Origin: Porphyromonadaceae bacterium W3.11
Lineage (GTDB): Bacteria > Bacteroidota > Bacteroidia > Bacteroidales > Porphyromonadaceae
Assembly (NCBI GenBank): GCA_030434245.1
Contig: JAUISX010000001.1
Span: 372,001-436,000, forward strand
Length of the DNA: 64,000 bases
Direction of reading: 5' to 3'
Position 1 is the stretch's first letter; every line of letters starts with the position of its first letter. The notes beneath the pieces are model-generated. The model was given only the letters and a program-made list of their open reading frames with translations. It was not told the DNA's origin and did not search any database. Below are positions 1 to 64,000 of this stretch, in pieces. The position numbers and the translations under genes were made by a program.

Positions 1-761
1 ACACACCACTCCGTATAATATCCCATTTCCCTTAAACTATGAAGAATAACTTTAAGTGTTTGCCCCTTGTCATGATAACGCAGATGCTTTACATTTTCCA
101 ACATCACCACTTTTGGTCTATAATGATCAATAATTTCAAAGACATCATATATTAGTGTTCCACGAGTGTCTTCGAAACCTTTCATCTTACCACTAATAGA
201 AAATGGCTGACAAGGAAAGCCAGCAGATAAAAGATCAAATTTTTCAGGTATATAGCTCTTAGTACTTTTAAGGGTAATATCACCAAAAGGAACTTCTCCA
301 TAGTTTGCAAAGTACACTTGTCTTGCTCCCCTGTCCCATTCAGATGAATAGAGACATTCTCCTCCATGCCGTTGCATCCCTAATCTGAATCCTCCAATCC
401 CAGCAAAAAGATCTATAAATGTAAATCTTGTTTTTAGAGGAGGCGGAAAAGGTATTAAATCAAATGAACGAAAAAAAGGTAAAGAAGGAATTTGTGTAGC
501 TCTATTAATTGTTGCTGGATAATCTCCATCATGAATAATACCAGTAGACTCAAACACCTCGCTATTTTGACTTAAACACGTAGATTGTATTGTACTAAGA
601 GGATATGTATGCGTTAAAACAGCTCCATCTTTACTTATTACATCTTCTGGGATCACTATTTTTTCTTCAATATCCCTATGAATTTTATAAGAGTCGAGAT
701 ATTGTGCAATTTTTCCGTCAATTGAAACAGAATAAAAATCATTATTTATAGTATTGCTCAT
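1..761 (-). CDS. DNA cytosine-5 methyltransferase, N-terminal part (runs off left edge)
   Basis: Reading leftward from the ATG at 761-759 gives about 253 uninterrupted residues with no stop before the window edge. Cytosine-C5 methyltransferase motifs appear in order: motif I IDLFAGIGG (residues 116-124), the catalytic motif GFPCQPFS (Cys184), FEDTRGTL (about 197-203) and LENV (221-224). The enzyme would transfer a methyl group from S-adenosylmethionine to C5 of cytosine. Compared with small enzymes such as M.HhaI, whose motif I is near the N terminus, this protein has about 110 extra residues before motif I, of unknown role. The target-recognition domain lies outside the window, so specificity cannot be judged. 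A second cytosine methyltransferase gene sits at 29.7-30.8 kb and is clearly different. Confidence 0.9.
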   Translation of the reverse strand, partial: MSNTINNDFYSVSIDGKIAQYLDSYKIHRDIEEKIVIPEDVISKDGAVLTHTYPLSTIQSTCLSQNSEVFESTGIIHDGDYPATINRATQIPSLPFFRSFDLIPFPPPLKTRFTFIDLFAGIGGFRLGMQRHGGECLYSSEWDRGARQVYFANYGEVPFGDITLKSTKSYIPEKFDLLSAGFPCQPFSISGKMKGFEDTRGTLIYDVFEIIDHYRPKVVMLENVKHLRYHDKGQTLKVILHSLREMGYYTEWC

Positions 762-827
762 AAACACATTATCGTCAAAACTGAAGTATGATAAGCAATC
801 TACTTCCTTTTTAGTTGAAATTTACTA

Positions 828-835
828 CAAAGTTA
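828..835 (-). promoter_or_regulatory. Possible -7 box upstream of methyltransferase
   Basis: On the minus strand this reads TAACTTTG, matching the Bacteroidota -7 consensus TAnnTTTG, 66 bases ahead of the methyltransferase start. No convincing TTG box is found 19-21 bases further upstream, so the call is tentative. Confidence 0.4.
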
Positions 836-1049
836 CCTAAAAAGAAAGACTTAAACTCACAGTCCGATTGAGTAAAATAAATATATAATACCTAGCAAAA
901 CAAAAGCAAACGTAATTAGTTTCATTCATTAGTAAAATGAATAAAATCACTAAAATTGTTTTTCTTATATATTTCTATCAAATATATACCCCATTACATA
1001 GTTAGCTTATTGATGAATATCTTACTACTGTATGCTATTGTAAACGTAT

Positions 1050-3356
1050 CTAGAAACGAGAGGTGTCAAGGTGGGATGGATCTTTCCTCTTGAAGTTACC
1101 GAAGTTATACTTAATAGTAAGCTTGATACTTCGAGAGTCTTGAGGTGGGATAAAGCATATCTTTTGGCTGGATATATCAGAACTAATCTTTGGGACTTGT
1201 CTATTGAGTAGATCATTCGCATTGAGAGCAATAGTCCATCTATCATTCTGAGAAACCCATTTTAACCCTGTGCTGATATTAAATATATCGGAAAAGACGT
1301 AATAGCCCTGAACCCCTCCTGTTATGTAGGAAAGGGATAAATCCCACGAAATTTTCTTCGCTTTACTAATCTGTATACTATTAAAAAGACTGGAATAAAA
1401 GAGTACTCGATTATGATTGAATGAAATGCCATTTATGTTATCAGCTTTCTCAGACTGAAGTGTTGCATTTAGGATGATACGACTTTGCATCCTATCCCAA
1501 AATGAGAAAGGCACCACCGAGATAAGTGAAAAGGAATTTTTGTACGCCCAATTCTGCGTGTTATAGACTATTCTCTCCTTATCTTTATCATAATGGAGTA
1601 GCTGTACAAAATAATTAGGAGCGTAGCTATCTGTTATTTGGAAAACATACTTTCCCTTAAGAATGTATATTAAGCGACTGTTATAGCTCGTATATGGTCT
1701 TAAATCTGGATTACCTACCCATTCTTGGTACTTACTTTTCAGGTCTGTGAATGGCTGCCGCTCCCAATAAGTGGGGTAAGTATCTTGAGTATCAAAGCCA
1801 AATTGCAACATATCGGTTGGTGAGATCATATAGGTCAATTTGACTTGCGGGGCCACATATCCCTGATGATCGACCTCAAAATCCATATAGGTTCCAACTA
1901 AGCCTAGATAGAAATTCAGGCGATCCGTCATTTGCTTTTCCACGCCCAAATATCCACCTACAGATAGTTCCGAGTATGAGCTTTTAACATCTTCAAGATT
2001 GTATGTACCCTTCTGCTCTGAATAATCCACCCTATCATCGGTCGATGAGTGTAAAAAGTTAGCACCATAGTTCACTTTCCAGCCTTTATTAAGATGATGC
2101 TCATTATCCACAGAACCGCCCCACACGTAGTTATTTTGTCGATTATCCACGATATACGAACTAAATGAATTATCAAAGCTCCTATCCGTCTTGATATGCA
2201 TACTTCGTAAACGATGAAATACTGTATAGAAAGCCCCTATCCGTAAATGCCCATCGTATGTATAATCCCCCGAGATATGAAAGGTATTAGAGGAAGGGAC
2301 CTTCTCCATCATAGTGTGGTATCCCATCTCATGAACCTCCTCATTATTAGTTGATTTAGGAGTTGTAGTAGTATAAGCATCTAGTGAGACCTCATGCTTG
2401 GGAAGTGAATAGGTAAGGTTGAGAAAAGCTTTATGTGCATCATATCTATAGAAGCCTCTGTTTTCCGAGATAATCGGAGTCAGTCCTGTGGCACCAGCAT
2501 CTTGAGGCGTTACCTCGACGAACATATCCGATCTCTCTTTATTTCCGCTGTAGTCGTAGCTCATTCGAGCGGAAAGGTTCTTCCCCCCATAAGAGAAGTA
2601 ACCTCCGCCACCTCCATTAGCAAAATACCTCTGGTCATAATAACTATTTACTTCTCCAGCAAGAGTTGTTACCTCATCATCCCCTGTGGCTTGAGGTTTG
2701 AGAACAATATTAATAGAGCCACCCTCTGCCCCATATTTAGCAATAGGATTATACGATACTTCTGCATTCTGTACCGCATCTAATGGAATCTGCTTGAGCA
2801 TCTGTAGTAACTGAGACTGAGGTAGATTGGGTCGCTTGCCATTAATGATAATCGTTAGCGATGATGTCCCTATCAATGATGGAGAGCCATTCTCCTCTGT
2901 CACTCCTGGTAACCGCATCAACATCTCGTAGGCATTGGTGACCGTTGTCTTTTGGAAAAGTGCCTCTACATCGTAACTTGGTATCCCGTTCTCCAGAATC
3001 TTCATCTGAGGACGTTCTGCACTAATCACTAGCTCATCAAGCTCTATGTCACTCTCATCAAGAACTATTACCTCTGGCAAATGGTGATCCAGGGTTACCC
3101 TCTTACGAAGATATGCTACGTGTGAAATCTCGAGAAACTTTGCGTCCTCTCCCGTGATAGTAAATGTTCCATCTGTATCGGAAGCCCCTACAGTAATGGC
3201 TTGTGCATTAGAATTGAGTAAGACAACAGTAGCATAATCAATCGGAACTCCTTTATTATTCTTTAGCGTTGATCTATAGGTTATTTCTTGTGCATATACA
3301 CTATAACTGATAGCAATAATGAATAGTGCTATAAGAGTGGTTCTTGATAGATTCAT
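1050..3356 (-). CDS. Outer membrane beta-barrel receptor (carboxypeptidase-regulatory-like N-terminus, OMP_b-brl_3 type)
   Basis: The 768-residue protein starts with a signal peptide ending near YAQ (residues 21-23). A CarboxypepD_reg-like beta-sandwich follows (about 25-110), then a short TonB plug-like region (LMRLPGVTEENGSPSLIG, SLTIIINGKRP), and then a long barrel rich in aromatic and Gly residues. This is the architecture of the TonB-dependent-transporter-related outer membrane beta-barrel family of Bacteroidota. The substrate is unknown. The gene follows ilvE by 80 bases on the same strand, with no clear terminator between them, so it may be read through from the glycogen/ilvE genes. 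No SusD-like partner is next to it. It could be a transporter or a peptide or metal receptor. Confidence 0.85.
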   Translation of the reverse strand: MNLSRTTLIALFIIAISYSVYAQEITYRSTLKNNKGVPIDYATVVLLNSNAQAITVGASDTDGTFTITGEDAKFLEISHVAYLRKRVTLDHHLPEVIVLDESDIELDELVISAERPQMKILENGIPSYDVEALFQKTTVTNAYEMLMRLPGVTEENGSPSLIGTSSLTIIINGKRPNLPQSQLLQMLKQIPLDAVQNAEVSYNPIAKYGAEGGSINIVLKPQATGDDEVTTLAGEVNSYYDQRYFANGGGGGYFSYGGKNLSARMSYDYSGNKERSDMFVEVTPQDAGATGLTPIISENRGFYRYDAHKAFLNLTYSLPKHEVSLDAYTTTTPKSTNNEEVHEMGYHTMMEKVPSSNTFHISGDYTYDGHLRIGAFYTVFHRLRSMHIKTDRSFDNSFSSYIVDNRQNNYVWGGSVDNEHHLNKGWKVNYGANFLHSSTDDRVDYSEQKGTYNLEDVKSSYSELSVGGYLGVEKQMTDRLNFYLGLVGTYMDFEVDHQGYVAPQVKLTYMISPTDMLQFGFDTQDTYPTYWERQPFTDLKSKYQEWVGNPDLRPYTSYNSRLIYILKGKYVFQITDSYAPNYFVQLLHYDKDKERIVYNTQNWAYKNSFSLISVVPFSFWDRMQSRIILNATLQSEKADNINGISFNHNRVLFYSSLFNSIQISKAKKISWDLSLSYITGGVQGYYVFSDIFNISTGLKWVSQNDRWTIALNANDLLNRQVPKISSDISSQKICFIPPQDSRSIKLTIKYNFGNFKRKDPSHLDTSRF

Positions 3357-3436
3357 AAGTTAAAATAATAATTACACAAAAAAGGGGACATAACCCTTTA
3401 CAGATTACATCCCCAAATTTATATAAAAAACGTATC

Positions 3437-4456
3437 TTAGTCAAGAATCATCACCCAATTGTGCTTATCCTCTAATTCACCATACTGAATACCGCGAAGT
3501 GTTTCGTATAGCTTAGTAGACTTAGGACCGGCTTCACCATTCTCAGAATAAACATAAGACTTATTCTCGTCCAAGTCATCGATACGAGCGATAGGTGAAA
3601 TAACAGCAGCAGTACCACAAGCGCCAGCTTCTTCAAACTCTGCTAGCTCTTCTACTGGGACATGGCGACGCTCTACAGTCATACCTAGATCCTCAGCAAT
3701 CTGACAAAGACTCATATTGGTAATAGATGGGAGGATAGAGGTACTATCAGGAGTAATGTACTTATCACCCTTGATACCAAAGAAGTTAGCTGGGCCACAC
3801 TCATCTAGATACTTCTTCTCCTTAGCATCAAGATAAAGAACAGCTGAATAACCCTTTTCGTGTGCTATCTCACCACTCTTTAGACTCGCTGCATAGTTAC
3901 CCCCTACCTTGATGGTACCAGTACCAAGTGGTGCTGCACGGTCATATCCACGAAGAATAGCCATAGGAGTAGGTTTGAAACCAGCCTTGAAGTATGGTCC
4001 TACTGGAGTTACGAAGACTACAAATAAGTACTCATTTGCTGGCTTAACACCGACCTGCTCTCCTAGACCAATCACCAATGGACGTATATAGAGACTCGCA
4101 CCACTGCCATAAGGAGGTACGAAATCTTTATTCTTCTCAATAGCAAGCTTTACAGCCTTGATAAAGAGATCCTCTGGAACGGGTGCCATCATGATGCCTT
4201 CGCAAGAACGACGCATACGCTTTGCATTCTCATCTGGGCGGAAAAGGCGGATCTTGCCATCCTTACCACGGAACGCTTTCATTCCCTCAAAAGCTTCCTG
4301 TCCATAGTGAAGACAAGTAGCTGCCATATGAATAGAAATCTGTGTGTCAGAAGTCACTTCTAGTTCACTCCACTTGCCATCTCTAAAATACGATCTTACA
4401 TTGTAATCGGTTGGGAAATAGCCAAATCCTAAATTTCCCCATTCTATCTCTTTCAT
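3437..4456 (-). CDS. ilvE: Branched-chain amino acid aminotransferase
   Basis: At 339 residues, this is a fold-type IV PLP aminotransferase that interconverts branched-chain amino acids and their 2-oxo acids in the cytoplasm. Visible family signatures include the phosphate-binding and substrate region near HYGQEAFEGMKAFRG (about 51-65), the PLP-lysine region GTGTIKVGGNYAASLKSG, and the motif LDECGPANFFG followed by TNMSLCQIAEDLGM. Length is typical for bacterial BCAT. The gene starts 30 bases after the GH57 gene on the same strand and is probably co-transcribed with the glycogen genes. Closely related D-amino-acid transaminases and aminodeoxychorismate lyases are shorter and lack this N-terminal region. 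Confidence 0.95.
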   Translation of the reverse strand: MKEIEWGNLGFGYFPTDYNVRSYFRDGKWSELEVTSDTQISIHMAATCLHYGQEAFEGMKAFRGKDGKIRLFRPDENAKRMRRSCEGIMMAPVPEDLFIKAVKLAIEKNKDFVPPYGSGASLYIRPLVIGLGEQVGVKPANEYLFVVFVTPVGPYFKAGFKPTPMAILRGYDRAAPLGTGTIKVGGNYAASLKSGEIAHEKGYSAVLYLDAKEKKYLDECGPANFFGIKGDKYITPDSTSILPSITNMSLCQIAEDLGMTVERRHVPVEELAEFEEAGACGTAAVISPIARIDDLDENKSYVYSENGEAGPKSTKLYETLRGIQYGELEDKHNWVMILD

Positions 4457-4486
4457 AATAATTCTTTGAAATTAGTTTTATATATG

Positions 4487-5779
4487 TTATTTAACACTAC
4501 TCTTTTTCTTTTTTAATTCCTTTTGTAACTGACTTATCTTTTCATCTTGGTTACGGATTGTTGTCAGCAAAGCGGCGAGTTCTTCATTCTCAATAGAGCT
4601 CGGATATTGTGCTTCAACGCGTAAGAGAAAGTCACTCAGGACATTCATGTAATTACTAAAAGCATCATAAGCGCTATCATACGGACTAAATCTCCAGGCA
4701 TCACTATTCATTGTGGACATATAGAGGAAGTGATCCGAACTCTGCAAATATAACCAATCCTGTAGTATGCTACGATCGCCTACCAAGCGAGTCCTCTCAG
4801 ACCACTGCTCTAACTTCGCAAATGCCTCTTTCTGTAATACATTACCGAGCCATGATAGTGTGTTTTTCTCTTTCTCTGACCAAGATATAGCTTCGGATAC
4901 CACCAACTGATCTTTTGGTTTTAGAGTATCAAGTGCCCCAGATGGTGTTACAAATTCCAAGCCTGAGTCAAGAATATATTTTGGTAATGCTCTGAAGAAA
5001 TCAAAAATGCCTGTATGTGCAGGTTGAGCTAAACCGAGGGTGTCTAAACTCATATCAAGGGTTATCAACTCCTCATCTTCTGGGGTACTAGCCAACCATG
5101 AGGCGAACTTATCTGCTGTTAATGGAAAGTCTGCCCAATCTTGACGACCAAAATTCTTAGTAATATCTTCAGTAAATCTCTGATTTCTAAGGATAAGATT
5201 CAGCCCAGGTTTCGCCGCACTTTCATAAAGGAAGTTAGGTGATTTCCAGCCCAATAGCTGCTCGGCTCCCTCAGTGATCACGCCTTTAAAGCCTAGATCT
5301 ACTAAGGTCTCAGCGATACTATCATCAAAAATCAGGTCAGAGTTACGAAAAACAGAAGGTCGCTTACCAAACATCAGCTGTATCTTAGAGGCGTGTCGCT
5401 TGATTTGAGATCTAAATTCTCCTTTATCAAAAAAGAGTGAGGAGAGACCATGAGCATGAGGCTCACCTAGGAATTCGACCTCTCCTGCCTTATGAAGATC
5501 CAATAATCTGTCAATCATATCTGGAGCGTACATCTCCATCTGATCAAGAGCAGTACCAGAGATTGAAAACGCGACTTTAAAAGCTCCATTCGTAGCCTCT
5601 ATTTGCTCCTTCAGCATCTCTAATGCTGGGATATACGATTCTTCAGTAGCACGTCTGAAAATCTCTTCATCTTGGAGGTCATCAAAATAGTAATGATCAT
5701 TTCCGATGTCAAAGAAACGGTAACGCTTCAGACGAAATGGCTGATGGATCTGAAAGATGATACAAACTTTCTTCTTCAT
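4487..5779 (-). CDS. Glycoside hydrolase family 57 alpha-amylase-like protein
   Basis: The 430-residue protein carries GH57 signatures: the N-terminal IFQIHQPFRLKRY (region I), EFLGEPHAHGLSSLF (about 102-116), FRNSDLIFDDSIAE, and ITLDMSLDTLGL. GH57 enzymes act on alpha-1,4-glucans by a retaining mechanism. It has no signal peptide, so it should be cytoplasmic and act on stored glycogen or maltodextrin. The C-terminus (about 395-430) is a Lys/Glu-rich coiled coil. It lies third in a glycogen cluster, after the glycosyltransferase and debranching enzyme genes, with a 47-base gap. Whether it is an amylase, a 4-alpha-glucanotransferase or a branching enzyme cannot be settled from the sequence. 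Confidence 0.9.
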   Translation of the reverse strand: MKKKVCIIFQIHQPFRLKRYRFFDIGNDHYYFDDLQDEEIFRRATEESYIPALEMLKEQIEATNGAFKVAFSISGTALDQMEMYAPDMIDRLLDLHKAGEVEFLGEPHAHGLSSLFFDKGEFRSQIKRHASKIQLMFGKRPSVFRNSDLIFDDSIAETLVDLGFKGVITEGAEQLLGWKSPNFLYESAAKPGLNLILRNQRFTEDITKNFGRQDWADFPLTADKFASWLASTPEDEELITLDMSLDTLGLAQPAHTGIFDFFRALPKYILDSGLEFVTPSGALDTLKPKDQLVVSEAISWSEKEKNTLSWLGNVLQKEAFAKLEQWSERTRLVGDRSILQDWLYLQSSDHFLYMSTMNSDAWRFSPYDSAYDAFSNYMNVLSDFLLRVEAQYPSSIENEELAALLTTIRNQDEKISQLQKELKKKKSSVK

Positions 5780-5826
5780 GACTCTTATATCTTATATTTA
5801 TTCTCTATATTCTATTTTTCACACAA

Positions 5827-7089
5827 TCATAGGCCAAGCACCCTATCATAGATACCCCGTACCTTCAGCCCCACATTCTCCCACGTGATACTATTGACCT
5901 CTTTTAATCCCTCATCAGCCAAAAACTTATGCATAGCTGGATATGACACAAGGGCATACATCGCATCAGCTAGGGCATCCACATCCCAGTAATCAACCTT
6001 TACGGCATAATCTAAAATCTCAGCACAACCCGACTGCTTCGATATGATACATGGGACCCCACACTGCATCGCCTCTAATGGCGAGATACCAAAGGGTTCA
6101 GATACAGAGGGCATCACATACACATCACTAGACTTGTATATCTCATAAACCTCTTTTCCTCTCATGAATCCAGTAAAGTGGAAGCGATCGCTGATACCTC
6201 GCTTAGCTACTAGACTCACCATCTGGTTCATCATATCTCCACTACCTGCCATGATAAATCGTACATTCTTAGTCTCCTTAAGCACTCGGTGAGCAGCTTC
6301 GACAAAGAACTCGGGACCTTTCTGCATCGTGATACGCCCCAAAAAAGTAATTACCTTATCTTTCACACCCCTCTTATCTGGAATAGCTAATAACTCTGGT
6401 GCTAGAGGCGTTACGGCATTATGCACAGCCGTTACTTTATCCGGATGCTGATGATACTTCTCTATAACCGTCTGGCGTGTAAGCTCACTCACACACATGA
6501 TATGATCGGCATGATCCATACCATTCTTTTCGATCTCATAGACCTGAGGATTGACATTCCCCCTACTCCTATCGAAGTCTGTGGCGTGCACATGGATTAC
6601 CAATGGTTTACCTGTGACCTGCTTAGCATGAATACCTGCAGGATAGGTGAGCCAGTCATGTGAGTGGATGATATCATAAGCGTCAGCACGAGCCACCACC
6701 CCAGCGAGGATGGAGTAATTATTAATCTCTTCGTAAATATTATCAGGATAAGCTCCAGAAAATTCTACACATCCTAAGTCGTTAGTTAGCATGTAAGAAA
6801 AATTATCATAAATATGATTTCGCAAATGGAAATAAAGATCGGGCGACATTAGATGACCAATCCTCGAATCCACATACTCCGAATCCACATTACGATAAAC
6901 GATAGGCACCTGCGACATCCCGATAATTCGTAAAAAAGAATTATCCTCATCTCCATGTGGCTTCGGAATGACAAAGGTAATATCCATATCGGGCTGATGT
7001 GACAACCCTCTCGTCAGTCCATAGCTAGCTGTCCCTAACCCTCCCAATATGTGTGGTGGAAATTCCCACCCAAACATTAGTGCCTTCAT
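5827..7089 (-). CDS. GT-B glycosyltransferase (GT4/glycogen synthase-like)
   Basis: A 420-residue GT-B fold enzyme. The N-terminal donor/acceptor loop FGWEFPPHILGGLG matches the KxGGL-type region of glycogen/starch synthases. HSHDWLTYPAG lies at mid-protein, and the EX7E signature SEPFGISPLEAM places the glutamates at 331 and 339. Position between a debranching enzyme and a GH57 amylase points to synthesis of an alpha-glucan store from a nucleotide-glucose donor in the cytoplasm. The clustering of these three genes is common in Bacteroides-type genomes. GT4 enzymes with other substrates look similar, so the glycogen role is inferred from context. Confidence 0.88.
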   Translation of the reverse strand: MKALMFGWEFPPHILGGLGTASYGLTRGLSHQPDMDITFVIPKPHGDEDNSFLRIIGMSQVPIVYRNVDSEYVDSRIGHLMSPDLYFHLRNHIYDNFSYMLTNDLGCVEFSGAYPDNIYEEINNYSILAGVVARADAYDIIHSHDWLTYPAGIHAKQVTGKPLVIHVHATDFDRSRGNVNPQVYEIEKNGMDHADHIMCVSELTRQTVIEKYHQHPDKVTAVHNAVTPLAPELLAIPDKRGVKDKVITFLGRITMQKGPEFFVEAAHRVLKETKNVRFIMAGSGDMMNQMVSLVAKRGISDRFHFTGFMRGKEVYEIYKSSDVYVMPSVSEPFGISPLEAMQCGVPCIISKQSGCAEILDYAVKVDYWDVDALADAMYALVSYPAMHKFLADEGLKEVNSITWENVGLKVRGIYDRVLGL

Positions 7090-7107
7090 ATTTACTTCTT
7101 CACATTT

Positions 7108-9141
7108 TCACTTTTCCGATTTCTCACCCTCTGAATTAACATCTGGAGATGATGTGTGATGAGTAGTCATACTCAATCGCAGATCAAAGATGTCATCTGT
7201 CCCATACTTCTCGTATTCAATAATCCTATTTTTAATACGCAGTATCGCAGTAACGCTAGGCATAAAGGAGATCCCATTTCTTGCGACATACGGAGGCGTA
7301 CCATCATATACCTCAGAGATCGTACCAATACCATGATATGCCATCTCGTCCTCAAATGGAATCGTCAGACGATCCACGAAAGAGAGCCCTACCCTCTTAA
7401 AGAGTTTAAGATAACCGCTGAGATAATAATATACCAACCATGTCCATACACCACCTTGTAGGTAAGCATATGTACGCTCATTTAGGCTCCCATTACAGTA
7501 ACCTCTATAGTATCCACTTTTAGGAGAAAGGGTACGAATACCTTTTGGTGTTAGTAGCTCTCGAGTCACAATATCTAACACCGATCGCTGTAGCTTTCGA
7601 GACAGAGGTGAGTAGGAAAGCCCAACTGCAAAGAGTTGATTGGGACGAACATTCCAATCCCTAGGACGTCCCTCAGCAACGTAATCAAATAGGTAATCAT
7701 GCTCATTGACAAAGACACGGACAAAACTCTCACTCACCCTATCAATAAGATCATCCAGAGCATCATCCTCCTTCTTAAACAACACTCTATAAAAGCATAG
7801 GGCGTCATACCAAAGAGCGTTATACTCAACGATATACCCCTGTCTATCCACCACGGGATAGCCATCTATCAAGCCATCCATCCATGTAATCGGATGAGAC
7901 CCATCCTTAGGCACAGCATATAGAAGAGCATTATCTCTCAGCTTCATCTGAGGGTGTTTGTTACTCTTGAGATAGCTCATCGCCCGCTCTACCACATCTC
8001 CATACTTCTGCCGAGTTTGCTCCATCCCTACCCATCTAGAGTAGTCATGAATGCAGTTGATGACCCATAGTAAAGCATCAGGCTGATCTAATCCCTTAAT
8101 GATATTATCCTCTACCCCCTCTTCATAAAACCTCCACAAGGCCTCCAGATCACTACTCATGACCGCATCAAATCGCTCTGGCTTACCTATACCAAAGCTC
8201 GCTGCAGTCAGTCCTATCATCTGATCTCTATGACATACATTAAACCAAGGCAGACCAGCCAAGATATAGCTTCCCCCTTCCTCTGGTTGGAAATAGAATT
8301 GCTCTACCGAACGCTTTAGGGCATTAATAAATGAATCACGATGGATGAGATTATCTTCACACTGCTTATAAAACGGTTTGATCCGCTTGCTCTCCACCGC
8401 TTCGTCCGAAATAGATAAGTATATCTCCTCACCTTTTTTTATCTCACACTCAAAAAAACCTGGTATCGGTAGATCTTCTATACAAGCATGTTCACGCTCT
8501 GCCTCTTTATGGTAATAGAGATTTTTATTCCAATGAGGCTCGTGAAGGTAACTCACTTTCTTAGTGAATTGCATATACAGTCGAGGAAAGCCTTCGTACA
8601 AGCACCACGAAATGCCATTATCCTCCTCACGAGGGGTCCAATCGACCGCAGAATTTTCGTAAGTCAGAGCCTTGACCTTTCTAAATCCAAGAAATGGCTT
8701 GAAACGAAGTGTCGTCGGAGAGTGTGCCTCTAATAACTTGTATTTTATAATCAATCGATTGGAATCTTCAGAGAAAATAAACTCCTTGGACATCAATACC
8801 CCTCCCACCCGATAGACTATTCGTGTGGTCTTTTCTACGTCCAGCTCTCTTATGTACTTATGACCATTAGGGCTATAAGTGCCATCGGCATATCTGTGTA
8901 CGGACAAGTTAAACTCCGCCCCATGCTGAATAACCGTCTCATCTAGTGACGAAAGCAGAACCCATCTATTTTCAAGTGACTCATCAGAAGGTACTACAAG
9001 CATTCCATGGTATTTGCGAGTATTACAGCCCAATATGGAAGTACAATAGTACCCGCCACACCTATTGGCACACAATATTTCTCTTTCAAGCGACTCTTCT
9101 AAGTTTGTCAAGCTTGATCTATCAAATTTTAAATAGCTCAT
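7108..9141 (-). CDS. Glycogen debranching enzyme (amylo-alpha-1,6-glucosidase, GH133-like)
   Basis: About 677 residues from the chosen start. The N-terminal domain has NRCGGYYCTSILGCNTRKYH and LLSSLDETVIQHG. The C-terminal (alpha/alpha)6 catalytic domain contains GLPWFNVCHRDQMIG, ITWMDGL, VEYNALWYDAL and NGSLNERTYAYLQGG, as in bacterial and archaeal debranching enzymes that hydrolyse alpha-1,6 branch points. I chose the Met at 9141 (MSYLKFDRSS) because homologues I know begin with this segment. An in-frame Met at 9180 would add 13 residues with no family resemblance. It is the first gene of a probable operon with the glycosyltransferase (18-base gap), GH57 and ilvE. A good promoter lies about 80 bases upstream. 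Confidence 0.93.
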   Translation of the reverse strand: MSYLKFDRSSLTNLEESLEREILCANRCGGYYCTSILGCNTRKYHGMLVVPSDESLENRWVLLSSLDETVIQHGAEFNLSVHRYADGTYSPNGHKYIRELDVEKTTRIVYRVGGVLMSKEFIFSEDSNRLIIKYKLLEAHSPTTLRFKPFLGFRKVKALTYENSAVDWTPREEDNGISWCLYEGFPRLYMQFTKKVSYLHEPHWNKNLYYHKEAEREHACIEDLPIPGFFECEIKKGEEIYLSISDEAVESKRIKPFYKQCEDNLIHRDSFINALKRSVEQFYFQPEEGGSYILAGLPWFNVCHRDQMIGLTAASFGIGKPERFDAVMSSDLEALWRFYEEGVEDNIIKGLDQPDALLWVINCIHDYSRWVGMEQTRQKYGDVVERAMSYLKSNKHPQMKLRDNALLYAVPKDGSHPITWMDGLIDGYPVVDRQGYIVEYNALWYDALCFYRVLFKKEDDALDDLIDRVSESFVRVFVNEHDYLFDYVAEGRPRDWNVRPNQLFAVGLSYSPLSRKLQRSVLDIVTRELLTPKGIRTLSPKSGYYRGYCNGSLNERTYAYLQGGVWTWLVYYYLSGYLKLFKRVGLSFVDRLTIPFEDEMAYHGIGTISEVYDGTPPYVARNGISFMPSVTAILRIKNRIIEYEKYGTDDIFDLRLSMTTHHTSSPDVNSEGEKSEK

Positions 9142-9220
9142 AGTAATACCTTCATTTATCATTTTTCCATAAAAAGCCAACCCAACATTGCAAACATCTT
9201 GTACACGCTCTTATCTCTCT

Positions 9221-9252
9221 CAAATTTAATCTATTTTCTCGAGCTATTCAAA
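9221..9252 (-). promoter_or_regulatory. Bacteroidota-type promoter of the glycogen operon
   Basis: Read on the minus strand, TTTG (9252-9249), a 20-base spacer, and TAAATTTG (9228-9221) match the -33/-7 consensus (TTTG, 19-21, TAnnTTTG) exactly. Transcription would start near 9215, giving a leader of roughly 75 bases before the debranching enzyme start. Confidence 0.75.
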
Positions 9253-9519
9253 TATAAACCCCCTAAATTAGAGGTGTTTCCCGTGAATTAACCTTAAATT
9301 TAACGGGAGCTAAACATAGAGCTTAAAAAGAGTTTACAATGGCCTTTTATATCCCCCTACTCCACCTCGCTAAAAAAACTTGTCCCACTGACCAAGCAAA
9401 CAATGAAAAGCAGAAAATTCGTACCGTTTCATATCCATGAAACTTCCGACAAAGGTCATCCATCTACTCCATAAAATAACATATGGACCCATCCCACACG
9501 ATTACTCTCACTATTTTAC
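9253..9519. other. Intergenic region, no gene seen
   Basis: With the promoter on its right-hand gene side removed, this stretch between fcl (ending at 9520) and the debranching operon has no ORF of note, no tRNA fold and no clear terminator hairpin. Confidence 0.5.
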
Positions 9520-10599
9520 TTAATGATTGAGATACCACTGATAGAGTCGCTCCACCCCATCGCGTATCTCCACTTGGTGACGCCAACCCAATTGATGCAG
9601 CTTACACACATTCGTCAACTTACGTGGTGTACCATCAGGCTTACTCTTATCCCAAAGGATATCCCCCTCAAATTCTTCAGTCCGAGCAATTAGGTAAGCC
9701 AATTCCTTAATGCTAATCTCCTCACCCGTACCGATATTGATATGGCAGTTACGTACCTCACTTGCACCGGCTTCATGAAGCTGGTCAAACTCTACGTTCA
9801 GCAAGACATGAACAGAAGCATCTGCCATATCTTCACTCCAAAGAAATTCACGCAAAGGGGTCCCACTCCCCCATAAAGTCACCCGGTTAGGGGCAATACC
9901 ATAACTATCTAGGGCTTGCACAATATCAGACATAGAGGCATCATTCACCTCAAAACCTGGTATCGGTCGCTTACTTAAGTCCTCACGCAAAGCAGTAAGG
10001 TCTCCTTCATTCAATAGCTTAGCCAGATGTATCTTCCGTATCATTGCTGGCAGCACATGGCTATTCTCCAAGTGAAAGTTATCATTCGGCCCGTATAGGT
10101 TAGTAGGCATGACGGCTATGAAGTTAGTTCCGTACTGGAGATTAAAGCTCTCACACATCTTTAGTCCAGCTATCTTAGCTATCGCATAGGGCTCGTTAGT
10201 GTATTCAAGCGGAGCCGTAAGCAGTGCATCCTCACGCATAGGCTGCTCAACATCCCGTGGATAAATACAGGTACTCCCGAGAAATAAGAGCTTTTTCACC
10301 CCATTTCTCCAGCTCTCTCCTATGACATTATGCTGAATCTGTAAGTTATTGTATATGAAGTCTGCCCGATATTTACTATTGGCCATTATGCCCCCCACAT
10401 GTGCAGCCGCAAGAACTACGGCATCGGGTTGCTCCCTCTCAAAGAACTCCCGTGTTGCTATAGGATCCATCAGATCCAGCTCAGCATGGCTCTTGCCCAA
10501 AAGATTATGAAAGCCTCTTGCCTGCAGGTTATTCCATATGGCTGACCCTACTAGTCCGCGATGCCCTGCCACATATATCTTACTATCTTTCTCTAACAT
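9520..10599 (-). CDS. fcl: GDP-L-fucose synthase
   Basis: A 359-residue short-chain dehydrogenase/reductase of the extended type. The N-terminal nucleotide-binding motif is GHRGLVGSAIW (residues 12-22). The active site shows GSTCIYP and the YxxxK pair in EPYAIAKIAGLK, and PTNLYGPNDNFH is typical of the family. The enzyme epimerises and reduces GDP-4-keto-6-deoxymannose to GDP-L-fucose using NADPH. It is longer than the E. coli enzyme because of an insertion around residues 195-225, as is usual in Bacteroidales. It follows gmd with a 2-base gap, so the two are co-transcribed. Product is used for fucosylated surface glycans or glycoproteins. Confidence 0.95.
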   Translation of the reverse strand: MLEKDSKIYVAGHRGLVGSAIWNNLQARGFHNLLGKSHAELDLMDPIATREFFEREQPDAVVLAAAHVGGIMANSKYRADFIYNNLQIQHNVIGESWRNGVKKLLFLGSTCIYPRDVEQPMREDALLTAPLEYTNEPYAIAKIAGLKMCESFNLQYGTNFIAVMPTNLYGPNDNFHLENSHVLPAMIRKIHLAKLLNEGDLTALREDLSKRPIPGFEVNDASMSDIVQALDSYGIAPNRVTLWGSGTPLREFLWSEDMADASVHVLLNVEFDQLHEAGASEVRNCHINIGTGEEISIKELAYLIARTEEFEGDILWDKSKPDGTPRKLTNVCKLHQLGWRHQVEIRDGVERLYQWYLNH

Positions 10600-10601
10600 T
10601 C

Positions 10602-11681
10602 CTACTCCTCCATATTATCACGTATGTGCAACTTCCTGACGTGTCGCATATCATGCTTTACCATCTTTTCCACTAGTTCACCAAATGAGGTCTGCCTTGG
10701 ATTCCACCCCAGTTGCTCTCGAGCTTTGGAGGGATCACCTAAGAGCGTTTCCACCTCCGCGGGTCTAAAATACTTAGGGTCAACTTCTATAAGAACTTTA
10801 CCGCTTTGCTGACAAATCCCTTTTTCATCAATGCCCTCACCTTCCCATCTTAGAGTAATACCGACGTGAGCAAAAGCCAACTCCGCAAACTCTCTAACAG
10901 AATGTTGTTCTCCGGTAGCGATGACGAAGTCATCCGCTTGGTCATGCTGTAGAATCCGCCACATACAGTCCACATAATCTGCTGCATAGCCCCAGTCTCT
11001 GAGAGCATTGAGATTACCTAAATATAGCTTATCCTGATATCCCTGAGCGATCCGAGCCGCCGCTAAGGTGATCTTCCGAGTGACAAAGGTTTCCCCCCTT
11101 CGTTCACTCTCATGATTAAAGAGTATTCCATTCGAAATAAACATCCCATAGCTCTCTCGATAGTTCTTGCCAATCCAGTAAGCATACTGCTTAGCTACTG
11201 CATACGGAGAACGAGGGTGAAAGGGCGTAGTCTCTCGCTGAGGTACCTCTTGGACCTCTCCAAAAAGCTCTGAAGTCGAGGCTTGATATATCCGCACCTT
11301 ATGTTCCATGCCTAAGATCCGAACAGCCTCTAGCAGGCGAAGGGTCCCGATAGCGACGGTGTCAGCGGTATATTCTGGCACCTCAAAGGAGACCTTCACA
11401 TGGCTCTGTGCAGCTAAGTTATAAATTTCATCAGGTTGAACGAGTTGGATGATACGCACGAGAGAGCTAGAGTCTGTCATATCACCGTAATGCAGGTTGA
11501 TGAGCCGCTCTCGCTTCATATCACGTACCCACTCATCTAGATATAAGTGCTCTATCCGTCCAGTATTAAAGGAACTCGAACGACGCATAATACCATGCAC
11601 CTCATAGCCTTTTTCGAGCAGAAGCTCTGCTAAGAATGATCCGTCCTGCCCTGTTATCCCAGTTATTAAAGCCTTCTTCAT
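10602..11681 (-). CDS. gmd: GDP-mannose 4,6-dehydratase
   Basis: At 359 residues, it opens with the Rossmann motif [16 protein letters not shown] (residues 6-21). Other signatures are [16 protein letters not shown], the catalytic TSELFGE and [10 protein letters not shown] (Tyr/Lys), and [22 protein letters not shown], all diagnostic of Gmd. It converts GDP-D-mannose to GDP-4-keto-6-deoxy-D-mannose, the substrate of the fcl product encoded immediately downstream. No other capsule or O-antigen genes are adjacent, so this is a stand-alone precursor module. Confidence 0.97.
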
Positions 11682-11807
11682 TATAGTTATTTATAGTTCT
11701 GTGAGAGATTATAGTTATCAAACTTACACAAATCCTTTCAAAGTATCTTCGTGCTTATACGAGCAGACCTAGATGGATTCAAGTGAAACTTCCACTTCAT
11801 CCCAAAT

Positions 11808-11895
11808 ATTTTATAGGTACTCTGAAAAGATTGTACCTATACCTACGAATCATTTTATAGGTATTATCATAAAATTGTAGCTATACCTATCTGCA
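11808..11895. repeat. Two tandem 44-bp imperfect repeats with internal dyads
   Basis: The unit starting with ATTTTATAGGTA at 11808 recurs at 11852, a period of 44. Each unit contains ATAGGTA followed about 20 bases later by TACCTA (inverted). The two copies agree at most positions. The location is upstream of gmd and downstream of the OMP receptor. Confidence 0.7.
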
Positions 11896-11927
11896 ACATT
11901 ATCGAACTTAGTCCACAAGAAATAATT

Positions 11928-11965
11928 ATCCTCCACACATCTCATATTAAGAATGTGTGGAGGAT
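11928..11965 (-). terminator. Hairpin, probable terminator of the OMP receptor gene
   Basis: A perfect 13-bp stem (ATCCTCCACACAT at 11928-11940 with its complement at 11953-11965) and a 12-base loop lie 34 bases past the stop codon of the leftward receptor gene. On the minus strand it is followed by an AT-rich AATTATTTC tail rather than a long T run. Confidence 0.65.
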
Positions 11966-11998
11966 TCAACGTTTTATTTATTCCAAGAATAGTACTCG

Positions 11999-14716
11999 TT
12001 AATGGTATCCCCTTCCACCATAACGGCCTCCTCGTTGATTTTCGCTCTGTGAAGCACCGACTTTATTGCCTCCCATATTATTAAATCTATAACTAAAAGT
12101 CAGCATCATATAACTCATTACACCATTCACTTTGGTATCGGTGATCGCATTTGCTGTAACACGACGCTGCAAAGAGGTTCGCTGACGGAGGATATCAAAG
12201 CCACTAAGTTCTATAGAAGCATTCTTATCCTTCAAGAAAGACCAATTAATAGAAGCATCCCACAACCAAAAATCACGTTTTAGGCCATCATCATAACCAT
12301 TAGCATCCTGATAAGTTAGCCTACTAGTCACCGAAAGATTCCAAGGCAGCTCCCATATAACTTCCCCAAAGACATTATAGTCTTGGGTAAGTCTATTTTG
12401 CTCCTCGGAAAAACTATTAAGAACCCTTTGCATACCCCATGAACCACCTAAGGTAGCTTGAATCTGGTCACCTCGCCATGAGAGTCTTTCAGAAAGATTA
12501 GGTCGAAATACATGAGATGTATTTTCCACACCGTTCACAAAGCCTATATCTTTATTATACAAGACATGGCCATATGTGGTGGAGCTAAATTTGCTACTGG
12601 CACCACCCAAGGGTGTATTTACCATAAAACCACCATGAACCATCTGATTACCATTTACATTCTCATAGGTAGTAGTACGAGCACCGGTATCTTTGTCAAA
12701 CACCTGCACAGCTGCGACCCCATCTTTAGTATAGTTCCATGCTACATTAATCCTGAAATTTCGTCTAGTCTTAACATCATTATAGAAAGAACTTAACCAC
12801 ACACTATGCACAAAAGAGGGAAGTAGGTCCGGATTACCCTTTGTTTGACTAAGAGGAGATAGCACTATGGTAGCAGGGTTCAGCTGCTGCATACTAGGAT
12901 GACGTGTGCGTCCCATATATCTTAGATTAAGACTAAATGCCTTATTAGGCTTAAGTTCTAATATCATACTTGGAGAGTAATTCCATACCGTACGTTGCTG
13001 ATTAAAGGTCTCCGTAAGTCCTTGTTTGGATATAGTATGCGTGGTAGTGGGGTTGGCTTGCATTCCGACATAGAGTTGACTGAGTCCCCAGAAACTATAT
13101 CTCATCTGCACACCAAATCGATGATTGATGTTACTATTCCATGTACCACGTGAGTACTCTTCATCTAAGATGGTATAGCTATCTTCTCCATCCTTATTGT
13201 ATGCCATTTGTTCATTATCACGCTTTTGATAATCAACTCTATAGTTCAATTGTAATGCCCAATGCTTATTGAAAGGCTCAAGATAAGCTAGGTTAGTACC
13301 TATATAGAAGTTTTCGTCATCCTTATTGGTTCTCTGGTCTAAAACTTTCTTCTGACCAGTCATCAAGAAGTCAGTATTAGACTGATTGAGCCCCTCGCCA
13401 TCACCCTTAGTATAATTTCCCCAAACACGAGTATAGATGTTACGCCCAAGCTCATTAAGGGTATGACGAAAATGCACAACTGCACTGGCATTGTATTCTG
13501 AATAAAGATTGGTCTGAAGAGCATTACCCTTATTGATCACGTCTCCATCATTATTAGTGGTAGTAAATTCAGAAGCACTGCGATCTTCACTCCTACTCCA
13601 ATCTAAGTCAGGCTCTATAACAAACATGGTTTGCTCCTGAGGAGTCCACTCTATGCGAGTATTGAAGTTAGCACGTTTGGCATTATTAAAGTCATCGTAC
13701 ACTTCATTCTCAATATTCCTCTCGACACCACCAAGCAACTGCTCTGTTCGGTTATCTCCATACTTCTTATCATCATTATCAGAGTAGTAAAGCTCAGATG
13801 TCAAGTGAAGCTTTTCGCCCCACTTATTATCATAGTTTCCTCCAAAACGGCGAGTGGTACGGTCGCCTTGCCCTCTACGAACACCATCAATATTATTGAT
13901 ATTACCTAGGATGGTATATCGTGCATCCTTATCGAAGATGTTCACAAGAGCATCAGTTTTGTATCTTTCTTCTGTACCATAGCCTGCATTAGCATTCGCT
14001 ATAATACCTCCTTTCTTATCTTCCTTAACGACTAAGTTGAGCACCTTGGTCTTTTCTCCGTCATTCATCCCGGTTAGGCGACTCTCGTCACTCTTCTTAT
14101 CTACCACTTGCACGTTCTGAATCATATCCGAGGGTAGATTGCGGGTAGCCATACGTGGATCACCACTAAAGAAATTACGGCCATCTAGCTCTACTCGTTC
14201 AATATCCTCTCCGTTATAGCTAATATTGCCATTGTCATCGATCTCCATACCCGGTATCCTACGGAGCAGATCTTCCACATTAGCACCTTTCTGTACACGA
14301 AAGGCGTCAGAATTGAACTGTATCGTATCTTGCTTTAGAGTGACATTCGAGGCTTGACCTGTCACAGTTACTTCGTTAAGGAAGGTCGCAGATTGCTCCA
14401 TCTTAATCTTCCCAAGTTTAAGGCTCTTATTGGATAGCTTTACCTCTTGTATCCATTCATCATATCCAATAGAGGTGATACGTAAAGCATATCTACCACT
14501 CTTCAGGTCCTTAAAGACAAAGCGACCATTCATATCTGAGGTCATCCCTTTGACAACCGTCGAGTCGGGTAAAGCTAGTAGGCGAACCGTAGCTCCGATG
14601 ACGGCACCCTCATCATCTCCATCTATCAACTGCCCTTGAATAGAAAGAGCATTTTGAGCAAATCCCCCTATCACAAAGAGGGGAAAAAGTAACACAATTA
14701 AATAAATCCTTTTCAT
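11999..14716 (-). CDS. Outer membrane beta-barrel receptor (TonB-linked, OMP_b-brl_3 family)
   Basis: A 905-residue protein with a signal peptide ending near GGFAQ (residues 17-21), a CarboxypepD_reg-like domain (about 25-115; MNGRFVFKDLKSGRYALRI), and a plug-like region (LLRRIPGMEIDDNGNISYNG, VELDGRNFFSGDP). A long barrel follows. The C-terminus is Gly/Arg/Tyr-rich (GRYGGRGYH) and not the usual terminal aromatic strand of classical TonB receptors. The family is abundant in Bacteroidota, with a few members linked to peptide or metal uptake. The substrate here is unknown. It stands alone, between the gmd-fcl pair and an IS256 relic. Confidence 0.87.
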   Translation of the reverse strand: MKRIYLIVLLFPLFVIGGFAQNALSIQGQLIDGDDEGAVIGATVRLLALPDSTVVKGMTSDMNGRFVFKDLKSGRYALRITSIGYDEWIQEVKLSNKSLKLGKIKMEQSATFLNEVTVTGQASNVTLKQDTIQFNSDAFRVQKGANVEDLLRRIPGMEIDDNGNISYNGEDIERVELDGRNFFSGDPRMATRNLPSDMIQNVQVVDKKSDESRLTGMNDGEKTKVLNLVVKEDKKGGIIANANAGYGTEERYKTDALVNIFDKDARYTILGNINNIDGVRRGQGDRTTRRFGGNYDNKWGEKLHLTSELYYSDNDDKKYGDNRTEQLLGGVERNIENEVYDDFNNAKRANFNTRIEWTPQEQTMFVIEPDLDWSRSEDRSASEFTTTNNDGDVINKGNALQTNLYSEYNASAVVHFRHTLNELGRNIYTRVWGNYTKGDGEGLNQSNTDFLMTGQKKVLDQRTNKDDENFYIGTNLAYLEPFNKHWALQLNYRVDYQKRDNEQMAYNKDGEDSYTILDEEYSRGTWNSNINHRFGVQMRYSFWGLSQLYVGMQANPTTTHTISKQGLTETFNQQRTVWNYSPSMILELKPNKAFSLNLRYMGRTRHPSMQQLNPATIVLSPLSQTKGNPDLLPSFVHSVWLSSFYNDVKTRRNFRINVAWNYTKDGVAAVQVFDKDTGARTTTYENVNGNQMVHGGFMVNTPLGGASSKFSSTTYGHVLYNKDIGFVNGVENTSHVFRPNLSERLSWRGDQIQATLGGSWGMQRVLNSFSEEQNRLTQDYNVFGEVIWELPWNLSVTSRLTYQDANGYDDGLKRDFWLWDASINWSFLKDKNASIELSGFDILRQRTSLQRRVTANAITDTKVNGVMSYMMLTFSYRFNNMGGNKVGASQSENQRGGRYGGRGYH

Positions 14717-14794
14717 TAAACATTAAATCATTTAGGTGGGTATTACCAACATTTCATACCCCTGTGATGACAACACTGACCATCACGTTTAATG

Positions 14795-15448
14795 CGGTAC
14801 TGCTTTTTTTGCAAAATACCGAAGATTAGAGGAGGTAGAACTAACCATTTCAGAGAGCTTGATACCATTGAAGAGGTTGCTCGTGAGCATTTCCCTAAAG
14901 AGGAAGTACACTCTGCACGATGCATCGCTAGAGAGAAATAACCAGAAAGATACGTCCGAGAGATATATCGGCCATTGCAAGTGATCAACAGAAGGTCTTT
15001 AGTAAAGACGCGTCACCGAGTTCCCCTTTATATGGATATAAAAGCGTCAGACACTTTGCAAACAGATGTAGTAAAAGCAATCTCTTTCTCTCAAAAAAGC
15101 TTATGGTCAACGGATAGAATATTATTTCACTTATCTGAAATACTAAGTGAGCGTTTTTAAAGTACATTCATAGCACTTAATGGAAGGATTCAGTAGACAA
15201 GTAAAGAAAGGTTCACGATACAGATATAAATCATACAATACACTCTACACCTTATAGGTAGTATCGTAAAGAATGCAAACATCTAAAAAAATAGGAGAGC
15301 TAACGCTCGTACTTAAAAAATGAACATTGAGAACGCAACAACAACGATGTGTTCTATTTTCCATCACAAAGATATCAAACAAAAAAATAATAAGTCAGCT
15401 TGAGATTCAGAGACGCATTGTAGCATACACACTTTTGGGGACACTACC
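14795..15448 (+). pseudogene. Decayed IS256-family element (3' half of transposase plus right end)
   Basis: The segment aligns by eye with the second half of the intact IS256-family copies at 32.6 and 53.0 kb. IEEVAREHF is preserved around 14868-14894. Further along there are matches to the region encoding VFSKDG, the YIHSTNWIERFNRQVK block (now with stops) and LIGSI. The right terminus, ending ACACACTTTTGGGGACACTACC at 15448, is almost intact. The reading frame is broken by many stops and shifts, the left half and left inverted repeat are missing, and the tail between transposase and right end is shortened. It is an old insertion, much more diverged than the two intact copies. The left limit is approximate. 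Confidence 0.8.
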
Positions 15449-15477
15449 GACTAAAAACACTTATATGACCTTTAAGT

Positions 15478-15513
15478 AAAAAGCTGACTCCCTAAAAAAG
15501 GATTCAGCTTTTT
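15478..15513 (-). terminator. Rho-independent terminator-like hairpin
   Basis: AAAAAGCTGA (15478-15487) pairs with TCAGCTTTTT (15504-15513). The stem ends in an A/T tract, so it could work in either direction. It lies 121 bases past the stop of the leftward C25 peptidase gene, and no other active gene is near. Confidence 0.65.
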
Positions 15514-15633
15514 ACAATAACGCAAGTTAGACGTTAGAAATATTGGGAAATGTATATTCTAATTCATACTTCTAACTCGCATTAATAATTTATTAAATTT
15601 ATCGTCATACATCATTTCTCGATCCAAACAAAA

Positions 15634-17802
15634 TCACTTTAATCTATTGTAAGTTTTTAAGGCTTCATTACGAACTGCTTGAGGTAGATCCATATTCTCA
15701 CTCATCTCCTTTGCACAGGTCCTTATTTGAGGGACCATATATGAATATTTCTGCCAACCAAGTGCCTCGAGCAAGAAAACTTGTATCTCTGGTTTATTTG
15801 ATACCTTTAAATAAGAAAGTAAGCTTGGAACCAAATAATGAGGACAATAATTGCGCAGATTACGGATGTTTGATTTTCGTTCTTTGTCTGAAGTATCATC
15901 AGCAACAATCGACATTGTTTCATCTACCCATTTATTAGAAGTTGACTTAATCATTTTTTCTATGCTATGTCCTACCTCTTCCTTGTTGATATAGCAGATG
16001 TCATCACTATTAAATTGTTTATCGAACTCTTTCAATAGTTTATCTTCTGGATATAAAGATATCGCATTCTTTGCATTGAATTTAGAGCGTTCGGATGTAT
16101 TATTAGAGATAATGATTTTTATAAGAGACGGAATCAGACGTTCATCACCATTTTGACCTAAAAATCGGAGACCCAAACGCTGAACCATTTCATAACTATC
16201 ATCAACGGCTAACTTTATCGCTTCAATAAAGTTAGTATCCCTATGTTTTGACAAAGACACAAGTGCCTGTAATCGTACTATGCCCTTAGATGATGTCCGA
16301 AATATATCCAATAACTCAGCGGATGTAATGAGACTCTCTGAATTCAGTTGTTCGATAGCCATACACTGCAATTCAGGAAAGTCACTGCGATGTATCCATT
16401 TTCTCCAACCTGAGGCATCATTAGTAGCCAAAAGCTGATTAATATTCAAACCCTCTACCGCTGGTGCAAATGCAAAAGTGGGATCTCCAATAATATGAGA
16501 TTCTAGATATCCCGAGAAACGCACCACATCTCCTACACACATACCCAATCCAAATAATCCTGTGAAGCGATCACTCCACTTATCCTGCAGAACATTCACC
16601 GTATTAGCAATACACACTATATTTTGCCCCGAGCTGAATATGTACTCGTTGGCAATGCAATCCTCCTTGTGAAAGGATCCACAAAAACAAGCATCAATCA
16701 TCACCACACGACAATTGGGCGTATAATTATATGTTATAAAATCGGACAAATGCAAATCTAAATTAGCATCTTCAACTGAATCATTTCTACAAATCTCTTC
16801 GGCAAATGTGTTTTCTAACCATGTAGACGGAATATCAAATTGTCTCTTAAGCTTCACCATCACGCTATCAACATTCTTCCCTCTTTCTTTAGCCGAACGT
16901 ATCTTTGTCCGCCCATATTTTTGTATCATTTCTTTGGCCTGAGAAGCATTCTTCGGTTTTGGAATGTTATTCAAGTACTGAGTATCCCAGGCTCCATGGT
17001 GGTGGAGAATAGCATAATCTAATTCAGGACGCATCAATTCATTCATCAAACGAAACTTTATCACATCTTCCTGACTATGATCCATAAAAGAAATACCATT
17101 TTTCTGTTGTTTCAACCAAGGAAAATGTTCATACAACCCCTCCTTTTCGTCCATACGAGCCACCATGGATTCAGAAATATATCCGTGTCCACCAAAAAAG
17201 AATATGTGGTCAAGCAGATTATTATTCTGCTTTTCTGCCACTACTTTCTTCAAATAGTTACGAAGCTTATCATAACGTGAGACCCCATTACTGTCAGTAG
17301 GTCGGATACGTCCTGTGTATATATCAGGACTTAAATATTGTGCTGACTCCGCTGACAGAGAATAATAAAAATATGGAGCATCTTCATCTTTCTCTAAATA
17401 AGTAAACTTAAGTCCGAAATCATCATAAAATCGATCTGAAGGAACAGAGGAGCGTTTACGATCACGCCTCTGATCCATCTTAAAGGCACTTGTCAGATGC
17501 TGTGCATCCCTAATCATCGTGATTGGAATATCTCCAATAAACACAGCACCCTCAATAGGATAATTCTTCTGCATATGTAATCGGATTAGTTCTGCACGAA
17601 TGGAATCGGGCACCCCCCATTTGTCTATAATCGTATAGACCTTCAATCCTTGTAAAGTTTCTATTGAAGTCGCATATTGCTCCACCTCCCACTTGGCTTC
17701 CTGATAACTTTTGGGGTCAATAACAATCGCAAAACCTCGCTGAGCATACAGCGAAGTCATTGATACGACTATAAAACAAACATAAAATAAAAACTTTCTC
17801 AT
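15634..17802 (-). CDS. C25-family (gingipain clan) cysteine peptidase-like protein with C-terminal HEAT-like repeats
   Basis: A 722-residue exported protein with a signal peptide at residues 1-20 (MRKFLFYVCF to YAQ). Residues about 20-460 resemble the C25 caspase-like fold. GGHG (His206) and HHHGAWD (His269) are candidate catalytic histidines, and DACFCGSF offers Cys372/Cys374. In gingipains the His-Cys spacing is about 33; here it is about 100 or more, so the assignment is provisional. Residues about 480-722 form helical repeats (for example VRLQALVSLSKHRD, VQRLGLRFLGQNGD) of HEAT type. There is no type IX secretion C-terminal domain, so it may remain in the periplasm or be lipid-free and surface-bound. 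It lies downstream of the TonB/DUF4876/DUF6850 genes, on the same strand, after a 467-base gap. Confidence 0.75.
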   Translation of the reverse strand: MRKFLFYVCFIVVSMTSLYAQRGFAIVIDPKSYQEAKWEVEQYATSIETLQGLKVYTIIDKWGVPDSIRAELIRLHMQKNYPIEGAVFIGDIPITMIRDAQHLTSAFKMDQRRDRKRSSVPSDRFYDDFGLKFTYLEKDEDAPYFYYSLSAESAQYLSPDIYTGRIRPTDSNGVSRYDKLRNYLKKVVAEKQNNNLLDHIFFFGGHGYISESMVARMDEKEGLYEHFPWLKQQKNGISFMDHSQEDVIKFRLMNELMRPELDYAILHHHGAWDTQYLNNIPKPKNASQAKEMIQKYGRTKIRSAKERGKNVDSVMVKLKRQFDIPSTWLENTFAEEICRNDSVEDANLDLHLSDFITYNYTPNCRVVMIDACFCGSFHKEDCIANEYIFSSGQNIVCIANTVNVLQDKWSDRFTGLFGLGMCVGDVVRFSGYLESHIIGDPTFAFAPAVEGLNINQLLATNDASGWRKWIHRSDFPELQCMAIEQLNSESLITSAELLDIFRTSSKGIVRLQALVSLSKHRDTNFIEAIKLAVDDSYEMVQRLGLRFLGQNGDERLIPSLIKIIISNNTSERSKFNAKNAISLYPEDKLLKEFDKQFNSDDICYINKEEVGHSIEKMIKSTSNKWVDETMSIVADDTSDKERKSNIRNLRNYCPHYLVPSLLSYLKVSNKPEIQVFLLEALGWQKYSYMVPQIRTCAKEMSENMDLPQAVRNEALKTYNRLK

Positions 17803-18269
17803 TCTTCTATTATTATTTATATTAATTATTTCCTATTCTATTCAAACATTAGGAGTTTTACCACCTATAGCATTATAGCATTGCATGTTGGTCATCGGAT
17901 GCGTTACCTTCAGCAACATGTTTGAACACATACTATGAGTACACTTGCATCTTTGTTTTTGTCCTCATTTATTGTCGACATTTTTTAGTATGATCTTCAT
18001 ACATAATAGTTTGGAGAATCATCTCTTTCATAAAAAGCTACAGTCTTATAAGCATCAAATACATCATCCATTTAATAAATGAATGAAAACAAAACCATAT
18101 AAAATATTTACTTAAGATAAATACTTACTTTACAGTATGATTACACGTGATGTAGTTCCCACTTCCTCAAACAAATTAATAAGAATATGGGGATCCTTCA
18201 AAGCATTCACTCAAAACTCAAAACACAGAATATAAGCATACTTTATCCAACTATTCTCAAATATTCATT
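17803..18269. other. Intergenic region, no gene seen
   Basis: AT-rich gap of 467 bases between the DUF6850 gene and the C25 peptidase gene, both leftward. I see no ORF, tRNA or strong hairpin. The distance suggests the peptidase has its own promoter, but no box with good spacing is visible. Confidence 0.5.
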
Positions 18270-19823
18270 CTAAAAGTTAGCTCCAATACTGAACGTAAGA
18301 TGGCTTCTATGGTCAAAATTATAATCATTTGTTTTGACATAATCGTAGCCAGCTTTTGCAAAAATATTAGCCTTCTTGTCTGTCCTATACTTTTGCGAAT
18401 AGGTTATATTCGCCCCTATTTGATAATAGTTAGACGTCAGATAGTTATTATCCAGCTTTTCTATTTGGGTCACAGTAATGTAATCAGCATGCGAACCTCC
18501 ATAGTAATAACCGCCAGACAAACTCTTGTTATATCCTGCACTGATACTCAACAAAAGACGATTATTCATCAAATCACTAAGTGCTACATTTTTCTTACCA
18601 CATAAGCCAAAATAAAGATTCTCTGCTCTTTTAGTAGAGTTGGGTAATAAGTACTCATCTTGATATTTTTTATACATCATACTTGCATCAAGTTTCCAAC
18701 TGTATTCCTCTCCCATATTCTTATACAAAGAATAGTTCGCAGAGACTACATGAAGTCGATACGTTGAACGAATACTCTTAAACAGATCCATCCAACCTTT
18801 TTGCGACTCACTATTATCCCGCTGACTAACATATTGGATACCATCAATATGATTGAAATAATATCCTGTCTTAAAATAATGAGAGTATCGATTCCCTTTG
18901 TTATAAATGCTCACATTTGCCTGTATGCTTTGATCTTTCACACTTGCATCCTTCTTCGGATCATCAAACGAAACCTCTACATTCTCTACCTTTGCTGTAT
19001 ATGTACCTTCGAATAGGAGATTAACTCGCGATGTAATATAATTATACTGTAGCCCGGCACCGAGTTTATGTCCAAAATAGTTAGTTGTCCGTCCACTACC
19101 AATTCCCCTAACAGCAACTCCTAGTCCATAAAGTTCATAATAGTCTTGATCAACATAATTATTAGCATTACTCATACGCGAATCTTCTTTAATAGATGCG
19201 TATTCAAAAGTCAGTCCCAATTTATGCTTTTCAGCAATGGAATAAGTAATACTTGGAATAAGATCTAATGTATAAAAACGGGTATCTACTCTAGGATCTC
19301 TCTGTTTTGTAGCAATGGAAGCAGTATATGCTCCCTGTAGTCCAAATGCTATTTTACTCCAGTATATGGGTGTACCTACTCTAAACTCTAAATCATAATA
19401 TTGGTTTCTCCATTTGCTTTTATGCAAATCGACTACGTAATAGGGCATCCCTCTAAAAGGGTCAGTAATAGAGGCGTTATATCCAGCATTATTTACGTTT
19501 TTTTGTTCAAAAGAAAATTTTCCCCATACATAAACATCTTTCAAACTCAAAAAACCTTCACTACCGACATTCAAACTTTTTATATTTTCTCCCTCTTGTG
19601 GTCGATGAAAATCTCCTTCTTCTATTCCATATCCTATGTTCACATTAGAATAATTCCTAGTATCATCAAAAACAGTCCCCGCAGCGTTTTGTGAATGAAG
19701 CCAAAACTTCTGTTGCTTTAACATCTCCAAACCAGCAGGAGAGAGAACTTGAGCATAGAGTGATGTACCGAAAAGCCAAACGAATGAAAGAAGGCCTAAT
19801 CCTCTTACTATATTTCTTTTCAT
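18270..19823 (-). CDS. DUF6850-family outer membrane beta-barrel protein
   Basis: The 517-residue protein has a signal peptide ending at YAQ (about residue 25), after which alternating hydrophobic and aromatic strands continue to the C-terminus (LTFSIGANF), as expected for a beta-barrel of the outer membrane. I recognise the family from the N-terminal block (SPAGLEMLKQQKFW, NYSNVNIGYGIEEGDFHRPQ) as DUF6850. The function of the family is unknown. It is the third gene of an operon with a TonB receptor and a DUF4876 lipoprotein (31-base gap), suggesting a joint role in uptake or surface binding of one substrate. Confidence 0.82.
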   Translation of the reverse strand: MKRNIVRGLGLLSFVWLFGTSLYAQVLSPAGLEMLKQQKFWLHSQNAAGTVFDDTRNYSNVNIGYGIEEGDFHRPQEGENIKSLNVGSEGFLSLKDVYVWGKFSFEQKNVNNAGYNASITDPFRGMPYYVVDLHKSKWRNQYYDLEFRVGTPIYWSKIAFGLQGAYTASIATKQRDPRVDTRFYTLDLIPSITYSIAEKHKLGLTFEYASIKEDSRMSNANNYVDQDYYELYGLGVAVRGIGSGRTTNYFGHKLGAGLQYNYITSRVNLLFEGTYTAKVENVEVSFDDPKKDASVKDQSIQANVSIYNKGNRYSHYFKTGYYFNHIDGIQYVSQRDNSESQKGWMDLFKSIRSTYRLHVVSANYSLYKNMGEEYSWKLDASMMYKKYQDEYLLPNSTKRAENLYFGLCGKKNVALSDLMNNRLLLSISAGYNKSLSGGYYYGGSHADYITVTQIEKLDNNYLTSNYYQIGANITYSQKYRTDKKANIFAKAGYDYVKTNDYNFDHRSHLTFSIGANF

Positions 19824-19854
19824 AATTTATCTTGTCCTTAGTATGTAGTCAACT

Positions 19855-21120
19855 CTATTTACTGTGATTCCATGAAGGCATTCCTGTCTTGTATCTTCTT
19901 AATTCCGGATGAACCTGTTTTTCGAAATCCTCTGTACTATTATTATTATCTTGAAAGATCAAAGCCCCATTCTCTCTCCTCAAGAAATCACCATTTTTAT
20001 CCTTATTAGGTTTACGAGCTACACCCAAACTACAATAGGTAGAACCAACATACGTGAGACCAGCATCAAGAACAGCAGGAACTCTCTTGGCATTGACCAT
20101 GGATTCATTATTGATAGCTTCTACGGCATCCAAAACATATTTGATAGGAATCTTAGCATAATATGTTTTTCTATTGGGTTTACTCAAGTCAATTGTTTTC
20201 ATCGCTGGATCATTTACAGGATCCCACGTATCTCCATGTGGCACTTTAAACATTACGTACGCTCCTCCAAAAACAGAAGTAAGATATTGTGGTATCCTTC
20301 CAAGCTCACTCTTGCCGTTATAAAAGACATGTACCATATCAATTGCTGGTTGGTCTGGGAAATTAGGATTATTCATATTGAATTCAAATTCAGAAGAACT
20401 ACAATCTACTGGAGAATTGGGATTATACTGCTCCAATTTATGATTAGCTGCAAACTGAGAAATAACACACGACTCACCAGATTTCAAGGGATAATCTGTA
20501 CCATTACCTGGGAATCGCCATACACGTTCTGCATAAACATAATCATGACCATCCTCCTCAGGCCAAAGTGGCAAAGTGGTTTTCGCCTTGCCAGGTGTAA
20601 GATTAGCAAAGTAGATACCATCTAAGTACAGAGTCTCTGAAGAATTATTATAAATCTCGTAAAATTGATCTCGGAAATAAACGGCATTTAATGGCGTCCT
20701 CGAACCAGCATAATAGATTTCTTTGAACACTAAGGGGCTAATTTTAAGACCTTGTAATAAAAGTTCTATAGACGCCTCATTATCAAACAATGCCACATTT
20801 ACCAGATTTCCATTCAAATAGTATTCACTACCTTCCTGATCGATTGCAACACCCGAAACATTAATAGTATAGATCCCTGGCACAATATCGTCCATATGCA
20901 CCTCGTCATTACTAAACTCTTTCTCTAGATGTAACCCTTCGCTATAATTATCAAACTTAACAAGAAAACTTTCAGTCATTGCTAAGTTTTCAATACTCAT
21001 TTTTAATTTTACAGATACGCTAAGAGGAGTAACGTTTTCTGCTTCATTAACCTCTCGAAATTGATGGCACGACACGAATGTGAGTGCTATCAAAACAAGA
21101 ATAATCGTATATTTTTTCAT
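19855..21120 (-). CDS. DUF4876-domain lipoprotein
   Basis: A 421-residue protein with a signal peptide and lipobox TFVSC (Cys19), so it should be lipid-anchored. The first half (about 30-130) looks like a Ca-binding-free beta-sandwich carrying a NLVNVALF strand. The second half begins KISPLVFKEIYYAGSRTP, followed by QFYEIYNNSSETLYLDGIYF, which resembles a lamin-tail-like fold. This combination is typical of DUF4876. The function is unknown. Being between a TonB receptor gene (10-base gap) and a DUF6850 barrel gene, it is likely the surface-exposed substrate-binding partner, a role like that of SusD but without sequence similarity to it. Confidence 0.83.
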   Translation of the reverse strand: MKKYTIILVLIALTFVSCHQFREVNEAENVTPLSVSVKLKMSIENLAMTESFLVKFDNYSEGLHLEKEFSNDEVHMDDIVPGIYTINVSGVAIDQEGSEYYLNGNLVNVALFDNEASIELLLQGLKISPLVFKEIYYAGSRTPLNAVYFRDQFYEIYNNSSETLYLDGIYFANLTPGKAKTTLPLWPEEDGHDYVYAERVWRFPGNGTDYPLKSGESCVISQFAANHKLEQYNPNSPVDCSSSEFEFNMNNPNFPDQPAIDMVHVFYNGKSELGRIPQYLTSVFGGAYVMFKVPHGDTWDPVNDPAMKTIDLSKPNRKTYYAKIPIKYVLDAVEAINNESMVNAKRVPAVLDAGLTYVGSTYCSLGVARKPNKDKNGDFLRRENGALIFQDNNNSTEDFEKQVHPELRRYKTGMPSWNHSK

Positions 21121-21130
21121 AATTTGTTTT

Positions 21131-23986
21131 TTATAAAGTAAGAGCTAACTCCAAACCGAAATAAAAGCGATTATTCATGGTGATGTAATTACCTGGAAAA
21201 CGCTTAGATTCAATTCTTGGATAACTTCTAAACATATTATTAGCAAAAAAAGAAACACGGAATTTATCACTAATTTCTTTCGTAATATTAACATTAAAAC
21301 AGAAATATGGTGGATAAGACTCCTTGATCGCATCTGAATGAGAGACATTCTGTAACATATATCCATATCCAGCCTCAGTAAGTGCTTCAGGGGTAGTATA
21401 TTGGTCTGATTCAAACATATGTACAGATGCGTCCTCTACTGAAATATAACCAATAGGGATAGAATCATTTCCAAAGGTTCTCCAGTCTGATTGCTGCCAG
21501 ACAGCTTGTGCTGTCAGTGTCACTACAAAGCCAATACTTGGAATGTTGTGTGTTGCTCGTAATGCAGTAGAAAAACGTTGATTGTAACTAATAGCATTCT
21601 TAGGTTCATAAATGGCTACATGTTTTCGCTGCGAGGCACCACTTCCACTATTATCATAGAAATTGTATGCACTATTACCACTTTCTGTACGCATCCATGC
21701 ACCATTCAGTAAAAATGAAGTACGAATAGCATCAACACGTCCTACATTTAAGTCAAATTCTATTCCTTTCGTGTTGATAAATAAGTTATTGGTAGGTTTA
21801 TAATATTTTGAAAGCACTGGATAACTACCTGTCATCACCAATTGATTGTTTTCATCACGACCATACTCATGGTACATAAATGGTTTAAAAGTATGGAATG
21901 TTTCATTAAGAGAATACCCATCTTTCAAGTGCTCAGAAAATGCAGTTACAGCCAAACTTAGATTTCCAATGGATAGATCAAACCCTACTTCAGCTTTATA
22001 ATTTCTAGCTATCTTTAAGCTTTTATTTTCTACATTATGCACTTTGGTAGTCGTAATGAACAACCGTTCGTCTTCCGCAATGTTCTCATTAGCAAGTTCA
22101 TTAATATTAACATATTCAAAATAAGCATTTTCTGGATACAAATAAAGCAAAGTAGGCATTTTTGCAGTAATACCATATCCTCCACGAATAGTAAATAAAT
22201 CCGGAATAATATCAAAAGACGCATTGACACGAGGTGAGAATATGCCTTTTACCACAGAGGCATAGTCATAACGGACACCCGCTTGAATTTTTAGCATTCT
22301 TGAGCCGATTCTCCAGTTCAAATTATCTTCTACAAAAACGCCAAACTGATGAATAAAAGGAATATCTCTGTATGAACGAGGACGGAAACTAGCATTATTC
22401 TCGCTCAAATTTCTGTAAGGCGGAGTAGAAGAATTATAGGTTTTCCCTTCACCTAAATTTCCATCGGATCTAAAATCGATTCCGCTCATTATCCTATTAT
22501 TGACAACTCCTGTTTTTTTGAAGAATGTAGCAACTAGCTTGGCATAAAAATTCACCTCCTTGCTATCTATATTATAGTGTCCCAAATAGCTACTCGGAAG
22601 GTAGATGGCATAATTCTGCATATCCTCACTGCCAAAATGGGTAATTTCATTTCCATCGGCATCATGGACATGCCGACCAGGAACATTTGAAAGAATAGCT
22701 CCATCTGTAGTAGTCATGGAATATGGTGCGTTAGCGGAAGAGTACACCTGCTGATAGTAGCTATTTTTACTAGTATAAGTACCAGAAACGACATAACGAA
22801 TATTCTTCAACCAGCCTTTATCAATGCTCCATGAACCATTAGAGTTAAGAGTTCCCCCTCTATCCTCACCACGAGAGATTGTCTGCGTAATCTCATCATC
22901 AGGGTTCCTATCTCTTTGGTCCTTTCCATATATAAAACTAATTGAAGTATTACTACGTAATTTATTATTAAAGAGTACATTAGAGTACATCACTCTAGCT
23001 GAAGCCCTTTGGTAATGGCGATAAGACTGTGTTGGATTAGAGGTATTGTACGCATAATCACCACTTAAGTTCAGTGCTCCATTTTTTACACCTAATGCAA
23101 AACCGGTTGTTAGAGAGGCTTGATACACTTTGGGATTAGCCTTTGCATTAATACGTAAGGGCTCACGTCCAGCCTTCGCATTGATGATAACAGCTCCAGA
23201 GGTAAGGTCACCATATTCAACGGATGGTATTCCTCGTATAATCTCAATAGACTCTATATTTTCTGTACCAATACTACGTACATCCAGCCCTCCAGTAGGA
23301 GAAGCTCCACCTGATAAAGCTTCAGCCATACCATTGACAGTTGGGTTCATAGCCTGCAAATTAGAATTATTTGAAACGGGAGCTCCATCTTTAATAATAG
23401 CAGTACCTAAAGCATTAAAATTAGCCACTTTGCTGGCATCAGATACTTGGCGTATATTAATCTGTCTATTATTATCAAGATTTGGTTCGGAAGACAGTCC
23501 TCCAGGTATCAAAGCCATCAAGTCGAACAAACTAGTAGCCTGTATATGATCAATAGCTGTTCGTGCTATCTTTGAGGACGTGGATTTTCCTGCCTGGTTT
23601 CTCTGAGCCGTGACAATAATTTCCTTGATCTTGAAATCTTCATTCTTCATAGTAAAGTCTATCGGATCCATCTTATCCTGAACGTCAATGACGGCATCGA
23701 TCTGTAGTTTTCCCAAAAACTGCACCCTTATTCTTGCTTTTCCTACTGGCACGTTTTTGAGGAGATAACTACCATCATTCTTAGTAGTCGTGCCAATAGC
23801 ATAGTCGGGAAATGAAACAGCAGCAAAACCTAGAGGCAACAAATCATTCCCATCCAACTCATAAATTGTACCATAGACATCTACTTTATTTGGTGACTGA
23901 GCATTAGCTATAGGTGTCAGCCATAAACCTATGAGGAAGAGCAAAACAGGCAGTTCTCTTCGATCAAATATTGAATTAAATTTCAT
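21131..23986 (-). CDS. TonB-dependent receptor with CarboxypepD_reg-like and plug domains
   Basis: A 951-residue outer membrane transporter. The signal peptide ends at ANAQ (about residue 30). A carboxypeptidase-regulatory-like domain (35-125) is followed by a plug with IVTAQRN, LMALIPGGL and the IESIEIIRGIPSVEYGDLTSGAVIINAKAG block (about 245-275), and then a 22-strand-size barrel ending in FGLELALTL, a typical terminal strand. It imports a substrate across the outer membrane using TonB energy. It is the first gene of a three-gene operon with DUF4876 and DUF6850, preceded by a well-matched promoter. No SusD gene is present, so a polysaccharide substrate is not implied. Confidence 0.92.
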   Translation of the reverse strand: MKFNSIFDRRELPVLLFLIGLWLTPIANAQSPNKVDVYGTIYELDGNDLLPLGFAAVSFPDYAIGTTTKNDGSYLLKNVPVGKARIRVQFLGKLQIDAVIDVQDKMDPIDFTMKNEDFKIKEIIVTAQRNQAGKSTSSKIARTAIDHIQATSLFDLMALIPGGLSSEPNLDNNRQINIRQVSDASKVANFNALGTAIIKDGAPVSNNSNLQAMNPTVNGMAEALSGGASPTGGLDVRSIGTENIESIEIIRGIPSVEYGDLTSGAVIINAKAGREPLRINAKANPKVYQASLTTGFALGVKNGALNLSGDYAYNTSNPTQSYRHYQRASARVMYSNVLFNNKLRSNTSISFIYGKDQRDRNPDDEITQTISRGEDRGGTLNSNGSWSIDKGWLKNIRYVVSGTYTSKNSYYQQVYSSANAPYSMTTTDGAILSNVPGRHVHDADGNEITHFGSEDMQNYAIYLPSSYLGHYNIDSKEVNFYAKLVATFFKKTGVVNNRIMSGIDFRSDGNLGEGKTYNSSTPPYRNLSENNASFRPRSYRDIPFIHQFGVFVEDNLNWRIGSRMLKIQAGVRYDYASVVKGIFSPRVNASFDIIPDLFTIRGGYGITAKMPTLLYLYPENAYFEYVNINELANENIAEDERLFITTTKVHNVENKSLKIARNYKAEVGFDLSIGNLSLAVTAFSEHLKDGYSLNETFHTFKPFMYHEYGRDENNQLVMTGSYPVLSKYYKPTNNLFINTKGIEFDLNVGRVDAIRTSFLLNGAWMRTESGNSAYNFYDNSGSGASQRKHVAIYEPKNAISYNQRFSTALRATHNIPSIGFVVTLTAQAVWQQSDWRTFGNDSIPIGYISVEDASVHMFESDQYTTPEALTEAGYGYMLQNVSHSDAIKESYPPYFCFNVNITKEISDKFRVSFFANNMFRSYPRIESKRFPGNYITMNNRFYFGLELALTL

Positions 23987-24409
23987 TTCTGATTGTTTTT
24001 TGAAATATTCATAAATTGGTAATACATATCATTTCTGTATTCATCTCCAATTCGAATCAAAAAAAAGAGCTTATAGTATTATCAACATTATATTATCCTT
24101 CACACAAAGATATTAGGTATCACATATTATAGCAATACCTTATTTTAGGTATATTCAATTACAATAACGTGTATTAACTACTCGTCATCAAAAAAACCAA
24201 ATGAATAAATGTGCTTTGCTTAGGCTTTTCTAACAAATGCCTTACAAACCTTCAGGGGAAAAAGAGGTTGCACGATGGATGAGATAAAAGGCCTGGGGGT
24301 GGTGCTGGAAGTGTCGTAATATACATGGACCAAATCTGAATGCAGAAAGCAATCCTATAGGTCGCCATTATTAAAGTTCACAATATAAGTAAAAAGCTCT
24401 CTAACGAGA
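23987..24409. other. Intergenic region with receptor promoter
   Basis: The receptor promoter at 24105-24135 (listed separately) is the only element I can support here. A slightly more GC-rich patch at about 24230-24340 has no open frame or family resemblance on either strand. Confidence 0.5.
24105..24135 (-). promoter_or_regulatory. Promoter of the TonB/DUF4876/DUF6850 operon
   Basis: On the minus strand, TTG (24135-24133), a 20-base spacer and TATCTTTG (24112-24105) match the Bacteroidota consensus. The leader to the receptor start would be about 110 bases. Confidence 0.7.
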
Positions 24410-24456
24410 ATAAAAACAAAAAAAATCCCGCTAGAGTATTGCTCTCCAGCGGGATT
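24410..24456 (-). terminator. Rho-independent terminator of the fimbrillin-like gene
   Basis: AATCCCGCT (24424-24432) pairs with AGCGGGATT (24448-24456), extended inward by GAG/CTC. On the minus strand the stem is followed by a T-rich tract (about 24410-24423). It lies 18 bases past the stop codon. Confidence 0.85.
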
Positions 24457-24474
24457 AATTATTATATATATGTA

Positions 24475-26460
24475 TTAATAGGCAACTTCAAAATCAGAAA
24501 AGATGACATTAAAATTTTTGTACTTCGCAAAACGGAATTCAATAAATTCTTCTCCTTTAACTGTTGAGAATACTGGAACGTCTTCATTCAATAATAAAGT
24601 AACTTTGTACCAACTACCATTAGTATTAAATGAATCTCCATATCCTAGTTGGCCATATTCGGGTATAACATCCCCATTAAGAGAACCGAATTTAAAACCT
24701 TCATTTTTGTACTTTTCAGTCTCAGGTTTTACTCTCGCACATATACCTCCATCACCTTCTCCTTTCAAATAAAATGAAATAGACTTAGGTCTTCCTTTAG
24801 ATGCAAAATCATCTGAGATATTAATGGTAAAAATATCTCCATTGGATGATCCTTGTGTACCGTCTACTACTATTGCAGGACCACCATTACGACCAGAGGT
24901 TGCACTATATGAAGCGATATTTTTATTAATAGAAAAATTATTTTCTAAATCATTATCTGGATACAACCAATTGTTATTGTCTGGTGTAACTTCTTTCTTA
25001 GCTTGAGTCACAGCGATTGTAGCAGTTTGCTCACCAGCAGTGATCGTAATCGTAGCATTACGCTCAGCACCAGTATTCGCTTCGGCTGTATATTTAATAG
25101 CATCTGCTTCTTTAGTAACGGTTAGCCAATCTTCGCTGGATTTAACAGTCCACTCAGTTTCTGCAGGTTTAACTTCTACATTTACAGTTCCAGTAGCACC
25201 TTCAGTTGGAACATTAATAGCAGCCTCAGCAGGTGTAATTACAATCTCCTCTGGTGTCTCTTCTTCCTTGCCTCCTTGCTTGATGGTAAAGGAAACTGAC
25301 TCTTGACCTTCAGAAGTAATTGTCACGGTTGCTTCACGAGCCTCTGAAGACTCATTAGCAGCAACAACAACACCAACGTTAGATGCACTTGTGCCCTCTA
25401 CTGCTGCACGAAGTGTAGGAGTCTTAAGAGTAACCCAATCAGCATCTGTTGATACTTTGAATGCTTGTCCATCAGCTACATTAACTTGGAGAGTCTTAGT
25501 ATCACCAGCCGCTGGGACATCCATCACTTGAGCACCTGCATCACCTGTAAGATCGCCACCAAGAGTAATCTCAGTTGGGTCAACTGGAGTTTCGGGATCT
25601 ACAGATACATCGTCTGAACCACCTTCTTCACTACCTTCTATGTCAGAACCACCATCACTAACATCAACCTTATCTCCCTTTAGAGTAACGTTGAATGTGT
25701 GTCTTAGGTTCGCTTTTATTTCATGATTTATCTTAGCTGTGTAGGTCTTCTCTCCATTGATAATAGTCAGAACGCGATCCTGAGAACCACCCTTTGGCAT
25801 CACGAATGAATAGAAAGTATTCTCGCCTTCTACCCTTTTAAGAGTAAGGCTAGCAAGCTCATCAGCTGATTCTAGCGTACCATCTTTAGGATTAAGGGTA
25901 AGCATTGTTTCCGCATCCTTAAGAGTGACAGATAGATTGTCACTGATTTCTACGCCTTCCTCTAACTTAATGTTGACAATCAACTTACCAAGAAGGTGCT
26001 TAAAGCTAAATACTGCAGTAGGATTTTCACGAGAAACGTTTGCTACCTCAGCATAAAGGATTGGCTGTGCCCCTACTTTATTTAGGTCGTACTTGACAGC
26101 ATCTGGAGTAGCCTCTGCAGAGTATGGATAGTAAGCTGATACCTCATAACTACCTGCACCAGCAGGAATCATAATCTTATCATCCTCTGTAGCAGGTGAG
26201 AACTTTGATGTCGCACCTTTGTCTGAATTGATAAACTTACGGTTAGTGGCTGATAAATCAGTTGAGTAGAGACCGATTTCCTCGTTGCCATCCCAGATAT
26301 TGTCTTGATCGCCACTGACACGCGTGCCTGTCGCTGAAGAAGTTACAGTTAGATAAACGTTGCCATCCTCTGAATAGGGAGCATTTTGCTCCTTATCACA
26401 TGATGTCATGCTTAGAGCTAGAATCGCTAATGCGACCACATAAAATTTAATCTTTTTCAT
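24475..26460 (-). CDS. Fimbrillin-like lipoprotein with two BACON domains and a C-terminal lectin-like domain
   Basis: A 661-residue lipoprotein (lipobox MTSC, Cys21). Residues about 25-270 resemble the fimbrillin/Mfa1-like fold (TSSATGTRVSGDQ, SFKHLLGKLIVNIKL, LRHTFNVTLKG). An acidic Gly/Ser linker (about 270-295) is followed by two BACON-type Ig domains (about 305-395 with WVTLKTP; 405-490 with DWLTVTKEA, ATITITAGEQ). The last about 165 residues form a beta-rich domain (IVVDGTQGSSNGDIFTI, SISFYLKGEGDGG) that could bind glycans. The Arg in GTRVSG is where Arg-gingipain-type processing of type V pilins could occur. No other fimbrial genes are adjacent. It could be a pilin, an anchor or a glycan-binding surface protein. 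Confidence 0.8.
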   Translation of the reverse strand: MKKIKFYVVALAILALSMTSCDKEQNAPYSEDGNVYLTVTSSATGTRVSGDQDNIWDGNEEIGLYSTDLSATNRKFINSDKGATSKFSPATEDDKIMIPAGAGSYEVSAYYPYSAEATPDAVKYDLNKVGAQPILYAEVANVSRENPTAVFSFKHLLGKLIVNIKLEEGVEISDNLSVTLKDAETMLTLNPKDGTLESADELASLTLKRVEGENTFYSFVMPKGGSQDRVLTIINGEKTYTAKINHEIKANLRHTFNVTLKGDKVDVSDGGSDIEGSEEGGSDDVSVDPETPVDPTEITLGGDLTGDAGAQVMDVPAAGDTKTLQVNVADGQAFKVSTDADWVTLKTPTLRAAVEGTSASNVGVVVAANESSEAREATVTITSEGQESVSFTIKQGGKEEETPEEIVITPAEAAINVPTEGATGTVNVEVKPAETEWTVKSSEDWLTVTKEADAIKYTAEANTGAERNATITITAGEQTATIAVTQAKKEVTPDNNNWLYPDNDLENNFSINKNIASYSATSGRNGGPAIVVDGTQGSSNGDIFTINISDDFASKGRPKSISFYLKGEGDGGICARVKPETEKYKNEGFKFGSLNGDVIPEYGQLGYGDSFNTNGSWYKVTLLLNEDVPVFSTVKGEEFIEFRFAKYKNFNVIFSDFEVAY

Positions 26461-26505
26461 CTCTTAAAATTAACTTATAAAAATTTGTTTTATATTATTC
26501 TTCTT

Positions 26506-26513
26506 CAAAGGTA
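26506..26513 (-). promoter_or_regulatory. -7 promoter box ahead of the fimbrillin-like gene
   Basis: TACCTTTG on the minus strand, 46 bases upstream of the start, matches TAnnTTTG. The -33 region shows only GTTAT at the expected distance, so it is a partial match. Confidence 0.5.
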
Positions 26514-26720
26514 CAAAAAATGAAATGCCTATAACTTCTATTTAAGCCACTTAATCATTTCTTATCAAGATATTATTAGCTTCATAACACGACCGATTAC
26601 TCAATCTATAAAAGACATGAACATCACTCAACAGAGGCTTAGGAGTCACTTCCGAACTGGTGTAGCACGATGTCACATTAGCGCATATTGTAAAATAAAC
26701 CTCCTCGTTATTTTAAAATT

Positions 26721-28661
26721 CTATAGGTTCTCAATAACGTCTAGCCACATTTTAGACGTTGCGTCACTCGGCATACGCCATGAGACACGTGGTGAAAGTG
26801 AGATATTTGTAACCTTAGGTCCATCAGGAAGGAAGCTTCGCTTATACTGCTGAGAGAAGAATCGACGAACAAAAATAATGAGCCATTGCTTCAACTGCTC
26901 TGTAGTATATATACCTTCAAAAGCTCGATGAGCCATAAAGAAGAGCTTTTCTGGTGGGTATCCACTGTAGAGTGTATGATAGAGATAGAAGTCGTGCACC
27001 TCATAGGGACCAATAATCTGCTCCGTATGCTGTGTAATCTTCTCTGAATTCTCTTCTTTCTTTAATTCTGGACTGACAGGTGTGGCGACGACGTCCATCA
27101 ATATCTTACTCACCTCTTCGCCATATCCACCATGCTCTGCAATATACTGCACCAAGAGCTGTACCGCACTCTTAGGTATTGTCGCATTCACGGCATACAT
27201 ACTAGCATGGTCACCATTATAGGTGGTCCAGCCAAGAGCTAATTCAGATAAATCGCCTGGTCCCAATACAAAACCACCCTCCATATTGGCTATATCCATG
27301 AGGATCTGTGTCCGCTCTCTAGCCTGAGCATTCTCAAACGTCACATCCTGAGTCTTAGCATCATGTCCTATCTGTAGCAGATGCTGGTGAGTAGCCTCTA
27401 CAATAGATAGCTCCCTATTGGTGACGCCCAATAACTCCATCATACGTACAGCATTATCATACGTTCGATGACTGGTACCTGGCCCTGGCATCGTAACCGC
27501 TATGATATCCTTACGATCTCGTCCCAACATATCTATAGTACGAACAGCAACCATAAGCATAAGAGTGCTATCCAACCCTCCACTGATCCCAAGGACTACC
27601 TTACTACCCTTAAGATGATGAAGCCGCTGAGCTAATCCCGAAACCTGAATGTGCCACATCTCGGCACATCGTTCCGCGAGGTCAAGTGTACTAGGCATAA
27701 AGGGCTGACGCTCTATCATACGGCTGAGTTGATAATCCTTACTCTCATATATCTGGATAGGAACGATATGACCTCTCTCCTCGTCCTCCCGCTGTCCATA
27801 AAGAGATGCAGCAGTACGATAAGTACTATTAACCATCCGTTCATGACGAAGTTGCTCCACATCTATATCCGAAATGATCAAGCGTTCGGTTAATTCAAAA
27901 CGCTCCATCTCCTCTAATATCACTCCATTTTCAGCAATAAATGCCTTACCTGTATAGACCAAGTCAGTAGAGCTCTCACCAAAACCACACGAAGCATACA
28001 CATATCCGCATACTCCATGAAATGAAATTGTCGAAATTAAAGAACGAAGATAATGATGCTTTCCCGCTACTTCATTACTAGCCGAAAGATTAAAGATAAT
28101 ATCTGCTCCAGATAAAGCTAATTGGGTCCCTGGTGTAATAGGAGCCCACAGGTCCTCACAGATCTCAATGGCAAAAGCCATATCTCTGTGCTGATAAATA
28201 AGTTCACTTCCTATGGGCACTTCACGACCACCTATCTCAACCTTTGAGCTACCTAGGTCCAGAGAACTACTAAACCATCTTTTCTCTTCAAACTCTCTAT
28301 AATTGGGCAAAAAAGTCTTCGGAACGACACCTAGTATTTGCCCTTCTTGTAACACTACAGCTGTATTAAAGAGCTTATCCTTAACACGCAATGGCATTCC
28401 CACAATGACCAAAACATGGGTATCTTTCGTACGATCAGCTAACTGGCACAGAGCTTTCTCGGCTTCTCGGATTAGAAAAGGCTGTAAAAAAAGATCCCCA
28501 CAGGTATAGCCAGTAATAGAAAGTTCTGGGAATGTTAGGATCTCTACACCTTCTCGAACAGACTGGCGAATCAAAGCCTCATGCTGATCAATATTGTAGC
28601 TGCAATCAGCTACACGTACAAAAGGGGCGGCAGCAGCCACCTTAACGAATCCATGCTTCAT
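26721..28661 (-). CDS. nadE: Glutamine-dependent NAD(+) synthase
   Basis: A 646-residue two-domain enzyme. The N-terminal nitrilase-type glutaminase carries the catalytic triad Glu46 (FPELS), Lys115 (PKTFLPNY) and Cys168 (EICEDLW). The C-terminal synthetase has the ATP-binding loop SGGLDS (residues 360-365) and GPGDLSELALGW. It amidates deamido-NAD with ammonia channelled from glutamine, using ATP. The length is that of the glutamine-dependent class. It stands as a single leftward gene with no obvious operon partner. Confidence 0.97.
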   Translation of the reverse strand: MKHGFVKVAAAAPFVRVADCSYNIDQHEALIRQSVREGVEILTFPELSITGYTCGDLFLQPFLIREAEKALCQLADRTKDTHVLVIVGMPLRVKDKLFNTAVVLQEGQILGVVPKTFLPNYREFEEKRWFSSSLDLGSSKVEIGGREVPIGSELIYQHRDMAFAIEICEDLWAPITPGTQLALSGADIIFNLSASNEVAGKHHYLRSLISTISFHGVCGYVYASCGFGESSTDLVYTGKAFIAENGVILEEMERFELTERLIISDIDVEQLRHERMVNSTYRTAASLYGQREDEERGHIVPIQIYESKDYQLSRMIERQPFMPSTLDLAERCAEMWHIQVSGLAQRLHHLKGSKVVLGISGGLDSTLMLMVAVRTIDMLGRDRKDIIAVTMPGPGTSHRTYDNAVRMMELLGVTNRELSIVEATHQHLLQIGHDAKTQDVTFENAQARERTQILMDIANMEGGFVLGPGDLSELALGWTTYNGDHASMYAVNATIPKSAVQLLVQYIAEHGGYGEEVSKILMDVVATPVSPELKKEENSEKITQHTEQIIGPYEVHDFYLYHTLYSGYPPEKLFFMAHRAFEGIYTTEQLKQWLIIFVRRFFSQQYKRSFLPDGPKVTNISLSPRVSWRMPSDATSKMWLDVIENL

Positions 28662-28795
28662 AATGATCGTTCTCTCAATGCGTATTTAATAAAAAATCGT
28701 GTATATACATTATACTTGTCTATGGACATAGTCCTCACAACTAGTCAAAGGTAGTACAAAAATCATCAAATTAGTAGTGATAACCAAATCTATTA

Positions 28796-28945
28796 CTACA
28801 CCGATGATCCTTTCTTACCAAAACCAATATAATCCTCATGCAAAATAGTGACATACTGCTCTATGGCTTTTCTACCTTTAGCCGTAAGTCTGCAAGTGGT
28901 CTTACTTGACCGTCCTGCATTTTCCTTCGATAAATGATTAGCGAC
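28796..28945 (-). pseudogene. Remnant of a winged-helix transcriptional regulator
   Basis: A short open stretch of about 49 codons on the minus strand ends at TAG (28798-28796). Its translation contains GRSSKTTCRLTAKGRKAIEQY, closely resembling the C-terminal part of the wHTH regulator at 32.2 kb (GKRTRTTCRSTEEGREAFRQHY). There is no in-frame start with an N-terminal helix-turn-helix, and the sequence immediately upstream is AT-rich and non-coding. It looks like the 3' end of a lost paralogue. It sits between nadE and the restriction-modification genes. Confidence 0.65.
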
Positions 28946-29089
28946 AAAAATTTATTCTCCTTTGAGAGATATCATATTTGCATGTTATGTTTTTATATCA
29001 ATTTCGAATAGTTTTTTCAAAATTGAAATGTGACGTCAAATATAAGAGTAAGAGAAGGTATCAGACAAGGTAATTAGCAGACATATATA
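28946..29089. other. AT-rich intergenic stretch
   Basis: Non-coding sequence between the wHTH remnant and the 3' end of the restriction endonuclease gene. I see no terminator hairpin. Confidence 0.4.
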
Positions 29090-29833
29090 TTATTCAAATA
29101 ATTCAGCAGGGTTTATTTTAAATTGGAGCATATTTGCAGTAGAACGTCCCCCATCACCACCTTTCCGTTGCATTGTAATTTTTCCTATTTTAAGAGTTCC
29201 TCTTGGCGAAATTAAAACATCTCCATTTCCAAAAAAGTTAAGACAATAATTCATTGGCTTTAATATCCACCTAGCATGAGTGTCTGTTTTCTGAGCCACT
29301 AACATCCATTCTGCTGAAAACTTACCTCGCCCTTTTAAAACATCACTAACAATAAGTGATTTATTATTTTGTAACCATGTCAATAATTTACGTTGGTCTT
29401 TTTCGCTAAACTCATTGGCAAATGTTCTCCTTTTATCTTTTGGATTATTGATTCTTGGAGGTAATTCGCCTGTATATTCCTTTAATAATTGTGTTATATC
29501 ATTAGGAATATCCCACATAGTAACATATTTATCTACCCAACGCTTATCTATTTGATTAAAACCCATAAAGTTACTGACTAGCTTAACTTGAATATTTTCA
29601 GCATCTATGGCCTGTTTTAGCTTTACAGTTACTTGAACTTGTATATCAGCTTTAAAACCTGATAGTACGACAGCTTTTACAAACTCGATCTCATCAAGAT
29701 TGTACTCCATTAAGGTTAACCATTTTTGAGCTTCTTTGTCAACTTGCCAATGATTGAATTTTTGGACTATATCCTTCTCGTTCTTGAATCCGTTTTTTGC
29801 TGTCTGTGAACCTAGTAGTTGAAGATTGTTCAT
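29090..29833 (-). CDS. Type II restriction endonuclease, HinP1I-like (predicted GCGC)
   Basis: At 247 residues it has the same length as R.HinP1I as I remember it, and many blocks agree: KNGFKNEKDI, NLDEIEFVKAVVLSG, IQVKLVSN, FNQIDKRW, TGELPP, KDKRRTF, GRGKFSAEWMLVAQK, ARWIL, QRKGGDGGRSTANMLQFKI and PAELFE. The catalytic residues of that family (Asp, then QxK) correspond to Asp63, Gln82 and Lys84. The enzyme should cleave within GCGC unless the inner cytosine is methylated. Its start overlaps the 3' end of the partner methyltransferase gene by 95 bases in another frame, so the two are translated from one mRNA. Specificity is inferred from similarity. Confidence 0.9.
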   Translation of the reverse strand: MNNLQLLGSQTAKNGFKNEKDIVQKFNHWQVDKEAQKWLTLMEYNLDEIEFVKAVVLSGFKADIQVQVTVKLKQAIDAENIQVKLVSNFMGFNQIDKRWVDKYVTMWDIPNDITQLLKEYTGELPPRINNPKDKRRTFANEFSEKDQRKLLTWLQNNKSLIVSDVLKGRGKFSAEWMLVAQKTDTHARWILKPMNYCLNFFGNGDVLISPRGTLKIGKITMQRKGGDGGRSTANMLQFKINPAELFE

Positions 29834-30839
29834 TTCGTTTTATCACCTCACAAATTTCCCTTAAAATATACTGTATAACATCAATTGAAACACTATTTCC
29901 AAATTGTTTATGAGCTTGGGGAACACTTTTATCAGGACTAAAACTTTCAGGAAATCCTTGTAATCTAGCACATTCTCTAGGCGATAATTTCCTTATGACC
30001 TTACCGACTTTATACAGCCCAGTTTTAGAGCCAACACCACCTCCATAAGCCGACAAAGTTATAGCATGACCTCTAATATCATAAATTCGTTCTCCCTGCC
30101 CTCCCTTATTAACTTTACCGATTTGAATGGGTTTATTAGGGAAGTTTGCATTACCAAACATGTCATAGGTAGGAGTGTATTCCTTATGAAAAAAAATATC
30201 GTCTCGTTCAATAACTTTTCCATCCTTAGGATTTTCCTCCAAAATATCTTCTACTTTACTCACGATATTTTTTTTCGGAAATGCAAAGGCTAAGTCCTTG
30301 AACACATTATTATTTAAAGCAACAAAGTATATTCGTTCCCTATTTTGAGGCAATCCATAATTGCTAGTATTTAATACTTTGTGGTAAAGGGTATAGTTTA
30401 AATCATTAAGTGTCTTTTCAACAACCCTTAGTGTGTTACCATTATCGTGCTTGGCAAAATTTTTAACATTCTCTAGAAAGAGTATTTTGGGTTGATGATA
30501 CTTAACGATCCGAGCAATGTCAAAAAACAAAGTTCCTCTGGTATCTTCAAATCCTCTTTGTTTTCCCGATATAGAAAATGCTTGGCAAGGGAATCCAGCA
30601 CATAAAATATCGTGACTTGGAATATCTTGTTCTCTTATCTTTGTAATATCTCCTTTTGGTTTGATATGATGATTTTGCTCATAAACATTGCTTGCATGTT
30701 GGTCAATTTCTGAAGCAAAAACGCACTCTGCACCAAATGATTCCATAGCATAATGGAATCCACCAATGCCAGCAAATAAGTCTATAAACTTATAACCTTT
30801 TAATATTTTTTGTTCCTCTAAAATCTTTATCATCATCAA
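29739..30839 (-). CDS. Cytosine-5 DNA methyltransferase, M.HhaI-like (predicted GCGC)
   Basis: A 366-residue enzyme whose motifs closely track M.HhaI: FIDLFAGIGGFHYAMES (motif I), DILCAGFPCQAFSISGKQRG (Cys85 catalytic), ENVKNFAKHDNGNTL, QNRERIY, and the target-recognition segment KGGQGERIYDIRGHAITLSAYGGG. It ends with the conserved ECARLQGFPESF and QFGNSV motifs. It should methylate the inner cytosine of GCGC, protecting the host from the endonuclease encoded next. The start may be any of three consecutive Met codons. About 30 C-terminal residues, encoded in the overlap with the endonuclease gene, extend beyond the usual family end and look unconserved. Confidence 0.95.
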   Translation of the reverse strand: MMMIKILEEQKILKGYKFIDLFAGIGGFHYAMESFGAECVFASEIDQHASNVYEQNHHIKPKGDITKIREQDIPSHDILCAGFPCQAFSISGKQRGFEDTRGTLFFDIARIVKYHQPKILFLENVKNFAKHDNGNTLRVVEKTLNDLNYTLYHKVLNTSNYGLPQNRERIYFVALNNNVFKDLAFAFPKKNIVSKVEDILEENPKDGKVIERDDIFFHKEYTPTYDMFGNANFPNKPIQIGKVNKGGQGERIYDIRGHAITLSAYGGGVGSKTGLYKVGKVIRKLSPRECARLQGFPESFSPDKSVPQAHKQFGNSVSIDVIQYILREICEVIKRNEQSSTTRFTDSKKRIQEREGYSPKIQSLAS

Positions 30840-30944
30840 GACTAATGTATGTATGCTTTACATCGCAATCATCATCCTATATCTGACATCAAGTTATACA
30901 TCATTAAAAGGAGAAGTATGAGTTCATACGTTGTAATTATAAGC

Positions 30945-30975
30945 AAATTTACGATTGTTAGTTAGAATTCCCAAC
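30945..30975 (-). promoter_or_regulatory. Promoter of the restriction-modification operon
   Basis: Minus strand TTG (30975-30973), 20-base spacer, TAAATTTG (30952-30945), an exact consensus match. It lies about 105 bases upstream of the methyltransferase start, so methyltransferase would be transcribed first. Confidence 0.7.
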
Positions 30976-31478
30976 TTTACAGAATTTCTGCTCTTTTTCA
31001 TTCTTAACATCTCATATACAACGTCCATTAAAAAGCATTTAAGGCTTCTTGAATCAATTGATAACGATGCTTTCATTCTGGTCATTCACATGTTCTCTTT
31101 CTTTATTTGTGGCTTTAAAGATAAGGGACTATAACTAGCTTGAATCGTTCCTATAGGAAAAAATTATCCGTCTCATAGGAAAAAAGTATTGTCCCTATAG
31201 GAAACATTTCTCTTTCATATAACCTCAAAATGGTACCATTTTTTGGCGTAACATAAATTGCTTTAATATCATTCTGTAAGCAATAAAAGCAGCAAACAAA
31301 TCCTTTACCAGAATACAATATGCAACTCATACTATATATATTTTAGCCCAAAACATAGCTTTATTTATAAAACGTGATACCCTTACTCATTCTCTTTAAT
31401 ACTCCAGTAATTATTTACTCCTCCTACCCCATAAGGGAATCTACAATTATATTTTAACACATAAACCTTATAATATAA
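30976..31478. other. Intergenic region holding an ATAGG tandem repeat
   Basis: AT-rich, divergent gap between the R-M operon and the membrane-protein gene. Besides the two outward-facing promoters and the 22-base tandem repeat listed here, I see no ORF, tRNA or CRISPR-like array. Confidence 0.5.
31146..31212. repeat. Three tandem copies of a 22-bp ATAGG-containing motif
   Basis: Related units of the form C(T/C)(C/A)TATAGGAAA, with the ATAGG core at 31153, 31175 and 31197, giving a period of exactly 22. The units are CGTTCCTATAGGAAAAAA-like, and each core (CCTATAGG) is itself a palindrome in two of the three. A single similar unit (CGTTCTCATAGGAAACA) occurs at 59833-59849. Confidence 0.7.
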
Positions 31479-31510
31479 TTTGGTTTATAAAATAAACCTA
31501 CTTATATTTG
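31479..31510 (+). promoter_or_regulatory. Promoter of the membrane protein/regulator pair
   Basis: TTTG (31479-31482), 20-base spacer, TATATTTG (31503-31510), an exact match to the Bacteroidota consensus. The leader to the first gene would be about 150 bases. Confidence 0.7.
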
Positions 31511-31663
31511 CTGTATAAAATATGTGTAGAAAGCTACTAGGATAGTTCGTTTTACTTATCAAGGGTATGAAATAGCCCCTGAACATGTGGCCACTAAAAA
31601 CGACTCCCCTATAACTAACTCGCATGATCGATAATAGGATATGAACAATTAAAAATTAACATC

Positions 31664-32251
31664 ATGGACAAACAAGAATTAACACCGCAAGAGAGCCTTA
31701 GGGTGATAGAAGAGATGATACAGAAATCTCAAAAAAGGATCTCTTATAATGGAGGGATGCCAGGACTAGTATGGGGTTACACCACCTTTTTCACTGCATT
31801 ACTCATCTACTTCTTAATGCCAAGAATGGATTATAGAGTAAACTTCCTTTGGTTCATAATCCCCATCTTGGGGGGTGCCATATACTTTACTTTGCGTCGA
31901 TCACAAAAAAGACAGACATTGGTGAAAAATCATATAGATCGTACCATAGATATTATATGGATTATATTAGGCCTGAATGCGTTAGTAATTAGCTTCATAG
32001 GATCAAATATAATATTATCCATCATCCTTATCTTGATCGGTATTGGCTCTTCTATCATGGCTTTCATAGCAGATATCAAAGTGTATAAGGTGGCATCAAT
32101 CATAAGCATGATAGCGGGATACTTTATACTCTTTGTTACGATAGACCCACGAAGTGCTGTGCTTTATTTTGGTATAGCCTTTTTAGTCACACAGTCTTTA
32201 CCAGGGCATTATCTAAACTACCTTAGCAAAAAAGAGCACCGTTATGCTTAA
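31664..32251 (+). CDS. Multi-pass inner membrane protein, unknown function
   Basis: At 195 residues it has a short cytoplasmic head (residues 1-30, TPQESLRVIEEMIQKSQKRI) followed by about six hydrophobic segments, arranged as two hairpins plus a pair near the C-terminus. I do not recognise catalytic motifs. The gene overlaps the following wHTH regulator by 8 bases, so they are translationally linked. Such membrane protein plus winged-helix pairs are common in Bacteroidota, where the membrane protein may sense or be regulated by the partner. The role is not known. Confidence 0.75.
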   Translation: MDKQELTPQESLRVIEEMIQKSQKRISYNGGMPGLVWGYTTFFTALLIYFLMPRMDYRVNFLWFIIPILGGAIYFTLRRSQKRQTLVKNHIDRTIDIIWIILGLNALVISFIGSNIILSIILILIGIGSSIMAFIADIKVYKVASIISMIAGYFILFVTIDPRSAVLYFGIAFLVTQSLPGHYLNYLSKKEHRYA

Positions 32252-32549
32252 ACCATTGAATCCTCTATTTATGTCAGAACTTAGACTCTCAATAATGTCT
32301 ATCCTTATGAATGTAGAGGAAGCTGACTTTCTATATATCAAGGAGGTAACTGGAGCTACGTCTGGCAATATTAGCGTACAGATCGATAATCTTTCAAAGG
32401 CAGGCTATATCGAAGTCGAAAAAGGCTTTAGTGGGAAACGAACACGCACCACCTGTCGAAGCACAGAAGAGGGGCGAGAAGCATTTAGGCAACACTACGA
32501 AGCTCTCAAGAGCTATTTTATCTCAGATGATGATAATCAAGGCACTTGA
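32244..32549 (+). CDS. Winged helix-turn-helix transcriptional regulator
   Basis: A 101-residue single-domain protein of the HTH_34/MarR-like type. The helix-turn-helix lies around residues 25-60 (FLYIKEVTGATSGNISVQID, LSKAGYIEVEKGF), and the wing is GFSGKRTRTTCRSTEEG. It probably represses its own operon, including the overlapping membrane-protein gene upstream. The stop codon is only 15 bases before an IS256-family insertion, which has removed or displaced any native terminator. A decayed relative lies at 28.8 kb. Confidence 0.85.
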   Translation: MLKPLNPLFMSELRLSIMSILMNVEEADFLYIKEVTGATSGNISVQIDNLSKAGYIEVEKGFSGKRTRTTCRSTEEGREAFRQHYEALKSYFISDDDNQGT

Positions 32550-32556
32550 GCGTTCC

Positions 32557-32564
32557 CAATAAAA
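32557..32564. repeat. 8-bp target site duplication, left (IS256 copy 1)
   Basis: CAATAAAA directly abuts the left end of the element and is repeated exactly at its right end. Eight-base duplications are the norm for the IS256 family. The flanking CC is shared too, giving a 10-base match overall. Confidence 0.85.
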
Positions 32565-34001
32565 GATACTGTCCCCAAAAAGTGTGTAAGTCCCAAGAAT
32601 GTTATCTTTGAAAAGTTAAAAACAAAAGATAAACAAGAAGATGAGACTTACACAAATGCAATTTAAGGAAATTCTATCAAACGTGATGACAGAGCCAAAT
32701 GGAGTTGGTCGTTTAATGGAGTTAATCATCGAAATAGCGATGCAAGGGGAGAGGGAACTGTATAAAGAAGATAGTGGCGATGTGAGCAATGGATACCGCC
32801 CCCGTCGCATCTTTGCGAGTGGTAATATGCTAGAATTACGAGTACCCCGAACTCGACAGCAGGGCTTCATGCCCTTGATTTTAGGCGTTCTCAAAGATCA
32901 AGAGAAAGAGATGGGAGAACTAGCAGGTTATCTATATAGCTGCGGTAATACGATGGAGGATATCTCTGGAGTATTCGAGCGTTTGTATGGTAAACGTTAT
33001 AGTACGAGTCAAATCAATCGTCTCTCCTTATCGACCCAAGAAGCAGTAGAAGAGTGGCGTCAAAGACGTCTACCGAGGACTTTAGAGGCACTTGTTATCG
33101 ATGCTACATATCTTCCTGTACGGAGAGGAGAAAGTGTGAGCAAGGAGGCATTTTTTGTAGTGATGAGTTTAGATAGCGAAGGACGTCGAGACATCGTGGG
33201 TGTCTATAATAATCCAACAGAGGGAAGCGGCATCTGGGGCGAGTTTTTTGAGGATCTAAAAAGCCGAGGACTCGAAGAGGTAGGACTAATCATTTCAGAC
33301 GGGTTGAATAACATTGAAGAGGTTGCACGTGAGCACTTTACAGAAGTGGAAGTCCAGCTCTGCACGGTGCATCTACAGCGAGAAATAACTCGAAAGATAC
33401 GCCCTCGAGATAAGTCAGCCATCGCAAGTGATCTACAGGAGGTCTTTAGTAAAGACGGCTCAAGAAGCTCACCTTTAGATGGCCTAGAGAGCTTTAAAAA
33501 CTTTGCGTTCAGATGGCGTAAGAGCTATCCTTTTCTCACAAAAATAGCTAACGGTCAGAGGATAGAGTATTACTTCACATACCTAAAATACGACGTCAGT
33601 GTTCGCAAGTACATTCATAGTACTAACTGGATAGAACGCTTCAATAGACAGGTAAAGAAAGGGGCTCGATATAAATGTGCATTACCTAGCGTAGAATCCG
33701 CTCTACACTTGATAGGTAGTATTGCAATCAATGCAAACTATCTGAAGAAAAGAATAGGAGATCTAACTCTTGGACTTAGGAAGAACAATGAAAAGTAAAT
33801 AACAACAATGTGCTTTATTTTCCAACACAAAGATATCAACCTAAAAGAATACGGCAAGGCGGTGTCTCCGCGGTGCTACGACAGCCTTGCCTTAATTCTT
33901 TATTGGTCTATCTTTAATGTTTATGGAAAACAAAGCGAAAAAATATGTAGGTTTGCTTTTCAGAGACGCATTCTGCCGTACACACTTTTGGGGACACTAC
34001 C
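32565..34001 (+). mobile_element. IS256-family insertion sequence, copy 1 (1437 bp)
   Basis: The ends are imperfect inverted repeats: left GATACTGTCCCCAAAAAGTG, right (reverse complement) GGTAGTGTCCCCAAAAGTGT. The element carries one transposase gene on the same strand and an internal TATCTTTG promoter box at 32603-32610. A hairpin region lies after the gene (AGGCGGTGTCTCCGCGG). It has an 8-bp target duplication, so it is a complete, recent insertion. It differs from copy 2 by only a couple of bases that I noticed (for example at 32731 and 32791). Confidence 0.93.
32641..33798 (+). CDS. IS256-family transposase (copy 1)
   Basis: A 385-residue mutator-type DDE transposase. Visible catalytic regions are the first Asp in VIDATYLPV, the second Asp in LIISDGLNNIEEVAREHF followed by CTVHLQREI (C..H motif), and the Glu in STNWIERFNRQVKKGARYK. 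It makes and inserts a circular intermediate by cutting at the element ends. The frame is intact and full length. The product of copy 2 is the same except Pro53 here is Ser there. Confidence 0.95.
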   Translation: MRLTQMQFKEILSNVMTEPNGVGRLMELIIEIAMQGERELYKEDSGDVSNGYRPRRIFASGNMLELRVPRTRQQGFMPLILGVLKDQEKEMGELAGYLYSCGNTMEDISGVFERLYGKRYSTSQINRLSLSTQEAVEEWRQRRLPRTLEALVIDATYLPVRRGESVSKEAFFVVMSLDSEGRRDIVGVYNNPTEGSGIWGEFFEDLKSRGLEEVGLIISDGLNNIEEVAREHFTEVEVQLCTVHLQREITRKIRPRDKSAIASDLQEVFSKDGSRSSPLDGLESFKNFAFRWRKSYPFLTKIANGQRIEYYFTYLKYDVSVRKYIHSTNWIERFNRQVKKGARYKCALPSVESALHLIGSIAINANYLKKRIGDLTLGLRKNNEK

Positions 34002-34009
34002 CAATAAAA
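34002..34009. repeat. 8-bp target site duplication, right (IS256 copy 1)
   Basis: CAATAAAA, identical to the bases just left of the element. Confidence 0.85.
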
Positions 34010-34096
34010 ACTCAATTTATATATATATTTCTTTATGACGAATATGCTTCGAACTGAGCCCTTTCTCCACATAAGAATTCAGAAAAAAGTAAGAAA

Positions 34097-35944
34097 GAGG
34101 GTGTGTCAAAACCTAGTTTTGATGCATCCTCAATTTTTTTGATAGGGTGTGTCCTAAGCAGCTACGAGATGTTTTAGAATTTGGTTTTCCCCTAAAAATA
34201 GTTTGTTAGTAACTAAAAATGGATGATTTGGGCAAGAATGAGGTGTATTATCCATGTTTTTTGGGTTTTTCGCTATCCTAGAGCATAGTTTCTTGACATT
34301 GAATGCTATGGCAAAGAAGGCAAAGTCCATAGTGACCTTGTCTTGACCGAAGTGTCGAAAGCGTTTGTAGCTCATATTGTATTTCATTTGACCAAATACT
34401 GATTCCGGCTCTACACATCGTCGTCCTCGATGTCTTAGTCCTTCTTCGGACGTAAGGAGTTGGCTTGCTTTCTTTTTGTACTCATTGAGTCTGTGATTGA
34501 CCTCTATGATTCGATTGCCTTTTGCCTTAAAACATAGTCCTCTGAGTGGACATCCTTCGCACCTCGCAGCCTTATATCTCGCACTCTCAGTAGTGTATCC
34601 GCTTGCTGTCTTGCCTCTCTTTGTCCCGATGCGCCTCATCCTTTGTCCCATCGGACAGACATAGTAATCTCCTTCTTTGTTGTAGTATAAAGATGCGGGC
34701 TGAAATGGGTCGGGCTTGTAACGAGGACGATGCTCAATATGGAAGCGATTGTATTTGACAAAGGGTGTTGTACCAGACTCTTCCATAAAACGATAGTTCT
34801 CCTCCGAGCCATAGCCGGAGTCGGCTACAACAGTAGAGGGCAAATCACCATAACGGTCTTGATGGGATTGAAGAAAGGGGATAAATGTGAGGGTGTCAGT
34901 AGGATTGTGGAAAAGTCCAAAGTTGGTAATAAATTGCTGATTCGTAGCTATTTGTAAATTGTAACCTGGCTTGGTCTGACCATTTCTCATGGCATCCTCC
35001 TTCATACGCATAAAGGTGGCAGAGGGGTCGGTCTTGGAGTAGGAGTTGCGAGTGCCGAGTATCTCTAGCTTTTTGTCGTACTCCTGAAGTTTGTCTTTGT
35101 GCTCTTCTAGTTGCTTGATCTGCTTCTTCCTCTCTCTTATTTTCTTTTTCTCCTCCTTGTTGACTGGTTCCGGGGTTCTCTCTAGTTCTGCTTTGAAGGT
35201 GGTCACCAGCTCTGAAAGTTGTTCCGCTGTAATCTCTACTTCTTCGCTACCCTCGCTATTCTCTTGAGCAATACAATCATCGATTTGAGAGAGCAGCACT
35301 TTTAGCTTTTCCTGAAGTTTGGCTCGATTTCGTTCCACGCTTTTCCGCCACACAAAGGTGTATTTATTGGCTTTGGATTCTATCTTAGTGCCATCGATAT
35401 ACTCCACATCAAGACTGATAAAACCTCTCTCTGCAAGTAACAATACCATCTGTGAGAAGACCTTATTAATCTCTCCTTTTACACGATTACGAAATCTATT
35501 GATGGTGATAAAGTCAGGCTTTTCATACCCTGCAAGCCAGATGAAGTGGACATCTCTTTTGAGGGCTTGCTCAATCTTCCTGCACGAGTAGATGTTATTC
35601 ATGTAGGCGTAGATAATCACCTTGAGCATCATCTTGGGGTGGTAGGGGTGGCGACCTATCTTACTGTACAAGCCCTTAATATTCTCAATCTCAATAGCAT
35701 CGATAATGGCATTGACCACTCTCACTGGATTATTAGCACAAATATCCTCGTCAAGCCTTTGAGGAAAAAGCATTGACCTATTGTGTATGTATGGACGAAA
35801 TTGTATCTTTGTCATAGTTAATTTATTGATATACATAAAGATACAAAATCTTTATGATATAGAAAAGCCCCAGCTTGTGAAAGTTGGGGCTTTTGTCGCA
35901 AAATAAGAGGGTGCGTCAAAAAAATTAGTTTTGACACACCCTCT
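34097..35944 (-). mobile_element. IS1182-family insertion sequence, copy 1 (about 1848 bp)
   Basis: Bounded by inverted repeats GAGGGTGTGTCAAAAC (left) and GTTTTGACACACCCTC (right). Each end can also fold on itself: the left end pairs with GTTTTGATGCATCCTC (ending 34132) and the right end with GAGGGTGCGTCAAAA (35908-35922). A further stem, CCCCA/TGGGG at 35868-35890, precedes the transposase gene. No direct target duplication is evident; the flanks are instead inverted (TAAGAAA left, TTTCTTA right). It carries one intact transposase gene. It lies 95 bases right of the IS256 copy and 61 bases from the stop of rplI. Confidence 0.9.
34154..35836 (-). CDS. IS1182-family transposase (copy 1)
   Basis: A 560-residue DDE transposase. 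The N-terminal region (PVRVVNAIIDAIEI, GRHPYHPKMMLKVIIYAYMNNIYSCRKIE) is the DUF772-type domain typical of IS1182 and IS5-like elements. Catalytic Asp candidates are in DVEYIDGTKIESKANKYTF and VVADSGYGSEENYRFM. A four-cysteine cluster (CPMGQRM, CEGCPLRGLC) is followed by FGQMKYNMSYKRFRHFG, near the catalytic Glu. A charged coiled coil spans about 160-260. The frame is intact and the protein is identical to that of copy 2. Confidence 0.95.
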   Translation of the reverse strand: MYINKLTMTKIQFRPYIHNRSMLFPQRLDEDICANNPVRVVNAIIDAIEIENIKGLYSKIGRHPYHPKMMLKVIIYAYMNNIYSCRKIEQALKRDVHFIWLAGYEKPDFITINRFRNRVKGEINKVFSQMVLLLAERGFISLDVEYIDGTKIESKANKYTFVWRKSVERNRAKLQEKLKVLLSQIDDCIAQENSEGSEEVEITAEQLSELVTTFKAELERTPEPVNKEEKKKIRERKKQIKQLEEHKDKLQEYDKKLEILGTRNSYSKTDPSATFMRMKEDAMRNGQTKPGYNLQIATNQQFITNFGLFHNPTDTLTFIPFLQSHQDRYGDLPSTVVADSGYGSEENYRFMEESGTTPFVKYNRFHIEHRPRYKPDPFQPASLYYNKEGDYYVCPMGQRMRRIGTKRGKTASGYTTESARYKAARCEGCPLRGLCFKAKGNRIIEVNHRLNEYKKKASQLLTSEEGLRHRGRRCVEPESVFGQMKYNMSYKRFRHFGQDKVTMDFAFFAIAFNVKKLCSRIAKNPKNMDNTPHSCPNHPFLVTNKLFLGENQILKHLVAA

Positions 35945-36005
35945 TTCTTATTAAAACATACGATTAATAGGAAACGCGTCCTAATACATCATGTGTTCGA
36001 TATAT

Positions 36006-36539
36006 TTAATCTTCTTGAGTAGTCTCTTCTTCAGTAGTTTCTTCTTCTGCTACTTCTTCCTTTGCAGGCTCCTCAACTACTGGCTTTGCTACTGGCTGGT
36101 CAGACTCTACTGTGAATGGCACCTCAACGCTTACGTCCTTATGAAGACGTACACGAGCTACATACTCACCAACTTCCTTGATATTGCCAGGCACTACAAG
36201 CATCTTACGATTGATGTCAAATCCTAACTTCTCAAGCTCTTCTGCTACTAGAGCAGCACTGATTGAGCCGTAGATACGACCATTTGAAGAAGTCTTCTCA
36301 ACAAACTTAAGTGTAGTTCCCTCGATCTTATCAGCAATTTTCTGTGCTGCTTCTCTCTCAGCTTCAAGCTTACGAGATTGCTGACGAAGGTCTTCCTGAA
36401 GCATCTTTACTGCCGACTCAGAAGCTATAATAGCCTTTCCTTGTGGGATTAGAAAGTTACGACCATAACCAGGCTTAACATCTACGATTTCGTTTTTAAA
36501 GCCAAGATTAGGCATATCCTCTTTCAAAATAACTAACAT
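36006..36539 (-). CDS. rplI: 50S ribosomal protein L9
   Basis: A 177-residue protein. The N-terminal domain (MLVILKEDMPNLGFKNEIVDVKPGYGRNFLIPQGKAI) binds 23S rRNA, a long central helix (about 42-75) follows, and the C-terminal domain contains GRIYGSISAALVAEELE. The last about 25 residues (from about 150) are a Glu/Thr-rich acidic tail not present in the E. coli protein (149 residues). It is the last gene of rpsF-rpsR-rplI, with an IS1182 element 61 bases further on, so the native terminator may be displaced. Confidence 0.97.
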   Translation of the reverse strand: MLVILKEDMPNLGFKNEIVDVKPGYGRNFLIPQGKAIIASESAVKMLQEDLRQQSRKLEAEREAAQKIADKIEGTTLKFVEKTSSNGRIYGSISAALVAEELEKLGFDINRKMLVVPGNIKEVGEYVARVRLHKDVSVEVPFTVESDQPVAKPVVEEPAKEEVAEEETTEEETTQED

Positions 36540-36603
36540 ATTCTGTCTCCTCTATGAAATTTCTTATTATTTACTATATATATTCTCAAATACTGAACGG
36601 CTA

Positions 36604-36876
36604 TTAAGATAGCATATCAGTTACATATGGTAGCAATGCCAAGTGGCGTGCACGCTTTACAGCTTGAGCTACTCTACGCTGAAACTTTAGAGAGTTACCA
36701 GTCAAGCGACGTGGGTAGATCTTACCCTGCTCGTTAAGGAACTTCTTAAGGAATTCAGGATCCTTATAATCAACATACTTAATGCCTGCTTTTTTGAAAC
36801 GACAGTACTTCTTCTTCCTCGCATCCATTGAGAGAGGAGTAAGGTACTTAACATCGCTTTTTCCTTTCTTTGCCAT
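36604..36876 (-). CDS. rpsR: 30S ribosomal protein S18
   Basis: A 90-residue protein with the S18 signature region [22 protein letters not shown] and [32 protein letters not shown]. It binds the 30S platform with S6. The gene sits 13 bases after rpsF and 64 bases before rplI, in the standard order. Confidence 0.98.
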
Positions 36877-36889
36877 AATAATCTACTTT

Positions 36890-37267
36890 TTAATTTTCTT
36901 CTACTACTGTTTCTTCAGCAGCTTTTTCTGCTGTGTTCTTACGAGTGCGACGACGCTTTTCAGCGTATTCAAGAGCGTACTTGTCCTGACGGAAAGTCAA
37001 GAAGCGAATCACCCGATCATCACGACGGAAGTTGATTTCTAGTGGCTTAATGAAACTTGGCTCAGCCTTGAATTCAATAAGCACATAATAGCCGGTAGAT
37101 TTGTTTTGGATAGGATAAGCAAGCTTTCGCATACCCCACTCTTCGCGATTGATAATCTCACCACCATTTTCAGTGATCATATCAGCGAACTTGTCTACCG
37201 TTTCCTTCATCTGTGCGTCAGACAAATCGGGAGTTAAAATGAAAACGGTTTCGTAATTGTTCATCAT
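36890..37267 (-). CDS. rpsF: 30S ribosomal protein S6
   Basis: A 125-residue protein with the typical start [15 protein letters not shown] and the core [23 protein letters not shown] and [11 protein letters not shown]. The C-terminus is a charged, Glu-rich tail. It is the first gene of the S6-S18-L9 operon. Translation may start at either of two consecutive Met codons. Confidence 0.98.
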
Positions 37268-37661
37268 GTTAATTAATAAAAATTCGTTGTGTTACACAAA
37301 AAATACGATTTTGCGACTGCAAAGATAGTTATTATCTTTTAGTTAGCGAAATTTATTGCTCTTTTTTTATTGAAGTTCGTTACTATGTATCATGCAGGAT
37401 GAGGTGGCTTATTTATCATATAAATCCATGAAAATAATCTTTTGACACTATTGATAAGGTATTATTCACTCATATAATAAGGTAAAAATTCTATTTTTTG
37501 CATTTTATTAGGCTGTAATTACTTTTTTTTGTAACTTTCAGAAGTGTTTGAGAGATGGGATCGTCCTGCCTGTCAGACGCCAGAAGTTAAGAATTATTTT
37601 TTACTGCGAATTGTATCCACTGATTACCAGTGGTTGACTTATTTTGAAAAGGACTTGAGCT
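37268..37661. other. Divergent intergenic region between rpsF and the DUF349 gene
   Basis: It contains the rpsF -7 box (listed separately). Near the rightward gene there is a GTAACTTTC box (one mismatch to TAnnTTTG) at 37530-37538 and a small hairpin CCACTG/CAGTGG at 37618-37634 within the presumed leader. No ORF or tRNA is seen. Confidence 0.5.
37320..37327 (-). promoter_or_regulatory. -7 promoter box of the rpsF operon
   Basis: TATCTTTG on the minus strand, 53 bases ahead of rpsF, matches TAnnTTTG. The -33 element is not clear. Confidence 0.55.
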
Positions 37662-39728
37662 ATGGATCAAAATTCCGAGAATACTATTAAGGGAGAGGAA
37701 ATTGAAAAGGATCACACAACTGCGACTTCAGAGTCGGTGAAGGTGGATGATCAGCTAAATGAGAACCCTGAGGAAAAGAATGAAAATCAGCCCTCAGAGG
37801 AGATTGAGGCGGAGAAGGTTGAGGATAAGAACAATGATGTCATTGACACTAGTTCCTTCACTGTTGAAGAGCTATTGAAGCATCTTGACGAGATGGTGAA
37901 GGCAGAGACGCTTCCTGACCTCAAAGAGATGAAACGGCTCAAGAGAATGATCAATAAGGAGCAACTGACAGAGGATGACCAAGATGATGTAGATGACCTT
38001 GATGACGAGGAGGACAATGGTGAAGATAAGAACGACGCTAAGGTACAGAAAGATGACCTCATGGCTGCGTTCCTTAATCTTAAGACCCGCTACCATGAGT
38101 TAGCTGCTAAGGTTGCTGAGAAGGAAAAGCAGGAAAGGGAGGAGAATTATAATAAGAAACTAGCCCTTATAAAAAGACTAGAAGACAATATTAATAGTAC
38201 TGATGATTTCTTCAAAGTTAGAAATGAATTCCAAAACATCAGAGACGAGTGGAAGTCTATAGGGCTTGTACCTGAGAATCTCCGTTCGGAACTGATTGCT
38301 AAATACTCTAGACTGGTTGAAGAGCATTATACCATTAATAAGCTTAATAAGGAGGCCCAAGAGTATGACTTCAAACATAATCGGAAGGAAAAAGAGGGTT
38401 TCATTGAGAAAGCCAAAGCTCTAGCTGACGAGAAGGACATCGTCAAAGCATTCCGTGAACTACAGACCTTACACGATCTATGGAAAGAGACAGGTCCAGT
38501 AGCCCCTGAATTCCGCGAAAATATGTGGAAAGAATTCAAGGATGCTTCGACCGTCATCAATAGACGTCATGACGAATACTTTAAGCAACTGCACGAACAG
38601 GAAGAGGCTAATTACCTTAAGAAAGTTGAAGTTGTAGAACGTTTGGAGAATATGCTGATTACCCTACCTACATCACGTAGCGAATGGCGTAATTATGAGC
38701 AAGCGATGGACGATATTCGCAAGGATTGGAAGGCTGCTGGCCGTGTACCTCGCTCTAAAGTCAATGAGATTAGGATGCGTTTCCGCGTTGCTGTAGATGA
38801 GTTCTACCTACAGAGGAGAACCTTCATGAAGGAACTGAGCGAATTTATCACACCTCGTCTCGAGAGGATGAGAGAACTAGCTCAAGAAGCTGACGAGCTA
38901 AAGGATAGCACAGACTGGAAGGCGACATCTAAGAAGCTCCAAGATATGCAGAAGGAGTGGACCGAAGTGGCTAAACTGGGAACACGTGTGACTGAGGCAC
39001 AACGCTTATGGAGGAAGTTCAGAAGTGCATGTGACAAATTCTTCAAGAATAAATCTATAAACCACCAACAAAGAATGGCTTCAAAGGAGGAGAACCTAGA
39101 GAAGAAATTTGTTGTGGTGGAGAAGCTAGAAGCTCTCGTAGAGCGTCATCTTGATGACCCTAGTGAAGAACTTGCCGAAATTGAGGCTGAATGGGCATCT
39201 ATTGGACTTGTTCCAAATGAGAAGAAAGACGAAGTACTAAATCGCTACTACAGTGCACTTCGTGCTGCAAAAGGTGAGAAACGTCGCTATCCGAACAATA
39301 ACCGCCGTGATAATAGACAAGACGGAAGACGTAAGGGTAATGCTCAAAGCAATAATAGGGATGACCGAAGAGATCGCCGTCCTCAACCTGTCAACATGGA
39401 CAAGAACTTATCGGCTCTCTCTAATCCAGAGTTGGAAAATGAGAAGTATAATGTACAGCGCAATATCTCTCAATTGGAGGATGAACTTCTGCAGTATGAG
39501 AATAATATTGGGTTCTTCAATGCTTCTCCTGACAATCCTATGATTGTCCAAATTCAGTCAAAGATTGATGCACTAAGGAAAAAGATTGATGAATTCAACG
39601 ATAGGATAAAGGAAATCAATGATGAGATCAAGAAGCCATCAGAAGAACATACACCAACTGAGAAACCAGATGATGTGATTGAGGAAACCCCATCCAAGGA
39701 GGAGGGCGAATCCAAAGATGAGGAATAA
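37662..39728 (+). CDS. DUF349-repeat protein
   Basis: A 688-residue, highly charged, soluble protein. The first about 110 residues are acidic and low in complexity (poly D/E at about 106-125). Repeats of the DUF349 helical domain follow, recognisable by recurring phrases such as NEFQNIRDEWKSIGLVP, FRELQTLHDLWKETGPVAP, DIRKDWKAAGRVPRSK, KLQDMQKEWTEVAKLG and EIEAEWASIGLVPNEKK (five units, about 75 residues apart). An Arg/Asn-rich basic linker (about 535-580) precedes a coiled coil and an acidic tail. DUF349 proteins are widespread in Bacteroidota and actinobacteria, and their molecular role is unsettled. The charge pattern suggests nucleic-acid or ribosome association. Confidence 0.9.
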   Translation: MDQNSENTIKGEEIEKDHTTATSESVKVDDQLNENPEEKNENQPSEEIEAEKVEDKNNDVIDTSSFTVEELLKHLDEMVKAETLPDLKEMKRLKRMINKEQLTEDDQDDVDDLDDEEDNGEDKNDAKVQKDDLMAAFLNLKTRYHELAAKVAEKEKQEREENYNKKLALIKRLEDNINSTDDFFKVRNEFQNIRDEWKSIGLVPENLRSELIAKYSRLVEEHYTINKLNKEAQEYDFKHNRKEKEGFIEKAKALADEKDIVKAFRELQTLHDLWKETGPVAPEFRENMWKEFKDASTVINRRHDEYFKQLHEQEEANYLKKVEVVERLENMLITLPTSRSEWRNYEQAMDDIRKDWKAAGRVPRSKVNEIRMRFRVAVDEFYLQRRTFMKELSEFITPRLERMRELAQEADELKDSTDWKATSKKLQDMQKEWTEVAKLGTRVTEAQRLWRKFRSACDKFFKNKSINHQQRMASKEENLEKKFVVVEKLEALVERHLDDPSEELAEIEAEWASIGLVPNEKKDEVLNRYYSALRAAKGEKRRYPNNNRRDNRQDGRRKGNAQSNNRDDRRDRRPQPVNMDKNLSALSNPELENEKYNVQRNISQLEDELLQYENNIGFFNASPDNPMIVQIQSKIDALRKKIDEFNDRIKEINDEIKKPSEEHTPTEKPDDVIEETPSKEEGESKDEE

Positions 39729-39788
39729 TGTTCGGCTCCTTTAGTAGATAACTAGCTGAAAATGTATTGATCAAATTTAGTATATTAG

Positions 39789-39818
39789 TGAGCCGTGGGT
39801 AATATTACTTACGGCTCA
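39789..39818 (+). terminator. Hairpin between the DUF349 and TPR genes
   Basis: TGAGCCGT (39789-39796) pairs with ACGGCTCA (39811-39818), with an inner GTAATATTAC palindrome. It is followed by a short TTTC tail. It probably ends the DUF349 transcript or attenuates read-through into the next gene. Confidence 0.6.
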
Positions 39819-39839
39819 TTTCATAAAAGCTTAGTAATT

Positions 39840-40976
39840 ATGAAGAACACGTTATTAGTTTTTATTATTTTTCTGCTTCCGCAGATCGCTTCAGCCCAAG
39901 AGCTGACCTCTGAGTATGAAGATGACATTATAGGTGATTCACTCTTGATGAGAAGCATCGACAGCCTCTCAATCTATTATGAGAGTATTGGCTATTACGA
40001 GCATGCTCTGGAGGAATTAAATCGCTTACCAGAACTAACACTTTCTCAGTCTAGACGAAAAGCAAGTCTCTGCTTCAAACTTGAAGACTTGGACACGTCT
40101 GAAAATATCATCCTCAATGATATTTTACCAAAAGACACCCTTTTTGCTGATCTCAACTTATTGGCAATGCTATATTTCAAGCAAATGGATATTAAGAATG
40201 CCATTTATTATCGCGAACTGCTGGCAGATAAATATCCCTATAACTCATCTAACATCATCCTTCTGAGTAGCCTATATGAGTTAGATGATGCACTTCCATT
40301 AGCAAGCAAATATCTTGATAATTACTTACTCAAGTATCCATCAAATCTATCGGTGAGAAGACAACGAGCCTTCAATAACTTTAAGATGGGAGAGACACAA
40401 AATGCCCATGTGGACTTAGCCCTCTTATATGAGTTGGGTGATGAGAATCCTAACTCCCTATATTATTATGGTAATGTTCTGATGAATACAGACTCAATAC
40501 CAAAGGCTGAGATCGTTTTAGAAAAAGGTGTTGTTAGCACTGATTATAAAAACCCCATCATGATGCTTGACTATGCTTACGTGTTCAATAAGCAACAACA
40601 GTATTCAAAAGCAGACGATATACTTAATATGGTGGACTCATTACTAAATCAGACACCCGAGTTCTTATTCAATAATTACACTCTTAACGGAATAAAAGGG
40701 AATGTATATCTAGCTCAGAAAAAGATGGCTGCGGCTGCTAAATCATTTGAGAAGGCACTAAGCTACCACCCTGATAGTGAGATCACCCTCTACTCATTAA
40801 TCATGATAGAGAATAATCTCGGTCGTAAAGAGCGACTAAAGAAATGGACTAACCGTTATCTGCAAGTAGTGTCCAAAATTCCTAGTGAAGATAAAAGTCC
40901 TGAGCTAAGACTACGAGAAAAAAGGATTAGTAACAAGCGTGATGATTTAGTCGAAGAGGCATTCATGAGTAGATAA
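39840..40976 (+). CDS. Exported tetratricopeptide-repeat protein
   Basis: About 378 residues from the chosen start. I take the ATG at 39840 because MKNTLLVFIIFLLPQIASAQ is a clear signal peptide, whereas an upstream in-frame Met at 39795 lies inside the terminator hairpin. The mature protein is a series of helix pairs with TPR spacing (for example NAIYYRELLADKYPYNSS, AAKSFEKALSYHPDSEIT). It is likely periplasmic or outer-membrane associated, acting as a scaffold. The partner is unknown. An ATP-grasp-like gene follows after 18 bases. Confidence 0.8.
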   Translation: MKNTLLVFIIFLLPQIASAQELTSEYEDDIIGDSLLMRSIDSLSIYYESIGYYEHALEELNRLPELTLSQSRRKASLCFKLEDLDTSENIILNDILPKDTLFADLNLLAMLYFKQMDIKNAIYYRELLADKYPYNSSNIILLSSLYELDDALPLASKYLDNYLLKYPSNLSVRRQRAFNNFKMGETQNAHVDLALLYELGDENPNSLYYYGNVLMNTDSIPKAEIVLEKGVVSTDYKNPIMMLDYAYVFNKQQQYSKADDILNMVDSLLNQTPEFLFNNYTLNGIKGNVYLAQKKMAAAAKSFEKALSYHPDSEITLYSLIMIENNLGRKERLKKWTNRYLQVVSKIPSEDKSPELRLREKRISNKRDDLVEEAFMSR

Positions 40977-40994
40977 CTATGACTAGATAACATA

Positions 40995-42116
40995 GTGAAG
41001 GTACACTTTTTCAATCCTGGCTACGAGGCTTCTGTCGGTCTAGGTAGTCATCATTACACACCAACTAAGTCAGTACAGACTTTTAGACACGACTTATCAA
41101 CACTCCCTCTCTATTACAAGAAAGTGGAGGATAAGGTATACGTAACCAATAAAACATTAGACTCATCCTTAGACCATCCCGATATACTAACCTCTATAGC
41201 CGAAGAGGCAGAATTGGTACCATGGGGTTGGGCACCCGAGCTCATTGGACTCTTCGGGAAAGATAAAGTCCCCTACTCCCAAGATGAAATGAGACATATC
41301 ACATCTCGAAGATTAAGTGTAGATCTGTGGAGACTTATCAAAAGAGAGTCGCCCGAACTTTTCTCATCTTTTGTACCACCTCGTCTCGTGACAAGCTTCA
41401 TCGAGTCAAATGACATTGAAACCTTAAAGGAAAATAAATGGGTACTAAAGGATGATTTTTCAAGCTCGGGAAGGGGCATCCACTTTATCCACTCCACAGA
41501 ACAACTTCAGGATTTTATTCTAAAACAAAAGACGAATAAAAAGGCAACTCTTTATATCGAACCATATTATAATAAAATCGAAGACCGTGGCTATGAATTT
41601 TATAGGAACGCAAATGGGACGATAAGCTATTTGGGGCCGAGTAGTTTTGTAACCGCCAAAGGGAAATATCAAGGTAATGTTATTCAGTCTCGAACTAAAC
41701 TAGAAGAGCAATTTAGTAGCGTCCCAACGATTCCTAGCCATGATCAGTACATTAATATGTTAATGGCAGCCTTGTCACAACTACCTCTTGGCCACTACGA
41801 AGGATATCTTGGTATAGATACTCTCGTATTTATGGATAACGACGGACACCTAAAGATTGCCCCTTGTCTAGAGATTAATTGCCGCCCTACGATGGGACAC
41901 TTAGCTTTATCGCTGGGTGATCATTGGCTTATGGAAGGTTTTTCAGGCGAATATACTATTCTACACCTTCCGTCAGTAGGCCACATGCCTCCATTAGCCT
42001 CCCCTCATCCACTTTATACTTTCTCAAAAAGGCCAACCGAGCCAGGAAATTATACTCTAACACCTATTCAAGAGAATACGAAATTCATGGCTCTAATAAA
42101 AATTTTCGAAAAGTGA
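40995..42116 (+). CDS. ATP-grasp-like protein, unknown substrate
   Basis: A 373-residue cytoplasmic protein starting at GTG (40995); no suitable ATG is nearby, and the start FFNPGYEASVG reads as a genuine N-terminus. The centre (about 150-260) has features of an ATP-grasp fold: KWVLKDDFSSSGRGI (nucleotide-binding lysine and Gly-rich loop), LYIEPYYNKIEDRGYEFY, and near residues 290-305 the Mg-ligand-like IAPCLEINCRPTMG. ATP-grasp enzymes ligate carboxylates to amines or thiols. I cannot name the substrate. Its position just after a TPR gene suggests co-transcription. Confidence 0.65.
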   Translation: MKVHFFNPGYEASVGLGSHHYTPTKSVQTFRHDLSTLPLYYKKVEDKVYVTNKTLDSSLDHPDILTSIAEEAELVPWGWAPELIGLFGKDKVPYSQDEMRHITSRRLSVDLWRLIKRESPELFSSFVPPRLVTSFIESNDIETLKENKWVLKDDFSSSGRGIHFIHSTEQLQDFILKQKTNKKATLYIEPYYNKIEDRGYEFYRNANGTISYLGPSSFVTAKGKYQGNVIQSRTKLEEQFSSVPTIPSHDQYINMLMAALSQLPLGHYEGYLGIDTLVFMDNDGHLKIAPCLEINCRPTMGHLALSLGDHWLMEGFSGEYTILHLPSVGHMPPLASPHPLYTFSKRPTEPGNYTLTPIQENTKFMALIKIFEK

Positions 42117-42198
42117 GGATTTATTATTTTACCATTAAATAAAAAAGAGTTATCTTTATACATCAAAATGAATTAATATATATTATGTATTTAGAATC

Positions 42199-42780
42199 AT
42201 GAAAAAGAGAGTTCTTCATATTGGTATTAGGCTTTCTATTATTTTCGTTGTGCTGTGTGCAGTAAGCTGTAGCACAAAGAACAGCAAAAGCGATTCTGAG
42301 AACGAGGACAAAGAGTATGTTGAGGAATCTGGTGAATCTGAGGATGAGCTCACTGTGGAGGAGGCGAATGAACTGGTACGCCAACAAGTCTCAACATCAC
42401 CGTCATTAGAAGAGATGTTTGAACCGTACAGGCTAACAAACCTCGCATTAGTAGATCCTACAGCTCCACATAATACCACAGGAGAGTCATTAATGTCATT
42501 TGTAGAGCAATTTTCTTCGGATATCAATTTTCAGAAAAGCAGGACACAACTGGATAGTGACACCCCATATACCCCAGATTATGAGGTTGGTCTCCTAGAG
42601 ATCCAACTGCCTGATTCCAGCAATTTCTTTGCCTCATGGAGTGAAATAGACGAAGATGAAGCATCCTTCTGCAATGGTTGGTTGGGATCGGAGATGAACA
42701 AAGAGTATGTTTTTCATCGGAAAGATGATGGAAAATGGTATTTAATAGAATATTTCTCCGCTACTAAGGAGCATTGCTAA
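42199..42780 (+). CDS. Small acidic lipoprotein, unknown function
   Basis: A 193-residue protein with a basic N-terminus, a hydrophobic stretch and a lipobox AVSC (Cys25). An acidic, Ser/Glu-rich linker (about 28-62) leads to a globular C-terminal domain with aromatic residues (SNFFASWSEIDEDEASFCNGW, KDDGKWYLIEYFSA). I do not recognise the family. The gene is followed by a good terminator. Confidence 0.7.
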   Translation: MKKRVLHIGIRLSIIFVVLCAVSCSTKNSKSDSENEDKEYVEESGESEDELTVEEANELVRQQVSTSPSLEEMFEPYRLTNLALVDPTAPHNTTGESLMSFVEQFSSDINFQKSRTQLDSDTPYTPDYEVGLLEIQLPDSSNFFASWSEIDEDEASFCNGWLGSEMNKEYVFHRKDDGKWYLIEYFSATKEHC

Positions 42781-42845
42781 CCTACTCGTTAACCATCCGC
42801 AACCAACACAACAAAGGGGAAAGAAATAACCATCGACTAAGAAAG

Positions 42846-42890
42846 TGTCATCCTTAAATTTTATAATCACTACTAAGGATGACATTTTTT
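42846..42890 (+). terminator. Rho-independent terminator after the acidic lipoprotein gene
   Basis: TGTCATCCTTA (42846-42856) pairs with TAAGGATGACA (42874-42884), followed by six T residues. The perfect 11-bp stem lies 66 bases after the stop codon. Confidence 0.85.
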
Positions 42891-43158
42891 GTAGATAAGA
42901 AGGCTTAACATTTAGCTCACTCAAACGGAAGCAAAACCTATAAAAAGGAAAATTCTACCTAAAAGAAAAGCCGAGTCAATAATTGACAGCTAAGATGAAC
43001 TGATCAATTCATTTCCTAACGCTCCTTGGATCCTAAATACGTAAGAGTTTTTACCAAGTGTATAAAATCCACGTTCTATTTGGAATAGTTCAGTGGAGAT
43101 TGGCTTATTTTATTGGGAAAAAACCTATTGGTTATTCGGAAATCATATAAATATTAAT

Positions 43159-43166
43159 TAACTTTG
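43159..43166 (+). promoter_or_regulatory. -7 promoter box of the V-ATPase operon
   Basis: TAACTTTG matches TAnnTTTG, 95 bases upstream of the first gene. The nearest TTG (43128-43130) is too far upstream for standard spacing. Confidence 0.5.
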
Positions 43167-43260
43167 TCACCAGTAATTTTTTTTCAAGAAACCCTACTAT
43201 GATTATTAAATGGCTTTGCCATAGGATTTGAAGTAATATATTAGTCAACTATATAATTAT

Positions 43261-43869
43261 ATGGATAATAAGATTCAAGAATTAGCACAGAAGATTTATC
43301 ACGATGGCGTGGAAAAAGCTAATGCAGAGGCTCTATCTATCGTAGAGAAAGCTGAAGCAAAGAGAAACGAAATGTTGGCTGCTGCTCACGAAGAAGCTGA
43401 GCGTATCCTAAGCAGTGCTAAAGCTGAGGCTAAAGCTACAAAAGAACAAACAGAATCGGATCTAAAGAACGTTATTGCTAATGCTAGCGATGCTCTACAG
43501 AGTGCGATTACTGAAATGGTGAATAGCAAAGCTATCAACAAAGGCGTGGATGCTGCATTTAGCAATCCTGAGTCAATTTACTCTATCATTGTAGAAATGA
43601 GTAAACAGCTGTTTGCTTCCGATGCCAACGGCATAATTATTAGTACAAGTGATGCTCAAAAGTTAGAGGAGTATTTCAGAAAAGAGGCAAAAGACGTTTT
43701 TGATCAAGGGGTTAAGATTCGCGAAGTAGCAGGTAAGAGTGCTAGCTTTGACGTATCGCCAGAAGGGGCTGACTACAAGGTAACAATAAGTAAGGAAGCC
43801 TTTGCGGAGTACTTTAAGTCTTTTATGCGTCCTCGCATGAAGGCAATTCTCTTCGGTGATAATAACTAA
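43261..43869 (+). CDS. atpE: V-type ATP synthase/ATPase subunit E
   Basis: A 202-residue protein. The N-terminal half is a long Ala/Glu/Lys-rich helix (KANAEALSIVEKAEAKRNEM, RILSSAKAEAKATKEQ) and the C-terminal half a compact domain, matching the peripheral-stalk subunit E. With subunit I it forms the stator that holds the A3B3 head. First gene of a seven-gene operon. Confidence 0.9.
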   Translation: MDNKIQELAQKIYHDGVEKANAEALSIVEKAEAKRNEMLAAAHEEAERILSSAKAEAKATKEQTESDLKNVIANASDALQSAITEMVNSKAINKGVDAAFSNPESIYSIIVEMSKQLFASDANGIIISTSDAQKLEEYFRKEAKDVFDQGVKIREVAGKSASFDVSPEGADYKVTISKEAFAEYFKSFMRPRMKAILFGDNN

Positions 43870-43888
43870 CTGATTACAGACGATTAGA

Positions 43889-44824
43889 ATGGCAAACTAT
43901 TTTACCCTTGGGGCGGCACTTCCATTGCTTAAGCAAGGTGAGTATCGATCTAATGACATAACCAGTAAGGAATTCCTAGAGCTTCTCTCAAAAGAGCTAA
44001 CCTCAAAGGACCGTCAGCAGATTGAATTAATCTTACTTAGAAATGATAATCACCTACTGATGCAATTGCTTAAGGGGGATGAATTAAGTCAGATTAATTC
44101 TGAATTATTGGTCTTAGGAGAAGAAAAACTACAGTATTTAATTGATGCAGTACAGGCAAAGGTGAACTGTGAATCGGGTCCCTACTCTACTGAGCGTCTA
44201 AACCTCCCAAAGATTAATAAGAAAAAGTACCCTAAGTACATGATTGACTTTGTAGAAATGTATCTCTCAGACAAAAAAAATGATGTCGAGAGAAGTTATT
44301 TCTACGAAGATATCCTATTTCTGGAGTATGTCAAGTATGTACAAACTAAGGGGAATTCTTTTCTTAAGAGCTGGTTTGCATTGGAGCAAGATGTCGCATC
44401 AGTATTGGCTGCCATTACCGCTCAGAAGTATGGTTTAGACGCATCTAAATACTTAGTAGGTGACAAACCACTCTATGATATTCTGAGAAGTGGAGAGTGG
44501 AGCCAAGTTAGCTATATGAATGAGGCTGAGCTGGTCAATAAAGTTCGTAAGATCAGTGAAGAAGAACACTTGGCTATCCGAGAAAGAAGATTAGATGCGA
44601 TGAAGTGGGATCTGCTAGATGATGTTACTTTTGCTGATATCTTTTCTATAAATGCCATGATGGTATATCTGCTCAAGTTGCAGATACTAGAGCGTTGGGC
44701 TAGTCTCGATAAAGTGCATGGGGAGCAAAAGTTCAGAAGCATCGTTCACGGACTAAATAATGAAGGGAGCGACGAACTCGAGAAGTTTAGAGATTCCGTG
44801 AAGATTAGGAAGAAATCACGATAA
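43889..44824 (+). CDS. DUF2764 protein, V-ATPase operon component (probable subunit C analogue)
   Basis: A 311-residue, mostly helical soluble protein (YYFTLGAALPLL-type start, YFYEDILFLEYVKYVQTKGN, FLKSWFALEQDVASVLAAITAQKYG). DUF2764 genes occur between E and A subunit genes in V-ATPase operons of Bacteroidota, spirochaetes and chlamydiae, where a subunit C (central-stalk d-like) gene is otherwise missing. Position and helix-rich composition suggest it takes that role, linking the rotor to the c-ring. This is inference; I see no direct similarity to subunit C. Confidence 0.8.
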   Translation: MANYFTLGAALPLLKQGEYRSNDITSKEFLELLSKELTSKDRQQIELILLRNDNHLLMQLLKGDELSQINSELLVLGEEKLQYLIDAVQAKVNCESGPYSTERLNLPKINKKKYPKYMIDFVEMYLSDKKNDVERSYFYEDILFLEYVKYVQTKGNSFLKSWFALEQDVASVLAAITAQKYGLDASKYLVGDKPLYDILRSGEWSQVSYMNEAELVNKVRKISEEEHLAIRERRLDAMKWDLLDDVTFADIFSINAMMVYLLKLQILERWASLDKVHGEQKFRSIVHGLNNEGSDELEKFRDSVKIRKKSR

Positions 44825-44858
44825 TAAGCTGATAAAAGATTAGACACAATATATATCT

Positions 44859-46634
44859 ATGATGAAAACAACAGGTAAAGTGATAGGCATAGTCTCTAAC
44901 CTAGTGACAATTGAGGCTGATGGCCCAGTTGCACAGAATGAGATTTGCTATGTAACTGTTCAAGGTAGCGATCTGATGGCGGAGGTTATTAAGGTCGTTG
45001 GTAATCACGCCATCGTTCAGGTTTTTGAGAGTACTCGTGGACTAAAGGTGGGCGATAAGGCTACTTTTGAGCAACATATGCTTGAGGTGCAGTTAGGCCC
45101 TGGGATGCTATCCAAGAATTATGATGGTCTTCAACACGACCTCGACAAGATGGAGGGCGTGTTCCTAAAGAGAGGCTCATATACTGATCCACTTGATAGA
45201 GATAGACTATGGCTATTCAAGCCGATTGCAAAAGTTGGAGATCTCGTACAAGCAGGAGTATGGCTAGGTGAGGTGAATGAGAATAACCAACCTCACCGCA
45301 TTATGGTTCCATTCACCTTTGAGGGGAACTACAAAATTAAGAGCTTGGTCTCTGAGGGCGAATACACTGTTGATCATGTCATTGCTGTACTTGAGGATAC
45401 AGAAGGCAAGGAGCATAACGTTACAATGGTTCAGAAGTGGCCAGTAAAGAAAGCCATTACTTGCTACGCTGAGAAACCACGTCCATTTAAACTTCTGGAA
45501 ACAGGGGTTCGTGTCATCGACACAATGAACCCTATCGTAGAGGGAGGAACAGGATTTATCCCAGGTGCGTTCGGTACAGGGAAAACCGTACTCCAGCACG
45601 CTATCTCTAAGCAAGCGGATGCGGATATCGTTATCATGGCTGCTTGTGGTGAGCGTGCCAATGAGGTAGTGGAGATCTTCAAAGAGTTCCCACACCTAGA
45701 GGACCCACATACTGGTCGTAAATTGATGGAACGTACCATCCTGATCGCGAATACCTCTAACATGCCAGTAGCAGCTCGTGAGGCGTCAGTCTATACAGCC
45801 ATGACGATCGCTGAGTATTATCGTAGCATGGGTCTGAAGGTTCTATTGATGGCTGACTCTACATCAAGATGGGCTCAGGCACTTCGTGAGATGTCTAACC
45901 GACTTGAAGAGTTGCCAGGACCTGATGGTTTCCCTATGGACTTGTCCGCTATTATTGCCAACTTCTATGCCCGTGCTGGTTTTGTTTACTTAAATAATGG
46001 TAAAAGCGGTTCTGTTACTTTCATCGGTACTGTATCACCTGCAGGTGGTAACCTAAAAGAGCCAGTGACCGAGAACACCCAAAAGGTAGCACGATGCTTT
46101 TATGCCCTAGAGCAAGATCGTGCTGATAGAAAGAGGTATCCAGCAGTAAATCCAATTGATAGCTACTCCAAGTATATTGAATACCCAGAGTTCGTTGATT
46201 ATATCACCGAGCTAGCTGGTGAGGATTGGGTTGCAATGGTCAATGAGGTTAAGCGAAGAATGATTAGAGGTCGTGAAGTGGCGGAACAGATTAATATCCT
46301 CGGTGACGATGGTGTGCCACTAGATCACCACGATACATTCTGGAAATCTGAGCTTATTGACTTCGTTATCTACCAGCAGGATGCATTTGATGATATTGAC
46401 CAGATCACTCCACTGGAGCGACAGAAATATATGCTAAAGCTCATCATGGGAATCTGTGAAATCGATTTTGCTTTTGGTGACTTTGAGGAGGTAGGAGACT
46501 TCTTCAAGCAACTCATCAACCTCATGAAGCAGATGAACTATTCTGAGTTCTTAAGTGAAGACTTCAAGAAGTATGAAGCAATGGTCCAAGAGCTAGTGGA
46601 TAAGCAAGAGGGGCATCCAGTAGAATCGAAATAA
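44859..46634 (+). CDS. atpA: V-type ATPase catalytic subunit A
   Basis: A 591-residue protein with the Walker A loop GAFGTGKT (residues 236-243), CGERANEVVEIFKEF, DSTSRWAQALREMSNRLEELPG and the non-homologous insertion region (about 110-190) characteristic of A subunits. The loop has Ala-Phe and Thr where GPFGSGKT is usual. It hydrolyses or makes ATP at the A/B interfaces. Start is one of two adjacent Met codons. Confidence 0.97.
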   Translation: MMKTTGKVIGIVSNLVTIEADGPVAQNEICYVTVQGSDLMAEVIKVVGNHAIVQVFESTRGLKVGDKATFEQHMLEVQLGPGMLSKNYDGLQHDLDKMEGVFLKRGSYTDPLDRDRLWLFKPIAKVGDLVQAGVWLGEVNENNQPHRIMVPFTFEGNYKIKSLVSEGEYTVDHVIAVLEDTEGKEHNVTMVQKWPVKKAITCYAEKPRPFKLLETGVRVIDTMNPIVEGGTGFIPGAFGTGKTVLQHAISKQADADIVIMAACGERANEVVEIFKEFPHLEDPHTGRKLMERTILIANTSNMPVAAREASVYTAMTIAEYYRSMGLKVLLMADSTSRWAQALREMSNRLEELPGPDGFPMDLSAIIANFYARAGFVYLNNGKSGSVTFIGTVSPAGGNLKEPVTENTQKVARCFYALEQDRADRKRYPAVNPIDSYSKYIEYPEFVDYITELAGEDWVAMVNEVKRRMIRGREVAEQINILGDDGVPLDHHDTFWKSELIDFVIYQQDAFDDIDQITPLERQKYMLKLIMGICEIDFAFGDFEEVGDFFKQLINLMKQMNYSEFLSEDFKKYEAMVQELVDKQEGHPVESK

Positions 46635-46654
46635 TGATAAAGAGAGGATAAGAT

Positions 46655-47980
46655 ATGGCAACAACAGCTTTTCAAAAGATATATACAAGAGTAACAAAGA
46701 TCACTAAGGCGACTTGTACCCTTAATGCAACAGACGTTGGGTACGATGAACTGGCTATGATTAATGGCAAGCTTGCTCAGGTAGTGAGTATATTTGGTGA
46801 TGAAGTTACCCTACAGGTATTTGAGGGTACAGATAGCATCCCTACAGATGCAGAAGTAATATTCCTTGGTCATGCTCCTTCTCTAAAGGTCAGCGATCAG
46901 CTGGCTGGGCGTTTCATGAATGCCTATGGCGAGCCAATTGATGGAGGTCCAGCAATTGAGGGTAAGGAAGTAGAGCTTGGGGGTCCATCAGTGAATCCAG
47001 TTCGTCGTGAACAGCCAAGTGACCTAATCGCCACTGGTATTTCTGGTATTGACTTGAATAATACACTTGTAACCGGTCAGAAGATTCCATTCTTCGCAGA
47101 CCCCGACCAGCCTTACAACCAGGTAATGGCAACCGTAGCGATGCGTGCTGAGTCAGACAAGATTATTCTGGGAGGTATGGGTATGACCAATGACGACTAC
47201 CTATACTTCAGAAATACATTCCAAAATGCAGGTGCTCTGGATCGTATCGTTAGTTTTATTAACACTACAGAGGACCCATCGGTAGAGCGTGTGCTTATCC
47301 CGGATATGGCCCTTACAGCAGCCGAGTATTTTGCAGTAGAGAAGAAAGAAAAGGTGCTTGTACTCTTGACAGATATGAGTAACTATGCAGATGCCTTGGC
47401 TATCGTATCTAATAAGATGGATCAAATCCCATCTAAGGATTCAATGCCTGGTTCACTCTACTCTGACTTAGCAAAGATATACGAGAAGGCAGTACAATTC
47501 CCTGACGGAGGATCTATTACCATTATTGCTGTGACTACATTGTCTGGTGGTGATATCACTCACGCAGTGCCAGATAATACAGGTTACATTACTGAAGGTC
47601 AGCTATATCTACGTCATGATAGTGATGTAGGTAAAGTTATTGTGGACCCATTCCGTTCGCTATCTCGTCTGAAGCAGCTCGTGATTGGTAAAGATACTCG
47701 TGAGGATCACCCACAAGTGATGAACGCAGCTGTTCGTCTTTATGCCGACGCCGCTAATGCTCAGACCAAGATGGAGAATGGTTTTGATCTTACAGATTAT
47801 GACCAACGTGCACTAGATTTCTCAAAAGAGTACTCAAAAGACCTTCTGGCCATTGATGTTAACATCAATACTACAGAGATGCTTGATAGAGCATGGGGAC
47901 TCTTCTCAAAACACTTCTCAAAGACAGAGGTAAACATCCGTCAAGAGTTTGTTGATAAATATTGGCCTTCTGATAATTAA
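46655..47980 (+). CDS. atpB: V-type ATPase subunit B
   Basis: A 441-residue regulatory subunit with no Walker A loop at the usual place (ATGISGIDLNNTLVTGQKIPFFADP instead), and with DMALTAAEYFAVEKKEKVLVLLTDMSNYADAL and PGSLYSDLAKIYEKA. It alternates with A in the head and contributes non-catalytic nucleotide sites. Gap of 20 bases to subunit A. Confidence 0.97.
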   Translation: MATTAFQKIYTRVTKITKATCTLNATDVGYDELAMINGKLAQVVSIFGDEVTLQVFEGTDSIPTDAEVIFLGHAPSLKVSDQLAGRFMNAYGEPIDGGPAIEGKEVELGGPSVNPVRREQPSDLIATGISGIDLNNTLVTGQKIPFFADPDQPYNQVMATVAMRAESDKIILGGMGMTNDDYLYFRNTFQNAGALDRIVSFINTTEDPSVERVLIPDMALTAAEYFAVEKKEKVLVLLTDMSNYADALAIVSNKMDQIPSKDSMPGSLYSDLAKIYEKAVQFPDGGSITIIAVTTLSGGDITHAVPDNTGYITEGQLYLRHDSDVGKVIVDPFRSLSRLKQLVIGKDTREDHPQVMNAAVRLYADAANAQTKMENGFDLTDYDQRALDFSKEYSKDLLAIDVNINTTEMLDRAWGLFSKHFSKTEVNIRQEFVDKYWPSDN

Positions 47981-47998
47981 TATTGGCGAGAGAATAAG

Positions 47999-48610
47999 AT
48001 GGCAATAAAATTTCAGTACAATAAGACCTCCCTTCAGCAGCAGCAAAAGCAGTTGAAGTCAAGGTTGCGTGCTCTCCCTACGATCAAAAGTAAGGAAAGT
48101 GCACTCCGTGTAGAGGTGAAGCGTACTAAAGATAGAGTAGAGAGCCTAGAGAAAAAGCTTGAGCAAAGCATGCTAGGGTACGACTCTATGGTAGCCTTAT
48201 GGAATGAATTTGATCCTAATATTGTTAGAGTGAAGGATGTACAGATTAAGATCAAGCGTTTTGCTGGGGTACAGGTACCTGAGTTGGAAAACATTGATTT
48301 TGAAGTCCGTCCATTTAGCTTACTAAATAATCCTTCCTGGTTCATGGAAGGAACCAAGCTTCTTAAGGATATGGCTTCGATAGGTATCGAAGCTGAAGTT
48401 GGACGCCTTAAGCTGGATGTCTTGGATCACGCACGACGCAAGACCACTCAAAAAGTTAACCTCTTTGAGAAAGTCCAGATCCCTGGATATGAGGATGCGA
48501 TTCGTAAGATCAAGCGTTACCTAGAGGATGAAGAATCTCTATCAAAAGCTTCACAAAAGATTATGAGAACAAATCTCGAAAACAAAGCAAAGGAAAGAAA
48601 AGATTTATGA
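47999..48610 (+). CDS. atpD: V-type ATPase subunit D
   Basis: A 203-residue, coiled-coil rotor protein with a basic N-terminus (YNKTSLQQQQKQLKSRLRAL) and C-terminal helix (VNLFEKVQIPGYEDAIRKIKRYLEDEE), matching central-shaft subunit D. The stop codon overlaps the start of the next gene (ATGA), so the two are translationally coupled. Confidence 0.95.
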   Translation: MAIKFQYNKTSLQQQQKQLKSRLRALPTIKSKESALRVEVKRTKDRVESLEKKLEQSMLGYDSMVALWNEFDPNIVRVKDVQIKIKRFAGVQVPELENIDFEVRPFSLLNNPSWFMEGTKLLKDMASIGIEAEVGRLKLDVLDHARRKTTQKVNLFEKVQIPGYEDAIRKIKRYLEDEESLSKASQKIMRTNLENKAKERKDL

Positions 48611-50466
48611 TAGTACCTATGAAAAGATACTCATACTTCGTTTTCGAACCTGAGTATCAAGATTTTTTGAGACAATTACGAGAGCTTGGAGTGGTCCAAG
48701 TAAAGAATCGTACAAATACTAAGGATGTTGAGCTTTTTAAGTCTAACCTTGAGAAGCAGGAATCAATTCGTAAGTTCCAGCAACACCTCACAATGATTCA
48801 GAAGAGTAATCCGCTAGAGAAGGATCAGGATAAAGAGGGGATTCCTCATATTGAACTTCCTAAGAACACTCTGACTGATTACGATGCCTTTATGCAGGCT
48901 TATGAAGAGGTGGAGAGGAAGATCTCTTCCACCCAAACCGAACTCTCTGAGACAGAGATGTATCTTAGTGAGATGAGGGTTTGGGGTGACTTCGACCTTG
49001 CACTGGTTGAGAAACTAAAAGAAGCAGGATACTATTTACACTTTTATAGTGTCCCCGAACGATATTATGATGAGGCATGGGAAAAGGAGTATAATACCCA
49101 AAGAATCCAAGATTTAGGTCGGTCAATATACTTCGTCTCTATAACTCAAGACCCAATAGCACCTAAGCTAGATAACGCGATACTCCAAAAGTTACCTCAA
49201 AAAACTCTGAGCCAACTAGAAGTGGATTACAACACTTTAGAAGAAGAGAAGAAAGTGCTTGAGAGTACACGTGTGTACCTTGCGTATAACAACCAGATAT
49301 TGGAGCAGGAAAAAATCAAGCTGCAGGAGGAGTTCAGCATGAATAATGCTATTATCCAAGGTGAACGTCTATACGAGGATAAGCTGGTAATCCTAGAAGG
49401 TTGGGTGCCTGAGGATAAACAGAGCGCGATGGAGAATGCATTATCGAATAGCGGTATTGCATTCATTGAGATGGAGGTTAATAGTGAAGATGATGTCCCT
49501 ATTCAGCTGAAGAATAATCGCTTTACTAGGGTATTTGAACCACTAGTCAAACTCTTCTCTCTTCCTAACTATAGCGAGTTAGACCCAACTCCATATATAG
49601 CACCCTTCTTCATGTTATTCTTCGGAATTTGCTTTGGAGACTCAGGTTATGGGATGTTGGTCCTTGTCGTAGCATCATTATTGAAGATTAAGGCAAGTGA
49701 ATCACTCAAACCAATCTTGGAGCTAGCCCAATGGCTCGGGTTATCTGGAATGGTTATAGGATTCTTAACAGGTTCATTCTTCGGTATCAATTTGGTAGAG
49801 GTGCCTATATTTGTGTCTATCAAAGAGTATTTCCTATCACAAGATAATATGATGGTTATATCTCTAGTATTAGGAATTATACAGATTATCTTTGCTAAAT
49901 ACATTGGTGCCATGAAGAAGCAGAAGCAGTATGGTGTTAAGATGGCTTTATCTAGTTATGCATGGCCTACATTGATACTAATAGGAGCTATAATGTTTGG
50001 GCTACCAAAAATGAACATTGTATTACCTACATGGATAGAATATCTCCTATTAGGGATAGCTGCTATTAGTGTCCTATTAGTACTATTCTATAATAGTCCT
50101 GGTAAGAATGTATTCTTGAACATAGGTTCAGCCCTATGGCAGACGTATGGAACGGCTTCTGGTTTATTAGGAGATACGCTTTCATATATCCGTCTATTCG
50201 CGATTGGTCTTACCGGATCAATCTTAGGTTCGGTGTTTAATGAACTTGCATCGACCGCGACATCAGGGTTGCCTATCTGGGCTGCTATCCCAGTAGGGGC
50301 CTTCATCTTAATAGCAGGGCATAGTATCAATTTTGGTCTAACTACAATTGGTGCATTGGTACACCCTATCCGTCTTATCTTTGTAGAGTATTTTAATAAC
50401 TCTGAATATGAGGGTGGTGGTAAAGCGTATGACCCCTTACGCAAGTTAGAAGTTAATGAGAAGTAA
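48607..50466 (+). CDS. atpI: V-type ATPase subunit I (a-type)
   Basis: A 619-residue protein. The N-terminal half (about 1-325) is soluble and helical, with two coiled-coil arms. The C-terminal half has about seven to eight membrane segments, starting at YIAPFFMLFFGICFGDSGYGM. Arg529 in LSYIRLFAIGLTGS is the candidate stator arginine facing the c-ring ion site. The subunit forms the ion half-channels with K. It starts 4 bases before the end of D. Confidence 0.93.
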   Translation: MIVPMKRYSYFVFEPEYQDFLRQLRELGVVQVKNRTNTKDVELFKSNLEKQESIRKFQQHLTMIQKSNPLEKDQDKEGIPHIELPKNTLTDYDAFMQAYEEVERKISSTQTELSETEMYLSEMRVWGDFDLALVEKLKEAGYYLHFYSVPERYYDEAWEKEYNTQRIQDLGRSIYFVSITQDPIAPKLDNAILQKLPQKTLSQLEVDYNTLEEEKKVLESTRVYLAYNNQILEQEKIKLQEEFSMNNAIIQGERLYEDKLVILEGWVPEDKQSAMENALSNSGIAFIEMEVNSEDDVPIQLKNNRFTRVFEPLVKLFSLPNYSELDPTPYIAPFFMLFFGICFGDSGYGMLVLVVASLLKIKASESLKPILELAQWLGLSGMVIGFLTGSFFGINLVEVPIFVSIKEYFLSQDNMMVISLVLGIIQIIFAKYIGAMKKQKQYGVKMALSSYAWPTLILIGAIMFGLPKMNIVLPTWIEYLLLGIAAISVLLVLFYNSPGKNVFLNIGSALWQTYGTASGLLGDTLSYIRLFAIGLTGSILGSVFNELASTATSGLPIWAAIPVGAFILIAGHSINFGLTTIGALVHPIRLIFVEYFNNSEYEGGGKAYDPLRKLEVNEK

Positions 50467-50506
50467 ATAAAATTTAATATATCAATTTAAGAGAACGACA
50501 ATTTTT

Positions 50507-50959
50507 ATGGAATTAAATCTATTTTTATCGTACTTAGGTATTGCTTTAATGGTAGGGCTTAGTGGTATCGGAAGTAGTATGGGGCTTTACAATTGCGGTC
50601 AAGCCGTAGTAGGAGCAATGCGTAAGGATCCAACCCAGATGGGTAAATACATCGGTCTATCTGCACTACCTTCATCACAGGGTTTGTACGGATTCGTTGG
50701 TTACTACTTTGCTATCCAGCTAGTAAGCCCAGAAATGTCAATGCAATCAGCTATCGCTATTTTGTGGTGTGGTTTGTTACTTGGTGCTGTGGGTTGGGTT
50801 TCAGCCGATAGACAGTCTAAGATCCTTGCTAATGGTATTGCTGCAACTGCTGATGGTCACAATGTCTTTGCGTCTACCATGGTAATGGCAGTATTCCCAG
50901 AGCTTTATGCGATCCTTGCTCTACTTGTCAACATCCTAGTATTCCGTATGCTTGGATAA
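50507..50959 (+). CDS. atpK: V-type ATPase subunit K (proteolipid c-ring)
   Basis: A 150-residue protein with four membrane segments, a duplicated hairpin. Comparing with the Enterococcus hirae NtpK Na+ site, I see Leu54, Ser57 (Thr in NtpK), Gln58, Gln103 and Glu132 in the equivalent positions (SALPSSQGLYGF, DRQSKI, FPELYAIL). That set suggests a Na+-binding ring, not strictly H+. It is the last gene of the operon; an IS1182 element begins 25 bases after the stop. Confidence 0.92.
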   Translation: MELNLFLSYLGIALMVGLSGIGSSMGLYNCGQAVVGAMRKDPTQMGKYIGLSALPSSQGLYGFVGYYFAIQLVSPEMSMQSAIAILWCGLLLGAVGWVSADRQSKILANGIAATADGHNVFASTMVMAVFPELYAILALLVNILVFRMLG

Positions 50960-50983
50960 TATAAGTAGTAATAATAAATATAA

Positions 50984-52830
50984 GAGGGTGTGTCAAAACC
51001 TAGTTTTGATGCATCCTCAATTTTTTTGATAGGGTGTGTCCTAAGCAGCTACGAGATGTTTTAGAATTTGGTTTTCCCCTAAAAATAGTTTGTTAGTAAC
51101 TAAAAATGGATGATTTGGGCAAGAATGAGGTGTATTATCCATGTTTTTTGGGTTTTTCGCTATCCTAGAGCATAGTTTCTTGACATTGAATGCTATGGCA
51201 AAGAAGGCAAAGTCCATAGTGACCTTGTCTTGACCGAAGTGTCGAAAGCGTTTGTAGCTCATATTGTATTTCATTTGACCAAATACTGATTCCGGCTCTA
51301 CACATCGTCGTCCTCGATGTCTTAGTCCTTCTTCGGACGTAAGGAGTTGGCTTGCTTTCTTTTTGTACTCATTGAGTCTGTGATTGACCTCTATGATTCG
51401 ATTGCCTTTTGCCTTAAAACATAGTCCTCTGAGTGGACATCCTTCGCACCTCGCAGCCTTATATCTCGCACTCTCAGTAGTGTATCCGCTTGCTGTCTTG
51501 CCTCTCTTTGTCCCGATGCGCCTCATCCTTTGTCCCATCGGACAGACATAGTAATCTCCTTCTTTGTTGTAGTATAAAGATGCGGGCTGAAATGGGTCGG
51601 GCTTGTAACGAGGACGATGCTCAATATGGAAGCGATTGTATTTGACAAAGGGTGTTGTACCAGACTCTTCCATAAAACGATAGTTCTCCTCCGAGCCATA
51701 GCCGGAGTCGGCTACAACAGTAGAGGGCAAATCACCATAACGGTCTTGATGGGATTGAAGAAAGGGGATAAATGTGAGGGTGTCAGTAGGATTGTGGAAA
51801 AGTCCAAAGTTGGTAATAAATTGCTGATTCGTAGCTATTTGTAAATTGTAACCTGGCTTGGTCTGACCATTTCTCATGGCATCCTCCTTCATACGCATAA
51901 AGGTGGCAGAGGGGTCGGTCTTGGAGTAGGAGTTGCGAGTGCCGAGTATCTCTAGCTTTTTGTCGTACTCCTGAAGTTTGTCTTTGTGCTCTTCTAGTTG
52001 CTTGATCTGCTTCTTCCTCTCTCTTATTTTCTTTTTCTCCTCCTTGTTGACTGGTTCCGGGGTTCTCTCTAGTTCTGCTTTGAAGGTGGTCACCAGCTCT
52101 GAAAGTTGTTCCGCTGTAATCTCTACTTCTTCGCTACCCTCGCTATTCTCTTGAGCAATACAATCATCGATTTGAGAGAGCAGCACTTTTAGCTTTTCCT
52201 GAAGTTTGGCTCGATTTCGTTCCACGCTTTTCCGCCACACAAAGGTGTATTTATTGGCTTTGGATTCTATCTTAGTGCCATCGATATACTCCACATCAAG
52301 ACTGATAAAACCTCTCTCTGCAAGTAACAATACCATCTGTGAGAAGACCTTATTAATCTCTCCTTTTACACGATTACGAAATCTATTGATGGTGATAAAG
52401 TCAGGCTTTTCATACCCTGCAAGCCAGATGAAGTGGACATCTCTTTTGAGGGCTTGCTCAATCTTCCTGCACGAGTAGATGTTATTCATGTAGGCGTAGA
52501 TAATCACCTTGAGCATCATCTTGGGGTGGTAGGGGTGGCGACCTATCTTACTGTACAAGCCCTTAATATTCTCAATCTCAATAGCATCGATAATGGCATT
52601 GACCACTCTCACTGGATTATTAGCACAAATATCCTCGTCAAGCCTTTGAGGAAAAAGCATTGACCTATTGTGTATGTATGGACGAAATTGTATCTTTGTC
52701 ATAGTTAATTTATTGATATACATAAAGATACAAAATCTTTATGATATAGAAAAGCCCCAGCTTGTGAAAGTTGGGGCTTTTGTCGCAAAATAAGAGGGTG
52801 CGTCAAAAAAATTAGTTTTGACACACCCTC
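50984..52830 (-). mobile_element. IS1182-family insertion sequence, copy 2 (about 1847 bp)
   Basis: Same inverted repeats and hairpin-forming ends as copy 1. It differs by one base in the stem-loop ahead of the transposase gene (GAAAG here, GAAAAG in copy 1). No target duplication is visible in the flanks (AATATAA left, TTTTTCATA right). Both copies are in the same orientation. Inserted immediately downstream of subunit K of the V-ATPase. Confidence 0.9.
51041..52723 (-). CDS. IS1182-family transposase (copy 2)
   Basis: 560 residues, identical to the product of copy 1 and intact, with the same domain order (N-terminal DUF772-type region, DDE core, four-Cys cluster). The gene reads toward the V-ATPase operon 3' end. 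Confidence 0.95.
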   Translation of the reverse strand: MYINKLTMTKIQFRPYIHNRSMLFPQRLDEDICANNPVRVVNAIIDAIEIENIKGLYSKIGRHPYHPKMMLKVIIYAYMNNIYSCRKIEQALKRDVHFIWLAGYEKPDFITINRFRNRVKGEINKVFSQMVLLLAERGFISLDVEYIDGTKIESKANKYTFVWRKSVERNRAKLQEKLKVLLSQIDDCIAQENSEGSEEVEITAEQLSELVTTFKAELERTPEPVNKEEKKKIRERKKQIKQLEEHKDKLQEYDKKLEILGTRNSYSKTDPSATFMRMKEDAMRNGQTKPGYNLQIATNQQFITNFGLFHNPTDTLTFIPFLQSHQDRYGDLPSTVVADSGYGSEENYRFMEESGTTPFVKYNRFHIEHRPRYKPDPFQPASLYYNKEGDYYVCPMGQRMRRIGTKRGKTASGYTTESARYKAARCEGCPLRGLCFKAKGNRIIEVNHRLNEYKKKASQLLTSEEGLRHRGRRCVEPESVFGQMKYNMSYKRFRHFGQDKVTMDFAFFAIAFNVKKLCSRIAKNPKNMDNTPHSCPNHPFLVTNKLFLGENQILKHLVAA

Positions 52831-52980
52831 TTTTTCATACACCATATCATAACTCTTGAACATTTCGGACGAATCAAACATATCAACCTTATAGTAGTGC
52901 ATAACAAATCTTTGATATCTGAGGTGCGACACACTCAATTAATCCACCCACAAGAGGCTTCACTTTATCATAAAATTTTT
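52831..52980. other. Short non-coding spacer between IS1182 copy 2 and IS256 copy 2
   Basis: About 150 bases of ordinary sequence. A minus-strand frame here (starting at 52938) runs into the IS1182 end and looks accidental. Confidence 0.4.
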
Positions 52981-52988
52981 GCAAGACT
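52981..52988. repeat. 8-bp target site duplication, left (IS256 copy 2)
   Basis: GCAAGACT directly precedes the element and recurs at its right end. Confidence 0.92.
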
Positions 52989-54425
52989 GATACTGTCCCC
53001 AAAAAGTGTGTAAGTCCCAAGAATGTTATCTTTGAAAAGTTAAAAACAAAAGATAAACAAGAAGATGAGACTTACACAAATGCAATTTAAGGAAATTCTA
53101 TCAAACGTGATGACAGAGCCAAATGGAGTTGGCCGTTTAATGGAGTTAATCATCGAAATAGCGATGCAAGGGGAGAGGGAACTGTATAAAGAAGATAGTG
53201 GCGATGTGAGCAATGGATACCGCTCCCGTCGCATCTTTGCGAGTGGTAATATGCTAGAATTACGAGTACCCCGAACTCGACAGCAGGGCTTCATGCCCTT
53301 GATTTTAGGCGTTCTCAAAGATCAAGAGAAAGAGATGGGAGAACTAGCAGGTTATCTATATAGCTGCGGTAATACGATGGAGGATATCTCTGGAGTATTC
53401 GAGCGTTTGTATGGTAAACGTTATAGTACGAGTCAAATCAATCGTCTCTCCTTATCGACCCAAGAAGCAGTAGAAGAGTGGCGTCAAAGACGTCTACCGA
53501 GGACTTTAGAGGCACTTGTTATCGATGCTACATATCTTCCTGTACGGAGAGGAGAAAGTGTGAGCAAGGAGGCATTTTTTGTAGTGATGAGTTTAGATAG
53601 CGAAGGACGTCGAGACATCGTGGGTGTCTATAATAATCCAACAGAGGGAAGCGGCATCTGGGGCGAGTTTTTTGAGGATCTAAAAAGCCGAGGACTCGAA
53701 GAGGTAGGACTAATCATTTCAGACGGGTTGAATAACATTGAAGAGGTTGCACGTGAGCACTTTACAGAAGTGGAAGTCCAGCTCTGCACGGTGCATCTAC
53801 AGCGAGAAATAACTCGAAAGATACGCCCTCGAGATAAGTCAGCCATCGCAAGTGATCTACAGGAGGTCTTTAGTAAAGACGGCTCAAGAAGCTCACCTTT
53901 AGATGGCCTAGAGAGCTTTAAAAACTTTGCGTTCAGATGGCGTAAGAGCTATCCTTTTCTCACAAAAATAGCTAACGGTCAGAGGATAGAGTATTACTTC
54001 ACATACCTAAAATACGACGTCAGTGTTCGCAAGTACATTCATAGTACTAACTGGATAGAACGCTTCAATAGACAGGTAAAGAAAGGGGCTCGATATAAAT
54101 GTGCATTACCTAGCGTAGAATCCGCTCTACACTTGATAGGTAGTATTGCAATCAATGCAAACTATCTGAAGAAAAGAATAGGAGATCTAACTCTTGGACT
54201 TAGGAAGAACAATGAAAAGTAAATAACAACAATGTGCTTTATTTTCCAACACAAAGATATCAACCTAAAAGAATACGGCAAGGCGGTGTCTCCGCGGTGC
54301 TACGACAGCCTTGCCTTAATTCTTTATTGGTCTATCTTTAATGTTTATGGAAAACAAAGCGAAAAAATATGTAGGTTTGCTTTTCAGAGACGCATTCTGC
54401 CGTACACACTTTTGGGGACACTACC
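52989..54425 (+). mobile_element. IS256-family insertion sequence, copy 2 (1437 bp)
   Basis: Same length, ends and orientation as copy 1 with an independent, exact 8-bp target duplication. It is therefore a separate transposition event rather than part of a duplicated block. Confidence 0.95.
53065..54222 (+). CDS. IS256-family transposase (copy 2)
   Basis: 385 residues, intact. It differs from copy 1 by Ser instead of Pro at position 53 (GYRSRRIF vs GYRPRRIF). The catalytic DDE regions are the same. Confidence 0.95.
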   Translation: MRLTQMQFKEILSNVMTEPNGVGRLMELIIEIAMQGERELYKEDSGDVSNGYRSRRIFASGNMLELRVPRTRQQGFMPLILGVLKDQEKEMGELAGYLYSCGNTMEDISGVFERLYGKRYSTSQINRLSLSTQEAVEEWRQRRLPRTLEALVIDATYLPVRRGESVSKEAFFVVMSLDSEGRRDIVGVYNNPTEGSGIWGEFFEDLKSRGLEEVGLIISDGLNNIEEVAREHFTEVEVQLCTVHLQREITRKIRPRDKSAIASDLQEVFSKDGSRSSPLDGLESFKNFAFRWRKSYPFLTKIANGQRIEYYFTYLKYDVSVRKYIHSTNWIERFNRQVKKGARYKCALPSVESALHLIGSIAINANYLKKRIGDLTLGLRKNNEK

Positions 54426-54433
54426 GCAAGACT
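54426..54433. repeat. 8-bp target site duplication, right (IS256 copy 2)
   Basis: GCAAGACT, identical to 52981-52988. Confidence 0.92.
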
Positions 54434-54734
54434 TCATATCATAAAGATACAATGCCTTGCAAAAAAACAGTCATGATATCTAATGCTAAATGCACTGATT
54501 GTCTGTCAATAAATATTTCTATGCTCAACTACATGTCTTATAGTATTCCTAGCATGACTACACCCCTTCGAAATCATACATAAGCTCACGCTCATATCCT
54601 GTAGAATCAAGTATAGTCAAACACTAACAGTAAGGATTAATAGTAGTCACTCTATAAGTGTATGTACACAAAGGACTCTTAAAGGCATCACTCACATATT
54701 GGTGCTACCTTATTTTACTAATTCATAGTCCATT
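54434..54734. other. Intergenic region, no gene seen
   Basis: About 300 bases between the IS256 copy and the 3' end of the DUF4374 gene. It has no substantial ORF, no PepSY-type gene and no convincing hairpin. Confidence 0.5.
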
Positions 54735-56033
54735 TTACTTTAAGGACAGGACTTTATATACACCAGAAAGAGTGGAAACGACAGGACTTTTACTACATAC
54801 TCCAGTCTTAGTATTATATGAATAAAAACCATTTCCATCATTTCCTTGGATACCGAAGTACACTATATCATCCACTATGATAGAAGCACTCATCGACCAT
54901 CCAGTAGATCCAGGTAGGTCAAGTAGCTTACCCTTACCACTCTTTAAATCCAATTCGTATGGCACGCAGTTCTTGTTCTTAATAAAGGTCTGGTCGTTAG
55001 GATCAACGATGAGGCTTGGCTTAGCAAGAAAGAAGTACACCTTATCTTTATAATATGTCATAAAGAGTGCATATGCACCTAATTCTGCTCCTTCAATATT
55101 CTCTTGTAAACTAATATGAAAGCTCTTATCAAACTCGGTCTCTCCTTTTTTTATTCTTAAGAGACCATCACGAGAAGTAGCCCAGTATGGATCCTTATCT
55201 TTCATCATTTGGCTCATCATCGAAGAGCGAGGACCTGTATAAAAGTATATATTCTCATCTTCATCCATAAAGGGATTAGTGTGGCCTAACATACCTAGAG
55301 AAGTTACCCTCTCGTCACTAATCACCTTCTCTATCTTGTCAGTAGCCACATCTATCACGACGACCTCACCAGGGCATTTCTCCAAATCCATCATGCTATG
55401 GGTCTGACTAAGGGTCAAAAATAACTTACCGTCTCTGATAATCCCACTGCCAGCGTCAGGATCTCTATCCTCAAGGATTTCACCTGTAGGCTTTCCATCT
55501 TTGTCCTTCACAACAATATGCCCCTTAGCTAACTCTGAAAGGTCTATCTCACCTGTTTCTTTCATAGTACTAGGATTGAATATGACTAGTTGCCCATGAC
55601 TACCATTAGTTACGCCATAGGCTTTTGTCTCACTAGCAAAGATAATTTCGCAGACATTTGGAGTCCCCTTAAATGAGAGCTCTCCAACTAGAGCAATAGT
55701 ATTGTCATCATTAATTTGGTACTTGTATAGCTTTTGCTCTCCACCGTAACCAAACATACGAGCAGACATCACAAATATGTGGTCACCATATCGCTCCATG
55801 AAAAGGTGTCCTACAGGGAGTGTGATGCTATTGCCAAAAGTTACTTTAGAACCCTCTTTGAAGTCAGGAAATGTAACTAAATGAAAGACATCTTCTACTT
55901 GGCTACTCATTAAGTACCCTTTAGTAACTCCTGGTGCAGGGTCTGGATTAGGTTTCTTTCCATTATTGTCATTGCATGCAATGAATGTCATTGAGGCAAT
56001 AAGTGCTGTAAGTAATAAAATTATTTTCTTCAT
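54735..56033 (-). CDS. DUF4374 lipoprotein, XusB-like siderophore-binding candidate
   Basis: A 432-residue lipoprotein with signal peptide and lipobox FIAC (Cys20), then a Pro/Gly-rich linker and a beta-propeller-like body with repeated strands (FVMSARMFGYGGEQKLYKY, GSGIIRDGKLFLTLSQ, IYFYTGPRSSMM). The family is DUF4374. In Bacteroides thetaiotaomicron a DUF4374 lipoprotein, XusB, binds xenosiderophores next to the TonB receptor XusA. Here the gene follows a TonB receptor gene by 15 bases, the same arrangement. Transport of iron-siderophores is an inference from that pairing. The third Xus gene (XusC, PepSY-type) is not present. Confidence 0.83.
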   Translation of the reverse strand: MKKIILLLTALIASMTFIACNDNNGKKPNPDPAPGVTKGYLMSSQVEDVFHLVTFPDFKEGSKVTFGNSITLPVGHLFMERYGDHIFVMSARMFGYGGEQKLYKYQINDDNTIALVGELSFKGTPNVCEIIFASETKAYGVTNGSHGQLVIFNPSTMKETGEIDLSELAKGHIVVKDKDGKPTGEILEDRDPDAGSGIIRDGKLFLTLSQTHSMMDLEKCPGEVVVIDVATDKIEKVISDERVTSLGMLGHTNPFMDEDENIYFYTGPRSSMMSQMMKDKDPYWATSRDGLLRIKKGETEFDKSFHISLQENIEGAELGAYALFMTYYKDKVYFFLAKPSLIVDPNDQTFIKNKNCVPYELDLKSGKGKLLDLPGSTGWSMSASIIVDDIVYFGIQGNDGNGFYSYNTKTGVCSKSPVVSTLSGVYKVLSLK

Positions 56034-56048
56034 CTCTTAAAATTGTTA

Positions 56049-58412
56049 TTAAAGTGTTATTTTAATCTTGCCATGGAAGGAGCGACCTGGAAGAGGGTAT
56101 TTGTACTCTGCCCACTGCTCACTATTTAGGAGGTTATGGACCTCAAAACTCAGATGGTATCTATCCTTAAATGATTGCTGCACTCCAGCATTGAGGTTCC
56201 ATCGTCTCGGTATCTCAAGGTTACTATCCTTACTGAGTGTCCAGTTGTAGTAAAAGTTCTCAGTAAAATCACCCGCTACAAAAAGACTTGATTGTGCATC
56301 TTTCGTGAATAGGTCCCGTTGGCTGAATCTTAACTCTGCATTACCAAAGAAGTAAGGCATATTGGGGACTCTATAATTGTAGTGAAAGTTCTCACCGCCC
56401 CCTACTTGTACTTGAGCTCTATCTCTACTATCTTGATATGTAATACTCGCACGCATTGCAAGCCAAGGTAAAAGCTCGGTGTACACCCCTGCTTCAGCAC
56501 CTAATATTCTAACCTTCCCATAATTGATATGCTTCATACTCATGCTACTTGCCGTGGTTAGCTTGATCATATCAGTGACATTCATCCAGTAGGCGTTAAT
56601 ATCCACACGAGCATTAGGATAACTTCGATTGTTGATGAGCCAATTGAGTCCAATATTGACATTAAAGCTTTGCTCTGGCTGTAACTTTTCATTAGCAAAT
56701 ATCAGTACGCCATTGCCAAATAATTCCTCCGCCCGTGGGGTACGAAAGGTATATTGTACCGATGCTTTTGCAGTAAAGTTATCTATTGGTTTCCACGCGA
56801 TAGCTTCACTACCACCCCAAGTACTCTTTTTATTTTTGTTGGATTCGAGAATGTTATTTGGGTAGATAGTAAATCCTACAGGGAAGACTTCCGATTTATA
56901 AAAAAAGAATTTACCACTAAGCTCATTAGTCAAAGACTCATCAAGTAGCTTGAGTTCATGTGTCAATCCTGATGATAGGAAATGAAGCTTATTTGGCATA
57001 AAGTTGATAGGAAACTTAGTGAATGACTCAGCTACATCATCCCTTGGATCCTTGCGACTATATTGGTATGAGATATTGAGAAGGAGACGGTTGTTTTGAT
57101 TAAGCTTGTAGCTAAGGTTAAGCACACTCTGTATAGTGGTGTACTTATCGTGAGAGTCATTAGGATAAGAGATTTCACCCATCCCATTACTACTGGGATA
57201 ACGCTCTCCTAAGAAGTTGTAGCACCATCGAGATGTGTCCACATGATTGATGATAGACCTGGAGAGCATCGTATTAAGCGACATTTCGAGGTCATTATCT
57301 AGTAGCGACTTATTCAGAGACAGCCCCCCTTGCCAGCTATCGATATTATTGTGAGCATACTGTACATTTTGCTGTATGTGCTGAAGTCCTCCCTGTATCT
57401 GCTGATAGGTGTGCTGAAAGCCAATAGATAGCCCGATGTGATCAAACCAAAGTTTGGTAAATCCAATTGAGAGGTCAGCTCCATAGCTTCTGTACTTGTC
57501 ATGATCTCTCTTTATAATTAAGTCGTCTTCGAAAGGGGACTTAAAGATATAGTTGTTGTCAGATTGTATCAAAGTCCCCCCGAGTGTCACATCTATTCCC
57601 GCCTTTTCTAAAGATTTAGAGGCCTGAATATCAGCTTTATGAGTATTGAAGCTTCCAATCTCATAGGCAAACTTAATATGGTCACCACTCATCTGCTTAA
57701 GGATGACATTTACGGCACCACCTAATCCATCTCCGCCCAGCCAAGCTGGTACTACACCCTTGTAAATCTCTACTGCTTCTATTCGATCAATTGGTATAGC
57801 ACTAAGATTTGCTTGCTCTGAGCTACCGTATGGCATTCCATTGACAAAGATGGCAATTCGCTTGCCATCTAAACCCTGTATCATCATACGAGAAACACTG
57901 CCCATACCACCCTTTTCTGCCACCTTTACCCCCATAGCACGATTGAGTACATCATTAAGTGATGATACTTGCCCCTGCAAATCCTTCTTATCTAGGACTG
58001 TGATGGTAGAGGGAACTTGTCGCATACGTTGCTCTTTACTCTTACCAATAACCACTACTTCCGCTAGTTGCTCTGATATTGGGGTAAGTAAGATATTTAG
58101 TGTGATAGAAGTACGGTTAGCTCTTTCTATGCTTATTATCTTATTTTCATAACCTATTAGGCTCAAGTGAAGGTCATATTTATCGGCAGATGGTACCGAG
58201 AGGTGGTACTCTCCGAGAGCATTGGTCATTGTTCCCAATCTGAACTCTGGGATATACACTGTAGCCCCCTCTATAGGGACATCATTTTTTGTGTCCGTCA
58301 CGATACCAGTCAATGATACGTAACTATTTTGTGCATTTATTCTTGTAGAAGTACATAAAACTACACATGCAAGGATTGTACTTACAAGTAATGTTCTTAG
58401 ATTGATTAGCAT
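56049..58412 (-). CDS. TonB-dependent receptor, XusA-like siderophore receptor candidate
   Basis: A 787-residue outer membrane transporter. After the signal peptide (to about residue 27, INAQ) there is a CarboxypepD_reg-like domain (about 30-115), a plug (MRQVPSTITVLDKKDLQ, MGVKVAEKGGMGSVSRMMIQGLDGKRIAIFVNGMPYG, RIEAVEIYKGVVPAWLGGDGLGGAVNVIL) and a barrel ending in SFHGKIKITL. The size and plug sequence are like siderophore receptors (FoxA/FhuA-type), not SusC. It is the first gene of a two-gene operon with the DUF4374 lipoprotein, and its promoter carries a palindrome that may be an iron-responsive operator. Confidence 0.9.
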   Translation of the reverse strand: MLINLRTLLVSTILACVVLCTSTRINAQNSYVSLTGIVTDTKNDVPIEGATVYIPEFRLGTMTNALGEYHLSVPSADKYDLHLSLIGYENKIISIERANRTSITLNILLTPISEQLAEVVVIGKSKEQRMRQVPSTITVLDKKDLQGQVSSLNDVLNRAMGVKVAEKGGMGSVSRMMIQGLDGKRIAIFVNGMPYGSSEQANLSAIPIDRIEAVEIYKGVVPAWLGGDGLGGAVNVILKQMSGDHIKFAYEIGSFNTHKADIQASKSLEKAGIDVTLGGTLIQSDNNYIFKSPFEDDLIIKRDHDKYRSYGADLSIGFTKLWFDHIGLSIGFQHTYQQIQGGLQHIQQNVQYAHNNIDSWQGGLSLNKSLLDNDLEMSLNTMLSRSIINHVDTSRWCYNFLGERYPSSNGMGEISYPNDSHDKYTTIQSVLNLSYKLNQNNRLLLNISYQYSRKDPRDDVAESFTKFPINFMPNKLHFLSSGLTHELKLLDESLTNELSGKFFFYKSEVFPVGFTIYPNNILESNKNKKSTWGGSEAIAWKPIDNFTAKASVQYTFRTPRAEELFGNGVLIFANEKLQPEQSFNVNIGLNWLINNRSYPNARVDINAYWMNVTDMIKLTTASSMSMKHINYGKVRILGAEAGVYTELLPWLAMRASITYQDSRDRAQVQVGGGENFHYNYRVPNMPYFFGNAELRFSQRDLFTKDAQSSLFVAGDFTENFYYNWTLSKDSNLEIPRRWNLNAGVQQSFKDRYHLSFEVHNLLNSEQWAEYKYPLPGRSFHGKIKITL

Positions 58413-58448
58413 TAGTATTTAGCTGTGTCATATTTTTATTGATTAAGA

Positions 58449-58479
58449 CAAATGTGATGTTTTCATCACCACTAGGCAA
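58449..58479 (-). promoter_or_regulatory. Promoter of the XusAB-like operon
   Basis: Minus strand TTG (58479-58477), 20-base spacer, CACATTTG (58456-58449): one mismatch (C for T) to the -7 consensus TAnnTTTG. The start codon is about 40 bases downstream. Confidence 0.6.
58454..58469. promoter_or_regulatory. Palindromic operator candidate within the XusAB-like promoter
   Basis: GTGATG TTTT CATCAC forms an inverted repeat with six-base arms and a four-base centre, lying between and overlapping the promoter boxes. A dimeric repressor bound here would block RNA polymerase. The arms do not closely resemble the classical Fur box (GATAATGATAAT). Confidence 0.55.
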
Positions 58480-58872
58480 TACCCAAAAGTAGGTAATTTA
58501 TGTGGCTATCAATAAGTTAAAGACAATGCACATAGGGTTGATATTCCAAAAGAACACACCATGTGCAAATTAATCGTATATAGATTCAAGATAGAAGTGC
58601 GAATATTAGTCGTAGAATGGTTAGAAATGAAAAAAAGTCAATATCCGCTTATATGTGGAATTAAGTTTTCTGGCTCATCAATCTGCTTAAGCCGACTAAG
58701 TCTCTTCTATACCCTATTTCCCCCCAGACTATTGAGACAATACTAGATTTCTAAAAGTCTATATACTTCATAACGTTTCAATCAAGTAAATCTTTTTTAT
58801 CTAATTATTGTTTAATATGAAACATTTCGGTACCTTGCAAAATATATTACCAAACACAATAAATAATGTACC
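58480..58872. other. Divergent intergenic region, otherwise unremarkable
   Basis: Between the receptor promoter and the DUF2807 gene. A TTG (58808-58810) with a 20-base spacer to TACCTTGC (58831-58838) is a weak promoter candidate for the rightward gene. No ORF of note. Confidence 0.45.
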
Positions 58873-59646
58873 ATGAAAAAAATTCAATTACTCTTATCTA
58901 CGCTACTAGTAATTATAGGAAGTAGCTTTGCTACAAGCTCTATTGCACAAGAGGTTATCACTTTATCCGAATCGCCTACAAGGATTGATGTTAGTTCAGC
59001 CATCTCAGTTGAGATTATTCACGCGAAAAAAAATGAAATGCAGATCAGGGCTAATCAGAAGGATTTAGAAACATTTTCGTACAAGCTGAAACAGGGAAAA
59101 CTAACTCTGAAACGTAAAAAGGGCACCTTTTCACGTCGTAATGATGGTAGTATCAAAGTAAGCCTATATCTAACTAATATAAAGGATATCAAAGAGCTAG
59201 AAGTTTCAGGAGCTTCAAAAATATCATTTGCAGATCGATTGAATAATGACAAGCTAGAAATTGATTTATCAGGGGCTAGCAAGGCAGATTTCTCTGGGAC
59301 TGTAGATCACCTAATGCTGGATTTATCAGGAGCGAGCAAGATCAATACTGATGGACATTTCAAAAGGATCAACGTAGACCTATCGGGGGCTAGCAAGCTC
59401 GACATAACAGGTGATTTTGATGGACTAAAAGCTGACATTTCGGGTGCTTCAAAATTCACACACCGCGGTAAAGGTAACACCATAAGTATCGAAATAAGTG
59501 GTGCGAGTAATTTCAACGGAAGGAAATCATTCATCAAGAAGGCATCTATTGAGGCTAGTGGAGTAAGTAGTGCTACGATCCACGCTCATCAAATAGACTC
59601 TAGTAAATCAGGAATGTCTAGCATTAATGTGCTTCCATATAACTAA
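58873..59646 (+). CDS. DUF2807 (head GIN) exported protein with SGASK repeats
   Basis: A 257-residue protein. The signal peptide ends near SIAQ (about residue 25). The N-terminal part (about 28-100) forms strands with a VEIIHAKKNEMQIRANQKDL pattern, and the C-terminal part is a series of about 20-residue repeats each containing SGASK or a close variant (SGASKISF, SGASKADF, SGASKINT, SGASKLDI, SGASKFTH, SGASNFNG, SGVSSATI). This is the beta-helix signature of DUF2807/head GIN proteins, widespread in Bacteroidota and of unknown function. It is followed by a perfect-stem terminator hairpin. Confidence 0.88.
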   Translation: MKKIQLLLSTLLVIIGSSFATSSIAQEVITLSESPTRIDVSSAISVEIIHAKKNEMQIRANQKDLETFSYKLKQGKLTLKRKKGTFSRRNDGSIKVSLYLTNIKDIKELEVSGASKISFADRLNNDKLEIDLSGASKADFSGTVDHLMLDLSGASKINTDGHFKRINVDLSGASKLDITGDFDGLKADISGASKFTHRGKGNTISIEISGASNFNGRKSFIKKASIEASGVSSATIHAHQIDSSKSGMSSINVLPYN

Positions 59647-59666
59647 TTCTAATCCTCAGTCATTTC

Positions 59667-59704
59667 ATAAATGGATGATTCACACAGCTGGATCATCCAT
59701 TTAT
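59667..59704 (+). terminator. Terminator-like hairpin after the DUF2807 gene
   Basis: ATAAATGGATGAT (59667-59679) pairs perfectly with ATCATCCATTTAT (59692-59704), 21 bases after the stop codon. The tail is TTATG, only weakly T-rich. Confidence 0.65.
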
Positions 59705-60132
59705 TTATGCCACGTTACGAAACCATCAACAAACTAATGTGAGCGAAAATTATAAGGTCTGAATCACAACAAATAATCTGACATCTAACGACTTAATGCA
59801 GACAAAAAATTAGTTATATGAAGAGGAGGTCGTTCTCATAGGAAACACATTTTTTTGATATACAAAGAAAATAGTTTACTCATAATAAAAAAATCCCGCT
59901 ATCTCTCAACTCATTTTCAAGAACTTGGGATGTAAAAAAATGCCCCCTACGGGGAAGAATTAAAAGACTATAAACTTGGTACTCTAAGACAGACTGATGG
60001 CAAAACACAAGCTCAAAAAGCACCTCTTCTACCGTCATCTAACTCACACCTCTCACATCAATACATCAGAGCGAAATCAAACGACATCACAATCTTTAGG
60101 AAATTAGCTACGCAAATGTCAGCTATAATTGT

Positions 60133-60140
60133 TACCTTTG
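60133..60140 (+). promoter_or_regulatory. -7 promoter box of the bamD operon
   Basis: TACCTTTG matches TAnnTTTG, 33 bases before the chosen bamD start. A -33 TTG with standard spacing is not seen. Confidence 0.5.
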
Positions 60141-60173
60141 CAAGAAGAATTATGGCATAGGATAATGATTTGT

Positions 60174-60995
60174 ATGAGAAAAATAATAAAATTAGCGTTA
60201 ATGACTCTACTCCTCAGTATAGGACTAACATCCTGTAATGAGTACACTAAGGTACAAAAAAGTACAGATGTGATGGAGAAGTATTCATACGCAAAGAAAT
60301 ATTATAATACTGGGAAGTATTCATGGGCGGCTTCGCTTCTCGATGAGGTAGTACCATACCTTAAGGGGACGACACTTGGAGAGCAGGCCTTGTATCTACA
60401 AGCACAATCGCATTATTCGCTAAAGAATTATCAAGAAGCTCAGATGGCTTTCAAACAATACTACACCAACTATCCAAATGGTGAGTACGCTGAATTAGCA
60501 CGCTTCTACTCAGGATATGGCTTAGCTCAGAACATACCCGACCCTCGCTTGGATCAGTCAAAAACATATGAAGCGATGAAGGAGCTTCAATTGTTCATAG
60601 ACTACTACCCACAGCATGAGAGAGCCGAGGAAGCTAAAACCTTACTTTTCGAACTTCAGGAAAATCTAGCCCTCAAAGAAGTGCTCAACGCACAGTTGTA
60701 CTACAACTTGGGTAATTATATTTTCAATAACTATGAGAGCTGTATCATCACAGCTCGCGCAGCCATGAAGGAATTCCCCTACTCTATGCATAAGGAAGAG
60801 ATGCACTACTATGTGGTAGCTTCCCTATACGAAATTGCCAAAAATAGCGTTATAGATAAGCAACAGCAGAGATTAAGAGATCTTAGGGATGAGTACTACA
60901 ACTTCATCAACGAATTTCCGAACGGAAAGAGGAGAAAAGAAGTAGATGCCTTCTTTGAATATGCTGAAAAGCATATCAATAAAGATGCGATGTAA
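60174..60995 (+). CDS. bamD: Outer membrane protein assembly lipoprotein BamD
   Basis: About 273 residues from the ATG at 60174, which I chose because the sequence MRKIIKLALMTLLLSIGLTSC is a lipoprotein signal (Cys21). An in-frame Met at 60129 would precede the promoter box. TPR-like helix pairs follow: YAKKYYNTGKYSWAASLLDEV, EQALYLQAQSHYSLKNYQEAQMAFKQYYTNYPNGEYAE, LQLFIDYYPQHERAEEAK, characteristic of YfiO/BamD. It helps BamA insert beta-barrel proteins, including the receptors encoded in this window. Followed by rpoZ and DUF4293 genes. Confidence 0.92.
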   Translation: MRKIIKLALMTLLLSIGLTSCNEYTKVQKSTDVMEKYSYAKKYYNTGKYSWAASLLDEVVPYLKGTTLGEQALYLQAQSHYSLKNYQEAQMAFKQYYTNYPNGEYAELARFYSGYGLAQNIPDPRLDQSKTYEAMKELQLFIDYYPQHERAEEAKTLLFELQENLALKEVLNAQLYYNLGNYIFNNYESCIITARAAMKEFPYSMHKEEMHYYVVASLYEIAKNSVIDKQQQRLRDLRDEYYNFINEFPNGKRRKEVDAFFEYAEKHINKDAM

Positions 60996-61072
60996 AGAGA
61001 GAGATAGAAAATAAAGAGATATAGAGTGTAATAGGCTTAAAAAGCATAATAAAAATAGATTTCAAATACAAA

Positions 61073-61417
61073 ATGGAGCGTAAAAAGGGAATTGTACCTC
61101 AAACCACAGTCACAAGAGACTTAAAGAAGTTTAGCGAACCAACTGGTAACCTCTATGAGTCTGTCGTCATCATGTCAAAGCGTGCTAATCAACTTAGCGT
61201 TGACATCAAAGAAGATCTGGAGCAGAAACTTCAGGAATTTTCGACATACACAGACACTCTTGAGGAGGTAGTAGAAAATCATGAACAAATAGAAATCTCA
61301 AAATATTATGAGAAGATGCCTAAGCCTGTATTAATTGCAGCTAAGGAATTTGAGGAAGAAGAGATCTACTATAGAAATCCGCTAGAGGAAATCACAGACG
61401 AGGATGATGACTTCTAA
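61073..61417 (+). CDS. rpoZ: DNA-directed RNA polymerase omega subunit (RpoZ-like, Bacteroidota form)
   Basis: A 114-residue soluble protein; NLYESVVIMSKRANQLSVDIKEDLEQKL fits the omega/Rpb6 core, and the C-terminus is acidic (EEITDEDDDF). The location directly after bamD and before a DUF4293 gene is the usual arrangement for the omega gene in Bacteroidales. Similarity to E. coli RpoZ is weak, so the call rests on core motif plus synteny. Confidence 0.8.
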   Translation: MERKKGIVPQTTVTRDLKKFSEPTGNLYESVVIMSKRANQLSVDIKEDLEQKLQEFSTYTDTLEEVVENHEQIEISKYYEKMPKPVLIAAKEFEEEEIYYRNPLEEITDEDDDF

Positions 61418-61442
61418 TAAACCATTAGGCATTCGATTATAA

Positions 61443-61913
61443 ATGATCCAGAGAAAGCAGACGTTGTATTTACTTGCATCAGGTATATTGATGCTCCTAA
61501 CGATTCTACTCGCAATAGCTAAAGTGACCACCACTGATATGGTGTACTCTATGAATGCGATGGGATTTGAAGATTTATCGGAAGAGCTAATCCGTCCTAC
61601 ATGGGGACTATTTGGGCTAACTATCCTGATGGTATTGATTAGTTTTATATCCATTTTCCTATACAGCAAACGCGTAATTCAAAGACGTATTACGACCTTT
61701 AACCTCTTATTAAAGATTGGATTTTATGTATTGGTATGGATTTACATGAAAGACTTTATCAATACGGTGGACGGAATAAATGAGAATTGGATAAAAAATA
61801 TAACCCTCTTCATGGGAGCCCCCATATTAGCGATGATTTTTGATTATTTAGCGGCTCGTGCCATTGCTATTGATGAGATGACTATTCGCAGCATCAATCG
61901 CTTGCGTAAATAA
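61443..61913 (+). CDS. DUF4293 membrane protein
   Basis: A 156-residue protein with about four membrane segments (YLLASGILMLLTILLAIA, GLFGLTILMVLISFISIFLY, LLLKIGFYVLVWIYM, GAPILAMIFDYLAARAIAID) and the start MIQRKQTLYLLASG common in DUF4293. Function unknown. Last gene of the bamD operon, ending 54 bases before a strong terminator. Confidence 0.87.
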   Translation: MIQRKQTLYLLASGILMLLTILLAIAKVTTTDMVYSMNAMGFEDLSEELIRPTWGLFGLTILMVLISFISIFLYSKRVIQRRITTFNLLLKIGFYVLVWIYMKDFINTVDGINENWIKNITLFMGAPILAMIFDYLAARAIAIDEMTIRSINRLRK

Positions 61914-61967
61914 CCATTCTTAATAAGAAAAGTCGTTTATTAGACTGAATAAAAGTACAAAAAAAAG

Positions 61968-62004
61968 CTCTCCTTCCGGCCTGACTGTGAAGGAGAGTTT
62001 TTTT
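61968..62004 (+). terminator. Rho-independent terminator of the bamD operon
   Basis: CTCTCCTTC (61968-61976) pairs with GAAGGAGAG (61989-61997), followed by seven T residues. A strong, classical structure. Confidence 0.92.
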
Positions 62005-62510
62005 ATTCAGCACTATTCACAACATCAAGCATCGGTATATTGATTGAGGATAAAGGCAACCGGCTGCAAACTCATATAGTTATTAAGACACCTGAATCCG
62101 ATCACGTTACATAAATAATGAATAACACTCACGAAGAAAAATTTTCATCCACCACACGAGACATCCGTAACACCTCTAACACAGCATCATCAAGGAAATA
62201 TAATGGGCAGCAAGCTTTTATATTATACAGTGCCACGACACGCAGGAAATAGCTAAAATATACAATATAAGACCTGTTTATATTATGGAATACAGCTTAC
62301 AACAGCCTTGACTCTCTTTGAGGTTATGAATAATATTTCCAAACCACCCCACTCCACCATTCCAATCCAGCCTTAACTATACATCAAAGTCGAAACTAAC
62401 CATTTAATCTTGAAGCTCGTAAAATAATAAATAATAGCTACGACTATTCATTGTTTTTGCTTAACTTTGTAAAACTATTTCTATTCTTAATACTAGAAGA
62501 AATATTTGTA
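62005..62510. other. Intergenic region ahead of hpt
   Basis: No ORF, tRNA or repeat recognised. A TAACTTTG box near the right end (62462-62469) is the probable promoter of hpt. Confidence 0.5.
62462..62469 (+). promoter_or_regulatory. -7 promoter box of the hpt-adk-obg operon
   Basis: TAACTTTG matches TAnnTTTG, 42 bases ahead of the hpt start; the -33 element is not clear. Confidence 0.5.
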
Positions 62511-63065
62511 ATGAATAAAATTCAAATAAATGGGCTCACCTTTGTTCCCTATATGAATGAAGAGGAGATAAGACCTGCTATTACCAAAATAGCAGAAGAG
62601 ATTAAGCGTGATCTGGGAAATAAAAATCCGCTTTTCATCTGTATTCTTAATGGTGCATACATGTTTGCGTCGGATCTATCAAAAGCTTTAAACGATTCGT
62701 ACGAAATAGCATTCGCCAAGTATTCATCATACAGTGGACTAGAATCTACAGGAGAACTCAAAGAAGTCATGAAACCTCAAGTGAGTGTGGAGGGACGAAC
62801 AGTAGTGATACTTGAGGACTTAGTGGATTCGGGATTTACCGTCACAGAAGTTGAAAAGCTTTATCTGGAACGAGGTGCCAATGAAGTATATGTAGCAGCA
62901 ATGCTTTCTAAACCTAATGCTATTCAAGAGGGAGCTAGGAAAGCTGATTACACAGGGATTAACATTCCCAATGACTTTATAGTAGGCCGTGGTCTAGACT
63001 ATAATGGCGTTGGTAGAATGTTACGCGATATTTATGTTCTTGAAGATTCGGGTGAGAAGGCTTAA
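62511..63065 (+). CDS. hpt: Hypoxanthine phosphoribosyltransferase
   Basis: About 184 residues from the ATG at 62511 (MNKIQINGLTFVPY); an in-frame Met at 62451 would sit upstream of the promoter box and adds 20 hydrophobic residues foreign to the family. PRPP-binding motif VVILEDLVDSGFT and the flexible-loop region SYSGLESTGEL are present. It salvages hypoxanthine and guanine to IMP and GMP. The gene is followed by adk after 49 bases, a purine-linked pairing. Confidence 0.92.
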   Translation: MNKIQINGLTFVPYMNEEEIRPAITKIAEEIKRDLGNKNPLFICILNGAYMFASDLSKALNDSYEIAFAKYSSYSGLESTGELKEVMKPQVSVEGRTVVILEDLVDSGFTVTEVEKLYLERGANEVYVAAMLSKPNAIQEGARKADYTGINIPNDFIVGRGLDYNGVGRMLRDIYVLEDSGEKA

Positions 63066-63114
63066 TAACCGATAATCATCATGTTTATAAATATTCTATA
63101 AAGTAACTCACGGA

Positions 63115-63708
63115 ATGCTTAATTTAATTATGTTTGGAGCTCCAGGCTCCGGTAAAGGCACACAAAGCAAAAGAGTAGCTGAACATTATGGGCTACAACA
63201 CATCTCGACAGGAGATCTACTAAGAGGAGAAGCTAAAAAAGGGACTCCTCTGGGTATGGAGATTGACCGTCTTATTTCTAAAGGCCAGTTCGTTCCTGAC
63301 CAGATTATCCTAGACATCCTTCTAGATAATATTGAAACTCAAGGCGAAGAAGATGGTATTATTCTGGATGGCTTCCCGAGAACTGTATCTCAAGCTGAAT
63401 CTCTTCTTCAAAAGCTAGAAGAGAGGAAACGTACCAAGCCCATCCTAATCACATTGTCTGTCGATGATGAGGAGCTCACCAAACGACTATTAGAGAGAGG
63501 AAAAGAATCGGGTCGTTCGGATGACAATATTGAGACCATAAAGAAACGATTGGAAATATACCACAACACGACACAGCCTGTACTGGACTTTTATAAAGAA
63601 CATGGTCTTTGCTGTGAAGTGAATGGAGTTGGTAAAATTCCAGAAATAACTGAAAGGATCATCCATACATTAGATGAACTGATTGAGGAAAACTCACTCA
63701 GCTTTTAA
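63115..63708 (+). CDS. adk: Adenylate kinase
   Basis: A 197-residue kinase with the P-loop GAPGSGKGTQ (residues 8-17), HISTGDLLR, DGFPRT and the R-rich lid region (LLERGKESGRSDDN). The lid is short, without the zinc-finger cysteines, making it the short-form enzyme. It equilibrates AMP + ATP with 2 ADP. Confidence 0.97.
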   Translation: MLNLIMFGAPGSGKGTQSKRVAEHYGLQHISTGDLLRGEAKKGTPLGMEIDRLISKGQFVPDQIILDILLDNIETQGEEDGIILDGFPRTVSQAESLLQKLEERKRTKPILITLSVDDEELTKRLLERGKESGRSDDNIETIKKRLEIYHNTTQPVLDFYKEHGLCCEVNGVGKIPEITERIIHTLDELIEENSLSF

Positions 63709-63754
63709 TCATCTAAATAAGGTTGAACTATATATAATAAGATAAAAATAAGAT

Positions 63755-64000
63755 ATGTCTGAGTCAAACTTCGTTGATTACGTTAAGATTGTGTGCCGTT
63801 CCGGTAGAGGGGGGCCAGGATCAAGCCACTTTAGGCGTGAGAAATTTGTGCCAAAAGGAGGTCCCGACGGAGGCAATGGAGGCCGTGGCGGTGATATATT
63901 CATTAGGGGAAATCGCAATTATTGGACGCTGATTCACTTAAGATATGACCGACATATCTTTGCGACAAATGGTGGTGCTGGAGGGGCTAAGAAAAGCAGT
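63755..64000 (+). CDS. obg: GTPase Obg, N-terminal part (runs off right edge)
   Basis: 82 residues visible, opening [21 protein letters not shown] and [19 protein letters not shown], the glycine-rich Obg fold. The GTPase domain lies beyond the window. Obg acts in late 50S ribosome assembly. The gene follows adk by 46 bases, the usual hpt-adk-obg order in Bacteroidales. Confidence 0.95.

Follow-up and report, generated by a model that had tools for sequence, protein, structure and literature searches.

A TonB receptor operon with a gingipain-fold HEAT peptidase as a candidate iron-regulated, protease-coupled import system in Bacteroidota

We analyzed a 64,000-nucleotide stretch of the genome of Porphyromonadaceae bacterium W3.11 (here called the window) that contains a run of genes for a TonB-dependent receptor, a DUF4876 lipoprotein, a DUF6850 outer-membrane barrel and a C25-fold peptidase with HEAT repeats (Table 1). 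A first-pass annotation had described the first three as a leftward run with gaps of 10 and 31 bp and the fourth as an exported C25-fold/HEAT protein, encoded 467 bp downstream of the DUF6850 gene. We found the genes as described, all four on the minus strand. No conserved RNA element or tRNA was found near the locus.

Table 1. Features of the operon and of the DNA upstream of it. Positions are those of the window, except where residues are given.
Feature	Position	Strand	Basis or remark
Cysteine peptidase of C25 fold, 722 aa, HEAT repeats at the C-terminus	15634-17802	-	
Extra AT-rich non-coding DNA, ~456 bp, 29% GC, between DUF6850 and C25 genes	17815-18270	.	not in the B. fluxus operon
DUF6850 outer-membrane beta-barrel, 517 aa, ~18 strands in model	18270-19823	-	Pfam and model
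DUF4876 lipoprotein, 421 aa, lipobox Cys18	19855-21120	-	Pfam and PDB 4q1z match
DUF4876 protein, LTD-like part	residues 129-223		weak LTD match
DUF4876 protein, DUF4876 part	residues 215-405		
TonB-dependent receptor, 951 aa, N-terminal CarbopepD_reg_2 and Plug	21131-23986	-	Pfam
-7 element TATCTTTG, spaced 20 bp from the ATTG in the -33 element	24105-24112	-	sequence
Second inverted repeat AGGTAT-N14-ATACCT, one half-site in common with the operator	24115-24140	-	
Operator palindrome ATACCT-AAAATA-AGGTAT (core TACCTAAAATAAGGTA, 24136-24151)	24135-24152	.	overlaps the -33 element

The DUF4876 protein belongs to Pfam PF16215 (8.6e-52) and has a close solved relative in PDB 4q1z (residues 29-420, E 1.8e-182). 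It had been thought to have a lamin-tail-like half, and this was borne out weakly: of 20 members of the family, 10 matched LTD, at best with 2e-4, and the match of the window protein itself was weak (0.16). The DUF6850 protein belongs to PF21012 (2e-114), and its model (58 sequences, pLDDT 92) is a single large outer-membrane barrel with short N-terminal helices. Foldseek matched this model to many large outer-membrane barrels, including TonB receptors and FadL, with low TM; therefore, we claim no specific function for DUF6850. Searches of PDB sequences with the TonB receptor and with DUF6850 found no relative.

The product of the fourth gene is a peptidase of the gingipain fold with an unvarying predicted catalytic dyad. 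The AlphaFold2 model (64 aligned sequences) had a pLDDT of 94.1 and a pTM of 0.91. Its best PDB matches by Foldseek were to the catalytic domain of the gingipain RgpB (4ief and 1cvr; E 1.6e-5, TM 0.53 by target), followed by HEAT-type and alphaRep proteins. Against Pfam Peptidase_C25 the window protein scored 12.4 bits, the gathering score being 23 bits, and 26 of the 64 homologues matched this family, the best at 1.4e-11; HEAT_2 matched the window protein and all 64 aligned members. His269, Gly270 and Cys372 were invariant in 135 of 135 homologues, Asp370 was changed in only 2, and a GDP motif at 439-441 was kept in at least 134. In the model, the candidate dyad residues follow neighbouring strands, with H269-G270 after the strand at 263-267 and C372 after that at 366-370. 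A GHG motif at 205-207 was discarded as the source of the catalytic His (His206 is present in only 84/135). All of the tandem C25 paralogues described below keep the dyad, and these proteins are therefore probably working enzymes. The C-terminus consists of HEAT repeats to the last residues, with no T9SS sorting domain, and the protein is therefore a gingipain-like C25 relative and not a gingipain.

We found that the protease is linked to the importer genes well beyond the window. A scan of genome contigs gave 230 relatives, from which 80 homologous loci were kept. A DUF6850 gene lay within the examined flank in 77 of these C25-selected loci, and the order TonB-DUF4876-DUF6850-C25 on one strand was found in 64, mostly with gaps of -50 to +60 bp. 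Of the three loci without DUF6850, two are C25-first and are truncated by the contig end, in the TonB gene or beyond it (L081 and L084), and one lies on a contig that ends ~200 bp after C25 (L094). The number of C25 copies was one in 47 loci, two in 18, three in 12, four in 2 and five in 1. Frequencies were taken from 199 Bacteroidales genomes, evenly sampled. Of these, 10 had strong C25-HEAT matches, and in all 10 a DUF6850 gene adjoined the C25 run on the same contig and strand, with 3.3 kb between the two in one case (L154). The overlap of C25-HEAT and DUF6850 by genome had a P of 1.5e-7 (6.6e-7 without the window's genome). The co-occurrence of the protease with DUF4876 and DUF6850 genes, by which the first-pass annotation had proposed to check its reading, recurs in other genomes and in a fixed order.

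The converse does not hold. About 40 of the 50 DUF6850 loci (TonB-DUF4876-DUF6850) in the 199 genomes had no C25, and the protease is therefore an accessory. An ABC ATPase, a permease and a DUF4857 gene stood in place of C25 in 36 of 58 C25-less loci examined, a set picked to be mostly C25-less and so not used for frequencies. Both C25 and the ABC-DUF4857 set were present in 6 of the 80 C25-selected loci. Thus, the receptor-lipoprotein-barrel core has two common partners. One locus, L105, falls inside the C25 clade yet has no C25.

The history of the operon bears on this linkage. In a tree of 121 DUF6850 rows, 68 of the 69 C25-linked rows fell in one branch of 82 (SH-aLRT 99), and the label (C25-linked or not) changed 7 times, compared with 39.5 when labels were shuffled; most of the C25 rows had been collected by their C25. 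The window DUF6850 did not group with those of its own genus but with that of Bacteroides fluxus, among Bacteroides-type operons. Gap DNA excepted, the two operons are 75-76% identical in DNA over the whole length between the promoter leader and the C25 end. The operon was probably transferred, in one direction or the other, between the genus of the window and a lineage like Bacteroides. The window C25, by comparison, clustered with C25s of Odoribacter and Prevotella (SH-aLRT 98 and 100), and in the operons that come next after B. fluxus when the other three genes are compared (L080 and L167), the C25s are only 31-39% identical to it. By phylogeny it is thus a stranger among its operon partners, and the pairing has been re-formed one or more times. 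Its position in the tree relative to that of the operon indicates that the protease was replaced or added anew in the window lineage. That a protease was kept in the same place through this exchange argues for functional coupling.

The distance between DUF6850 and C25 is ~20-31 bp in B. fluxus and 467 bp in the window, where the filler is lineage-specific. This DNA is single copy in the window's genome, has no repeats and contains only fragments of 20-45 codons, and we rejected it as a mobile element or a peptide gene. We found in it no terminator, no second promoter with a full -7 element and no RNA folding better than that of shuffled sequences. Because C25 lies 467 bp downstream in the window, its co-transcription with the other three genes is only putative.

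The annotation's single good promoter proved to be a Bacteroidota -33/-7 promoter at ~24136-24105, ATACCTAAAATAAGGTATTG-N20-TATCTTTG, lying under a conserved palindrome. The promoter consensus in Bacteroidota is TTTG/TAnnTTTG; a sigma-70 consensus scan was at chance level and so was not used. The palindrome in the window matches the operator pattern TACCTAnnnnTAGGTA at 11 of 12 positions. Upstream of TonB genes of the family, 11-12 of 12 positions matched in 19 of 124 regions and in none of 20 rounds of dinucleotide shuffling; a further 11 regions matched at 10 of 12 (1.15 expected). These sites occur in loci of both flavours, with C25 or with ABC-DUF4857, usually followed by TTG and TAnnTTTG. 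The window's genome has 13 forward matches, compared with 7 for the reversed control pattern. Sites precede a FeoAB fusion, an operon of TetR and two ABC genes, a rubrerythrin gene and three further TonB loci. Two of the latter are DUF4876 loci (L100, a second DUF4876/DUF6850/ABC/DUF4857 operon, and L102), and the third is a TonB/DUF4374-like pair at 54735-58412 of the window. Some other matches, in coding sequence or far from starts, are probably chance. In 30 FeoB upstream regions of relatives there were 9 sites with at least 10 of 12 matches (0.4 expected), including 5 with 11-12 where none was expected. An operator common to FeoAB, in the window's genome and in relatives, places the window operon in a predicted iron regulon.

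Published expression of related loci is consistent with this placement. Under iron depletion, PG1019-22 rose 20.8-214.5-fold, BT3625-33 about 37-128-fold, and BT1933-39 (HEAT repeat, DUF4876, TonB) 3.5-7.4-fold (PMC10434189). The HEAT protein of BT1933-39 is a putative C25 homologue by annotation and gene order. A DUF4876 gene of P. gingivalis is among the strongest haem-responsive genes (PMC10470040).

Sister loci carry genes that point to haem. Downstream of C25, and often overlapping, 31 of the 80 loci have a gene for a papain-like peptidase and then one for a HmuY-like lipoprotein of ~125 aa, and neither gene was in any of the C25-less loci examined. All 11 aligned sequences of the papain-like peptidase keep the Cys, the His and the Asn, and the match to Peptidase_C1 is weak. 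The short lipoprotein matches the first part of HmuY (1.2e-9 and 5.5e-11; PDB 8b61, 1.8e-10); it is only ~125 aa long and aligns with just the first 49-64 of 157 HmuY positions, so haem binding is uncertain. Neither gene is in the window locus. The sole HmuY of the window's genome is ~109 kb away (L103), where a TonB receptor gene and a HmuS-like gene of 1321 aa accompany it. The annotation's guess that the cofactor is iron or haem is strengthened by these sister operons and by the published iron and haem regulation.

The export signals suggest where each protein would act. Simple pattern rules found a Sec signal peptide in 116 of 145 C25 proteins and a lipobox pattern in 25, several of them doubtful and with few acidic residues after the cysteine; there is no T9SS tail in the C25 proteins. 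The window C25 has a plain Sec signal peptide. Acidic residues after the lipobox cysteine are a signal for surface export. DUF4876 lipoproteins of the family have a mean of 2.3 acidic residues at +2 to +8, and the window protein is modestly acidic there. These features point to a periplasmic C25 and to a DUF4876 lipoprotein that is probably on the cell surface. Together they suggest surface capture, TonB-dependent import and cleavage in the periplasm.

Gene content, linkage, the peptidase fold, the unvarying dyad and the operator are shown here by computation. Based on these results, we think it somewhat probable that the window operon is an iron-starvation-induced, protease-coupled import system, the substrate and cleavage site of which we infer. 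When iron is low, a repressor would leave the TACCTAnnnnTAGGTA operator. On the cell surface, where it probably lies, the DUF4876 lipoprotein would bind a protein or peptide that carries iron or haem and would hand it to the TonB receptor; the HmuY-like partners of sister loci favour haem as the cofactor. The DUF6850 protein would serve as an accessory barrel. The ligand would be drawn into the periplasm through the receptor, and the C25-HEAT peptidase would cut its protein part there, perhaps while the HEAT solenoid holds the substrate. The freed iron or haem would then pass to inner-membrane uptake. Tandem C25 copies and the papain-like enzyme of sister loci would widen the specificity of cleavage. 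The annotation had proposed surface uptake coupled to proteolysis, for example of a host protein. The coupling is favoured by the near-obligate linkage, the re-association with a foreign C25 and the shared iron operator, but the plain Sec signal and the missing T9SS tail point to proteolysis in the periplasm and not at the surface. A host protein is not a general target, since some carriers of the operon are environmental Bacteroidota (Marinilabiliaceae, Prolixibacteraceae and Chitinophaga).

It is also possible, if unlikely, that a released or surface-bound C25 removes haem or iron from extracellular proteins, as gingipains do, and that DUF4876/TonB imports the cofactor or the small fragments set free in this way. 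The gingipains of P. gingivalis work so with HmuY/HmuR (PMC10100897), and this reading fits the gingipain fold, the HmuY-like lipoproteins of sister operons and the C25 paralogues that are lipoproteins. However, the C25 family has neither a T9SS C-terminal domain nor an acidic export signal after the lipobox cysteine, and the plain Sec signal of the window C25 also argues against it. It is improbable that C25 instead processes a component of its own operon (e.g., DUF4876 or the receptor), a role like that of PorU in type IX secretion. Clan CD does include processing enzymes and C25 is tightly linked to the operon, but the three membrane proteins do without C25 in most of the sampled loci (~40/50), a foreign C25 serves in the window, and two to five divergent tandem C25s with a papain-like enzyme suggest degradation, not one defined cut. 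We give similarly little credence to the import of a metal-carrying ribosomal or non-ribosomal peptide, a metallophore or nutrient, that C25 trims in the periplasm. Such an importer would have the same topology and the iron operator, and free-living Bacteroidota are among the carriers. However, clustering of flanking ORFs of at least 80 aa gave no conserved small peptide gene, and the HmuY-like partners point to haem. An unrelated protease that lies beside the uptake genes by chance is very improbable: the 467-bp gap could hold an independent C25 promoter, but the gap is lineage-specific AT-rich filler of a ~20-31-bp gap in B. fluxus, and co-occurrence (P about 1e-7) with fixed order across families refutes chance at the family level.

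Iron supply limits gut and oral Bacteroidota. DUF4876/TonB loci, several of which are among their strongest iron-starvation genes and had no assigned role, now have a testable one and split into two flavours, with the ABC-DUF4857 set or with C25 proteases, and a named operator allows the rest of the iron regulon to be listed. If import precedes proteolysis, nutritional protein import would extend beyond Proteobacteria and M16 enzymes. We found neither a C25-HEAT-TonB link nor this operator in the open-licence literature.

The closest counterparts in working are the protease-associated import systems FusA-FusC of Pectobacterium and YddB-PqqL of E. coli (PMC6793856, PMC6071955). For FusA/FusC, import has been shown to come before proteolysis; this order has been proposed for YddB/PqqL too (PMC6793856) and would apply here. 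Like these systems, the window has a TonB-dependent receptor and an exported protease in one gene cluster; their expression is iron-limited, and here there are the operator shared with FeoAB and the induction of related loci. In contrast, the window enzyme is a clan CD cysteine peptidase with HEAT repeats where Fus/PqqL has an M16 metalloprotease, the operon includes in addition a Bacteroidota lipoprotein and a second barrel, and the locus lacks both a TonB paralogue and an ABC gene. The C25 fold in place of an M16 protease means that the system works like Fus and is not a Fus member. The Fus/PqqL authors describe Proteobacteria, and neither C25 nor gingipain appears in their text (PMC6793856). 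On the best reading, the operon is named a C25-relative-coupled, iron-regulated import system, Fus-like in working and gingipain-like in fold. More tentatively, and with rather low confidence, it may represent a Bacteroidota-wide cysteine-protease counterpart of Fus, in which intact haem or iron proteins are imported and dismantled in the periplasm by gingipain-fold HEAT peptidases; in evolution this would be a stage between ordinary receptors and the secreted gingipains.

The operon resembles the gingipains and Hmu of P. gingivalis in having a gingipain-fold peptidase that would serve the supply of haem or iron, and in the HmuY-like genes of sister loci. It differs in that C25 has HEAT repeats in place of a T9SS tail and is encoded inside the uptake operon, the true HmuY/TonB receptor/HmuS-like locus of the genome (L103) being elsewhere. 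PG1019-PG1022, BT1933-39, BT3625-33 and PIN17_RS07775-90 have the same DUF4876 and TonB module and are induced by iron depletion; in the portions of PMC10434189 that concern them they are reported as induced only, with no description there of the C25 identity, the two flavours or the operator. Finally, the operon is like XusAB/BtuBG-type pairs of Bacteroides in combining a receptor with a candidate capture lipoprotein under predicted iron or cofactor regulation. Unlike in those pairs, the DUF4876 protein matches no Pfam model of XusB (DUF4374), and an extra barrel and a protease are present.

On sequence evidence, the conserved palindrome TACCTAnnnnTAGGTA, which overlaps the -33 promoter element, marks an iron regulon of Bacteroidales. 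It lies 5' of the TonB genes in many of the loci compared and 5' of FeoB in relatives. No earlier description of this palindrome turned up in the literature that we searched. The same operator is found again in the window, 68 bp 5' of another TonB receptor gene paired with a lipoprotein gene (Table). The match of this lipoprotein to DUF4374 (the XusB family) was below threshold. The pair is probably a further iron-uptake operon.

The partners of the TonB-DUF4876-DUF6850 core varied among loci. At five loci (L066, L082 and L085-L087), the ABC-DUF4857 set is 5' of the TonB gene and C25 is 3', indicating that both partner sets can coexist. At L105 (5841-14645), DUF6850 places in the C25 clade. 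We found no C25 gene in the 7.2 kb downstream or in the rest of that genome (87% complete); a 287-aa lipoprotein is downstream in place of C25. Loci L100, L106, L108, L109 and L116, of the ABC/DUF4857 flavour, have a short DUF4876-like lipoprotein (120-130 aa) encoded 5' of the DUF6850 gene, with full-length DUF4876 genes (one or two per locus) 3' of the barrel gene.

In sister loci, HmuY looks to be split over two adjoining genes, judging from profile positions. HmuY positions 1-64 are matched by the short lipoprotein, encoded directly after the papain-like peptidase, and the C-terminal strands of the L029 peptidase weakly match positions 119-149 (E 0.026).

The AT-rich DNA between DUF6850 and C25 coincides with the point in the operon at which the phylogenetic signal switches to that of the foreign C25, and is possibly a scar of C25 exchange. 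Elsewhere in the window, the HinP1I-type endonuclease and C5-cytosine methylase are a type II restriction-modification pair. The two transposase pairs are near-identical (99.8-100% identity), and the region between them holds V-type ATPase genes.

Table. Features of the window and of sister loci
Feature	Position	Strand	Remarks
Papain-like peptidase and short lipoprotein	L029:12162-14065; L050:12138-14062; 29 more loci		HmuY matches
TonB receptor and lipoprotein with DUF4374 match	window 54735-58412	-	Iron operator site 58480-58495
Two transposase gene pairs	window 32565-35946 and 50982-54429		Each pair: one Mutator-family gene (385 aa), one DDE gene (560 aa)
HinP1I-type restriction endonuclease beside C5-cytosine methylase gene	window 29090-30839	-	
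AT-rich DNA, 456 bp, broken short frames	window 17815-18270		B. fluxus operon lacks it
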